This document shows positions 1 through 36,506 of a DNA stretch of 36,506 nucleotides, piece by piece. Below the pieces are notes generated by a model, which worked only from the letters and a program-made list of their open reading frames with translations, was not told the origin of the DNA and searched no databases. Positions within the stretch are counted from its first letter, which is position 1; the number at the start of each line of letters is the position of its first letter. The translations under genes were made by a program, and so were the position numbers. This stretch comes from Planctomycetota bacterium (GTDB lineage Bacteria > Planctomycetota > J058): NCBI GenBank assembly GCA_016765095.1, contig JAESQQ010000804.1, positions 1 to 36,506 on the forward strand. Direction: 5' to 3'.

Positions 1-2045
1 CGCGCGCCCGAGCCACGGAGGCGCGTAGCCGCCCGCCGACCCGCTGCGTCCAGGCGGCCGGCGAGGAGCAAGCGCAGCGGAGCCGCGTCCAGGGGTGGGG
101 TTCGTTCAGCGAGATCCCTGAGCCTCCTCCCCTTCCCTCCTGTGAGCAGAGGGGCGTAGAGCGTCTTGAAGAGCGCTAGCAGGTGTGAAGGCGGTTGCCA
201 AGGCTCCGTCTCTTCGCGCAGGCTGCGAGGAGCCTGCGGCCAGTCGATCGCCATGAGACCTCGCGCTAGGCGCGCGATCTTCTCGTCGTCGACTTCGCCG
301 CGTACGAAGCGCTCCAGGTCGGCAAGGCTCGTAGGGCAGCGGCCCTGGAGCGGGAATCGCTTTGTTCCCAGTCGCGCGCCTTCGATCGCACGCCGCAAAG
401 CCACCGCAGCCAGGTCTGTGACAAGGTCCCGTCCGCTCCAGACAACTCTTGGCGACTTGAGCAGGCCAGTGTCCGTCGCGGCGAACTTCCAGAAGCCCTT
501 CGACCGCTCGATCGGCAAGCAGTGGACCCGAACCGGGCCCAAGCCCTGGCCCGGTCCTGCCGGCGACGCCCAGGCAGGCGTGACCTGGCTGGCGATAGCA
601 GCGGCCAACGAGACCTCCGCTGAGCCGTCGTCAAGAGCGTCGAGCCAGCCCTCGCTGAGTCGCGGGAGCGGCCTCAGCCGACTTTCGGCTGTCGATTTGG
701 GCCGTCCTGCCAGCATGTCTTCGGCTGCGCCGAGTTCGGCGAGCAGGGACTGCCAGTCACTTGCGCTCGTCCCTTCGCAGACCGCGAACATGGCTCGCTC
801 AATCTTCCTCGCTGCTCGCCCAAAGGCTGCGGGCGCAGTCTTCCCGTCAGCCGCTCTGCGAAGGCGCTCGACCCATTCGTCAATCTCCCCAAGCAGCGCC
901 GCCCGCGGCTCCGCCTGAACCGGCCAAAGCCCCAGGGGGACAGCGAGGTTGCTCTGCCCATTGCGCTCGAGGTAGCCATAGCGCTGGAAGCTCGTGATTC
1001 CACGGGCGACGCCCAGCCCGGCCACGGCGCGCGCCGCGTCCAAGGCGCGCTCAGCGCGACGCCCACCCACCTGCAGCCGGCCCTCGTGGAAGAGGGCCTG
1101 CACCTCAGCGTAGGTCGCGGGTCGGCTCCAAAGCGGAAGCCATTGTTCCCCACGTGCCGACTCGTCGGCCTTGGAGGCTGAGGCATAACCGCCAGCTTGT
1201 CCACGGAGGGCAAATGGAGCAGAGGCCTGCGGGAGTCCCCGCCCGTCCAGACGGCGAACCACGGAGGCCTGAAAGACGAGGCTCCCCTCCAGCATCAGCA
1301 CGAAATCCCAGGGGTTAATCAGGCTCTCGCCCTTGTAGCTGCTGGTGCTATTCGCGCCTCCTGCAGCTCCCGGATCGAACTGGCCGATCTTGCTATTGAC
1401 CAGTTCGTCGCTCGGCTGGCCGTGCAGACTGGCGGCTAGGAGGCGATGCGCCTCAGGAAGGGGACGACCCGTTTCCGGCTCAAAGAGATCAACTAGGCGC
1501 TGCATGAAGTTGTTAGTGAAGTCGAGTCGCCCGTCGTTCCCCCCCGTGCCCAAGAGGGCGGGATACTTGGGGTTTCCTTCTTCGGCAAGAACAGTCGCGG
1601 CACACAACCACTCCAGTTCAGGGCCGCGCCACCCTCGTCGGGAAGCTGCCAACAAGGCGGCTTTCGTGTCGTCTTTGGGGCTCTTGTCTGCGCCGTCAAC
1701 TTGCAACCTCGCAGCTTTGATCGCGCCTGCGTAGGCTTTGAAGCGCGGAGCCTCGCTCGCCGAGATCGGATCGATCCCGCTCTTGGTGTCCTTGGGGTAG
1801 AAACCGCTCCCCCCGTTCCAGGGGGCGATCAGGGGCGTCGGCCGATAGCGCTCGAGGAAGAAGCTCAGGAGCTCCTCTTCGTCGAGGGAGGTCACTATGC
1901 AAAAGACTCCGTCTCGCCAAAGTCCCCTCGTGGCGGAGTCTGCCTGCTCGGCCAAGAGCCTGAGCACGCCAAGCGCTTTGAGGTAGTGAGCCAGGGGCTG
2001 CGGTGTGCAGCCCTTGAGGGTGTGGAGGTGCAGGCTAGAGGTCAA
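1..2045 (-). CDS. csx17: Type I-G CRISPR-associated protein Csx17 (Cas8g), 3' end cut by window edge
   Basis: Large-subunit-type protein of the type I-G (formerly I-U) Cascade-like effector. It is read from the minus strand; 681 codons are visible without a stop before the left edge, and the family is usually somewhat over 700 residues, so only the tail is missing. The N-terminus carries the family hallmark GCTPQPLAHYLKALGVLRL (residues 12-30), followed by RPTPLIAPWNGGSGF (68-82); the visible end has the typical PLRLLLAGRLDAA segment. I chose a TTG start at 2045: it overlaps the end of cas3 by 11 bases and is preceded by AAGAGGA (2060-2054) at 8-base spacing. No ATG lies before the conserved N-terminus; a CTG at 2033 is the only other close candidate. 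csb1 (cas7), csb2 (cas5/6) and adaptation genes are expected just beyond the left edge. The identification rests on motifs. Confidence 0.92.
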   Translation of the reverse strand, partial: MTSSLHLHTLKGCTPQPLAHYLKALGVLRLLAEQADSATRGLWRDGVFCIVTSLDEEELLSFFLERYRPTPLIAPWNGGSGFYPKDTKSGIDPISASEAPRFKAYAGAIKAARLQVDGADKSPKDDTKAALLAASRRGWRGPELEWLCAATVLAEEGNPKYPALLGTGGNDGRLDFTNNFMQRLVDLFEPETGRPLPEAHRLLAASLHGQPSDELVNSKIGQFDPGAAGGANSTSSYKGESLINPWDFVLMLEGSLVFQASVVRRLDGRGLPQASAPFALRGQAGGYASASKADESARGEQWLPLWSRPATYAEVQALFHEGRLQVGGRRAERALDAARAVAGLGVARGITSFQRYGYLERNGQSNLAVPLGLWPVQAEPRAALLGEIDEWVERLRRAADGKTAPAAFGRAARKIERAMFAVCEGTSASDWQSLLAELGAAEDMLAGRPKSTAESRLRPLPRLSEGWLDALDDGSAEVSLAAAIASQVTPAWASPAGPGQGLGPVRVHCLPIERSKGFWKFAATDTGLLKSPRVVWSGRDLVTDLAAVALRRAIEGARLGTKRFPLQGRCPTSLADLERFVRGEVDDEKIARLARGLMAIDWPQAPRSLREETEPWQPPSHLLALFKTLYAPLLTGGKGRRLRDLAERTPPLDAAPLRLLLAGRLDAAGRRAATRLRGSGA

Positions 2046-4677
2046 GAGAAGCGTCCTCTTTGGACAGGGCCGAGGAGCGGTGGTCCGCGATGCGCAGCAA
2101 GGCTTCGAGGTAGGCGAGCTTGAAGGGGCCATGGCGCTCGAGGAGGCCCGCGACCCGCTCGCTCCATGAGCGGCCATAGCGAGCAGAGGCGCCAAGGCTC
2201 GCCAGTTCGAGGTTCAGGCTCAACTCGGGGATCGTGTGAACCCGACCGTCGGCACCCGTGAGCGGCGTCTCGGGAAACACGTCCCCTGTGACGACCCCAT
2301 GGATCGCTCCCAGACCACGCTTGAGGTCCTTGGGGGTCGCCGACCAGCTCGTGCGGACCTTGCCGTGGTGGCTGACGACGAGATAGGCGACCAGGTCGAA
2401 TTCGCTCGCGCTGAGGGCCGCCAGCTCCGCGGCGAGCTCGCTCACGACCCCTGGCGGGGCGAGTTCTTCTGGGGCTTCGCCAAGAAGCTCGAAGAGTCCC
2501 TCCAGCGAGCCCAAGAGCGCCTCGTGCTTGGGTTCGGCGACTCGGAGGAGTTCGAAGAGCGCCAAGACACTGACGAGTTCGTGTCGGAAGCCGGGGCGCT
2601 GGGGATAGGCCGGGCGCCTCCAGGCCTGGCTTGGGGCCTTGGCCAAGTCTCGACGCTCCCTGACGGCGCTGACCTCGCTCCGCGAACTCTCTTTGATCGC
2701 GGCCTGAAAGGTCTCGGCGGCCTTCCCGCTGTCGTGGTGGCGGGCGGCTAGGGTCAGAAGTGAACTCAGCTCGGCGGGCAGCTGGAGCTGCTCCGCGAGC
2801 TGAGCGACGATCTCGGCGGTCTCCCGGCCGTGGGTCGCGATCGTCTTCCAGCCGGAGACGGAGAGGCTGTCGTCTTCGGCGGCGGCGGCGGTCTCCTCGA
2901 AGCGCTCGGCAGCCGGATCGGCAGGAGCCGGCGTCGTGAGGGTCGGAGCAGGGCCCTTGGCCTTCGGATCCCAGCCTCGCTGAGGGTCATAGCCCCCTAC
3001 CTTGGCGTCGACCAGAATTCGCATTCCCGGGAGGATTCGGCCCAGGTCACGGATCCGGAGCCACTCGCCCTCGAGGTAGTCGAAGGCATAGGCGGGCTGG
3101 CCCTTGAGCCACTTGCGCGCGGCGAAGAAGGGCACCGGGCAGAGCTCGTCCCGCCCGACGCGGCCAACGACGCTCTTGCTGAGGGTGGGTGGCGTGGCCT
3201 CGAGGGCGCGCCAAAGGACCAAGACGTCGCGCTCGACTCCCTCACGAATGTAGCGCCCGACGTCGAGGTCGGCCCCCGAGAGGTCAGGCGTCGTATCAAA
3301 GAGCTCCAGCACGTCTCGGCGCAAGAGGAGGTGAAGGGGCTGATAAGGGTAGAGGAGGGAGAGGAGCTCGTCCCCGTCCTGCTCGAGCTTCACGCCGAAG
3401 GCCTCAAGCGCGCTGATGTCGCCGCTCCCTTGCCCTTGGAGCAAGCGCTCAAGAGCGAGATCGGCCGCGCGCAACTCGACGCTCGTGTAGGGAAGCGCTC
3501 CCTTGGTATCTGTCGGTGGGCCGCCGACGACGATCAAGCGTCCTTCCTCTGCCACAGGCCAGGCTCGGCGTGCGCAGCGGCCAAAGCGCTGTACGAGGGA
3601 AGGCCAAGGGGCCAAGTCGGTGATCAGCAGGCGCGCGGAGAGGTCGACGCCTGCCTCAACGACTTGGGTAGCCACGATCACGCGACCCGCGGTGGGCAGC
3701 CCTGCTTCCTTGTCGAGGAAGGCCTGAGGCCATTGGGCCCGCTCATGCCCGCGGAAGCGGCTGTGAACGAGGCAGAGTTCGGGCGCGTCCTCGCGCAGCT
3801 TGCGCTTGGCGCCCTTCCCTTCGGAGTAGGCCTTGACCAAGGCGGCGTGAACTGCGCAGGCCCGATCGACGCGGTTGACGATGACCAGCGTCATGGTCCC
3901 TGCTTCGTGCTGCTCCTGGACGAGCTGGGCGAGGTCCGAGACCTCGCGGATATCCGCCCGACGCTCAAGGGGCTTGCGAATGTTCCAGAGCCCGCCCTCG
4001 CGCGCTCGGTCTGGGATGCAGACCATGTCAGCGCTCAGCTTGCCGAGTCCCCCTTCGGTTTCGGGCGACTTCAACCAACTCGGTCGAAGGGTCGCGCTCA
4101 TCCACCAAGTCCCGGTCGGCCGCAAGGGTGGGGGATCCTGACGGAGAGCGTTGAGCTGGGCGCTGGTCGCCAAGCCGACTCCCATGAGTTGAATCTCGTC
4201 CATCAGCCAGAGCGTGTCTGTGTGCAGAAGCCCGAAATCAATCGGCCAGTGGGCGCGACCCGCTCCGTAGCCACGGTTGAGGGCCCGGGACAGGAGCATG
4301 TCTTGCGTCCCGAGCACGATGGTTGGCGTCTCGGGTGCGAAGGCGTAGCGCCCGCCCTCGACCCCGCCCATGAGGACATGGAGATCGACCTTGACCTCAG
4401 GCAGGAGAGAGTCCAGCCAAGCCTGGATCGCGGCGGCGCTTTGCTCCACCAAGACGCGCATCGGCAGCGCGTAGGCCAGCCTCAAGGGCCATTGTGGGTT
4501 GCCCTGGGCTGCGCGCTGGTAGAGCCAAGCGAGGACAACCCCAGCCGTCTTGCCGAAGCCGGTCGGAAGGCGGAGGAGGCGATCTTTGAACTCCGCGTCC
4601 TCGCCGAGGGCTCGCTGCCAATCATGCGGCTTAAAGCTCGTGACGCCTTCAAACCAGGTGGCATATGAAGTGCTCAT
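2035..4677 (-). CDS. cas3: CRISPR-associated helicase/nuclease Cas3, type I-G form with C-terminal HD domain
   Basis: 880-residue DNA-degrading effector recruited to targets marked by the type I-G complex. The SF2 helicase core comes first: Walker A LPTGFGKT (37-44), motif II DEIQ in WLMDEIQLMG (about 157-166), SAT at about 194-196, and motif VI QRFGRCAR (363-370). The HD nuclease lies at the C-terminus with HHDSGK (647-652) and later histidines at about 699 and 770-771. The order helicase then HD is that of type I-G and opposite to most Cas3. I chose ATG 4677, preceded by GAGGGG at 6 bases, rather than the 8-codon longer reading from 4701. It is the first gene of the leftward operon and overlaps csx17. 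All key motifs look intact, so it should be active. Confidence 0.95.
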   Translation of the reverse strand: MSTSYATWFEGVTSFKPHDWQRALGEDAEFKDRLLRLPTGFGKTAGVVLAWLYQRAAQGNPQWPLRLAYALPMRVLVEQSAAAIQAWLDSLLPEVKVDLHVLMGGVEGGRYAFAPETPTIVLGTQDMLLSRALNRGYGAGRAHWPIDFGLLHTDTLWLMDEIQLMGVGLATSAQLNALRQDPPPLRPTGTWWMSATLRPSWLKSPETEGGLGKLSADMVCIPDRAREGGLWNIRKPLERRADIREVSDLAQLVQEQHEAGTMTLVIVNRVDRACAVHAALVKAYSEGKGAKRKLREDAPELCLVHSRFRGHERAQWPQAFLDKEAGLPTAGRVIVATQVVEAGVDLSARLLITDLAPWPSLVQRFGRCARRAWPVAEEGRLIVVGGPPTDTKGALPYTSVELRAADLALERLLQGQGSGDISALEAFGVKLEQDGDELLSLLYPYQPLHLLLRRDVLELFDTTPDLSGADLDVGRYIREGVERDVLVLWRALEATPPTLSKSVVGRVGRDELCPVPFFAARKWLKGQPAYAFDYLEGEWLRIRDLGRILPGMRILVDAKVGGYDPQRGWDPKAKGPAPTLTTPAPADPAAERFEETAAAAEDDSLSVSGWKTIATHGRETAEIVAQLAEQLQLPAELSSLLTLAARHHDSGKAAETFQAAIKESSRSEVSAVRERRDLAKAPSQAWRRPAYPQRPGFRHELVSVLALFELLRVAEPKHEALLGSLEGLFELLGEAPEELAPPGVVSELAAELAALSASEFDLVAYLVVSHHGKVRTSWSATPKDLKRGLGAIHGVVTGDVFPETPLTGADGRVHTIPELSLNLELASLGASARYGRSWSERVAGLLERHGPFKLAYLEALLRIADHRSSALSKEDASLDL

Positions 4678-5079
4678 TCGCGTCCCCTCAGGCCCACACA
4701 AGGGGGGAGTCTAGTGGAGGCTTCGGACCAGAGCAGCACGCGCCGCCGCTCCTGGCCTCGAAAGGAGACGAGGTCGCTAGCCCAGCGTCAGAGTGGGGAA
4801 GGAATTGGCACGAATTGAGCTGGGGAGGGAACACTGTGAGCCTCAGGTGGTGGGTCAGCAGACTGAACGGTGAGCAAGCTCGGGCCTGATAAGCTCAAAG
4901 CGGAATTTCGAGGGAAAGCGCACAAGCCTTGCGAGCGGAGTGGGTTGTGACTCGCCCCCCCGAGACCCGCCTGGCGCGAGGGAACTCAGGTCCTAGGCGT
5001 GACGGACTTGAAGATCGGCCTGCCCCCTTCATCCCCTCCGGCCAGTCCGAGCGCCTAGACTTGGGCCCGGGAGGGGTTC
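4678..5079. other. Divergent intergenic region between cas3 and the sigma-factor operon
   Basis: Some 400 bases without a convincing gene. It must hold the leftward cas promoter and the rightward promoter of the sigma-factor operon. I see no repeated 28-37 base units, so no CRISPR array lies here. A sigma-54-like element (4806-4821) and a TAGACT box (5056-5061) ahead of the sigma gene are the only recognisable signals. Confidence 0.6.
4806..4821 (+). promoter_or_regulatory. Candidate sigma-54 (-24/-12) promoter
   Basis: TTGGCACGAATTGAGC places GG (4807-4808) and GC (4819-4820) exactly ten bases apart, with a perfect TGGCACG half as in the -24 box. The -12 half reads GAGC rather than TTGC. 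It points rightward, about 260 bases before the ECF sigma gene. A single match of this kind can arise by chance, and the leader would be long. Confidence 0.3.
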
Positions 5080-5736
5080 GTGTCGGACGCCCCAAGTCAG
5101 CGCTGCTGCCGAGAAGACTACGAGGCCTGGCTCGCAGCTTGCGATCGCGGCGACGAAGCGGCAGCGCAGGCTGCCTGTGACGCGCTAGCTCGTTGCCTCT
5201 GTGAGACGTGCGCTGGGCTGGCGCGCTGGCGTGCTCGCTCGGTGTCCGGCGTCGAGGCGGAGGATCTCCTCCAGGAGGCCTGGCGACGCCTCCAAACGCA
5301 CCTCGGGAAGCCGCCCTCCGAGCGGGGCCCGGGCTTTCCCCTCAGCCTGTTTCGGATCGCCCTCCGCTCCGCCACGATCGACGCAGCTCGACGTCACAAG
5401 ACGCGTCGCCTCGTCGCCGGAGGACTGGAAGGCGTCGAACTCCCTCCAGCAGAAGAGCCTGGGGTCGGCCAAGCTGCTGAGGCCAGCGAGGCCCAGGCCA
5501 GGGTTCACGAGACCCTCCAGCGACTCTCCGCCTCGGCCCTCCACGTCGATCGAGTCGCCGTCGACCTGCTAACGCTGCACTACCTCGAAGGGCTGAGCGC
5601 ACCCCAGATCGCTGTTCAGCTCGGCAGGACCACAGGGGCGGTGGAGCAGGCCCTCCGCCGCGCTCGAATGCGCTTCTCAGCGGCGTTCGGCGCCCGACCC
5701 GGAGCCCCGCAGCTGGGCTCAGGGGAGGCGCTGTGA
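5080..5736 (+). CDS. ECF-like RNA polymerase sigma factor
   Basis: 218-residue sigma-70 family protein of ECF size. Region 2 is visible as VEAEDLLQEAWRRL (about 59-72) and LFRIALRSATIDAARR (about 89-104). Region 4 is visible as LLTLHYLEGLSAPQIAVQLG and TTGAVEQALRRAR (about 162-197), the helix-turn-helix that reads the -35 element. GTG 5080 follows GGGAGGGG (5069-5076). The stop overlaps the GTG of the next gene (GTGA at 5733-5736), so translation is coupled. The third gene carries two anti-sigma-type zinc fingers, so this sigma factor is probably held inactive by that product. The N-terminal 45 residues are Cys-rich (Cys at about 9, 10, 21, 30, 36, 38, 42), unusual for an ECF factor and possibly redox- or metal-sensing. 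Its target promoters are unknown. Confidence 0.85.
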   Translation: MSDAPSQRCCREDYEAWLAACDRGDEAAAQAACDALARCLCETCAGLARWRARSVSGVEAEDLLQEAWRRLQTHLGKPPSERGPGFPLSLFRIALRSATIDAARRHKTRRLVAGGLEGVELPPAEEPGVGQAAEASEAQARVHETLQRLSASALHVDRVAVDLLTLHYLEGLSAPQIAVQLGRTTGAVEQALRRARMRFSAAFGARPGAPQLGSGEAL

Positions 5737-6758
5737 GCGAGCCCCGCGAAGCGGACCAGGCCAGCGAAGGCGCAGGCCCGAAATCCGAAACGGTCGTAGA
5801 GCGCGTCAAGGCCTTTCGCAGCAAGCAGCGCCGGTTGCCCTTCGAGGCCGAGGTCTCACGCTTGGTCGCGGACGAGTCGAACCCCGCCCGGCCGACCTTG
5901 GTCGTGTGCCGACCTCGGAGCGCTCCCCAAGTCGAGGTGTGGGCTGAACTCCCTGCCTGGCTCGAACTCTACGGAGACCCCGAGCGCGAGCGGAGCCTGG
6001 TCGAGCGCATGCTCCTTTCGGCACTCAGCCCCGACCCCAGCGACCCCTTCCCCGCGATCTGCCTTCGCCTTCGCTCGGGGTCCCTTCGTGGCTCCGGGCC
6101 AGAGGTCGCGGCGGCTGAGGTCCTGACGCCTTTTGAAGCGCGAGTCCGCTTGCCTGCGGCCGACGAGGGCCGCCAATCCATGCGCTGCCTAGGCTTCACT
6201 GAGCCCCGCCGGCGCCACGCAAAGGCCTGCAAGCACGTCTACGGGCTCGGCTTGGAAAGTGCGGGCTCCCTGACGAGGGTCCTCTCGGCCTCGGAGCGAG
6301 TCCCTCCGATCGACCTCCTCGGACTGCGAGAGCAGGGCTGCCAGCTCGCCTCTGCTCTCGGTGCCTTCGATCTCGCCAGCGATCACTTCCGAGACTACTG
6401 CCGAAGCTGCCCGAGCAAGACCCTCCTGGACGTAGACGAGCGCTTGGGGGGAGCCTCGCGAATCCTAGGGCGAGAAAGCAAGCGTGCGGTCGAGTCGGCG
6501 GCGGAGGAGGGCGACGTGGCCGCGCTCAGTCGGACTCGGATCGGCTTTGCCTCACCGCTGGGGGTGTTGCACTTCGCCCAGCGGATTCGGGGGACCCAAC
6601 CTGTCGCCTACCTGGCCGTGACCACCTATTGGGCAGGGCTGGAGCGCCAGGCAGGGCGCAGCGGAGGTGCTTCTCCCCAGGCACAAGCGCAAAAAAGACT
6701 TGAGCGAGGTGTCAGGGAGGGGCGGCGTGGCGCGTCCTGGCTAAGGAGAAGGACATGA
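5733..6758 (+). CDS. Hypothetical protein between sigma factor and zinc-finger/Lon protein
   Basis: 341-residue protein I do not recognise. It starts at a GTG overlapping the sigma-factor stop, with GGGGAGG four bases before it, and ends in ATGA overlapping the next gene. It has no signal peptide or membrane segment. Visible features are a basic N-terminal stretch, a short CRSC motif at about 224-227, a helical middle with AAEEGDVAAL, and a Gln/Arg-rich basic tail of about 40 residues ending in RRRT. It is locked between a sigma factor and a putative anti-sigma/protease, so it may be a substrate, adaptor or effector of the Lon-like domain. That role is inference from position only. Confidence 0.8.
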   Translation: MSEPREADQASEGAGPKSETVVERVKAFRSKQRRLPFEAEVSRLVADESNPARPTLVVCRPRSAPQVEVWAELPAWLELYGDPERERSLVERMLLSALSPDPSDPFPAICLRLRSGSLRGSGPEVAAAEVLTPFEARVRLPAADEGRQSMRCLGFTEPRRRHAKACKHVYGLGLESAGSLTRVLSASERVPPIDLLGLREQGCQLASALGAFDLASDHFRDYCRSCPSKTLLDVDERLGGASRILGRESKRAVESAAEEGDVAALSRTRIGFASPLGVLHFAQRIRGTQPVAYLAVTTYWAGLERQAGRSGGASPQAQAQKRLERGVREGRRGASWLRRRT

Positions 6759-9700
6759 GCCAGGACGACCGAGCCGAACTCCTCGAGCTGATCGAACTCC
6801 TCGAAGCGGGGAGCCAAGGCCCGAGCCTCAGCCTCAGCCTACTGGGACTTTGCGCTCGCCAGCTCTCGGGGGGGACCTTCTCCGCTGAGCTCCGCGAGCG
6901 CGCCAAGGCCGTCCTTCTGCCCGCACTCGGGGAGAGCGCAGCGTTGGCTGCCGGGCGCTACGAGCGCAGCCTGGCTGCCGCCGAGGCTGGAGTCGGCGAT
7001 CCCTTCTTCGCGGACGACAACGAAGCGCAGCGGCTCGTGATCGAGGTCCTCGAGGCCCGCGACCGCCTCCAGCAAGGCAACGATGCCTGCCGTGCGCTGG
7101 AGCTGGACGCTGGGGAGGGCTTCGTCCTCCTCGGAGAAGAGGAGGAGCGGCTCTCGAGCCTGCTCGATCGCGCGCTGCCTGCCAACCCCTTGCGCCGCGA
7201 GGAGGCACCTGCCTCCAAGCTCGGCTGGTGGTGGACGTATCGCCTCGACTGCGACGAGAACCTCTTGGCCCAGGCCCGCAGCGAAGCCTTGACGCCGCGC
7301 CTGGCGAAGTCCCTCGAGGAGCACTTGCGCGGCTGCCCCTTCTGCGCGCTCGAGCTCGAAGCGGAGGCGGACGTCGACAAGCTGCTCAGTGAAGAGCTGA
7401 AGGATCGCCCGGCCTGCCCCGCCCCCGAAGAGCTCGACGCGCTCTCGCGTGGAAACCTGCCTCCTCACCAGGCCCGCGGCCTCGCCGATCACGTCGAGCT
7501 CTGCGCAGAGTGCAGAGCCGCCTTGCGCGCGGCACCTCGCGCTCGAAGGCGTGAGCCGGCGGGAGTGATCCGCCTGGGGGCCTTGATCGCAGCCCAGCTT
7601 GAGCTGGTCCGCTTCGCCTCCGCCGGTCCTGCGCTCGCGTTGGCGCCCCTTGAGGGGCTTCACCGCGTGACCCGAATGGACTCCACGAGCCAAGAGCCCC
7701 TGGAGATCGGCGTCGTGCATCGCTCCGGTGACGTCCAGCTCGTCGTCTGGGCACCAGGGCTGGAGCGCGTGAGGGTGTTCGACCTCGAGGCTGGCAGCCT
7801 GGACCCCGCTCAAAGCGACCCCGTCGCGACTCTCACGGCCCGCGAGGGTCTGTTCAGGCTCTCTCTAGCCAGCGGAACCGGAGGAGGCAGCATGTTGCTA
7901 GACCTCGGGGAACTGGGCACGCGAGTCGTCGATCCCGAGATCGTCCACCTCTGGGCAGAGCCCTGCGATCGGGCAGTGGTCGAGGCCAAACAGGCCCTGG
8001 CTTTGGGAAGCCCAGCGCTCGCCGAGGAACTCCTCAGGGTCTATGCCAGCAAGCTGGTGCCTGGCTTGCGCCGATCCCTCGCGGAGGCCGCGGTTCGCGA
8101 CCTGGGCATTGAACGTCGTCGCGCGACCCACCTTCCGACTCGGGGAAGCGTCGACACCTTGGTCGCCTGGGGGGGTAAAGGTGGCCTCGTCAGAGTCTCG
8201 GCCCTGACCTCCGACGATCGCGAGACCCCAGGGCAGGGGGCCGAGCTCTGCTCCGCCCTCAGACTCGGCGGCGAGGTCGGGCTTAGCTTTGCCAACAAGG
8301 TTAGGCCGATTGAAAGGAAGCGCTTCTCGAAGCCCGTCCTAGAGCTCGACCTCGAGGGCTCAGAGCTGCGCGGCGCTGGCGCCTCGGTCGGCCTGGCTGC
8401 GGCCTTGGCGCGTTACTCCGCGCTTCTGGAGCTCGACCTCCCCGCAGGACTCCTCGTGACAGGGGTTCTGGTCGGCGCCTCGGGGCGACTCGAAGCGGTA
8501 GACGGTCGGGTGCTGCCCGAGAAACTGCGGGCCGCGGCGAGAGAGCGGGGCCGAGCTCGCGTGATCCTCCCGGCAAGAAACGAGGCGGACGTCCCTGCTG
8601 ACATGGCGTCCACCCTGGACCTTTCTTTTGCGACCGACTTCGCGCAGGCCCTCGACTTGGCCTTTGGCCCCGAGCACCGCTCCGATTGCCAAGACGACTC
8701 GATCGCGGGGCTACGGACCCGCGCCAAGGAGGCCGAACGCTCTTACCGCTGGAAGGAGGCGATTGAGCTGGCTGAGCACCTCTTGGTCCACCCCGAGGCC
8801 CAGGACGGAGATCGGCTCAGCGCACACTGGATCGTCGGCATTTGCCGGACCCACCAAGCGCGACCTACCGAGGCCGCGAGCGCCTTCGCGGTGGCCAGGA
8901 CCTTGCGCGAGAGACTCGAGGCCAACTTTCAGCTCGATCACGTGGACGCCGTGTATCTGGCCATGGGAAGGGCTGATCACCTCGCAGACCTGTTCCGCCT
9001 CGAGGAGGCCATAGACGAGGTCGAGGCAGGTCTAAAGCTCGCGCCCAACCTCGCCTTGAGAGCCAAGGCCTTCGGGCTGCGAGGCCTCTTCCTCCACTAC
9101 GCAGATCGGCAAGCCGAGGCCTTGGAAAGCCTCCAGCAGGCCTCTCAGGCTCTTGAAGGCGCGCCCGGTGGAGGGGATCCCCAGGACCGAAGTCGTTTCT
9201 TCTGCTGGCGCGCTCTGGTCCTCGTGGCTCAGAACGAGTTCACCGAAGCAGGGGTCGCGCTAGAAGCTGGGCTCGCGCTCTCAGAGGAGATTCAAGACGA
9301 GCGGGGCCGGAGCGCCAATCGCGTCTACCTCTACCGCACTAGGGCTCGTCTGGAGGCAGCTCGAGGCTGCTGGGAGGAGAGTTGGACTGCTGCCAAGCTG
9401 GCTCTAGAGGTTCTCGCTGACTCCAGCGGCTACCCAGCCAGTTCTCTGCGGCGACTGGCTGGCCGTGCCCTTCTTGAACTCGGGCGGGTCGAGGAGGGGG
9501 GCGCTGAACTCAAAGCGGGGGCAGAGCGTTCGCCGACTCCGGGTTCTGCCTTGAATTCGCTCTTGAGCGCGCTTCCCCTCGCTGAGCACGCAGCTTGGCT
9601 CTTGGAGACCGGCACGAGCCCCGAGCGTGCGGCAGAGGTGCTGGCAGAGGTCCGAGCGCGCCTCGACGCCTACGCCCCCGCTCAGGAGCGCTTTAGCGCG

Positions 9701-9778
9701 GAGTTGGCGGCTCTTGCGGAGCCTGGGGACCCGGCCCTAAAGGCGCTGCGCCGAATCCTCGCGGCGCTGCCTTACTGA
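6755..9778 (+). CDS. Twin anti-sigma zinc fingers + Lon-like (S16) protease domain + TPR protein
   Basis: 1007 residues, third gene of the sigma operon (ATGA overlap). Two ZAD/zf-HC2-type fingers lie in tandem: Cys166, His190-x3-Cys194-x2-Cys197, and Cys221, His246-x3-Cys250-x2-Cys253. This is the fold by which many anti-sigma factors grip ECF sigma factors. A domain at about 460-640 matches the proteolytic part of Lon: RGAGASVGLAAAL contains candidate Ser544, and GRVLPEKLRAA contains candidate Lys590, followed by ARVILPARNEADVP. The 46-residue Ser-Lys spacing is close to that of Lon. There is no AAA+ module, so the protease would not be an ATP-driven unfoldase. Residues about 650-1007 are Ala/Leu-rich helical repeats of TPR type. 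No transmembrane helix is seen, so it is probably cytoplasmic. The 255-460 region is unassigned. The function proposed, sensing through TPRs, sigma binding through the fingers and cleavage by the Lon domain, is inference. Confidence 0.82.
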   Translation: MSQDDRAELLELIELLEAGSQGPSLSLSLLGLCARQLSGGTFSAELRERAKAVLLPALGESAALAAGRYERSLAAAEAGVGDPFFADDNEAQRLVIEVLEARDRLQQGNDACRALELDAGEGFVLLGEEEERLSSLLDRALPANPLRREEAPASKLGWWWTYRLDCDENLLAQARSEALTPRLAKSLEEHLRGCPFCALELEAEADVDKLLSEELKDRPACPAPEELDALSRGNLPPHQARGLADHVELCAECRAALRAAPRARRREPAGVIRLGALIAAQLELVRFASAGPALALAPLEGLHRVTRMDSTSQEPLEIGVVHRSGDVQLVVWAPGLERVRVFDLEAGSLDPAQSDPVATLTAREGLFRLSLASGTGGGSMLLDLGELGTRVVDPEIVHLWAEPCDRAVVEAKQALALGSPALAEELLRVYASKLVPGLRRSLAEAAVRDLGIERRRATHLPTRGSVDTLVAWGGKGGLVRVSALTSDDRETPGQGAELCSALRLGGEVGLSFANKVRPIERKRFSKPVLELDLEGSELRGAGASVGLAAALARYSALLELDLPAGLLVTGVLVGASGRLEAVDGRVLPEKLRAAARERGRARVILPARNEADVPADMASTLDLSFATDFAQALDLAFGPEHRSDCQDDSIAGLRTRAKEAERSYRWKEAIELAEHLLVHPEAQDGDRLSAHWIVGICRTHQARPTEAASAFAVARTLRERLEANFQLDHVDAVYLAMGRADHLADLFRLEEAIDEVEAGLKLAPNLALRAKAFGLRGLFLHYADRQAEALESLQQASQALEGAPGGGDPQDRSRFFCWRALVLVAQNEFTEAGVALEAGLALSEEIQDERGRSANRVYLYRTRARLEAARGCWEESWTAAKLALEVLADSSGYPASSLRRLAGRALLELGRVEEGGAELKAGAERSPTPGSALNSLLSALPLAEHAAWLLETGTSPERAAEVLAEVRARLDAYAPAQERFSAELAALAEPGDPALKALRRILAALPY

Positions 9779-9880
9779 GACCGAAGGCCGCGATTGGCGT
9801 GACTCTCGCCGGGTCGCCGACACTCCGGCTTGAGGGGCTGAGGTAACCTGCTGGCTAGTCGAAGGCGTGAGGGTCTAGCC

Positions 9881-11245
9881 ATGCGAATCAAGAAGATCGA
9901 GCTTAGGAACTTTCGCGGGTTTGAGGAGAAGACCTTCCTCTTCGCCGATCAGTTCAACGAGCTGATTGGGAACAACGGGACCGGAAAGACTGCCCTCCTC
10001 GAAGCGCTGGCGGTCGTGTTGGGTTCCTATGTCCGCGGCATGGATCAGCTCTACCTCCGCCGTTACTTGGACGAACACGGTGAGCGCGGAGGCAGTCCGG
10101 TCTATGGGATTCGACAGAAGGACATCCGCCGCCGCAGCTTTGCTCTGGGTGGAGCCACCCAGATTGAACCGCAGTTTCCCGCCAGCGTCACTTGCACTGC
10201 GAAAGCCTGTGGCGAAACGATCTCCTGGGAGAGGAGCCTGGACGTCGAAGAGCAGGAGGACGCGCGGCAAAAGCTCGAAGGGGGTGAGGCACTCAACTCG
10301 GTCCTGAAGCCCGGTGGCCTGACCAAGGTCCTCGACGTGCTCCGCGGAGGTGTTCAAAACGGAAGCGACGTCGTCTTGCCCTTGGTGGCCTACTACGGGA
10401 CGGGCCGTCTTTGGCAGTCCTCTCGCGCGTTTCCTCCCCGCTCGCCTGGCTCGCGGGTGCTCGGTTACGACTGGTGCCTGGAGCCAAACGCCGACCCCCG
10501 CGGGTTCCTCCAGTGGTTCAAGGCCATGGAGCTAGCTGTGATCCAGCGGCAGGAAGCCCCAGAGGTGCTGCAGGCCGTTAAAGGTGCGCTTGAGGAGTGC
10601 GTTCAGGGTTGGTCGGGCTTCTATTACGACATGGAGCAAGACGCGCTCCTCGCGACAGGCGAAGGAGGAGACAAGCTCCCCTTTCACATGCTCAGCGACG
10701 GCGTCAGGAACATGCTGGCCATGGTCGCCGATCTCGCGCGGCGGGCAGCCGTCTTGAATCCTCACTTGGGGGCCGAGGCTGCCCGAGCCACCCCGGGTGT
10801 CGTGCTGGTCGACGAGCTCGATCTCCACCTGCACCCGAGGTGGCAACGGACCGTGGTCGGCGACCTGCGTCGAACCTTTCCCGAGCTTCAATTTGTGTGC
10901 ACCACTCACTCGCCCTTTGTCGTCCAACAGCTTCGGCCGGGCGAACTTCTGGACCTCAACGAGCTCAAGGGCGAGGAGTATCAGGACAAGAGCATTGAGG
11001 ACATCACTGAGAAGGTGATGGGCGTTCCCCTTCCGCAGCTCAGCGAGCGTCGCAAGGAAATGCTGGCCGCCGCTGAGGAGTATTTCGGCCTCGTCAAGCA
11101 GGGCCGAGCAGCCGACGCCAAGGAGAAGAATCGACTCAAGGAACGGCTCGACGAGTTGATCGCCCCCTTCAGCGACGACCCCGCCTACCAAGCCTTCCTC
11201 AAGCTGGAGCGCACAGCTGCCGGCCTCGGGGACCAGGACCGCTAG
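9881..11245 (+). CDS. ptuA: Septu defence ATPase PtuA
   Basis: 454-residue SMC/ABC-type ATPase of the two-gene Septu anti-phage system. N-terminal MRIKKIELRNFRGF is typical of this OLD/RecF-like group. Walker A is GNNGTGKT (30-37), a signature-like LSDGVRNML lies at 271-279, Walker B VVLVDELDLHLHP at 307-319 (Asp311, Glu312), and an H-loop TTHSPFVVQQL from 341. No TOPRIM nuclease follows, which fits PtuA rather than OLD. The start ATG has GAGGG at about 7 bases. It ends one base before the GTG of the HNH gene, the compact ptuA-ptuB order seen in Septu. I find no retron reverse transcriptase beside it, so this is a plain Septu locus. In the known system the ATPase and nuclease act as a complex. 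Confidence 0.88.
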   Translation: MRIKKIELRNFRGFEEKTFLFADQFNELIGNNGTGKTALLEALAVVLGSYVRGMDQLYLRRYLDEHGERGGSPVYGIRQKDIRRRSFALGGATQIEPQFPASVTCTAKACGETISWERSLDVEEQEDARQKLEGGEALNSVLKPGGLTKVLDVLRGGVQNGSDVVLPLVAYYGTGRLWQSSRAFPPRSPGSRVLGYDWCLEPNADPRGFLQWFKAMELAVIQRQEAPEVLQAVKGALEECVQGWSGFYYDMEQDALLATGEGGDKLPFHMLSDGVRNMLAMVADLARRAAVLNPHLGAEAARATPGVVLVDELDLHLHPRWQRTVVGDLRRTFPELQFVCTTHSPFVVQQLRPGELLDLNELKGEEYQDKSIEDITEKVMGVPLPQLSERRKEMLAAAEEYFGLVKQGRAADAKEKNRLKERLDELIAPFSDDPAYQAFLKLERTAAGLGDQDR

Positions 11246-11947
11246 GTGCGTCCCGTCGAGCGGGGTCCGGTACCAAAGGACGACTCCGGGGATCCAAGGG
11301 CGTTCACGAGGTATGGCCAGGCACGAGCGGACTTGATCGCCAGGATTGGCGAATACTGCTCGTACTGCGAAATGCACCTCGACGCTTCGTTGGCAATTGA
11401 GCACGCTCAGCCCAAGGGCCACCATGAAGACCTCGAGTTGGAGTGGGGAAACTTCCTCCTCGCTTGTGTGAACTGCAACAGCACCAAAGGCGCCCGAGAC
11501 ATCAACCTGGACGACTACTACTGGCCCGACGTTGACAACACCAACCTGGTGATCGACTACCTAGAAGGCGGCCTGGTCGTCCCTGCTCAGGGCCTCCAGG
11601 ATCACCCCCAACGCAAGGCTCGGGCAGAGCGCACGATTGCGCTGACAGGGCTCGATAAGGTCCCAGGCAACGACCCCGAGGCGAGGGATCGGCGCTGGAT
11701 CAACCGCTTCGAAGCCTGGGGTCGCGCCGCCACCGCTCTGCGGCGCCTTCGTCAGCGGGACACGCCAGAACTCCGCGATCAGATCGTGGACAACGCGCTC
11801 GACAAGGGCTTTTGGTCCGTGTGGATGGCCGTGTTCGGGGAGGAGAAGGCAATGAGGGAGCGTTTGCTCGAGAGCTTTCCGAACACGGCAAGCGATTGCT
11901 TTGACGACGAGCTTCGACCCATTCCCAGGCCAGGCGGGAGCCTCTAG
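11246..11947 (+). CDS. ptuB: Septu HNH nuclease PtuB
   Basis: 233-residue HNH endonuclease, the effector of Septu. The motif set is compact: EYCSYCEMHL with Cys38/Cys41, IEHAQPKGHH with His53, then WGNFLLACVNCNSTKG with Asn69 and Cys74/Cys77. These give the beta-beta-alpha-metal fold with a zinc knuckle, and IEHxxPK is characteristic of PtuB. GTG 11246 directly abuts the TAG of ptuA, so translation is coupled. The C-terminal half (about 110-233) is helical and likely contacts the ATPase. Catalytic and zinc residues all seem present. PtuB proteins cut DNA and in some systems nucleic acid more broadly; the exact target here cannot be read from sequence. Confidence 0.88.
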   Translation: MRPVERGPVPKDDSGDPRAFTRYGQARADLIARIGEYCSYCEMHLDASLAIEHAQPKGHHEDLELEWGNFLLACVNCNSTKGARDINLDDYYWPDVDNTNLVIDYLEGGLVVPAQGLQDHPQRKARAERTIALTGLDKVPGNDPEARDRRWINRFEAWGRAATALRRLRQRDTPELRDQIVDNALDKGFWSVWMAVFGEEKAMRERLLESFPNTASDCFDDELRPIPRPGGSL

Positions 11948-11978
11948 GATCAGCAGCCCCTGGCGGCTTGGCCAGCGA

Positions 11979-11995
11979 CGGCCGCTACACGGCCG
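11979..11995. terminator. Short hairpin between convergent ptuB and the 12007 gene
   Basis: CGGCCG-CTACA-CGGCCG forms a perfect 6-bp stem with a 5-base loop in the 59-base gap between two convergent stops. No T-tract follows on either strand, so it is at best a weak bidirectional terminator. Confidence 0.3.
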
Positions 11996-12006
11996 ACGAC
12001 CCGCGC

Positions 12007-12900
12007 TCAGGCCAGGCAGGCTTCGAAGACCTCTCGCCAGGCTAGATCGTGCCTGCCGGAGAGCTCGAGGCCGGTGGGCAGGAAGGCGACTAGCTCCTTC
12101 GCCGAGGCTCCGCTCACCCACTGGAGCGCGGCCTGCTGCAGCCCGGCGAGCTTGCGCAGAGAGTTGCCGAATCTGGGGAGGGAGGGGGGGACGCGAGCCC
12201 AGCGCAAGAAGGCTAAGAGCGAGCGTAGACCCTGGCCCTCGTCTCGAGCCGCTTGGAAGGCTGCGGCTCGAAGCGCTGCTCGCATGGCGCGAGCAAAGGG
12301 AGCCGTCGGCTCGCCGAAGCCCACGAAGGTCAGAAACGCCTCTTCGCTGAGCCCCTCGGTCTGCAGCCAGAGCCCGACGCGACCCTGGCTGCCGCCGATC
12401 GCGACCAGCTCGGGCACGGGTCCACGCGTCTGTCCCCAGGGGACTCTCCACTGGGCGCTGGCGGGCGCCTCGATCTCTGAGCTGTGGAACACGAGCGGCG
12501 GCTCGTTGAGCGACCAGCACACGACATGCTGATCCCGGCGCACCCGGACGCGGTTCCGAGCAGCTAAGTCGAGGCTCAGCCAGGCCGCGCCTTCGGACTC
12601 CATGACGCAGACCGCGGCCAGGCGCTGCTGGTCGACCGCTCCCTCACCCAGGAGAACCCTCTTGGTCTGACCTTCGATCCAGACCCGCTCCCCGCTGGCG
12701 CGGAGTTCAGAGAGCCCAGGGCCCGTCCCCAGCCAAGGCTGAACGAGGGTCTTCCCTTCGTAAAGCGAAGCCCCCTCAGCGCCCAAACCGAACGCGCGCA
12801 GCGGACGGTGGCGGTTCAAGCTCGTGATCCGCAAGGGCTCGGGAGGATTGAGCGAGACCCAGCCCAGCTCGCCTTCGAGCGCCGCTCCGATCGTGTCCAA
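12007..12900 (-). CDS. Hypothetical protein downstream of double-HTH regulator
   Basis: 297-residue protein, not recognised. The N-terminal half is beta-rich with many short Val/Trp/Leu strands (VWIEGQTKRVLLGEG, VCWSLNEPPLVF), and the C-terminal half is helical (FARAMRAALRAAAFQAARDEG). There is no signal peptide or membrane helix. The start is assigned to TTG 12900, since no ATG or GTG occurs earlier in this frame after the upstream stop; a ribosome site is weak. It lies in the same reading frame as the upstream HTH gene, separated only by TGA 12937-12939 and 12 codons. The two could be one split or read-through protein. Otherwise they form a two-gene operon. Confidence 0.65.
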   Translation of the reverse strand: MDTIGAALEGELGWVSLNPPEPLRITSLNRHRPLRAFGLGAEGASLYEGKTLVQPWLGTGPGLSELRASGERVWIEGQTKRVLLGEGAVDQQRLAAVCVMESEGAAWLSLDLAARNRVRVRRDQHVVCWSLNEPPLVFHSSEIEAPASAQWRVPWGQTRGPVPELVAIGGSQGRVGLWLQTEGLSEEAFLTFVGFGEPTAPFARAMRAALRAAAFQAARDEGQGLRSLLAFLRWARVPPSLPRFGNSLRKLAGLQQAALQWVSGASAKELVAFLPTGLELSGRHDLAWREVFEACLA

Positions 12901-12936
12901 CTCGAACTCGGGCGGGACTCGGCGGCGCTGGCTGAG

Positions 12937-13794
12937 TCACTTGAGGCTGCCACCCTCCAGTGCCTGGCGCGCGTCCCGCAGGAGAGTCACGAGGGCGTTT
13001 GGCTCGATCCGAACGCCACCCCCGACGTAGCTCGCGACGACTTGCGAAGCGCCGCGGATCGCGGCCTCCCGGAGGGAGGCCAAGCTTGGACCAGGCTGAC
13101 TCCCTGCAAGCGCAGGGAAAGGAGGGGCAAGCCGAAGCGGAGCCGGCGAGGAAGGAGGAGCGGCAGAGGGCGGGGACGAGCGAGTCGTGGAAGGAGCGGG
13201 GGGGAGTGGAGCTGAGAGGCTTCGGTCGAGGAGCGCGCGGCTCTTCCCGCGAGGCTGTGTTCGACCCGACTCCCAGCCTTGGATCGAGCTCGCGCTGACG
13301 CCGAGTTCGGCGGCGAGCGCTTTGCGGCTCAGGCCCCGGGCCTCACGCCAGGAGCGGAGGGCTGCGCCCTTGAAAGGGTCTGAAGCAACGCCCTTCGACG
13401 GTTTGAGCTTTGGCTTCTTGGTCTTGGCTAACGCGGGGCGGGAGAGGAAATCGCGAAGAGCATGTTGAGTTTCAAGGGCCGGGATTCGAGCTCCTTTGGC
13501 CCAGCTGAGAACAGCCGTGTGCGAGACGCCGAGTGCCCGCGCCAGCGCAGAAGCAGAGGTCCCCTTGGCAGCCAAGTGCGCGGTCAACTCTTCCTTCCGC
13601 AGGTGGACCCAGGCTCTCTTGGCACCCTTTTGGGGAGAAGAGGCAGCACCCTTGCGCTTAACAGTCTTGCGCTTGGTGGCTTTCGGCCTTGCGCCCTTGC
13701 GAACTGCGCTCGCCTTGGACGCCTTGCGCTTCCGAGGAGGATTCGTCTTCTTGCGGGTCGTCCCTCGCTTCTCGCCGGATTCTGAACTCCCCAC
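12937..13794 (-). CDS. Double helix-turn-helix (XRE-like) protein with histone-H1-like basic N-terminal tail
   Basis: 285 residues, probably a DNA-binding regulator or nucleoid-associated protein. Residues 1-62 are dominated by Lys, Arg, Pro, Ala and Ser, like the tails of bacterial histone-H1-like proteins. Two helix-turn-helix units follow: one at about 66-115 (ASALARALGVSHTAVLSWAKG) and one at about 142-185 (RKALAAELGVSASSIQGWESG), both of Cro/CI type. A Pro/Ser-rich linker (about 197-232) leads to a short helical end. GTG 13794 is preceded by TGAGGT. It is divergent from the DUF4145 gene across about 160 bases, so it may control that promoter as well as its own. The paired HTH units suggest binding to two half-sites. 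Confidence 0.75.
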   Translation of the reverse strand: MGSSESGEKRGTTRKKTNPPRKRKASKASAVRKGARPKATKRKTVKRKGAASSPQKGAKRAWVHLRKEELTAHLAAKGTSASALARALGVSHTAVLSWAKGARIPALETQHALRDFLSRPALAKTKKPKLKPSKGVASDPFKGAALRSWREARGLSRKALAAELGVSASSIQGWESGRTQPRGKSRALLDRSLSAPLPPAPSTTRSSPPSAAPPSSPAPLRLAPPFPALAGSQPGPSLASLREAAIRGASQVVASYVGGGVRIEPNALVTLLRDARQALEGGSLK

Positions 13795-13955
13795 GCGACC
13801 TCATCTCTCCGCACATGAACGCACGGTCGGTCAGAAGACTATCCAACCCGCTGCCCAGGCGCCATGCGGTCACAAGACTCGGCCAGGGCAAAGCGCCCGC
13901 TGGCAGGGATCGCAGCCCTCGCCTTCGCGCTCTAGACTCAGCGTGAGGCCAAGCC

Positions 13956-15644
13956 ATGAGCACGCAGTCTTCCGTCAACTTCGCCTTCTTGGCCGTTCAC
14001 GATCCGAGCTTCGATCGGATCGGGCGCTCGGCTGAGGCGCTTCTCTCGGCCGACCCCGACCTCGCGCTGACGTGTCTGCGCAAGCTGGCCGAGCTGATCG
14101 TGACGGGGGTCGCGCACCACGAGCGGGTGAGCTTCTGCACCATTGAGCTCAACGAGCGGATCAAGACCCTCCGCAGCCGCTGCTTGATCGGATTCGTGGA
14201 GGAGGAGGCCCTCGCGATCGTGCGGCGGGCGGGCAACGAAGGGACCCACGCCAAGTTTGGAGAGCTCTATCGCCTCGGGCCCCTCCGCAAGGAGGCCAAG
14301 AAGGCCATGAAATGCATGCGGCGGGTCGGGGTCTGGTTTCACCTCAACTATGGGAATGACCCAGACTTCGAGGACTCGGGCTTTAGCTTCGAGTTCTTGT
14401 CCGGCAGCGGGGCAGACGGCGAAGTCGGGGACGTCTCCGACAGATACGTCGACCTGCACGCGCTCCTCGACCGCGCAGAGATCGCGCTCGAGCGCCACCG
14501 CCGCGAACCCGAAGCACTCGAGGAGCTCGAGCGAGCTCGCAACAAGCTGCGCGCGGACCGCAGCAAGCTAGAGCCTTGGCAGGCCGAATTCTGCCAGCTT
14601 CGAATCGACAGCATTGAGCTCGCACGTCGCAACCACCACGGGGAGCAACCGCAAATCCAGGGGGCCCCCGCCGCGCTCGAGGAGCGCGACCGTGAGCTCC
14701 TACGAACCGGACGTCCAGAGGTCTTGGACGAAGTCACGCTCTTCCACAACCGCTGGGCCGTGGGGCAGCTCAACGCCTTCCTCTTCGAGGAAGCACTCCG
14801 TCAGATCGAGCGCTTCGTCGCGGGTCGCAGCGCTGCCCTCAAGGCGGGCTACGGAGTGTTCGGCACGGACACCGTCCAGGACTACAGCTTGGGGGCGCTC
14901 TTGGGGACCCAAGGGCAGACACAGGCATTTCTGGCCCACCAGGAGCGAGATCCCGGCTGGCTGGACATGGCGATCGAGACCTTCGAGGAGGCCCGTCAGC
15001 GCTTCTCCGACCCTGCCGACAGGGCCCGGCAGGACGCCTACAAAGCGCACGCGATCCTAGACCGTCTCCGCTTCAACCCGGACCAGGACCTCTCTCCTCG
15101 CGAGGAACGATTCCTAGACCGACTCGAGGCTCAGGCCCTAGAGGCAATGGCGGAGTTGGTCCAAGATCCGATCCCCAGCCAGGACTGGCAGCGGGTGTTC
15201 CAGGTCGGGCTCGCGCTCAAGATTGGCCTCGTGAGGGCTCGACCCCAAGGCGTGTCCTGGGAGTTCGCCCAGGCCCTCAACGGCGCGCTCGAGAAGTCGC
15301 TGGAGGACGAAAGCTGGAGCCCTCCCCACCCCTACGAGCAGATCTGCGGGGCCTTAGCGCTGCTCTACCCCCAGTGCCCAGGGCGAATCCGGGCTGCGTT
15401 AACGCGCAGCAGCCAGCAGGATTCGCTCGTCGGGATGATCGCCTTCGTCTACGGGTTGGAGGTTGAGCACCGTCGCGACTCGCTCACGCCCAAGCGCGTG
15501 GAGGGCTTCCTCCGTCGCTGTCAGGAGCAGCCAGGTTGGCCAGCAGGGCTTCGTTCGAGCTCAGCTCTCGACGCGCGGGTGCGAGAGCTTTGCTCGGAGG
15601 AAGGGGGAGGACCCCTGGCCATCTTGCCATTCCATTACGCCTGA
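13956..15644 (+). CDS. DUF4145-like N-terminal domain protein with helical C-terminal region
   Basis: 562 residues. The first 120 resemble the DUF4145 domain seen at the N-terminus of HsdR-type restriction subunits and other defence proteins: NFAFLAVHDPSFDRIGRSAE, then DPDLALTCLRKLAELIV, and AGNEGTHA at about 90. No helicase or nuclease motif follows. The remainder is all-helical, with stretches such as LERARNKLRADRSKLEPWQ and TFEEARQRFSDPADRARQDAY that look like degenerate TPR repeats. ATG 13956 has GAGG at 7 bases and a TAGACT -10-like box at 13933-13938. Its end overlaps the convergent GGCT gene by 10 bases. It may be an adaptor or sensor whose enzymatic partner is elsewhere. Confidence 0.72.
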   Translation: MSTQSSVNFAFLAVHDPSFDRIGRSAEALLSADPDLALTCLRKLAELIVTGVAHHERVSFCTIELNERIKTLRSRCLIGFVEEEALAIVRRAGNEGTHAKFGELYRLGPLRKEAKKAMKCMRRVGVWFHLNYGNDPDFEDSGFSFEFLSGSGADGEVGDVSDRYVDLHALLDRAEIALERHRREPEALEELERARNKLRADRSKLEPWQAEFCQLRIDSIELARRNHHGEQPQIQGAPAALEERDRELLRTGRPEVLDEVTLFHNRWAVGQLNAFLFEEALRQIERFVAGRSAALKAGYGVFGTDTVQDYSLGALLGTQGQTQAFLAHQERDPGWLDMAIETFEEARQRFSDPADRARQDAYKAHAILDRLRFNPDQDLSPREERFLDRLEAQALEAMAELVQDPIPSQDWQRVFQVGLALKIGLVRARPQGVSWEFAQALNGALEKSLEDESWSPPHPYEQICGALALLYPQCPGRIRAALTRSSQQDSLVGMIAFVYGLEVEHRRDSLTPKRVEGFLRRCQEQPGWPAGLRSSSALDARVRELCSEEGGGPLAILPFHYA

Positions 15645-16066
15645 GGACGGACTGGGCCTCGTCGACACTGCCCTTTGACCGAGAGGTTTCGGGGGCGCCA
15701 GAGGCTGGACTCGAGCCTCCGCCACGATCCCGAGTTCAGGTCATTTAGGACGTAGAACCACGCGAGGATGTCCTGGGCTTCTGTCTGGACAAGGCCTTCG
15801 CGTCTACGGTAGAGCAGCGGGTGCCCCTCGAGGCGATCGAGGTGGCTCAGGACGAAGCCTCGGTCGCGGAGTCGCAGGACTTCTCCCTCCACGAAGGCGT
15901 CGGGCTCGGATCGGGCGCCCGGGTAGGCGCCGTTGCACCAAAGGGCGTGGTCAGGCAAGCGAGCGGAGAGAGCCTCGAGGACGTGGGCGCCGATCAGGTC
16001 ATGGTTCACGCCGCCTCGCTTCAGCGTGCCGTAAACGAAGACCCAAACGCAAACCTCTTCGCTCAT
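15635..16066 (-). CDS. Gamma-glutamylcyclotransferase / AIG2-like protein
   Basis: 143-residue GGCT-fold enzyme. The substrate loop VFVYGTLKRGGVNHDLI lies at about 9-25, and VEGEVLRL and LDRLEGHPLLYRR follow, including the Glu expected to act in catalysis. Family members cleave or cyclise gamma-glutamyl amides and related isopeptide-like bonds. ATG 16066 overlaps the helicase-amidoligase stop (ATGA), so the two proteins are made together; a GTG at 16075 is an alternative. Amidoligases of the glutamine-synthetase-like family are known to pair with GGCT-like enzymes, so this is probably the editor or eraser of the bond made by the upstream ligase. The last 30 residues are basic and poorly conserved in appearance. 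Confidence 0.85.
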   Translation of the reverse strand: MSEEVCVWVFVYGTLKRGGVNHDLIGAHVLEALSARLPDHALWCNGAYPGARSEPDAFVEGEVLRLRDRGFVLSHLDRLEGHPLLYRRREGLVQTEAQDILAWFYVLNDLNSGSWRRLESSLWRPRNLSVKGQCRRGPVRPQA

Positions 16067-18291
16067 GCCCCCCACTTCGCCAGCGCGCTGAGTGCCTGGT
16101 CAGCGTGGGGGCACCAGGGGGCGGCCCAGGAGTTGGCGAGGAGGTGATCGCGCCTCTCGGCGAGGGCCGCGCGCATGGGTGCTTCGCAGCCGAGGCTACT
16201 CGCGACCGCCACAATGTCCCCATTGGGGCCTGGGTCGAGGGGGAGCCGGGGCGACTGGCCGCGGAACTCAGCCGAGAGCTGCTGTCCTCGGTGGGCCGCT
16301 TCAAGGATACGCATCCAGAGCGAGATCCAGAGCAGGACCTTGGGGGCCTCGTAGGTCCCGCTGTGGAGGCGAATCTCGATGGTTCCCAAGCCTCCTCGAT
16401 CAAGGAGGGGCGTTGGGTTGACGGCGAGGGTGCGAGACTTGCCGTCGGCGAAGCTGCGTCGCCAATCCTTGAGGTTTCGCAGGGTCTGGAGCTCCGAGAT
16501 CCGCTCGCTCACGAGCTGGCAGTGGCCGTTGCGAAAGCGCGAGGGAGCTACCAATGAGAGCAGGGCCGGCTCGACCTGAGCCACCGTTCCAAAGAGACTG
16601 CGAAGCTGCCGCGCGCAGGCTTTCCAGCCGAGGTGGAGGTGGAGCCCCGTGCGCGTGTTGACGGTCAGGGCGAACTCGGAGCAAGCCCCCTCCAACGCCC
16701 GGCAGGCGTCGACGATCTCTTCGCAGCCCGCCTCCCCGCAAAGGACTCGAGAGGTGACCTCCCAGCCACAGGTGCTGTCCCAGCTCACATTCCAGCGCGA
16801 GTGAGCGTTCGCCTCCAGTCCGTATTCGGGGATCGCCTGGGCCGCAACCAACCCCGGGCCGAGCGCGTCGCGGAGGGCAGCGAGGAGGCCGTCCCCCTTC
16901 TCCTGCCACTCTCGAGAGGGGGCACTTCCGGGGACGAAGCTTCGCTCGGTCAGCTCAAGCTCGACCCCGAAGGTCATTTGGGGTTGGATCTCGAGACCCC
17001 GGAGCAGCTCGTAGCCAGGCCGCCCGGACAATATCTGAATCGGAGCCGGCTCGTATTCGTGTTGCTCCAGACGAGGCCCGCGCTGCCGCTGCCTGTTTGG
17101 GCAACGCTCGCGCGTCTCCTTTCCGAAGAGCATTTCAGGTCGAACGAGGTGCTCCTGGTGGGCGAGGAGCCGGTCGTTGAAGAGGACGACGTTGAAGGAG
17201 TCCTTGCCAGACGCCAGTCGAGCCCCGCGACCGACCATTTGCGCGAAGAGAATCTCGCTGGTCGTGGGTCGCGCCAAGAAAACCGTCTTGGTGTCGGGAA
17301 TGTCGACGCCCATGGTCAGCATGCCGACGTTGATCAGGACTCCTGCGGGGGCCCTTCGGAAACGATCCAGCACCTCGCGGGCCTCTGCTGACGCCATGCC
17401 GGAGTGGAGATAGTCGGCTGCGACACCGGCCAAGCGGAACCGCCTCGCGAGCTCTTCAGCGTGGTCCTTCCCGCAGGCGAACACGATCGTCTTGCCGAAG
17501 TCGTGGCTCCGGTAGGTCTCCACAATCCTCTCGTTGCGAGTGGAGTCGTCGCCCAAGTCCACGAGGGAGCTTGGGGAGAAGTCACCGCTCCTACTGCTGA
17601 GTCGCGGTGTCCACGACGTTCCGGTGTCTACCGGATCCCAGACTATTGGGCTCGCCAAGCGTCCGCGATCGACAAGTTCTCGGAAGCTGATCGCACGCCC
17701 GACCAACTCGAGGGTCGTCGCCGCTCGAGGCGTCGCGGTCAAACCAAGAATCGTCGCCCTCCGCCTGTGGTCACGCCGAATCTTCTTCTGGAGGACCTTG
17801 TTTTCTCCCCAGTGGACCTCGTCGATCACCACCAGGTCGAAGCGGCTTCGCTTCAGCCAAGGTCGGTTCGCGTAGGTCCCGAGCGTGGTGTAGGTGATCG
17901 CGGCGTTGCGGATTTCTGGGAGCTGGCGAAGCCCCCGAGCGCCCACCTTGGCGATCCAGCGCCCACCCAACTCAAAGCGAGCCGCCAAGTCACGCGCGGC
18001 TTGCTCAAGGAGTCGCCAATCTCTAGCGAGCCAAAGGACCCGCTTCCCTCGAGGAATCCAGTCCTCACCAATCCAATCGTTGGCGAGGCGCGTTTTGCCA
18101 CCTCCCGTCGCGAGTGCAATCAGGAGTTCCTGTCCCGGCTGCGGAGGGCAGGCTCGATCGCGCAGCGCTCCGAGGAGCTCCTCCTGGTGCTCGAAGCGAG
18201 TGAGGCGCGCCTGCGCAGGATCGTGGTCAAAGGTCCGAGGAGAGGCAGGAGCGAGTTGGTAGGGCCTAGGTCGGCGACGAGAGGGTGGCAT
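16063..18291 (-). CDS. SF2 helicase fused to glutamine-synthetase-like amidoligase
   Basis: 742-residue two-part enzyme. Residues about 30-400 are a DEAD/DEAH (HsdR/type-III-like) SF2 motor: Walker A ATGGGKT (61-67), motif II DEVH (157-160), motif III TATPR (185-189), a second RecA lobe with VLINVGMLTMGVDIP, and motif VI QMVGRGAR (351-358). Residues about 438-680 match the Amidoligase_2 family: FGVELEL (441-447, Glu444 and Glu446), WEVTSRVL (510-517), TGLHLHLG (548-555), a conserved SRFRNGHC, and TIEIRLHSGT (637-646). These are the ATP/metal and active-site motifs of a COOH-NH2 ligase. ATG 18291 has AAGGAG at 4-5 bases. It is the fourth gene of the MoxR/VWA operon and overlaps the GGCT gene. 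A nucleic-acid motor joined to a peptide-bond ligase is unusual; the substrate is unknown. Confidence 0.87.
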   Translation of the reverse strand: MPPSRRRPRPYQLAPASPRTFDHDPAQARLTRFEHQEELLGALRDRACPPQPGQELLIALATGGGKTRLANDWIGEDWIPRGKRVLWLARDWRLLEQAARDLAARFELGGRWIAKVGARGLRQLPEIRNAAITYTTLGTYANRPWLKRSRFDLVVIDEVHWGENKVLQKKIRRDHRRRATILGLTATPRAATTLELVGRAISFRELVDRGRLASPIVWDPVDTGTSWTPRLSSRSGDFSPSSLVDLGDDSTRNERIVETYRSHDFGKTIVFACGKDHAEELARRFRLAGVAADYLHSGMASAEAREVLDRFRRAPAGVLINVGMLTMGVDIPDTKTVFLARPTTSEILFAQMVGRGARLASGKDSFNVVLFNDRLLAHQEHLVRPEMLFGKETRERCPNRQRQRGPRLEQHEYEPAPIQILSGRPGYELLRGLEIQPQMTFGVELELTERSFVPGSAPSREWQEKGDGLLAALRDALGPGLVAAQAIPEYGLEANAHSRWNVSWDSTCGWEVTSRVLCGEAGCEEIVDACRALEGACSEFALTVNTRTGLHLHLGWKACARQLRSLFGTVAQVEPALLSLVAPSRFRNGHCQLVSERISELQTLRNLKDWRRSFADGKSRTLAVNPTPLLDRGGLGTIEIRLHSGTYEAPKVLLWISLWMRILEAAHRGQQLSAEFRGQSPRLPLDPGPNGDIVAVASSLGCEAPMRAALAERRDHLLANSWAAPWCPHADQALSALAKWGA

Positions 18292-18304
18292 TGTGCTCCT
18301 TGAG

Positions 18305-19711
18305 TTAGGGCAGATTTCGAACGGAAGTGGCGAGCGAGCAGAGATCGCCGGGCCTCGAGCGAGCGTGGCGTTGCGTGAGTAGGACGTGGACCTCGACTCC
18401 TGCCTGTCGCGCTCGCTGTCGGCTGGCGCTCGGGACGGGTCCGTATCCGTCGGTGATCACGAGCGCCTTTCGCGTTCGACTCTCTGCGGCGTGGTCGAGC
18501 ACGCAGCCGAATTCGGTCCCAAGGGTGGTTCGGACGAAGCCCTCGGAGAGGCCTTGGAGGGGGAGGTCGTTGACCTCGGTCGAGAACATGTGGATCGGGT
18601 CGGCGAGGAGGGCGCGGAGGCTGTCGAGGAGGCCGTAGATCCGGCCCTGGGCGGCTCGGGTTGAGCCGGAGACGTCGACATAGACCCTCGCCTTGCGATT
18701 CTGTGAGCGAGGGTCGGGAACCCGGGGGTGGAAGAGGCCTGGCCAGGAGCCAGCCGCGAGCAGGTAGAGGTCCCGGCGTGAGGGTCGAGGAATCGGCGTT
18801 GCCTGGCGCTCGCTCGGCTCGACTCGCGCGGAGGAATCCGGGCTAAGGACACGCTGGAGTTCGCGCCGTAGCTTCGCGATCGCGCGGCTGCTCGGCGAGT
18901 CCAACGCAAGCTGGCCGGGCGTCGATTCGCGCCCCTTCCCATAGCCGAGGATCTCCTCGAGGCCCTCGAGGCCAGTCAGGGCTTCCCCTTCTTCGTCTTC
19001 CTCGCCTTGGCCCTCGTGATCCCCTAGGAAGACTGGGGCCTCCAGGCCTTCTGGCAGAAAGAGGAGCAGCTCCGTCGTGAGGCTTGCTCGACAGCTCTCT
19101 CCCAGCCAGGCGGCGACGTACCAAGCCGACACTTGCTGGGGCAAGACGCCTGGAGGAACCTTGCCTCTGAGGGCTCGGGCGGCAGCTCCGGCGACGTGGT
19201 GATTGGGCGCAGCAGCCCTCGCGACGAGGTCGTGGAGAGGAAGCCCTGAGAGCGGACTTCGGACGAGCAGAGTCGGCGGGAGGAGGAGGATCCCTGGGAA
19301 GGAGGCTCCTCGATAGAGACGCCTGAGCAGCGGGGGAGGGCTGGGGAAGAAGTTGAGCAGGAGCCAAGAGTTGATCCGAATGTCTGCGACGAGGTTGGCC
19401 GCCAGGCGCCCCCGCTCGCTCCTTCGAGCAGCGGCGGAGTCGAGGTCGCCTTGGAGCCTGTGGAGCACCTCGTGGGCGAGGACGAAGATCAAGTCGTCGT
19501 CGGTTTGGAGCTGCTTTTCGAGGAAGACTGGATCGAGCTCGATCCGGCGCTGGTCTCCCTGACCTCCGATCCGAGCAGTGCCGATCCCTGCCACGAGCGA
19601 GAGTTCGCAGCGATCAGTGAGCGCGGCCAGGAGCAGCCCGAGCCGAGCGTCTAGGAGCCAGGCCCTCTCGACCGCGCGATCTAGGCGGAGGGTGAATTCG
19701 CCCGCCCTCAC
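18305..19711 (-). CDS. DUF2201-type metallopeptidase-like / VWA domain protein
   Basis: 468 residues with the usual DUF2201 order. The N-terminal zincin-like part has HEVLH (80-84) in LIFVLAHEVLHRLQGDL, and a downstream NLVADIRIN that likely supplies a further ligand. An acidic linker (about 230-245, EGQGEEDEEGE) leads to a C-terminal VWA domain with MIDAS motif DVSGS (346-350), a Thr in TTLGTEFG (about 395-402) and ITDGYG (419-424). Such proteins are partners of MoxR AAA+ ATPases, here encoded two genes upstream. The GTG start overlaps the preceding stop (GTGA at 19708-19711), and a 13-base gap leads to the helicase-amidoligase gene. Whether the zincin site is proteolytic or only structural is not known for this family. 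Confidence 0.86.
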   Translation of the reverse strand: MRAGEFTLRLDRAVERAWLLDARLGLLLAALTDRCELSLVAGIGTARIGGQGDQRRIELDPVFLEKQLQTDDDLIFVLAHEVLHRLQGDLDSAAARRSERGRLAANLVADIRINSWLLLNFFPSPPPLLRRLYRGASFPGILLLPPTLLVRSPLSGLPLHDLVARAAAPNHHVAGAAARALRGKVPPGVLPQQVSAWYVAAWLGESCRASLTTELLLFLPEGLEAPVFLGDHEGQGEEDEEGEALTGLEGLEEILGYGKGRESTPGQLALDSPSSRAIAKLRRELQRVLSPDSSARVEPSERQATPIPRPSRRDLYLLAAGSWPGLFHPRVPDPRSQNRKARVYVDVSGSTRAAQGRIYGLLDSLRALLADPIHMFSTEVNDLPLQGLSEGFVRTTLGTEFGCVLDHAAESRTRKALVITDGYGPVPSASRQRARQAGVEVHVLLTQRHARSRPGDLCSLATSVRNLP

Positions 19712-20829
19712 GAGGCAGGGCCCAGATCGCAGAGGATTAGGAACCCGTCGTGCAGATTCTCAGCGGCTCGCGCGCGTGGAGTCCCGTCCTCGGGCAAGTA
19801 GATATCGCCCACGAGGTGGCGCAGGACCCAAGCCACCAGACGAGGCTCCTCGATCACTGGCTCTCGGCCGCTGAGCGGAACGAGCGCCGTGCTGGGGCGG
19901 ACGATCGCCGGAGTGGCGAGGACCTTGTGCCTCGGCCGACGGAGCCGGTGCTCAGGCGAGAGCAGCTCTTGGAGTTCGCCCTCGGGAGGGACTCGGACCA
20001 AGGCCCGCGCAGAGAGGTGCCCCTCGAAGAGGGCCTCGCCGCTCAGGTTCCCCCGGCACACGCCCGAGCGGTCGAAGGCTCGCAAGAACTCCTCGGGGAT
20101 CTGGTGCACCGTTCGCTCGCGCAGCGTCGAGCCGTCCCAGATCAGGCAGTCGTCGCTCTCGGAGACGAGCACGCTGAGGCTGCGGGGAACCGAGACTCCG
20201 CGGTGTCTGTGAAGCGTCGGAGCGCTCAGCGAGCACATGGAGAGCGCTGAGCCGCGAAGCCGGCTCGCGCCGAGCTGGGTCTCGATCGGATAGTGGAGAT
20301 CGAAGACCTCTTGGAGGGCGAGGACGCGGTTGAAGTGAGGCGGGCCCTTTTCTTCGGGCAAGCCTGAATAGCGTAGAGCCGGCCTCAGGTCTAAGGCGGC
20401 TTCACACTCGCTCTCCCCCTCCTCTCGGGCGACGCGGAGGAGGCGTCGCAGTCGGTGATCCGAGGTCTCTAGCTCGGCGTCCCTGAGGAAAGCCACGAGG
20501 TCGGGAGCGGAGGAAGCGGTGAGAAAGTCGGCTTCCAAGGGAGCCGCACCCGGGGAACAGAGACGGAACCTCGCAGCAGATTCCCCAGCGCTCTTCTTGC
20601 GGGCCCGAGTCGCCGACCGGCCGGCCACACAGGGCTTGCGATCGCAGACCGGTCCGAGGCGATCGTCGAGGAGCCGAAGGGCGGGGACTCGCAGCTCCTC
20701 CTTTCGGTAGAGCCGGACGGCCCCGTGAACGGGAGCCTCGCGCCAAACCTGGATCCGCACCCCTGTGGAGCCGCGCTGGGCGTCGAGGGTGTCGTTCACG
20801 GGAAGAAACTTCTGTGGGAAGCCGATCAT
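19708..20829 (-). CDS. Hypothetical protein of the MoxR/VWA operon
   Basis: 373-residue protein I cannot assign. It is translationally coupled on both sides: its ATG overlaps the MoxR stop (ATGA at 20826-20829) and its stop overlaps the VWA start. No signal peptide or membrane helix is visible. It has a basic, Ser/Ala-rich patch at about 70-90 (GRSATRARKKSAGES), a pair of Cys in VCDRKPC, and an all-alpha/beta C-terminal half with PRLVAWVLRHLVGDIYLPEDG. Its fixed position between ATPase and VWA partner suggests a third component, for instance the client or a specificity factor of the MoxR/VWA machine. This is inference from gene order. Confidence 0.75.
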   Translation of the reverse strand: MIGFPQKFLPVNDTLDAQRGSTGVRIQVWREAPVHGAVRLYRKEELRVPALRLLDDRLGPVCDRKPCVAGRSATRARKKSAGESAARFRLCSPGAAPLEADFLTASSAPDLVAFLRDAELETSDHRLRRLLRVAREEGESECEAALDLRPALRYSGLPEEKGPPHFNRVLALQEVFDLHYPIETQLGASRLRGSALSMCSLSAPTLHRHRGVSVPRSLSVLVSESDDCLIWDGSTLRERTVHQIPEEFLRAFDRSGVCRGNLSGEALFEGHLSARALVRVPPEGELQELLSPEHRLRRPRHKVLATPAIVRPSTALVPLSGREPVIEEPRLVAWVLRHLVGDIYLPEDGTPRARAAENLHDGFLILCDLGPAS

Positions 20830-22373
20830 GTGCTCAACCCCTCTAGTTCGCTGAACACGTCGTCGATCAACTCACCGAGCGAGAGGCCGCAGGGTGGAGT
20901 GCCGCGTTGCCCAGGTATGACGGAGGCCGGAAATCGGCGGTCGTTCAGCTTGAAGGCCGAGTGCGCGATCCGCGTCGCCTGCTGCCGCTTGCGGTTCGGA
21001 CTGAGCGCCTCTCGAAGGCGGTTTCCGTCATCTAGATCCCCGAGGAGGGAGCGGAGGCTCGTGTTTCGCCAGGCGAAGACCCGGACGGCGGTCCGGAGCA
21101 CGAGGTGTGTCTCGTCCGTCGGGAGACGGAGGGTCCCCCGAGTGAGGGCGCGAGCGAGCTCGGTCAGCCCGATCAGGGCTGCTGCTCGCTGCTCGGGGCT
21201 TTGATACCTCCCTTCAGCCTCCTCGAGGAGTCGAGTCACCGCTTGCTGACGATCCTCAGCGTTGAGCTGGCTCGCCCGCGCGAGGAGCAAGGCTGCAATT
21301 TGGCGGGGCTCCCTCGGGATCCTCAGGCGTCCGAGCAGGTTCTGACCACGAATCGACGCCATCCCAGACTCGTGGGCCGCGCGGAGGAGGGGCTCGCGCA
21401 GGTCCTTCCCGGTGGCCGCGAAGGGGAGCCCGCCACGAAGGACGCGGAGCAAGATCGAGCCGGCCTCCTTCACCGAGAGCCTCCGATCGAGGAGCTGGCC
21501 GGCGACGGCGAGGGAAGCGGCTCCCAGGCGAAAGAGCATTCCCAGTCGCCGACCGTCGAGTCCGGCCTCGCTGCGCTCCAAGAAGCGCCCCGCCACGTTG
21601 GCCCAAAGCGCGACTTGCGCCAACTCGTCCTCCTCGAGCGCGGCGTAGTCCTCCCGAGCAGCCTCCAGCAAAGCGCGCAGGCGGGGAGCCGTGGCTCGAG
21701 AGCCGGCGGCTGGCTCCTCCAGCGCGAGAGAGGCTCCCGAGCGAATGATCTGCAGTCGTTGGGCCTTGCTGAAGCCTGAAACTTCGGGGACCACGACCAC
21801 GGCCGTGAAGCGGCCCGCGAGGGCTTCGTCGAGAGGGAAGGTCCCCTCAAAGCCGACCGGGTTCATGGCGCTTAGCACAACCTTCAAGCGGGGCAGAGCG
21901 AGCCCCATGATCGTCCGGGAGTGGATCACTTCGAGCCACTTGTTCTGCATTGAGCTGTTGGCTCGCGAGAGCTCGTCGATCAGGACCCCGTCCGCGCTCG
22001 TGATCGAGATCGGAGTCGGGGCATAGCGGACCTCGCCCTCCGCCAGGGCCTGGGGAATCGGGAGTCCGATCACGTCCTCGAAGAGGCTCTTGCTCGCGTC
22101 GTAGACCCGAAACACGTCGCAGCCCATAACCTGCTGCCCGAGTCGGCGGGCCGCGAGGGTCTTGGCCGCGCCGATCCCGCCGACGAGCAAGATCGGCTCG
22201 CCGAGCACGAGCCCGGCCACGATCGGGAGCGCGACCCCGCCGAAGCCCACGATCCCCAACTCAAGGAAGGCCTCTTCGAGCGAGGCGTCGATCGTCGATC
22301 CCAGGTCGCTGGCTGGGTCGCACTTGGCTCGGGTGAGCGGAGGAGGAAGGGTAGAGCGGAAGGTGGACGTCAA
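20826..22373 (-). CDS. MoxR-family AAA+ ATPase
   Basis: 515 residues, somewhat longer than a typical MoxR because of a helical C-terminal extension from about 300. Motifs: Walker A GGIGAAKT (65-72), VYDASKSLFEDVIG in the helix-2 insert region, Walker B GVLIDELSRA (129-138, Asp133/Glu134), sensor 1 in LSAMNPVGFEG, and DEALAGRF with the arginine-finger region. MoxR ATPases act as chaperone-like remodelers with VWA partners, which fits the downstream DUF2201/VWA gene. The start is TTG 22373, preceded by AGGA about 8 bases away; no ATG fits before the conserved core. It heads a five-gene overlapping operon. A hairpin and about 166 bases separate it from the two small genes upstream on the same strand. 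Confidence 0.88.
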   Translation of the reverse strand: MTSTFRSTLPPPLTRAKCDPASDLGSTIDASLEEAFLELGIVGFGGVALPIVAGLVLGEPILLVGGIGAAKTLAARRLGQQVMGCDVFRVYDASKSLFEDVIGLPIPQALAEGEVRYAPTPISITSADGVLIDELSRANSSMQNKWLEVIHSRTIMGLALPRLKVVLSAMNPVGFEGTFPLDEALAGRFTAVVVVPEVSGFSKAQRLQIIRSGASLALEEPAAGSRATAPRLRALLEAAREDYAALEEDELAQVALWANVAGRFLERSEAGLDGRRLGMLFRLGAASLAVAGQLLDRRLSVKEAGSILLRVLRGGLPFAATGKDLREPLLRAAHESGMASIRGQNLLGRLRIPREPRQIAALLLARASQLNAEDRQQAVTRLLEEAEGRYQSPEQRAAALIGLTELARALTRGTLRLPTDETHLVLRTAVRVFAWRNTSLRSLLGDLDDGNRLREALSPNRKRQQATRIAHSAFKLNDRRFPASVIPGQRGTPPCGLSLGELIDDVFSELEGLST

Positions 22374-22459
22374 GGGCGTGTTCCTAGGGTGTCTATCTGC
22401 TGAACGCCTGGACCTCTGGATCCTGACGCGGGTTGTGTAGGCGAAAACTCGGCCCGCAC

Positions 22460-22472
22460 CGCCCGAAGGGCG
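22460..22472 (-). terminator. Short GC hairpin upstream of moxR
   Basis: On the minus strand CGCCC-TTC-GGGCG gives a 5-bp stem, with a TTTT run about 11 bases further on. It could end or attenuate the transcript of the 22540-23513 genes before moxR. The stem is short and the T-run is displaced, so the call is weak. Confidence 0.25.
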
Positions 22473-22539
22473 ATTGAGAAGGCAGGCGTTTTGCGCTGGG
22501 CAAGTGGGGGGAGAACGCGGCTCGAACGTCGCGAGGAAT

Positions 22540-23247
22540 TCAGGCGGAGGCGGTCTCCTTAGAGCCCGCCTCCTCGAGCAATCGAGTCAGGTCCTGTTGG
22601 ACGACTGTGGAGAAGAGCACGAAGCGTTCTTCCCACTCCTGCTCCTTGAGCCTCTGGCCAGGGGCGATCTCTTCAAGGGTCTCGCCCAGCTCGAGCACCT
22701 CGCTCTGCTCTTGGAATTCGAGGTTCGCGCGGACCATTCGCTCGAGGAGCACGCAGCGCGCTCGCCAGGCGGCCTGCAGGCTCTCGGCCTCGTTGAGCTG
22801 CCTGAGCAGGCTTAAGACGTCCGCCTCGTCGAGGACCGCGCCTGCGTGCAGCTCCAACTCGGCGAGCTCAGAGGAGCCCTCCTCGATCGCGCATCCGCTC
22901 GCCGCAAGGAGGCGCTCGACCCGGTCGACCGTGCCCGGCCCGACGCGGCTCAGCGCCAGCCAGTGAGCGCGAGTCAGCCGAGACAGCTCCGAAAGCGGAA
23001 TTGAGCGGAACTGCCCACCCTGGGCCCACTCCGTCCCTGCGAAGTAGCCCTTGACCGCGATCCGCAGGGCAGGTCGGAGCTGGCTTGCCAGCTTCGCGAG
23101 CTTCGGGTCCGGGTTTCGCTCCAGCGAATTCCAGGTCAGGGGCTCAGCGCCCTCGCCCCGCAAGGCCGCGCTCGCCCAGGCCATTGCCGCTTCGGGCGTG
23201 GAGTCCTCCGCGTAGGCGCGCTGAAGACTCCGAAGGAGGCGATCCAC
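22540..23247 (-). CDS. Hypothetical protein with helix-hairpin-helix / alpha-CTD-like segment
   Basis: 235 residues, no family recognised over the full length. Residues about 82-118 (SIPLSELSRLTRAHWLALSR followed by GPGTVDRVERLLAASG) resemble the helix-hairpin-helix fold of the RNA polymerase alpha C-terminal domain, a DNA-contacting module. The last 100 residues are acidic, Glu/Leu-rich and probably coiled coil. GTG 23247 lies 2 bases after the stop of the 87-residue gene, so the two are co-translated. They precede the MoxR operon on the same strand and may belong to it, though a 166-base gap intervenes. Confidence 0.65.
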   Translation of the reverse strand: MDRLLRSLQRAYAEDSTPEAAMAWASAALRGEGAEPLTWNSLERNPDPKLAKLASQLRPALRIAVKGYFAGTEWAQGGQFRSIPLSELSRLTRAHWLALSRVGPGTVDRVERLLAASGCAIEEGSSELAELELHAGAVLDEADVLSLLRQLNEAESLQAAWRARCVLLERMVRANLEFQEQSEVLELGETLEEIAPGQRLKEQEWEERFVLFSTVVQQDLTRLLEEAGSKETASA

Positions 23248-23249
23248 GG

Positions 23250-23513
23250 CTAGACCTTTTCCTCGAGAAGCTGCTGGCCCAGCCAGGCCAGGAGCTCGCC
23301 TCGCGAGGTGAACACGTAGCGACGCAAGCTCGGGGGGTGATAGCGCTGCTGACGCTGGAGTTCCTCAGGCAAGTAGTCGTAGTCTGCCGCGTCTTCTTCC
23401 TCAGGCCAGATCGTGCAGGACACGAGGTAGCCGTTCTCGACTTGGCGAAGATCGATCTGAGCGCCCCGAGAAGTCTCTCGGGGACCTGCGTAGGGGTAGC
23501 GACCGGGTGACAT
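23250..23513 (-). CDS. Small hypothetical protein (87 aa)
   Basis: 87-residue acidic, Tyr/Gln/Leu-rich protein without known motifs. It is supported as a gene by a strong AAGGAG six bases ahead of ATG 23513 and by tight coupling to the next gene. The segment WPEEEDAADYDYLPEELQRQ and the amphipathic end ELLAWLGQQLLEEKV suggest a small helical partner protein. The function is unknown. Confidence 0.65.
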   Translation of the reverse strand: MSPGRYPYAGPRETSRGAQIDLRQVENGYLVSCTIWPEEEDAADYDYLPEELQRQQRYHPPSLRRYVFTSRGELLAWLGQQLLEEKV

Positions 23514-23861
23514 GAGCGGCTCCTTGGCTGACGTCCAGGTTTACCATCACCCCCAAGCAGGCCCTTCCGCCCATCGCCGCGCCGGGGCGCCCCGAGCGAA
23601 ACACAAAAGAGACGGACCATCCGCAACCCCTTCCCAGCCGTCAATACGTCACACAAGCGCATCACGCGTTTGCTCTGGTCGGGGGGCTAACCTCTTTGAG
23701 TCCCGTCAACAGAGTTTCTTGCTTTATTGGTCTCAGGTTTTGACACGAGGGCTCGCTGGGTCGTCTCCCGCAAGCGACAGCAGCACTTCGTCCTCGCGGG
23801 ACTCTTTGGCGGGTGAGGTTGCGAACTCCGCGCTTCGTCACGGATTCGGACGATCGGGCTC
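23514..23861. other. Gene-free region between the WYL regulator and the small-gene pair
   Basis: About 350 bases with no convincing gene on either strand. It includes a relatively AT-rich patch (23700-23740) in otherwise GC-rich DNA. A possible leftward promoter has TTGACG at 23644-23639 and GATGGT 17 bases on, a weak -10. No tandem repeats or strong terminator were seen. Confidence 0.45.
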
Positions 23862-24830
23862 CTACCGATTCCGCTGCGCGCGAAGCAGAGCGTCTGGTTT
23901 CAAGACCTCGACCTCGTCGCCGAAGCTCAGCACCCAGCGAGAGACTTCGATCAGCGAGCCGACTCGAAAGGTCATGAGCAAGCGCCCGTCTTCCTGCTCG
24001 GCGAAGTGCTGAGAGGGGTGCCACGTCCGCTCAAGGAGGTCTCGCTTGAGCCAGGCCTTGTCGACGAAGAGCAGCTCGACCTCGTGAGTCTCGCGAGGCG
24101 GATACTCAACGAAGATCCCAAAGGAGTGGTGGAGCACCTGCTCGGGCTGGTAGTCCGGCGGATAGACGAAGTGCTCCTCGTGGACCTCAACCTCGAGCAT
24201 TCGATCGACGACGTAGTTGTAGATCCGCTCCTTGCCGGGATAGCGAGCGAAGAGGTGGAGCCCTCCTCGGTGGAGCGCGAGGGTTAGCGGCTCGAGCTCG
24301 TGGTGGTTCGCTTCGCCGTCGAGCGCCTCGTAGCTCAAGCGAATTGGGTGGTGGTCCACCAGCGCCTGAAGGAGCGCCTCCAAGACCTCACCTTGGGCCG
24401 AGTAGTCCTTGGGGGCGCTGGGCACGAAGTAGAGGACTCGGTCTAGGTCGCAAGCCAAAGCGCCCGCCCCGCCTTCGCTCGCGTGACCGAGCAGGTCGGG
24501 TCGACCCGGAACGAAGTCTTCTCGCCCGAGGGCCGCCAGCACCATTCGAGCCAGTCGTCCGGCGGCGGCTTGGACGAGGAGCTGAGCGACGTGCGGCTTC
24601 TCTCCCTCTGGGTCGGCGAGCCGTAGGCAGCGAGCCTCGCCCTCGCCGACCTCCTCGACGCGGCTCTTGCCCTCGCGGAAGAAGGGGAGGAACTGCTCTT
24701 GGAGGGTCTGGCGGTAGTGGCGATAAGTGCGCTCGGCGACGCCAAGCTCCCCACGCAGCTCGGAGACCCGCCAGCCGCGACGGCGCGTCAGGAGGCGGTG
24801 CACGAGGGTCGCGTAGTTGAGGTTAGCCAT
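23862..24830 (-). CDS. WYL-domain transcriptional regulator
   Basis: 322 residues from ATG 24830. An N-terminal HTH (about 1-45, RRGWRVSELRGELGVAERTYRHYRQ, split here by position: residues 16-40) is followed by a WYL-type ligand-binding domain: RLSYEALDGEANHHELEPLTLALHRGG region (about 165-190) and the LFARYPGKERIYNYVVDRM core. A C-terminal extension has LMTFRVGSLIEVSRWVLSFG. WYL regulators often control phage-defence and DNA-damage loci and may sense nucleic-acid ligands. A 15-base palindrome lies 24 bases before its start. It is divergent from the BCS1-like AAA+ gene, so it is the natural regulator of that pair and perhaps of the leftward MoxR operon. The 15-codon longer reading from 24875 lacks support. 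Confidence 0.85.
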   Translation of the reverse strand: MANLNYATLVHRLLTRRRGWRVSELRGELGVAERTYRHYRQTLQEQFLPFFREGKSRVEEVGEGEARCLRLADPEGEKPHVAQLLVQAAAGRLARMVLAALGREDFVPGRPDLLGHASEGGAGALACDLDRVLYFVPSAPKDYSAQGEVLEALLQALVDHHPIRLSYEALDGEANHHELEPLTLALHRGGLHLFARYPGKERIYNYVVDRMLEVEVHEEHFVYPPDYQPEQVLHHSFGIFVEYPPRETHEVELLFVDKAWLKRDLLERTWHPSQHFAEQEDGRLLMTFRVGSLIEVSRWVLSFGDEVEVLKPDALLRAQRNR

Positions 24831-24853
24831 GCCCGAGAGCCTACTTGACCAGC

Positions 24854-24868
24854 GGCAAGATCCTTGCC
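24854..24868. promoter_or_regulatory. Palindromic candidate operator before the WYL gene
   Basis: GGCAAG-ATC-CTTGCC is a perfect inverted repeat with 6-base arms, 24 bases upstream of the WYL start and in the divergent promoter region. Its place suits autoregulation by the WYL protein. I do not see a second copy next to the AAA+ gene. Confidence 0.35.
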
Positions 24869-25089
24869 AGCCCAAGTGGCACCCTTCCGCCTCACACCAG
24901 AGGGAGTCTGAATGGGAAACGACCGCCGAGGTCTAGACGTCTTGCTTGCTGCTCGCTGCGAACCGAATCGCGGCAGCCGCCTTTCCTTGACAGGGCAGAC
25001 CCCTGATCCGAGTCGGCTCGGCTGCGCGAAGCCCAGCCTTCGGTGGGGCACGACGAGGCTCGCGCCGGTGGTGACTCGCGGAGCGAGCG

Positions 25090-25111
25090 CCAGCCAAACT
25101 AGGAAGGCTGG
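25090..25111 (+). promoter_or_regulatory. Leader stem-loop touching the ribosome site of the AAA+ gene
   Basis: CCAGCC-(10 bases)-GGCTGG forms a 6-bp stem whose right arm runs into the ribosome-binding sequence GGAGGGG (25110-25116) just before ATG 25124. Folding could limit translation initiation, or the repeat could be an operator half-site pair. Confidence 0.3.
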
Positions 25112-25123
25112 AGGGGTGAGCAA

Positions 25124-26500
25124 ATGAGCGGCGGGATTCGCTTCGACGGGGACTACGGCGCCTCACGCTTTGAACGACGCCTCGCGCAGACCCTCGAGCG
25201 GGGCCAACTGCCAGGCACCTTTGGGCTGCTCCAGCAGGTGGTCGGGCACTGGGCCTTTCCTCGTGACGAGCAGAGCCCGCTGCGAGTCGGCAAGGCAATC
25301 ATGGATAGCGTGGGCTCGCTCCTCTCCTTCCGCGAGGGGCGGCGCGAAGTCGTCGAAGACGAGGGATCGCCAAGCAAGCGCTGGCTGCGGCGCCAGGGTT
25401 ACACCGACGAGGTCGGGGCCGAGAGCCGCGGGCTGAATTCCTTCGTGCGTGGCGCTTTGAGTGGACTCGAATTCGCCAATCGGCGAGCTCGTTCGGACCT
25501 CGGCGAACTCGACCGGAGCGTGCTCAAGGAGTTCTCGATCGGGAGCGGCGCCTCGGCCTATTTGCTCGACCCCTGGGGTGGCGAGCCGACCGGATTTAGG
25601 GGGCCGCAGACCCAGGCCTGGGCGGGGCCCTATTGCAAGCCGGAAGACCGTAATCGGCTCCTGGCTTTCGTGCGCGAGCGGATTTGGCGAGAGCGTCTTG
25701 GTTCGAGCACGCTCTTGCTCGACGTGTGTGGCCCTGGGGAGAGCGGGGACGACGACGGCGTGAGCGTGACCGCGGTCACAGACAGCTTCGACTTCGCCTC
25801 CGCCAACGAGGCTTTCAACGACGTCGAGGCCCTGGCCCGGCGCTGCGGGGCCTTCCTGATCGGCGGTCGCTCGCGACGTCTGCTCTTCCACGGTCCTCCA
25901 GGGACCGGAAAATCCACCCTGGCGCGCGCGGTCGCTCGGGAGCTCGGCTCCCGGACGGTGCTCCTCGGACACGAGGCGACGACTCGCCTCGCCGACGCCT
26001 CCTTGGTGCAGATATTGGCTCTGCTGGAGCCTGGGGTGCTCGTACTCAACGACGTGGATCGGACGGGCGAGCACGAGGCCCTGGCTCTCCTGCATGGGTT
26101 GGAATCCCTGGTCGATCAGCCGCTGGTCACGGTGCTCACGGCCAACGACGTGGAGACGCTGGATCCCGCGATCCTCCGCCCCGGTCGGGTGGACGAAATC
26201 CGCAGGATCATCGAGCCCAACGTCGAGAGCCGGAAGCTAATCCTCGAGCACTACGCGGAGCGCAACGAGTTCACGCTGAGCGCCTCGCAAGGGGAGTCCT
26301 TCCTCGAGGGGAGCGAGGGCTTCAGTCCGGCTGACATTCGGGAGTTCGCTGAGATCGCCCGAGCAGTCGGAGTAGAGCTGGCGCTAGACGAGCTGGAGCG
26401 AATTTCCGCTCAGCGCGAACTCTACGCTGGCGAGCGGTGCCAGGACTTCAACCGCTCACGCCGGGGCGTCTACCGCCCACGCATGCGGCGGCGGGCCTAG
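25124..26500 (+). CDS. BCS1-like AAA+ ATPase
   Basis: 458 residues. The AAA+ module occupies about 245-420: Walker A GPPGTGKS (257-264), Walker B region VLVLNDVDR (305-313), sensor 1 TAND (339-342), and DPAILRPGRVDE with arginine fingers (about 348-358). In Walker B the usual acidic residue before the catalytic Asp is Asn309, giving ND where BCS1 has ED. The 240-residue N-terminal part is specific and shows no transmembrane helix, unlike mitochondrial BCS1. The C-terminus is Arg-rich. GAGGGG lies 7 bases before ATG. It is followed 9 bases later by the Cys-rich gene, and is divergent from a WYL regulator. A role in defence is suggested by context; the client is unknown. Confidence 0.78.
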   Translation: MSGGIRFDGDYGASRFERRLAQTLERGQLPGTFGLLQQVVGHWAFPRDEQSPLRVGKAIMDSVGSLLSFREGRREVVEDEGSPSKRWLRRQGYTDEVGAESRGLNSFVRGALSGLEFANRRARSDLGELDRSVLKEFSIGSGASAYLLDPWGGEPTGFRGPQTQAWAGPYCKPEDRNRLLAFVRERIWRERLGSSTLLLDVCGPGESGDDDGVSVTAVTDSFDFASANEAFNDVEALARRCGAFLIGGRSRRLLFHGPPGTGKSTLARAVARELGSRTVLLGHEATTRLADASLVQILALLEPGVLVLNDVDRTGEHEALALLHGLESLVDQPLVTVLTANDVETLDPAILRPGRVDEIRRIIEPNVESRKLILEHYAERNEFTLSASQGESFLEGSEGFSPADIREFAEIARAVGVELALDELERISAQRELYAGERCQDFNRSRRGVYRPRMRRRA

Positions 26501-26509
26501 GAGGCAGAC

Positions 26510-27244
26510 GTGGACGATCGGCTGAGGCGCGACGAGCGCGCGGGGCCCCCTGCGAGTCCGGAGGAGGTCGTGGAAGCGGTCCTGAGGGGCCAGCGCACTG
26601 GCCAGCTTGGTGTGGGCGTCTGTTCGGCCTGCGAAGGCCGACAGGTGCTGATCAGCGACTCCGGAGGCGCCGAAGACTGTCCCATTTGCTTTGGCAGCGG
26701 CTGTCTCTGCTCGCGAGCTCACCTCGATCTTGCCGCTTTCGCGGGCGACAAGAAAATGAGGGGCCAACTGGGACATTCGGAGGGCTCGTCCCCTTGCTGG
26801 TGCTCTACGGAAGTGCCCGGATTGGCGGGCTTCCTCGAGACCGTAGAGGAAGGGTGGGGCTTTGTTCCGACGGTCCTGGCCATTAGTAGCGCGATCGGCG
26901 CACCAGGACCCTCGGCCACTCTTCGCCTCGACAAGCGCAGTTTGGTCTTCGTGCAAAAGGCGCTCGACTGGCTCGACGAGCGCTGGGACCTGCTCGACTC
27001 GATCTTCAGCCCAGACGACTGGGGTCTAGCCATGACTCTCCTCGAGCAGACCTGGGTCGACTCCGCTGCGAGCGGGGATACCGACGCGCAGCTAGAGCCC
27101 GCCCGCACGGCCGTCGTCGCGTGGGCCCACCAAGCGCTCTCCCCTGAGCCGAGTCTGCGTCGCCAGAGCACCAATCGGATCTGCACCACCTTCAACACTC
27201 GAGACCCTGTCAGGATTCCGCATCCGGGGCGTCCCTTCTTCTAG
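26510..27244 (+). CDS. Cys-rich zinc-binding hypothetical protein
   Basis: 244 residues. The N-terminal 100 hold DnaJ-like zinc knuckles: CSACEGR (Cys38, Cys41) and CPICFGSGCLC (Cys57, Cys60, Cys65, Cys67), then CWC (Cys96, Cys98). DnaJ uses CxxCxGxG pairs in the same style to bind unfolded protein. The rest is helical and unrecognised. GTG 26510 has a near-ideal AGGAGG (26499-26504) at 5 bases that begins at the last bases of the AAA+ gene, so the two are one operon. It probably acts as substrate adaptor or partner of the AAA+ protein. Its 3' end overlaps the convergent nucleotidase gene by 35 bases. Confidence 0.75.
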   Translation: MDDRLRRDERAGPPASPEEVVEAVLRGQRTGQLGVGVCSACEGRQVLISDSGGAEDCPICFGSGCLCSRAHLDLAAFAGDKKMRGQLGHSEGSSPCWCSTEVPGLAGFLETVEEGWGFVPTVLAISSAIGAPGPSATLRLDKRSLVFVQKALDWLDERWDLLDSIFSPDDWGLAMTLLEQTWVDSAASGDTDAQLEPARTAVVAWAHQALSPEPSLRRQSTNRICTTFNTRDPVRIPHPGRPFF

Positions 27245-28283
27245 GCGAGGGCTTCTTGCCGCGCCGCTCGTTCGCTTTCTCTGGGCCGGTCTCGTCCTGC
27301 TTCTCTCCCCGTTTCGGCTTCGCGGCCGCGTGCCTAAGTTGGGATCCGCTTGGATAGGGGACCTTGCCTGAGGGCACGAGCAAGGAGGCGGAGTCCAAGT
27401 GCCGGTCCTGGTCGTCGAAGAAGATATGTGGCCTGAGGGCCTTTAGAACCGGGCCCTTGGGGAGGCCGCCGAGAAAGAACACCTGGTCGACGTAGATCCC
27501 CCAGTGGCGCAGGGTGTAGACGACCCGTCGGTCAGCCGGAGCGTCCCTGGCTGTCACGATCGAGATCCGCACGGGCGAGTATTCGACGCGCGCCGGGATC
27601 CGGTCTTGGAGCCTCGCCAACTTCCTGAGCAAGTTCGCGTACGGCCCCTCCAGCATGGGTGTCCTCGTCGCCGCGAGTTCCGTCTCATGGAACCTCTCGA
27701 GGCCCTCGGTCTTGAAGACGATCTCACTCTCCTCGTTGAAGAGGACCGCGTCCCCGTCGAACGCGATTCGGACCTCGTCCGCTGACTCCTGCTGAGATTC
27801 GCCGCTCGGCGGGGGGAGCAAGACGGCCGTCGCACAGGTGCCCGCGTCGGTAGCGCGCTGGGCGTCCTCTGGGTTGGTCGTCAGGAACAGATCGACGTTG
27901 AAGGCTTGGAGGTAGTCCACGACGGACTCGCCGCCGGTAAAGGCCGAACGTGTCGTCTCGAGCCCCTGGCTCCGAATCGAATTCAAGACGCGAAGTCCAG
28001 TCTCTGGGCTATTGCGCGACATCACGACGACCTCAACCAGCGGAGAGGCCCCGTCCGCCTCCATGTACCGATTCAGCCCCAGCAAAGCGCGGATCAAGGG
28101 GTAGCCGGTGCCTGGCTCGAGTGGTTCGTCCTCTCGCGCGAGCACGAACGCGCGATAGGTCTCGATCGCGAAGTCGGGATTCTCCTCCATGGCCGAGCAG
28201 AAGGCGGCGTGCTCCACGGTCAGATCGAAGAGCGCGGTGCTCGTAATACCGACGACGAGGGTGTCCGAGAGATCGAGGGGCAT
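27210..28283 (-). CDS. 5'-nucleotidase (cytosolic NT5C1-like family)
   Basis: 357-residue member of the 5'-nucleotidase family that includes cytosolic NT5C1 enzymes (HAD fold), releasing phosphate from nucleoside monophosphates. Signatures are LVVGITSTALFDL near the N-terminus, EPGTGYPLIRALLGLNR, VVVMSRNSPETGLRVLNSI, AFNVDLFLTTN, the HAD motif IAFDGDAVLFNEESE, IVTARDAPADRRV and FFLGGLPKGPVL ending in IFFDDQDRH. The last 45 residues are a Lys/Arg-rich tail (RRGKKPSPRRRD) outside the enzyme domain. I chose ATG 28283, which begins just before the conserved region; TTG 28328 is an alternative. It is divergent from sbcDC, 108 bases away, and may recycle nucleotides released by nuclease activity. 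Confidence 0.88.
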   Translation of the reverse strand: MPLDLSDTLVVGITSTALFDLTVEHAAFCSAMEENPDFAIETYRAFVLAREDEPLEPGTGYPLIRALLGLNRYMEADGASPLVEVVVMSRNSPETGLRVLNSIRSQGLETTRSAFTGGESVVDYLQAFNVDLFLTTNPEDAQRATDAGTCATAVLLPPPSGESQQESADEVRIAFDGDAVLFNEESEIVFKTEGLERFHETELAATRTPMLEGPYANLLRKLARLQDRIPARVEYSPVRISIVTARDAPADRRVVYTLRHWGIYVDQVFFLGGLPKGPVLKALRPHIFFDDQDRHLDSASLLVPSGKVPYPSGSQLRHAAAKPKRGEKQDETGPEKANERRGKKPSPRRRDAPDAES

Positions 28284-28391
28284 GAGAGTCAGTATGACCG
28301 GACGGCCGGACGTGTCGCCCGAGCGCAAGCCGCAGGCAGGCGGCGCTGGAGTGCTGGTAGCTTCCTTGTCTTAGCAAGGGAGAGCACGACC

Positions 28392-29681
28392 ATGAAGATC
28401 CTGCACAGCTCGGACTGGCACTTTGGCAAGACGATTGAGGGCCGGGATCGAATGGACGAGTTCGCGGCCTTTGTGGACGAATTCGTGGCCCTCGCGGAGG
28501 AGGAGGAGGTCGACCTCGTCCTGTTGCCGGGTGACCTCTACGACGTCGCCAACCCGAGCGCAGCCGCGCAGCGCTTACTCTGCGAGGCGATCGACCGCCT
28601 CGCGGCCGGCGGAAGCCGGGGAGTGATTGTCACGGCTGGAAACCACGACAGCCCGGATCGTCTCGTCGCGCCGCTGCCGCTCGCGACCCGTCAGGGAGTG
28701 GTGATCCTCGGCCGGCCTTGTGACGAGCCAGAGCTCGACCCCGAGGGGTCCCCCAGGGATCGGGTGCTCCGCGTCGCCGGTGGCCCCTCGTGGGTCGAGC
28801 TGCGGATCCCCGGCTGCCCGCACCCAGCGGTGGTGGCCGCCCTGCCCTATGCGTCCGAGGGGCGGCTCAACGAGGTGTTCATTGAGGACATAGCGGAGGA
28901 GGGCACGGCTCAAGCAGCGTATTCAAAGCGAGTCGGCGGGCTCTACGCTCAGCTGGCCTCTCACTTCCGCCCCGACAGCGTCAACCTGGGCATGGGACAC
29001 CTCTTCGCGAGGGGCGGCCACCCAAGCGACTCCGAGCGGGAGATCCAGGTTGGCGGGGCCTACACCGTCTATCCCGAGGATCTGCCAGCCGGCGCCCACT
29101 ACGTGGCGCTGGGCCACCTCCATAGACCCCAAGAGGTCAAGGGAGCTCCTTCGCCAACCTGGTATGCGGGCTCGCCCCTGGTCCTCTCGACCTCGGAGAT
29201 CGCCTACGCCAAGAGCGTCGTGATCGTCGAGGCGGAGCCCGGTGAGGAGGCGGTGATTCGACACGTAAAAGTCCTCGCTGGCCGGCGAATCGAGGTCCCC
29301 GAGCCCTGCCCCTACGCAGAGGCCCTCGCCCTCGCTACCGATCGCGAAGAGCAGGACGCCAACGTGTGGCTCGTGCTCGCGATCAACGATCGGCTGAGCC
29401 TGACCGCTACCGAGAACCACGAGCTGCGCCGGGCCTGCAAGCGCCTGGTGCAGATTCGCTGCGTGTCCGAAGCCGCAGCCGCCGAATCAGGGGCGGTGGC
29501 CGACCGCGGCGAGCGCAGCGCAGGTGAGCTGTTCATCGATTTTTTCCAGCACAGCAAGGGGGCAGCCCCCGACGAGGCGCTCGTGCAGACCTTCGTGGCC
29601 TTGCTCGACGGCCTCGACGCAAGCGAAGTCCTTTCGCGAGCCGGTCAACCCAAGGAAAGCGAGTCGTCATGCGCCCGCTGA
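28392..29681 (+). CDS. sbcD: Exonuclease SbcCD, nuclease subunit SbcD
   Basis: 429-residue Mre11-type metallophosphoesterase that, with SbcC, trims DNA ends and hairpins. Phosphoesterase motifs are ILHSSDWHFGK (3-13, Asp8 and His10), LLPGDLYD, TAGNHDSPDR, a later GMGHLFARGG and ALGHLHRPQ. The start is ATG 28392 with AAGGGAG (28376-28382) upstream; the open frame extends far upstream (to 27906) but that part is antisense to the nucleotidase gene and does not belong. A TAGCTT box (28358-28363) is a possible -10. The stop overlaps the sbcC start by 13 bases. Confidence 0.95.
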   Translation: MKILHSSDWHFGKTIEGRDRMDEFAAFVDEFVALAEEEEVDLVLLPGDLYDVANPSAAAQRLLCEAIDRLAAGGSRGVIVTAGNHDSPDRLVAPLPLATRQGVVILGRPCDEPELDPEGSPRDRVLRVAGGPSWVELRIPGCPHPAVVAALPYASEGRLNEVFIEDIAEEGTAQAAYSKRVGGLYAQLASHFRPDSVNLGMGHLFARGGHPSDSEREIQVGGAYTVYPEDLPAGAHYVALGHLHRPQEVKGAPSPTWYAGSPLVLSTSEIAYAKSVVIVEAEPGEEAVIRHVKVLAGRRIEVPEPCPYAEALALATDREEQDANVWLVLAINDRLSLTATENHELRRACKRLVQIRCVSEAAAAESGAVADRGERSAGELFIDFFQHSKGAAPDEALVQTFVALLDGLDASEVLSRAGQPKESESSCAR

Positions 29682-32600
29682 CCCTCAAGCTCGAAGGCCT
29701 CCAGTCCTACAAAGTGGAGCGGACCGTGGACTTCAAGAAGCTCGGTGAACTGGGGATCTTCGGGATATTCGGGCCAACCGGCTCTGGGAAATCGACCATT
29801 CTCGACGGGATCTTCCTCGCCCTATACGGTCCCAAGTCGACACCTCGCGCTGGCGGCCGCCTAGGGGCGGGGGCGATCGTCAACGCCGAGCACCCGAACC
29901 CTGACAAGCCGATGTGCACGATCGAGTTCACGTTCGAGGTCGAGGAGCTGGGAGAGAAGCGAACCTGTGTCGTGAAGCGGGTGTTCGTGCCGACCGACAC
30001 CGGCGTCAAGTGCAAGGCGGCTCGGCTGACCGTGCAGGAGACGGAGACGAAACCCGAGCAGGTCCTCGACAAGGTGAAGGACGTCGACACCGGCGTCGCT
30101 GACCTGATTGGTCTTGGCGTCGAGGACTTCAAGCGCGCCGTCGTGCTCCCCCAGGGCCAGTTCAACGCATTCCTCCGGCTGGGCGCCACGGATCGCGCCA
30201 ACACCCTCGAGCGACTGTTCGGCCTCGAGCGCTACGGCCGGGACCTCCTGCGACGGCTCAAGGCGGTCTACGGGACCGCCGAAGACGCCCGCAAGGATTT
30301 GGAGGGTCAAGCCAAGGGATACGCGGACGCCACCGACGAGGCGCTCGCCGAGAGCGCGAAGGACCTCGAAGCTGCGAAGGCGCGTGCCGGCCTGGCGGAG
30401 AAGGAGCTCGTCGCCGCAGAGAAGGAGCATGAGCGGGTTAAGGCCGAGGCCGAGGCCGAGGCCGAGCTGGCGGCAGCAGAGACGCAGTTGACCACAGTCG
30501 AGGTGCGCGCAGAGGACGTCGACCAAGCGCGCGTCGAGCTAGAGGCCGCGCGCGCAGCGGAGGTCCTGCGGGGAACTCTTCAGAGCCAGGAGAAGCTGGC
30601 CGAGAAGCTCCCCGCGCTCGAGAACGAAGCCAGCAAACGCCAGGCCCAAGCAGAGGAAGCCGAGACGGAGAGGACCCAACTCGAGCGGGGGTATCAGGAG
30701 CTACTCACGAGCACCGCTCGCGAGCGTCCGGCCCTCGTGACACGGCAGACCCGCCTCACAGAAGACGGGCGGAAGATCGCGCAGGACCTCTCCGGGCAGG
30801 TCAAGGACCTGGAGGAGCGGGAGCACGAATACAAGGCGACCGAGGCGTCGGAGAAGAAACAGGCCGACGCCCTCGAGGCCGCAGCCAAGCTGCGCGACGA
30901 GCTTCGAAACGACCTCGACGCGAAGCGGGTTCGACGGAAGAAGCTAGCGCAGGGTTCCCCGGGCAAGGAGGTCGCTCGGCTCAAGGCGGCTGTGGAGTTC
31001 CACGAGCAAGTGGGCAAGCGTCAGGGCGAGTTCGAAGGAGCAGAGCAGGACCAGCGAAGGCGTCAAGAGAAGCTCGAGGAAGCCGCCGTGGCAGTAGCGA
31101 AGTCGAAGGAGGACCTAAAAGAAGCCCATGACAAGGCCAAGGAAGCTACCGACGCGCTCGAGGCGGCGAAAAACGAGCATGGCAAGATCCCGCGATCCAG
31201 CGAACTCGACGAGCAGGCGACTCAGCAGGCCGAGGTTCGTCGCAACGCCGACGCGCTTGGGGACGCCGAAACCAAGCTCCGCCAATGTGCGCGCACGGTC
31301 GAGGCGAAGGCGGCAGAGGCCAAGACGAAGGCAGAGCAGGTCGAGGCGGCGGGCGAGGTCTTGACTGAGGCTGAGCGGGGCCGCGAGCAAGCCGAGCAAG
31401 AGTGCGACCTCGCGCGGGAGGCGCTCGCCGCGCTCGAGACCCAAGATCGGGCCGTCGTCCTAGCCGCCACTCTCCAGGCGGGCGAGCAGTGCGCGGTGTG
31501 CGGTTCGACCGAACACCCTCACCCAGCCAGCGCGGCGGATCCTGACGCGCTGGCCGCGGCCCTGGTGCGCGTACCCAAGGCGGAGGGGGCGTTGACAGCG
31601 GCCAGCCAGGCGCGCGAGACCGCCGCCACGGACCACGCCAAGCTACAGGCCAGCTTGGAGGGCGCGGAGAAGATCCTGGCGGAGCAGCGCTTGGTCCAGG
31701 GCGACGCCGAAGCAGGCGAGCAGAAGATCCGCGCGCTTACGCGGCCCGGCCTCGCCGAGCAAGACGCGGAGGCGCGGACGAGGGCGCTCGAGGTGGAGGA
31801 CGAGCGAATCAGAAAGGACAAGGAGGCCCTCCGGGTCTCCGAGAAGACAGTCCGAGGGCTCGAACAGGCCACCGCCGACGCGACACGGGATGTGACGAAG
31901 CTCACGGGCGGGCGCACGACGGCTGAGGCCGAGCTGAAGGCCGCTGGAGAGCAGTTGGGCACGGCCGCCAAGACGGTCGATAGCAAGCGTGGCGAATTGG
32001 CTGACGCCAAAGCGCGATTGGAGAAGGAGCGCGGCGAGACGCCGGCTGACGAACTGGGGGAGCAACTCGAGCGGGTCAAGAAGGACGAGAAGGAGCTGGA
32101 CGAACTCGAGACGCTGATCGAGGCGCTTGCGGAACAGCTTCCCGCGCTCGAGACCAAGCTCGAGACCACCCGCAAGTCCAGGGACGGATTCGCGACGCAG
32201 TTGACCCTGATCAAGGGAGACCTCGAGGGCAAGCAGGCGGCGATCAAAGCGCTACGCGCTCGCCTCGAGGAACTCACGAGTGGGGAGGATCTCGAGACGC
32301 TGATCAAGGCGCTCGTCGGTCAGTTGGCGGACCTGGAGGAGAGGGTCCGCCAGGCGAAGGTGAAGGCAGAGAACGCCGCGAAGGACGCCGACGCCAAGGC
32401 CAAGGCCAGCGACGACGCACGAGTGCGTGTCGGAGAGGCCAAGAAGCAGATCAAGGCTTTGATCGACCAGCTCGCCGGCATGCTCCAGCGGGGCAAGGTG
32501 ACCTTCGCGGCTCCCGAGGACGCCCGCCAGGCCCTGCGCGAGCCGGCTAAGCGAGAGGCGTTGAGCCAGGAGGTCGAGGGCTTCGGGAAGGACCTCGCCG

Positions 32601-33328
32601 CGGCTAAGGCCCGGCTGAAGAAAGCTAAGGAGAAGGCGGGCTCCGAGCGGATCGCGCCCAACGCCCTGGCCGACGCCAAGCAGGCACGGGACACCGCGCG
32701 CGCCGAACAGAAGATCGCGATCGGTGAGCGGGCAGCGCAGGAACGAGGTCACGAGCAGTTGGTCGAGCAGAACAGAAAGGGCAGGGACATCGCCAAGGGA
32801 CTCGAGACCGCGAACCTCCGCACCGAGCGATTGGGGACGATCCTTGGCTTGCTCCGAGGCAACGCGCTGGTCGAATACGTCGCCGCGGGGCAGCTTCGCT
32901 TGGCGACGAGCGAGGCCTCTGCTCGACTGAGCAAGTTCTCGCGCGGGAACTTCGGACTCCAACTCGACGCCAACCAGAACTTCGTGATTCGCGACGACTT
33001 CTCGGGCGGGCGTGTCCGGCCGCTGACCTCCCTCTCGGGCGGTGAGACCTTCCTGGCGGCGCTCTCGATGGCGCTCGCGCTGGCTGAGCTGTTCCAGTCC
33101 AGAGGCACTCGCCGGATCCGGTTCTTCTTCCTCGACGAGGGGTTTGGGACCTTGGACGGCGAGAAGTTGGACCAGGCTGTCAAGGCGCTTGAAGACGTGG
33201 CCCGGGACGATCGCGTCATTGGCGTGATCAGCCATGTCGAGGAGCTAAAGAGCCGCCTCCAACGCAAACTCGTGGTCACTGCGGCGACCGCCGACGGCGA
33301 AGGTAGCGACGTGAGGATCGTCGACTAG
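29669..33328 (+). CDS. sbcC: Exonuclease SbcCD, ATPase subunit SbcC
   Basis: 1219-residue Rad50-type SMC-like ATPase. The N-terminal lobe has GIFGPTGSGKSTILDGIFL (Walker A about 35-42) and the Q-loop VLPQGQFNAFLRL. Long Glu/Lys/Ala-rich coiled coils run from about 170 to 1080 and are broken at the exact middle by the zinc hook QCAVC (Cys608, Cys611). The C-terminal lobe has signature SLSGGETFLAALSMALALAE and Walker B RFFFLDEGFGTLDGE, then the ISHVEELK H-loop. Every functional motif is present. The start overlaps sbcD. It forms the DNA-tethering arm of the complex. Confidence 0.95.
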   Translation: MRPLTLKLEGLQSYKVERTVDFKKLGELGIFGIFGPTGSGKSTILDGIFLALYGPKSTPRAGGRLGAGAIVNAEHPNPDKPMCTIEFTFEVEELGEKRTCVVKRVFVPTDTGVKCKAARLTVQETETKPEQVLDKVKDVDTGVADLIGLGVEDFKRAVVLPQGQFNAFLRLGATDRANTLERLFGLERYGRDLLRRLKAVYGTAEDARKDLEGQAKGYADATDEALAESAKDLEAAKARAGLAEKELVAAEKEHERVKAEAEAEAELAAAETQLTTVEVRAEDVDQARVELEAARAAEVLRGTLQSQEKLAEKLPALENEASKRQAQAEEAETERTQLERGYQELLTSTARERPALVTRQTRLTEDGRKIAQDLSGQVKDLEEREHEYKATEASEKKQADALEAAAKLRDELRNDLDAKRVRRKKLAQGSPGKEVARLKAAVEFHEQVGKRQGEFEGAEQDQRRRQEKLEEAAVAVAKSKEDLKEAHDKAKEATDALEAAKNEHGKIPRSSELDEQATQQAEVRRNADALGDAETKLRQCARTVEAKAAEAKTKAEQVEAAGEVLTEAERGREQAEQECDLAREALAALETQDRAVVLAATLQAGEQCAVCGSTEHPHPASAADPDALAAALVRVPKAEGALTAASQARETAATDHAKLQASLEGAEKILAEQRLVQGDAEAGEQKIRALTRPGLAEQDAEARTRALEVEDERIRKDKEALRVSEKTVRGLEQATADATRDVTKLTGGRTTAEAELKAAGEQLGTAAKTVDSKRGELADAKARLEKERGETPADELGEQLERVKKDEKELDELETLIEALAEQLPALETKLETTRKSRDGFATQLTLIKGDLEGKQAAIKALRARLEELTSGEDLETLIKALVGQLADLEERVRQAKVKAENAAKDADAKAKASDDARVRVGEAKKQIKALIDQLAGMLQRGKVTFAAPEDARQALREPAKREALSQEVEGFGKDLAAAKARLKKAKEKAGSERIAPNALADAKQARDTARAEQKIAIGERAAQERGHEQLVEQNRKGRDIAKGLETANLRTERLGTILGLLRGNALVEYVAAGQLRLATSEASARLSKFSRGNFGLQLDANQNFVIRDDFSGGRVRPLTSLSGGETFLAALSMALALAELFQSRGTRRIRFFFLDEGFGTLDGEKLDQAVKALEDVARDDRVIGVISHVEELKSRLQRKLVVTAATADGEGSDVRIVD

Positions 33329-33382
33329 GCCGTTTCTGGCGATTGCCGCGTGGCACTCAAGGAGATCGGCCTCGGTCGAACT

Positions 33383-33431
33383 CCCGGCTTCTCTTTGGGA
33401 AGAGCTGGCTCGAATCCTCCGAGAAGCCGGG
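33383..33431 (+). terminator. Perfect 11-bp inverted repeat downstream of sbcC
   Basis: CCCGGCTTCTC (33383-33393) pairs fully with GAGAAGCCGGG (33421-33431) around a 27-base loop, starting 55 bases after the sbcC stop. It may end the sbcDC transcript or protect its 3' end. No T-run follows, so it is not a classic intrinsic terminator; a small structured RNA is another reading. Confidence 0.45.
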
Positions 33432-33524
33432 GCGGCCCGCGGGCTCTAGAACAAGACGAGCACGAGAGCGAGCTCTGACTGCTATTCAGCGAAGCACTTC
33501 GAGGGCCTCGCCCTCCGACTACGG

Positions 33525-33992
33525 TTATGAGGTCCTCTCCCGACCTTGACGGCCCATGGCGCCGAAAAAGCCGCCGCGATAAGGGGGACTGGGTTTGAGC
33601 CGGCGCGCGGGCGGACGCCTGGGGGCCTGGACCTGCTCGGCCAGGCTAGACCAGAACCTCGCGTCGTCGATTCCGAGCAGGGGTAGCCAGCGCTCGGCCC
33701 AACACCAGGATCGCGTCCGCCCGGCAATCAGATCGCGCAGGGCTTCGATCCAGCAACCCTGCTGGCGCTCGGGAACCGAGGTCGCCTCGCGCAGGAGTTC
33801 GATCTCACGCTTCCCCGTGGCCGCGAGCGCCTCGCGCAAGGCCTGAGCGAGTGCGGGTCCCTTGACGAGGTCTCCCTCTGTCAGCCGCTTGCGGTGGGGA
33901 TCGGCCCTCCTGCGCGCCAGGGCGAGTTGGATCATGCTCTCCAGGTCGCCTTCTCCGGCCCCTCGGGCCGCGGCACGAATGCGCCTATCCAT
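33525..33992 (-). CDS. Hypothetical protein (155 aa)
   Basis: 155 residues from ATG 33992, which overlaps the end of the preceding gene by 8 bases (ATGGATAG). It is Arg/Ala-rich and helical at the start (IRAAARGAGEGDLESMIQLA), with a Trp-rich middle (WIEALRDLIAGRTRSWCWAE) and a basic Pro/Gly end. No known domain. Coupling to the upstream gene supports it as real; the reading from 34073 is not preferred. Function unknown. Confidence 0.6.
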   Translation of the reverse strand: MDRRIRAAARGAGEGDLESMIQLALARRRADPHRKRLTEGDLVKGPALAQALREALAATGKREIELLREATSVPERQQGCWIEALRDLIAGRTRSWCWAERWLPLLGIDDARFWSSLAEQVQAPRRPPARRLKPSPPYRGGFFGAMGRQGRERTS

Positions 33993-34269
33993 AGCAATCC
34001 TCCTTCGTCTCGTCGCGCGGTGATCCGACGTGAACCGTGAAGCCACGACGCTCACGAGCGGCCCGGTAGTCAAAAATCCGCTCCAGGACTCCGTCTAGCT
34101 CCGCCTCGCGCATTCCCTCGGCGGCGGCGAGTTGGAGGAGATCCAAGAAGGCCTCGTAGAGGACTTCCCCCGGCTCCTCGTTGACGGGTGGGCAATCGCC
34201 AGCCGCGATGGTCTCGTCGATCCGGTCGAGATCGATGTATCTGTACTCGCGCTCCTGGTCAGCTGGCAT
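33985..34269 (-). CDS. Small acidic hypothetical protein (94 aa)
   Basis: 94-residue protein from ATG 34269, preceded by AGAGGAG about 10 bases upstream. It is acidic, with IDLDRIDETIAAGDCPPVNE and a helical EVLYEAFLDLLQLAAAEG. It overlaps the next gene by 8 bases. The acidic small protein followed by a basic overlapping one resembles an antitoxin-toxin layout in size and order, but neither matches a family I know. The longer reading to 34431 has no motif support. Confidence 0.6.
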   Translation of the reverse strand: MPADQEREYRYIDLDRIDETIAAGDCPPVNEEPGEVLYEAFLDLLQLAAAEGMREAELDGVLERIFDYRAARERRGFTVHVGSPRDETKEDCYG

Positions 34270-34510
34270 GTCGCACACGCTCCTCTCCGCCCCTTCGGGC
34301 CTCCATAGAAGAGACGACGGGGCGCCCGGTTCCTGACGCGTAAGCCGCCTGACGCCAACCTCCAGCAAGGCTGGTACACGGTCGCCAACGAGGCCGCGGT
34401 GACGACGGCACTCAAAGTGGTCCACGCCCAAGGATCCTCACCTGAGGCGGAGACCTAGAACGCAGTCTTACTGCTAGCGTGGCGTCCAACCCGCCGTCGA
34501 GGGGCTAGCG
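34270..34510. other. Divergent intergenic region before the alkylation-repair gene
   Basis: About 240 bases separating leftward small genes from the rightward AlkD-type gene. It holds a GCCC-CTTC-GGGC hairpin near 34300 and a TAGCGT -10-like box at 34475-34480, 30 bases before the repair gene. No gene is evident. Confidence 0.4.
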
Positions 34511-35224
34511 ATGACCACACTCAAGCAAGTGATGAAGACCCTCAAAGCCAAGGGCAACGACCGGACGCGGAATATCTACGCTTCGCATGCGCTGAGCGGC
34601 GACGAGTATTTCGGCGTGCCCGCGGCCGATCTGAAACTGGTTGCCAAGTCGATCAAGGGAGATCAGGACTTGGCGGTCGAGCTCTACGACACGGGTAATC
34701 GCGACGCGATGTACCTCGCAGGGTTGGTCGCTGATGGTCGTCAGATGAGCAAGAAACAGCTCGAGGCGTGGGTGAAAGAGGCGAACTGGATCTGGAGCTC
34801 CGAATACGTCGTGCCCTGGGTTGCTGCCGAGAGTGCGCATGGCCGCGCGCTGGCACTCAAGTGGATCGACGCGAAGAAGGAGCACATCGCCGCGGCGGGT
34901 TGGAGCACCTACTCGGGGATCGTGGCCACCACGGAAGATGAGAACCTCGATTTCGGAGAGATCAAGAATCTGCTCAAGCGGATCGAAACCGAGATCGATG
35001 GCGCCCAAGGTCGGGTGCGCTACACGATGAACGGTTTTGTCATCGCGGTCGGAGGGTTGGTCGTGCCGCTGGTCAAGCAGGCGCAGGCCTCGGCCAAGAA
35101 GATCGGCAAAGTGGAGGTCGACATGGGGAAGACCGCCTGCAAGGTGCCGTTCGCATCCGACTACATCACGAAGATGCATAAGTCCGGACGCGCAGGAAAG
35201 AAGCGCAAGGTGGCTCGCTGCTGA
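34511..35224 (+). CDS. DNA alkylation repair protein (AlkD-like)
   Basis: 237-residue HEAT-like repeat protein of the DNA alkylation repair family. Recognisable stretches are RNIYASHALSGDEYFGVP near the N-terminus, LAVELYDTGNRDAMYLAGLV, and NWIWSSEYVVPWVAAES, which match the family's repeat ridges with Trp-rich DNA-facing helices. AlkD-type enzymes remove bulky or alkylated bases without flipping them. The last 20 residues are Lys/Arg-rich (KSGRAGKKRKVARC), a likely DNA-binding tail. GAGGGG lies 7 bases before the ATG. It stands as a single gene between opposite-strand neighbours. Confidence 0.88.
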   Translation: MTTLKQVMKTLKAKGNDRTRNIYASHALSGDEYFGVPAADLKLVAKSIKGDQDLAVELYDTGNRDAMYLAGLVADGRQMSKKQLEAWVKEANWIWSSEYVVPWVAAESAHGRALALKWIDAKKEHIAAAGWSTYSGIVATTEDENLDFGEIKNLLKRIETEIDGAQGRVRYTMNGFVIAVGGLVVPLVKQAQASAKKIGKVEVDMGKTACKVPFASDYITKMHKSGRAGKKRKVARC

Positions 35225-35402
35225 CCAAGCAGCGTCGCCACTAGGCTGGCGTACTCAGGCATCCTTTTGTCGCAAGAAGCTCGGAAAGAAGGTCGCCTAT
35301 CCTTAGTGCAGAAGTTGCTCTAGAGGACCCTTTCGCGAGTGGACCCATGGGGAAGCCGACGTCTTCGGTTAACAGCCGGTATGTCGCTCTAGGGTTTATC
35401 TG

Positions 35403-35421
35403 GACACCAAATTGGGGTGTC
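35403..35421 (-). terminator. Hairpin downstream of the HNH gene
   Basis: GACACC-AAATTGG-GGTGTC forms a perfect 6-bp stem with a 7-base loop, 19 bases past the end of the leftward HNH gene. There is no clear U-run after it, so termination is possible but unproven. Confidence 0.35.
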
Positions 35422-35439
35422 GGTCCTGTTGAGGCCTCC

Positions 35440-36414
35440 CTACTTGCTCGGCTCAGATCGCCCGGGAGCCTTCTGCGCTCGAACAGCCGCCTGGCGATGG
35501 CGGTTCAGCGCCTTTCTGCAAGGCTCCTGATCCGCTTCGGTTGGAGTCCAAAGCGGCTTGCCGTCATAGATGTTGTATGCCGTCGAGGCCAAGGACGGCG
35601 CGAGCCGGACCGTGTATCGGCCTCCGGCTTCCCCGGCGTCGATCGTCAGCAGGCCGCGATCAAAGAGTGTGTGAATGTCGGCGCGCAGCAAGAGGCCGTT
35701 TGGGACGATGTTGGTCCGCTCGCCCTGGTAGCGAATGATGTGGGCGGCCTCGAGGGCTTCTTCGGCGTCACAGTCGGTGACCGCACACTTGCGACCGTAG
35801 GCCTCAAGGAGGGCTTTGCGGAACACTCCCTGCCCTTGCCGAATGGCGATGGCACGGACAGCGATTCTCCGCGCGTCGACAACCGTCGAGGGATCGAACA
35901 GTCCCTCCTGCTCGAGGGCATGGAGGTGAAGGGCAATCTCGTCCGGGCTGGCGGGTCCGACCCGAACGGCCTCGAGGGCGTCTCGAGTCCGCTCGGCGAC
36001 GACTGTCTCGACGCGGTCGGCTTGCCTGCTCTCCTCGCCGAGCGGCTCCGAGTCCTCCGCGAATACAGCCGACACCGTCTTAAGCAAGTCCGCCACGGAA
36101 CACTCGCTGAGCCCCGAGAGCGGTCCCTCGAGGAGTCGACGGGCTATATCGGCCTCGTCGATCGACTGGGTCCCAGCATCAGCTTGCGACGTCGCCAGGT
36201 AGGCTTCGGCGGCCGCCCGGAGCTCACTGTCGCTCCAGCTCGTCGATTCAGCCGAGTCCGCAGAGGGCGCTGCTCGGCCAAGGGTTGTCGCTTCGGGCTC
36301 GTTGCTTTGCTGGGCAGGCTGGGCGAGTGCCTCCTGAGTTTTCTCGCTGTCCTGGGGCTCGGGGTCGGGGGAAGTTGCCGTCGCTGAAGCGGGGAATCTG
36401 GGCAGGGTGCCCAT
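35440..36414 (-). CDS. HNH endonuclease with defence-type N-terminal domain
   Basis: 324 residues. The HNH domain is at about 192-258: RQGQGVFRKALLEAY, Cys210 and Cys215, EAAHIIRYQGERTN with His225, then NGLLLRADIHTLFDRGLL with Asn239, His248 and Asp252. It is typical of the McrA/HNH_2-like restriction nucleases. Residues about 60-125 look like a worn version of the WSDxELRAAVxAYL ... LLEGPLSGRTxGS module often attached to these nucleases. The first 50 residues are Ala/Pro/Ser-rich and of low complexity. The ATG at 36414 has only a close AAGAG upstream, so a later start is possible. HNH residues appear intact. Confidence 0.85.
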   Translation of the reverse strand: MGTLPRFPASATATSPDPEPQDSEKTQEALAQPAQQSNEPEATTLGRAAPSADSAESTSWSDSELRAAAEAYLATSQADAGTQSIDEADIARRLLEGPLSGLSECSVADLLKTVSAVFAEDSEPLGEESRQADRVETVVAERTRDALEAVRVGPASPDEIALHLHALEQEGLFDPSTVVDARRIAVRAIAIRQGQGVFRKALLEAYGRKCAVTDCDAEEALEAAHIIRYQGERTNIVPNGLLLRADIHTLFDRGLLTIDAGEAGGRYTVRLAPSLASTAYNIYDGKPLWTPTEADQEPCRKALNRHRQAAVRAQKAPGRSEPSK

Positions 36415-36506
36415 CTCTTACTGACGGAGTCTGCAAGGGTTTACGACGCGCCAGGGCACCGTCCGGAGCAAATTGGTCATGAGGCAATGAGGCAACGCTG
36501 AGGGGC

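What the first reader, a model, noticed from the sequence alone, without database searches (positions are those of the whole stretch)
15635..22373. Five-gene MoxR / orphan / DUF2201-VWA / helicase-amidoligase / GGCT operon as a possible new conflict system
The sequence shows five minus-strand genes joined by ATGA or GTGA overlaps (one 13-base gap). MoxR-VWA pairs are known remodelling machines, and glutamine-synthetase-like amidoligases are known to pair with GGCT-like enzymes. I do not know a described system that unites both with a nucleic-acid motor. Inference: a MoxR-VWA chaperone presents a client, a DNA/RNA-stimulated enzyme adds an amide-linked group, and the GGCT-like enzyme removes it. 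Neighbours are CRISPR, Septu and a WYL regulator, so anti-phage defence is likely.
Basis: partly seen in the sequence, partly recalled or inferred. Interest (0 to 1): 0.9.

Follow-up and report, generated by a model that had tools for sequence, protein, structure and literature searches.

The report
MoxR–zincin operon with helicase–amidoligase cargo
In a planctomycete defence island, a previously undescribed three-gene chaperone-protease module shared by several bacteria is followed by a helicase–amidoligase fusion gene and its likely counter-enzyme, a pair seen together with it only here, so the five genes look like a conserved core plus local cargo rather than one established five-gene system.

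Summary
In detail: five co-directional minus-strand genes (15635-22373), coupled by overlaps and one 13-base gap, encode GGACT/AIG2; an SF2 helicase fused to a GS-fold amidoligase; a zincin (HExxH) + VWA protein of the DUF2201 type; an orphan; and a MoxR AAA+. They lie in a real defence island (type I-G CRISPR, Septu, PDC-S08, WYL) of a Planctomycetota MAG. The conserved unit is three genes, MoxR–orphan–zincin/VWA. It recurs in the same order in Planctomycetota and Myxococcota, forms one clade of the zincin-VWA family (100/97), and stays intact where the rest is missing. The helicase–amidoligase fusion was found nowhere else in 392 phylum genomes, phages or plasmids. A second copy of the core in the same assembly (80-88% protein identity) keeps only its first ~90 codons, with the Walker A stretch deleted. 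The five genes are best read as a new ternary-type variant of MoxR–VWA systems plus a lineage-specific cargo pair, probably effector and antidote. The third component matches no Pfam family or known fold. Defence is plausible from context; the amide writer/eraser chemistry is inferred. Side finding: the sister branch often carries a MetK-like gene.

The parts
20826..22373 (-). MoxR-type AAA+ ATPase, 515 aa (core gene 1). Walker A GGIGAAKT, Walker B DELSR.
   Evidence: ORF; PF07726 E=3.3e-12, PF20030 bpMoxR 25.8 bits (below cut-off 27); conserved in the ternary loci
19708..20829 (-). Third component (orphan), 373 aa (core gene 2); no known family or fold.
   Evidence: No Pfam match for any of 8 members; AlphaFold pLDDT 73.6, pTM 0.72 with no PDB or viral fold match at E<=0.001; homologues next to DUF2201 in all ternary loci
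18305..19711 (-). Zincin-like metallopeptidase (DUF2201_N, HEVLH) fused to a VWA domain with full MIDAS, 468 aa (core gene 3)
   Evidence: PF13203; invariant H80 E81 H84 N106 D110 N114 and DVSxS/T/D; VWA fold closest to NorD of NorQD, E=1.6e-4; PF05762 VWA_CoxE in 5 of 14 members
16063..18291 (-). SF2 helicase (ResIII/RadD-like, aa ~34-360) fused to a GS-fold amidoligase (aa ~440-662), 742 aa (cargo gene 1)
   Evidence: PF04851, PF00271, PF12224; RadD/EcoAI-R-like scores; motifs GGGKT 63, DEVH 157, GVELE 442, HLHLG 551, EIRLHSG 639 match those of other amidoligases
15635..16075 (-). GGACT/AIG2-type gamma-glutamyl cyclotransferase, 146 aa (cargo gene 2)
   Evidence: PF06094 E=1.9e-21; best PDB match 3jub (human AIG2-like domain-containing protein 1) E=2.5e-4, with YGTLKRG and the LDxxE stretch aligned
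18292..18304 (.). 13-base gap between core and cargo, with an AAGGAG ribosome-binding-like sequence before the helicase ATG
   Evidence: similar short spacing in the C710 copy
23862..24830 (-). WYL-WCX regulator upstream, same strand (possible regulator, not shown to belong)
   Evidence: PF13280/PF25583; a homologue lies in the Myxococcota locus L056 (E=9.4e-26)
22540..23513 (-). Two small unknown genes (235 aa, 87 aa) between WYL and MoxR; not conserved with the core
   Evidence: no significant homologue in the other ternary loci

Best explanation
The locus is a conserved three-protein, ATP-driven chaperone-protease module (MoxR + third component + zincin-VWA) with a lineage-specific cargo pair (helicase-amidoligase + GGCT) attached behind it in the same operon, in a defence island. 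Shown: the order, the motifs, the conservation and monophyly of the core, and erosion of the fusion gene in the sister copy with the core kept. Inferred: a MoxR ring engages the VWA MIDAS and remodels a client, as in NorQD; the zincin domain cuts the client; the fast-evolving third protein sets client or trigger specificity. The helicase-amidoligase acts on foreign nucleic acid and, through its GS-fold domain, joins a glutamate or similar carboxylate to an amine on a target by an amide bond, as a toxic or marking modification. The GGACT-type enzyme releases such a gamma-glutamyl group as 5-oxoproline and so acts as antidote or reset. The core would hold the effector in check or activate it on infection. 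My confidence by layer: core as a module 0.9; cargo functionally coupled to core 0.5; anti-phage role 0.55; this specific chemistry 0.25. The figure below is for core plus exchangeable effector cargo in defence.
For: Core conservation: MoxR-orphan-DUF2201 in the same order in L011, L012, L050 (=L013), L051, L052, L053, L054, L055, L056; orphan-DUF2201 in L040, mostly with 4-base overlaps. Orphan-bearing zincin-VWA proteins form one branch of 78 sequences, support 100/97, 1 change against 10.5 in shuffles. Purifying selection between window and C710: dN/dS 0.26 MoxR, 0.21 zincin-VWA, 0.43 orphan. Cargo is separable: C710 homology to the fusion ends after ~90 codons with a deletion over the Walker A region, followed by a PLD-helicase ORF; no fusion in 392 genomes. 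Catalytic motifs of the amidoligase and GGACT are intact in the window. Defence context: type I-G CRISPR, Septu, PDC-S08, LmuB-like SMC; the C604 copy lies near AriA/HEC-01-like, Avs2-like and DrmD-like genes. Analogy: MoxR-vWA ternary conflict systems with displaceable effectors (PMC7159879).
Against: Only one intact instance of the core with the cargo exists, so coupling could be accidental. Three of the ternary loci are in defence-like surroundings, all in one assembly; several others (L052, L053, L055) show no clear defence neighbours. No expression or phenotype data. PADLOC has no model that matches MoxR, orphan or zincin-VWA. No promoter-like site was detected by a simple sigma-70 scan, so co-transcription is not shown.
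Confidence: 0.45

Rival explanations
1. Two independent modules: the ternary MoxR-zincin-VWA operon and a helicase-amidoligase/GGCT defence pair that merely inserted behind it in a defence island. They share a transcript at most and have no joint mechanism.
For: All other ternary loci with sequence downstream lack the pair. The core persists in C710 without a working fusion gene. Defence islands collect unrelated modules.
Against: The spacing is operon-like (13-base gap, overlap with GGCT), and the C710 copy shows that the junction predates the split of the two copies, so it has persisted for dS ~0.3.
Confidence: 0.35
2. The core is a housekeeping maturation chaperone (NorQD-, CoxD/E- or RavA-ViaA-like) that matures a metalloenzyme or another complex; the defence island setting is incidental.
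For: Best structural match of the VWA part is NorD in NorQD. The wider MoxR/zincin-VWA family is widespread and is often followed by a MetK-like gene.
Against: Patchy presence (4 of 10 genomes of the order, 12 of 392 of the phylum, about 5 with the orphan), several copies per genome, and a fast-evolving third gene are unusual for housekeeping functions.
Confidence: 0.15
3. The five-gene set is one obligatory system exactly, with the chaperone presenting clients to the amidoligase and GGCT erasing the mark.
For: Five co-directional genes, tight spacing, intact active-site motifs.
Against: Not co-conserved anywhere else; the core is under purifying selection without an intact fusion gene in C710.
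Confidence: 0.05

Closest known systems
MoxR-vWA ternary conflict systems (Kaur et al. 2020, PMC7159879: VMAP, iSTAND, FtsH and beta-propeller types)
   Same: MoxR AAA+ plus a VWA protein plus a distinct third conserved protein, in operons; effector parts are displaced. The MoxR scores just below the cut-off of the beta-propeller-type MoxR model PF20030.
   Different: The third protein matches none of the four types in Pfam and has no known fold; the VWA protein carries an N-terminal zincin instead of a C-terminal effector; the candidate effector is a separate gene.
MoxR / metallopeptidase-vWA pair of jumbo phages (Iyer et al. 2021, PMC7824862)
   Same: MoxR with a VWA protein fused to an N-terminal metallopeptidase.
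   Different: No third orphan component or amidoligase is described there; proposed for virion assembly. This window's protein has no detectable match in the phage collection.
NorQ/NorD and RavA/ViaA MoxR-VWA chaperones
   Same: MoxR ring with a VWA partner; the best PDB match of the model is NorD.
   Different: NorD and ViaA lack the HExxH zincin domain and the third component (own knowledge).
GS-fold amidoligase with AIG2/GGCT neighbours (PMC2588565; Iyer et al. 2009 Mol. Biosyst., not readable here)
   Same: [quoted passage not shown] phage amidoligases are recognisable relatives and phylum amidoligases share the motifs.
   Different: Fusion to an SF2 helicase and position behind a MoxR-VWA operon were not found elsewhere.
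Human GGACT (AIG2-like domain-containing protein 1, PDB 3jub)
   Same: Fold family and motifs of the GGCT protein.
   Different: Substrate unknown here; identity is low.

Membership tests
MoxR-vWA ternary system (general) | MoxR AAA+ with intact Walker motifs beside a VWA protein | tested here: met
   VWA fold, MIDAS
MoxR-vWA ternary system (general) | A third conserved component linked to the pair | tested here: met
   Orphan homologues in every ternary locus, one clade
MoxR-vWA ternary system, VMAP / iSTAND / FtsH / beta-propeller types | Third component with VMAP-C, inactive STAND, double FtsH or beta-propeller domains | tested here: not met
   No Pfam match at E<=1 for any of 8 orphan members; no fold match
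MoxR-vWA ternary system (general) | Displaceable effectors | tested here: inconclusive
   One intact cargo, one eroded cargo followed by a PLD-helicase ORF, others without
DUF2201 zincin-VWA family | HExxH zincin motif plus VWA MIDAS | tested here: met
   PF13203 above cut-off; HExxH in all 11 ternary members and in nearly all others with the region present
DUF2201 zincin-VWA family | Zinc binding and protease activity | not testable with these tools
   Needs biochemistry
GS-fold amidoligase (PF12224) | GxExE, HxH and ExRxxxGT active-site motifs | tested here: met
   GVELE, HLHLG, EIRLHSGT; PF12224 47.4 bits, cut-off 22
GGACT/AIG2 cyclotransferase (PF06094) | YGTL motif and catalytic Glu (E82 of human GGACT, own knowledge) | tested here: met
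   YGTL at 15; the LDRLEG stretch (E83) aligns with LDDFES of 3jub
Known anti-phage system | Match to a described system in PADLOC-DB 2.0 | tested here: not met
   No hit for GGCT, zincin-VWA, orphan or MoxR; only generic helicase hits for the fusion protein

The most novel reading that the evidence does not exclude
A new class of conflict system in which a nucleic-acid-driven helicase-amidoligase writes a gamma-glutamyl (or similar amide-linked) mark on host or phage molecules, a GGACT enzyme erases it, and a MoxR-zincin/VWA-sensor machine gates the pair by remodelling and proteolysis.
Probability: 0.12. Interest if true: 0.88.

Novelty: new variant of a known kind. Interest (0 to 1): 0.55.

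Why it matters
MoxR–VWA machines are widespread but mostly unexplained. This work marks off a discrete three-gene branch, with a zincin-VWA partner and an unknown third fold, in Planctomycetota and Myxococcota, which gives a compact, testable unit. The helicase–amidoligase fusion would be the first nucleic-acid motor fused to an amide ligase known to me and, with GGACT beside it, a concrete candidate for a reversible amide modification in defence. The eroded sister copy offers a natural control for separating core from cargo.

Tried and rejected
Single-protein scan of genome contigs with the zincin-VWA: nothing; the seven-member alignment then gave 80 loci. An HMM search for amidoligases in 392 phylum genomes gave prophage-like and secreted proteins, none fused to a helicase or beside GGCT. 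Plasmid and phage searches with the fusion matched only the helicase half or distant amidoligases. The viral contig scan with the fusion gave nothing (it reaches close relatives only); the zincin-VWA profile gave two distant hits. Fold searches of the orphan gave nothing significant. The small protein between MoxR and zincin-VWA in the sister branch is not recognisably related to the orphan (hhalign probability 0.4%). The idea that GGCT belongs to the conserved core was rejected: its homologues in relatives lie on contigs other than the core's. Atypical base composition of the cargo was rejected: GC 0.64-0.68, like the core. A search centred on a Myxococcota locus was not accepted by the tool.
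Full report
OBSERVATION. The five ORFs exist at the stated coordinates, all on the minus strand, and codon-usage scoring prefers them to the many overlapping ORFs of this GC-rich window. The junctions are ATGA (MoxR/orphan), GTGA (orphan/zincin-VWA), a 13-base gap with AAGGAG before the helicase ATG, and an overlap of 13 bases (GTG start) or 4 bases (internal ATG) before GGCT. Profile searches confirm the calls: GGACT; helicase plus Amidoligase_2; DUF2201_N; MoxR-type AAA_3; none for the orphan.

SURROUNDINGS. The island contains Cas8g and Cas3g (type I-G), a complete Septu pair PtuA1/PtuB1, a PDC-S08 protein, an LmuB-like SMC protein beside a calcineurin-like phosphoesterase, and a WYL-WCX regulator. 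The genome is a Planctomycetota MAG, as judged from named relatives; it is 8.57 Mb in 987 contigs, 84% complete, 4.5% contamination.

THE CONSERVED UNIT. The own assembly holds two more copies of the zincin-VWA gene: C710 (87% identity) and C604 (38%). In both, MoxR and the orphan precede it. The same three genes in the same order occur in relatives of the family and order (G002 twice, G003, G009) and in Myxococcota (L053, L055, L056), nearly always with 4-base overlaps. A Planctomycetota locus of another family (L040) has orphan and zincin-VWA without an adjacent MoxR. In a tree of 78 zincin-VWA proteins the 11 orphan-bearing ones form one branch (support 100/97; one change against 10.5 in shuffles). 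HExxH and the VWA MIDAS are kept throughout the branch. The model of the zincin-VWA protein matches NorD of the NorQD complex best (E=1.6e-4; the other top matches are VWA domains). Only 12 of 392 phylum genomes have a zincin-VWA match at E<=1e-8, about 5 of them with the orphan, so the module is patchy.

THE CARGO. The helicase half resembles RadD and type I restriction motor subunits. The amidoligase half keeps the GS-fold motifs GVELE, HLHLG and EIRLHSGT, shared with other amidoligases of the phylum. GGCT is of the GGACT/AIG2 kind. No helicase–amidoligase fusion turned up in 392 phylum genomes, plasmids, phages or viral contigs (that scan reaches close relatives only). No GGCT or amidoligase lies beside any of the other MoxR/zincin-VWA loci examined. 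The C710 copy is the key comparison: 86% DNA identity runs from MoxR through the core into the first ~90 codons of the fusion gene, a stretch covering Walker A is deleted with a frame change, and homology then stops; a PLD–helicase ORF follows. The three core genes there are open (MoxR as far as the contig reaches) and under purifying selection (dN/dS 0.26 MoxR, 0.43 orphan, 0.21 zincin-VWA). So the junction of core and cargo is older than the split of the two copies, but the core outlives the cargo. C710 may be a second locus or belong to a related strain binned with this genome; either way the comparison stands.

THIRD COMPONENT. The orphan has no Pfam match in any of 8 members. AlphaFold gives pLDDT 73.6, pTM 0.72, a mixed alpha/beta protein with a poorly modelled N-terminus and loops, and no significant match in PDB or BFVD. 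It evolves fastest of the three core genes. I infer a specificity or sensor role; no catalytic motif is evident.

MECHANISM. Best supported: an ATP-driven MoxR ring acting with a zincin-VWA partner, hence remodelling plus cleavage of a client, with the orphan as specificity factor. This is inference from NorQD-type systems (PMC13036017, PMC9976466, abstracts only), the phage zincin-vWA pair (PMC7824862) and ternary conflict systems (PMC7159879). The cargo is read as effector (helicase–amidoligase) and antidote or reset enzyme (GGACT): ligases of this fold join a carboxylate, usually the gamma-carboxylate of glutamate, to an amine (PMC2588565), and GGACT releases gamma-glutamyl groups as 5-oxoproline (own knowledge). 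Whether the target is protein, tRNA or DNA is unknown.

COMPARISON AND NOVELTY. The core meets the general definition of a MoxR-vWA ternary system but none of the four described types, and its VWA partner is of the zincin kind described for jumbo phages. I therefore class it as a new variant of a known kind. The helicase–amidoligase fusion is a new domain architecture as far as these searches reach.

SIDE FINDING. In the sister branch (MoxR–zincin-VWA without the orphan, often with a small protein between), a MetK-like S-adenosylmethionine synthetase homologue directly follows the zincin-VWA gene in 46 of 80 counted loci, in none of the orphan-bearing ones, and across several phyla including Planctomycetota, Pseudomonadota, Acidobacteriota, Gemmatimonadota and Chloroflexota. 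No description of this was found in the papers searched.

Noticed in passing
L060:9345-12336; L063, L075, L103 and others: A widespread operon MoxR, small ~180-215 aa protein, zincin-VWA (DUF2201), MetK-like SAM synthetase homologue: the MetK-like gene directly follows in 46 of 80 counted loci, in several phyla. It scores below the curated metK equivalog cut-off (159.6 against 309.4 bits), so it is a divergent paralogue.
   Followed up: partly
G000:C710 = L011:4660-6978: A PLD-nuclease/SF2-helicase ORF (PbeA/type IV restriction-like scores) follows the eroded helicase-amidoligase remnant in the sister copy of the core.
   Followed up: partly
G000:C604 = L012:1039-18490: The more distant copy of the ternary core lies near an AriA/HEC-01-like ATPase with a small partner, an Avs2-like 1360-aa protein, a DrmD-like SNF2 helicase and an SbcD/SbcC-like pair.
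   Followed up: partly
window 27210-33328: PDC-S08 gene (E=1e-121), then a calcineurin-like phosphoesterase gene on the other strand followed by a 1219-aa LmuB/SMC-like gene: an SbcCD/Lamassu-like pair.
   Followed up: no
window 5080-9778: ECF-like sigma factor, a 341-aa unknown and a 1007-aa protein with a weak Lon_C match, in tight order between the CRISPR and Septu genes.
   Followed up: no
window 13956-15644: DUF4145 protein (PDC-M16A-like N-terminus) on the plus strand, convergent with and overlapping the end of GGCT by 10 bases.
   Followed up: no
L140-L142, L145 (G007, G003, G005): Very large (1300-2400 aa) probably secreted proteins of this order with amidoligase-like domains and many repeats of a helix-hairpin-helix-like kind.
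   Followed up: no

Follow-up and report, generated by a model that had tools for sequence, protein, structure and literature searches.

A conserved gene between MoxR and zincin/VWA genes encodes a candidate third subunit of a bacterial ATPase–metalloprotease machine

Introduction

In a planctomycete genome, a gene of no recognised family lies between the genes for a MoxR AAA+ ATPase and for a DUF2201-type protein that joins a zincin to a VWA domain. Its product, which we call X, and the shorter protein that takes the same place in other bacteria, here called mid, make up a real and conserved third part of a little-studied MoxR + zincin/VWA machine for protein remodelling, a status that is well supported by comparative evidence. 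In our view X likely serves as a third, dedicated subunit in a MoxR–X–(zincin+VWA) machine, where its proposed role is one of binding and remodelling. The function that we prefer for both X and mid is probably non-enzymatic, as an adaptor or regulator. MoxR-VWA pairs are widespread, and to our knowledge clients have been identified for few of them. A fixed third subunit that is missing from the searched family libraries would be a direct handle on the clients of these machines, and what was a lone hypothetical gene is now part of an operon pattern across many bacterial phyla.

Results

The window, by which we mean the whole stretch of 36,506 nucleotides that was analysed, carries X as the middle gene of a three-gene cassette (Table 1). 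The original prediction had described a 373-residue protein without known motifs, coupled by overlapping ends to both neighbours, and each part of that description was borne out. Window X matched no model in Pfam, NCBIfam, PADLOC or PHROGs, and none of the seven X homologues scanned matched any Pfam family at E ≤ 10. Four bases are shared at each junction, ATGA where the MoxR stop meets the X start and GTGA where the X stop meets the VWA start. Among the nine X loci with junctions examined, the MoxR/X start-stop overlap is present in all nine and the X/VWA overlap in at least five; at one locus outside these nine (L022), a gap of ~220 bases separates MoxR from X.

Table 1. Positions of the cassette and its neighbours in the window
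Feature	Position	Strand	Remarks
Cas3g-type protein	2035-4701	minus	Defence gene
ECF-like sigma factor, then two overlapping genes	5080-9778	plus	341 aa; 1007 aa with sub-threshold Lon_C match
Septu PtuA/PtuB	9881-11947	plus	Defence genes
DUF4145 protein	13956-15644	plus	Similar to PDC-M16A
Gamma-glutamyl cyclotransferase (GGACT/AIG2-like)	15635..16075	minus	Pfam, 77.3 bits; overlaps helicase-amidoligase gene
SF2 helicase fused in one frame to Amidoligase_2	16063..18291	minus	Pfam; 13 bases after VWA gene
DUF2201-type zincin + VWA	18305..19711	minus	Overlaps X by 4 bases; DUF2201_N (PF13203), 24.8 bits, cut-off 23.2
X	19708..20829	minus	373 aa, ATG start; middle-slot protein between MoxR and VWA genes
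X C-terminal domain, residues 262-373	19711..20046	minus	Probable kin of short mid protein, from hhalign and helix/strand order
X middle region, residues 180-261	20047..20292	minus	Beta-rich in model; no solved structure with Z ≥ 5
X N-terminal region, residues 21-179	20293..20769	minus	Alpha+beta in model; basic low-confidence loop at ~65-84
MoxR AAA+ ATPase	20826..22373	minus	Overlaps X by 4 bases; Pfam AAA_3, 46.9 bits, above cut-off
235-aa upstream protein	22540..23247	minus	No family; upstream of MoxR
WYL/WCX-domain regulator	23862..24875	minus	Pfam, PADLOC WYL; upstream of operon
FtsH/PAN/IetA-like single AAA protein	25124-26500	plus	Divergent from WYL regulator; N-terminal ~230 residues without assignment
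SbcD/SbcC-like pair	27906-33328	plus	LmuB similarity

The window genome (8.57 Mb in 987 contigs, 84% complete) holds two further copies of X, 80% and 27% identical to that of the window. The closer one belongs to a second copy of the whole cassette, 80–88% identical (L013, G000:C710, 1-6978; the C710 copy). Between these two cassettes X has dN 0.129 and dS 0.311, compared with dN 0.067 and dS 0.262 for MoxR and dN 0.069 and dS 0.337 for VWA, so that dN/dS is highest in X (0.42), followed by MoxR (0.26) and VWA (0.21). Mean identity over seven loci is 31% for X, 44% for MoxR and 41% for VWA. By these measures X is a coding gene and the fastest-evolving member of the cassette, and all three genes are under purifying selection, X the least. 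Fully invariant columns of the X alignment are only Gly, Leu and Pro, so X carries no recognisable enzyme signature; the near-invariant columns add Val, Asp and Arg. The idea that X is an artefact was rejected on its conservation, and an internal duplication relating its N- and C-terminal halves was unsupported (E 0.5).

In total we found 11 X homologues, in Planctomycetota and Myxococcota. An X profile detected seven copies in 4 of the 10 genomes of the window's order, and a scan of 392 genomes of the phylum Planctomycetota, taking the best four candidates per genome, added at least one further locus (in genome G033). The Myxococcota contribute three loci (L044, L046 and L047). Of the named records among the relatives, L041, L042 and L045 are Planctomycetota and L043 is an unclassified groundwater bacterium. 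Searches of phages and plasmids with X gave no match, and neither did the corresponding searches with mid.

The central claim of the original prediction, an unrecognised component of a MoxR/VWA operon, stands: X lies directly before the DUF2201/VWA gene at all 11 loci, with MoxR upstream at 10. Within the window's order, a profile of the X-type VWA found the same four genomes and seven loci as the X profile. Pairwise distances over seven loci agree closely between X and VWA (r 0.97; as high in 1 of 2000 label permutations) and between X and MoxR (r 0.92; 9 of 2000). On a tree of 77 VWA sequences, the 11 X-type rows form one clade (support 100/98), and the X-type label changes once, versus 10.5 times in label shuffles. 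Comparison shows the MoxR, X and VWA genes to be a conserved, mostly overlapping cassette that is inherited as a unit. That X is instead a passenger gene with no functional tie to MoxR and VWA is hardly credible: its conserved slot, overlaps, co-occurrence, tree congruence and adjacency to VWA at 11 of 11 loci all speak against this, and the sole point in its favour is locus L033 (G033:C51, 2473-6045), where X and VWA have no adjoining MoxR and where, on ORF reading, the DNA ahead of X, in the place expected for MoxR, holds an HTH segment that looks transposase-like. Upstream at L033, one gene resembles a regulator and, judged by eye, is WYL-like.

As a single-protein query against genome contigs X detected no relative, and wider relatives were gathered with the VWA alignment as query. 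This gave 127 relatives, the best 80 of which were analysed. In 60 of these best 80 loci the slot, meaning the place between MoxR and VWA (or, at loci cut off by a contig end, the place ahead of VWA), holds a short uncharacterised protein of ~150–300 aa, mid; in a further seven it holds X. Absence of the middle gene from homologous operons would have spoken against the original prediction, and yet the profiles detect X or mid at 58 of the 61 loci, among the best 80, that have MoxR upstream. The 13 of 80 loci with no middle match comprise seven cut off no more than 230 bases from the VWA match, three with more DNA present and no MoxR match (L080, L085 and L110), two whose slot holds an ORF unmatched by the X and mid profiles (L115 and L118), and L063, where no gene separates MoxR from VWA. 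The last locus (Elusimicrobia, 1178-3751) has a VWA that is sister to the X-type clade on a long branch, and a 332-aa gene just before MoxR.

The operon pattern spans Planctomycetota, Myxococcota, Pseudomonadota, Chloroflexota, Acidobacteriota, Gemmatimonadota, Verrucomicrobiota and Armatimonadota. No fusion joining X or mid to MoxR or VWA was present among 219 matching frames. Ten mid members had nothing better than E 0.02 in Pfam, and a mid search of the 10 genomes of the window's order, where a positive control was absent, came back empty. In the mid alignment (for example L096:3408-3914 and L067:4721-5227) a short N-terminal LLHNMSxPP motif is conserved and the rest evolves fast.

Both partner proteins keep the residues expected of their families. 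The MoxR P-loop (G65, G68, K71) and Walker B (D133, E134) residues are invariant in 7 of 7 sequences. The window VWA protein has an N-terminal zincin motif, HEVLHRLQGD, and a C-terminal VWA domain with a MIDAS (DVSGS, T, D). All seven VWA partners of X that were scanned match PF13203 at E ≤ 1, and the VWA rows match only DUF2201-type, VWA_3, SprT-like and M48 models in Pfam. Across 77 VWAs, HExxH is intact in 76, the remaining row having an ambiguous letter, and DxSxS is present in 77, as is the later Asp of the MIDAS (D421) in all 77 aligned rows. Such conservation of HExxH and MIDAS makes it probable that the VWA partner functions as a metalloprotease and that its VWA domain binds clients. 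The residue that follows HExxHxxxG may be a third zinc ligand (D89 in the window VWA); all 66 mid-type sequences have His there, and 9 of the 11 X-type ones have Asp.

The MoxR sequences bear on the reading that X is a divergent bpX component of the beta-propeller ternary systems. Window MoxR falls near the bpMoxR model (25.8 bits against a cut-off of 27), which three of seven MoxRs match at E ≤ 0.001, and several have a GxxGTAKS/T P-loop resembling the propeller/FtsH-system variant in the available part of the published account (PMC7159879). However, X and VWA have no propeller or bpX match in Pfam; X and mid showed no clear margin over reversed controls against the bpX2 and bpX3 profiles, the only two bpX families compared; the genomes with bpX2 or bpX3 in our scan include neither the window genome (G000) nor G003; and the VWA partner is a DUF2201-type zincin. 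A bpX identity for X is therefore very unlikely.

Profile-profile comparison, proposed with the original prediction as a way to place X, gave a divided answer: the C-terminus of X matches mid, but X and mid profiles searched against PDB sequences found nothing better than E 0.01. For X residues 262–373 against 60 mid sequences, hhalign gave a score of 22.8, with E 0.0014 for this single comparison and a probability of 17%. None of 300 column shuffles reached 22.8 (maximum 15.9). Controls against mid reached at most 16.0 for 31 MoxR/VWA windows, 13.3 for reversed X and 13.9 for nine other X windows. Two X-family subsets with no member in common scored 19.9 and 23.0, the highest control being 16.0. 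Structure prediction, the second route proposed, likewise succeeded in part: it yielded a moderate model of X and no PDB lookalike. The best AlphaFold model of X has pLDDT 73 and pTM 0.66 from 8 sequences (the other four models, 52–60), and that of mid has pLDDT 84.5 from 51 sequences, with a core of about 97. In the DSSP lines, read without structural superposition, the C-terminal part of X and mid have their strands and helices in a similar order. Foldseek and VIA-align comparisons of both models with the PDB returned no significant match, which does not prove that X or mid has a new fold, and Foldseek comparison of the mid model with viral models was likewise without a significant match. 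We conclude that the C-terminal ~110 residues of X appear related to mid, although the match is modest and rests in part on the common slot and the common order of secondary structure. The LLHNMSxPP motif is absent from the X alignment, and X is therefore described as a C-terminal relative of mid and not classed as a mid protein.

In the mid model LLHNMSxPP is a low-confidence stretch ahead of the confidently modelled core, and it has the look of a peptide for docking or processing. A motif that could serve in this way, together with the intact zincin partners and the standing of X as the fastest-evolving part of the cassette, would suit a reading in which X and mid are substrates of the zincin, that is, fast-evolving precursors cut by the MoxR-driven protease so that an active fragment is freed. 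We consider this unlikely, since X has no N-terminal motif of this type, the part common to X and mid is a folded C-terminal domain, not a peptide, and X is mostly folded in its model.

All three X copies of the window genome sit among defence genes. Those around the window copy are listed in Table 1; the C604 copy has as neighbours an AriA/HEC-01A-like ATPase and a DrmD-like helicase, as well as a large protein that matches Avs2 over a short stretch; and the C710 copy adjoins a restriction-type helicase. After the VWA gene of the C710 copy, residues 1–59 of the helicase-amidoligase remain at 76% identity, with a PLD-type helicase beyond the remnant; the helicase-amidoligase was thus once part of that copy's cassette also. 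The 235-aa upstream gene of the window is not conserved with the cassette, as a search of 10 genomes gave only the gene itself and one weak partial match. Given this setting of all three copies, the X cassette of the window genome could plausibly act against invaders or in stress. Because the neighbours of the Myxococcota loci L044 and L046 do not look defensive when their ORFs are read by eye, a defence role is a lead and not a result.

The same neighbourhood can be read another way: X may be an inhibitory or immunity subunit under which the zincin/VWA protein stays inactive, and a trigger such as phage infection would allow MoxR to remove it. Such a subunit would fit a gene placed between activator ATPase and protease, where overlapping starts would give matched amounts, and the available part of PMC12839542 describes iSTAND MoxR-vWA systems that include a sensor component and peptidase effectors in a latent state. 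Some X loci are not clearly defence islands, though, and no known inhibitor fold emerged from the Foldseek/VIA-align comparisons; we would not expect this account of X to prove correct.

Discussion

For such in-between proteins the original prediction raised client or adaptor as common roles, of which we prefer adaptor, or else regulator. The adaptor or regulator role that we favour for X and mid has two grounds: X has no conserved catalytic residues, and MoxR-VWA pairs such as RavA-ViaA already offer a scheme in which the VWA protein captures a peptide or client and the ATPase remodels it (PMC7159879, available in part). The C-terminal domain of X, which it has in common with mid, would bind the zincin/VWA protein, and X would connect that protein to the MoxR ring, whereas the extra N-terminal and beta-rich regions of X may recognise a particular client or signal in a clade-specific way. 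ATP hydrolysis by MoxR would then remodel the complex, with the client being unfolded, activated or cut by the zincin. Coupled to MoxR and VWA in this manner, X or mid would control or target the protease. Two loci weigh against this reading: L033, which has X–VWA and no MoxR, and L063, which has no middle gene.

In what is available of Kaur et al. 2020 (PMC7159879), MoxR-vWA ternary systems are described with VMAP, iSTAND, FtsH or beta-propeller components. The likeness to the cassette is considerable, as both have a MoxR, a MIDAS-bearing VWA and a conserved third protein, co-encoded and fast-evolving, and some of the systems in that account are tied to defence. The differences are that X matches no Pfam family and that its VWA partner is a DUF2201 zincin-VWA; in Pfam comparisons, none of the MoxR–X–VWA genes contained VMAP, STAND, FtsH or propeller components or effector modules. 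The direct partner of X belongs to the DUF2201/'VWA-like' putative metallopeptidases (PF13203, PF09967), but X itself does not. With RavA-ViaA and other MoxR/VWA chaperone pairs the cassette may have its mechanism in common, by analogy with the available part of their description; relative to such pairs, the VWA here has in addition a zinc-protease motif that is intact, and loci lacking a third subunit are rare. A literature search that covered few subscription papers turned up no description of a DUF2201-type third component, and the same search, thin on such papers, gave no relevant paper on DUF2201 or COG3864 with MoxR.

A broader picture would be that MoxR–middle–zincin/VWA is an undescribed, widespread bacterial ATP-driven metalloprotease or chaperone-protease whose third subunit has a new fold, with X as an enlarged sensor/adaptor version in Planctomycetota and Myxococcota that forms, in some genomes, a new immune system. 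We offer this combination tentatively, and as a whole it is more doubtful than the subunit role of X.

Phages bring out the dispensability of the middle gene. Group 2.2 jumbo phages have a two-protein pair for virion assembly, a MoxR and a metallopeptidase-vWA, according to the available part of PMC7824862. The arrangement there resembles ours in setting MoxR beside a VWA with an N-terminal metallopeptidase, but it comprises two proteins, whereas a third gene stands between MoxR and VWA here. Among our own relatives, a locus on a viral contig (L121) has VWA and then MoxR with no middle gene, and genes 34 and 35 of Delftia phage RG-2014, between its ATPase and VWA, are unrelated to X and mid. 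Since the phage versions examined have either no middle gene or unrelated ones, MoxR and zincin-VWA can apparently work without an X or mid subunit. The RG-2014 locus of this N4-like phage (L147, 15024-17982) runs from an AAA ATPase through two small genes to the DUF2201 zincin-VWA.
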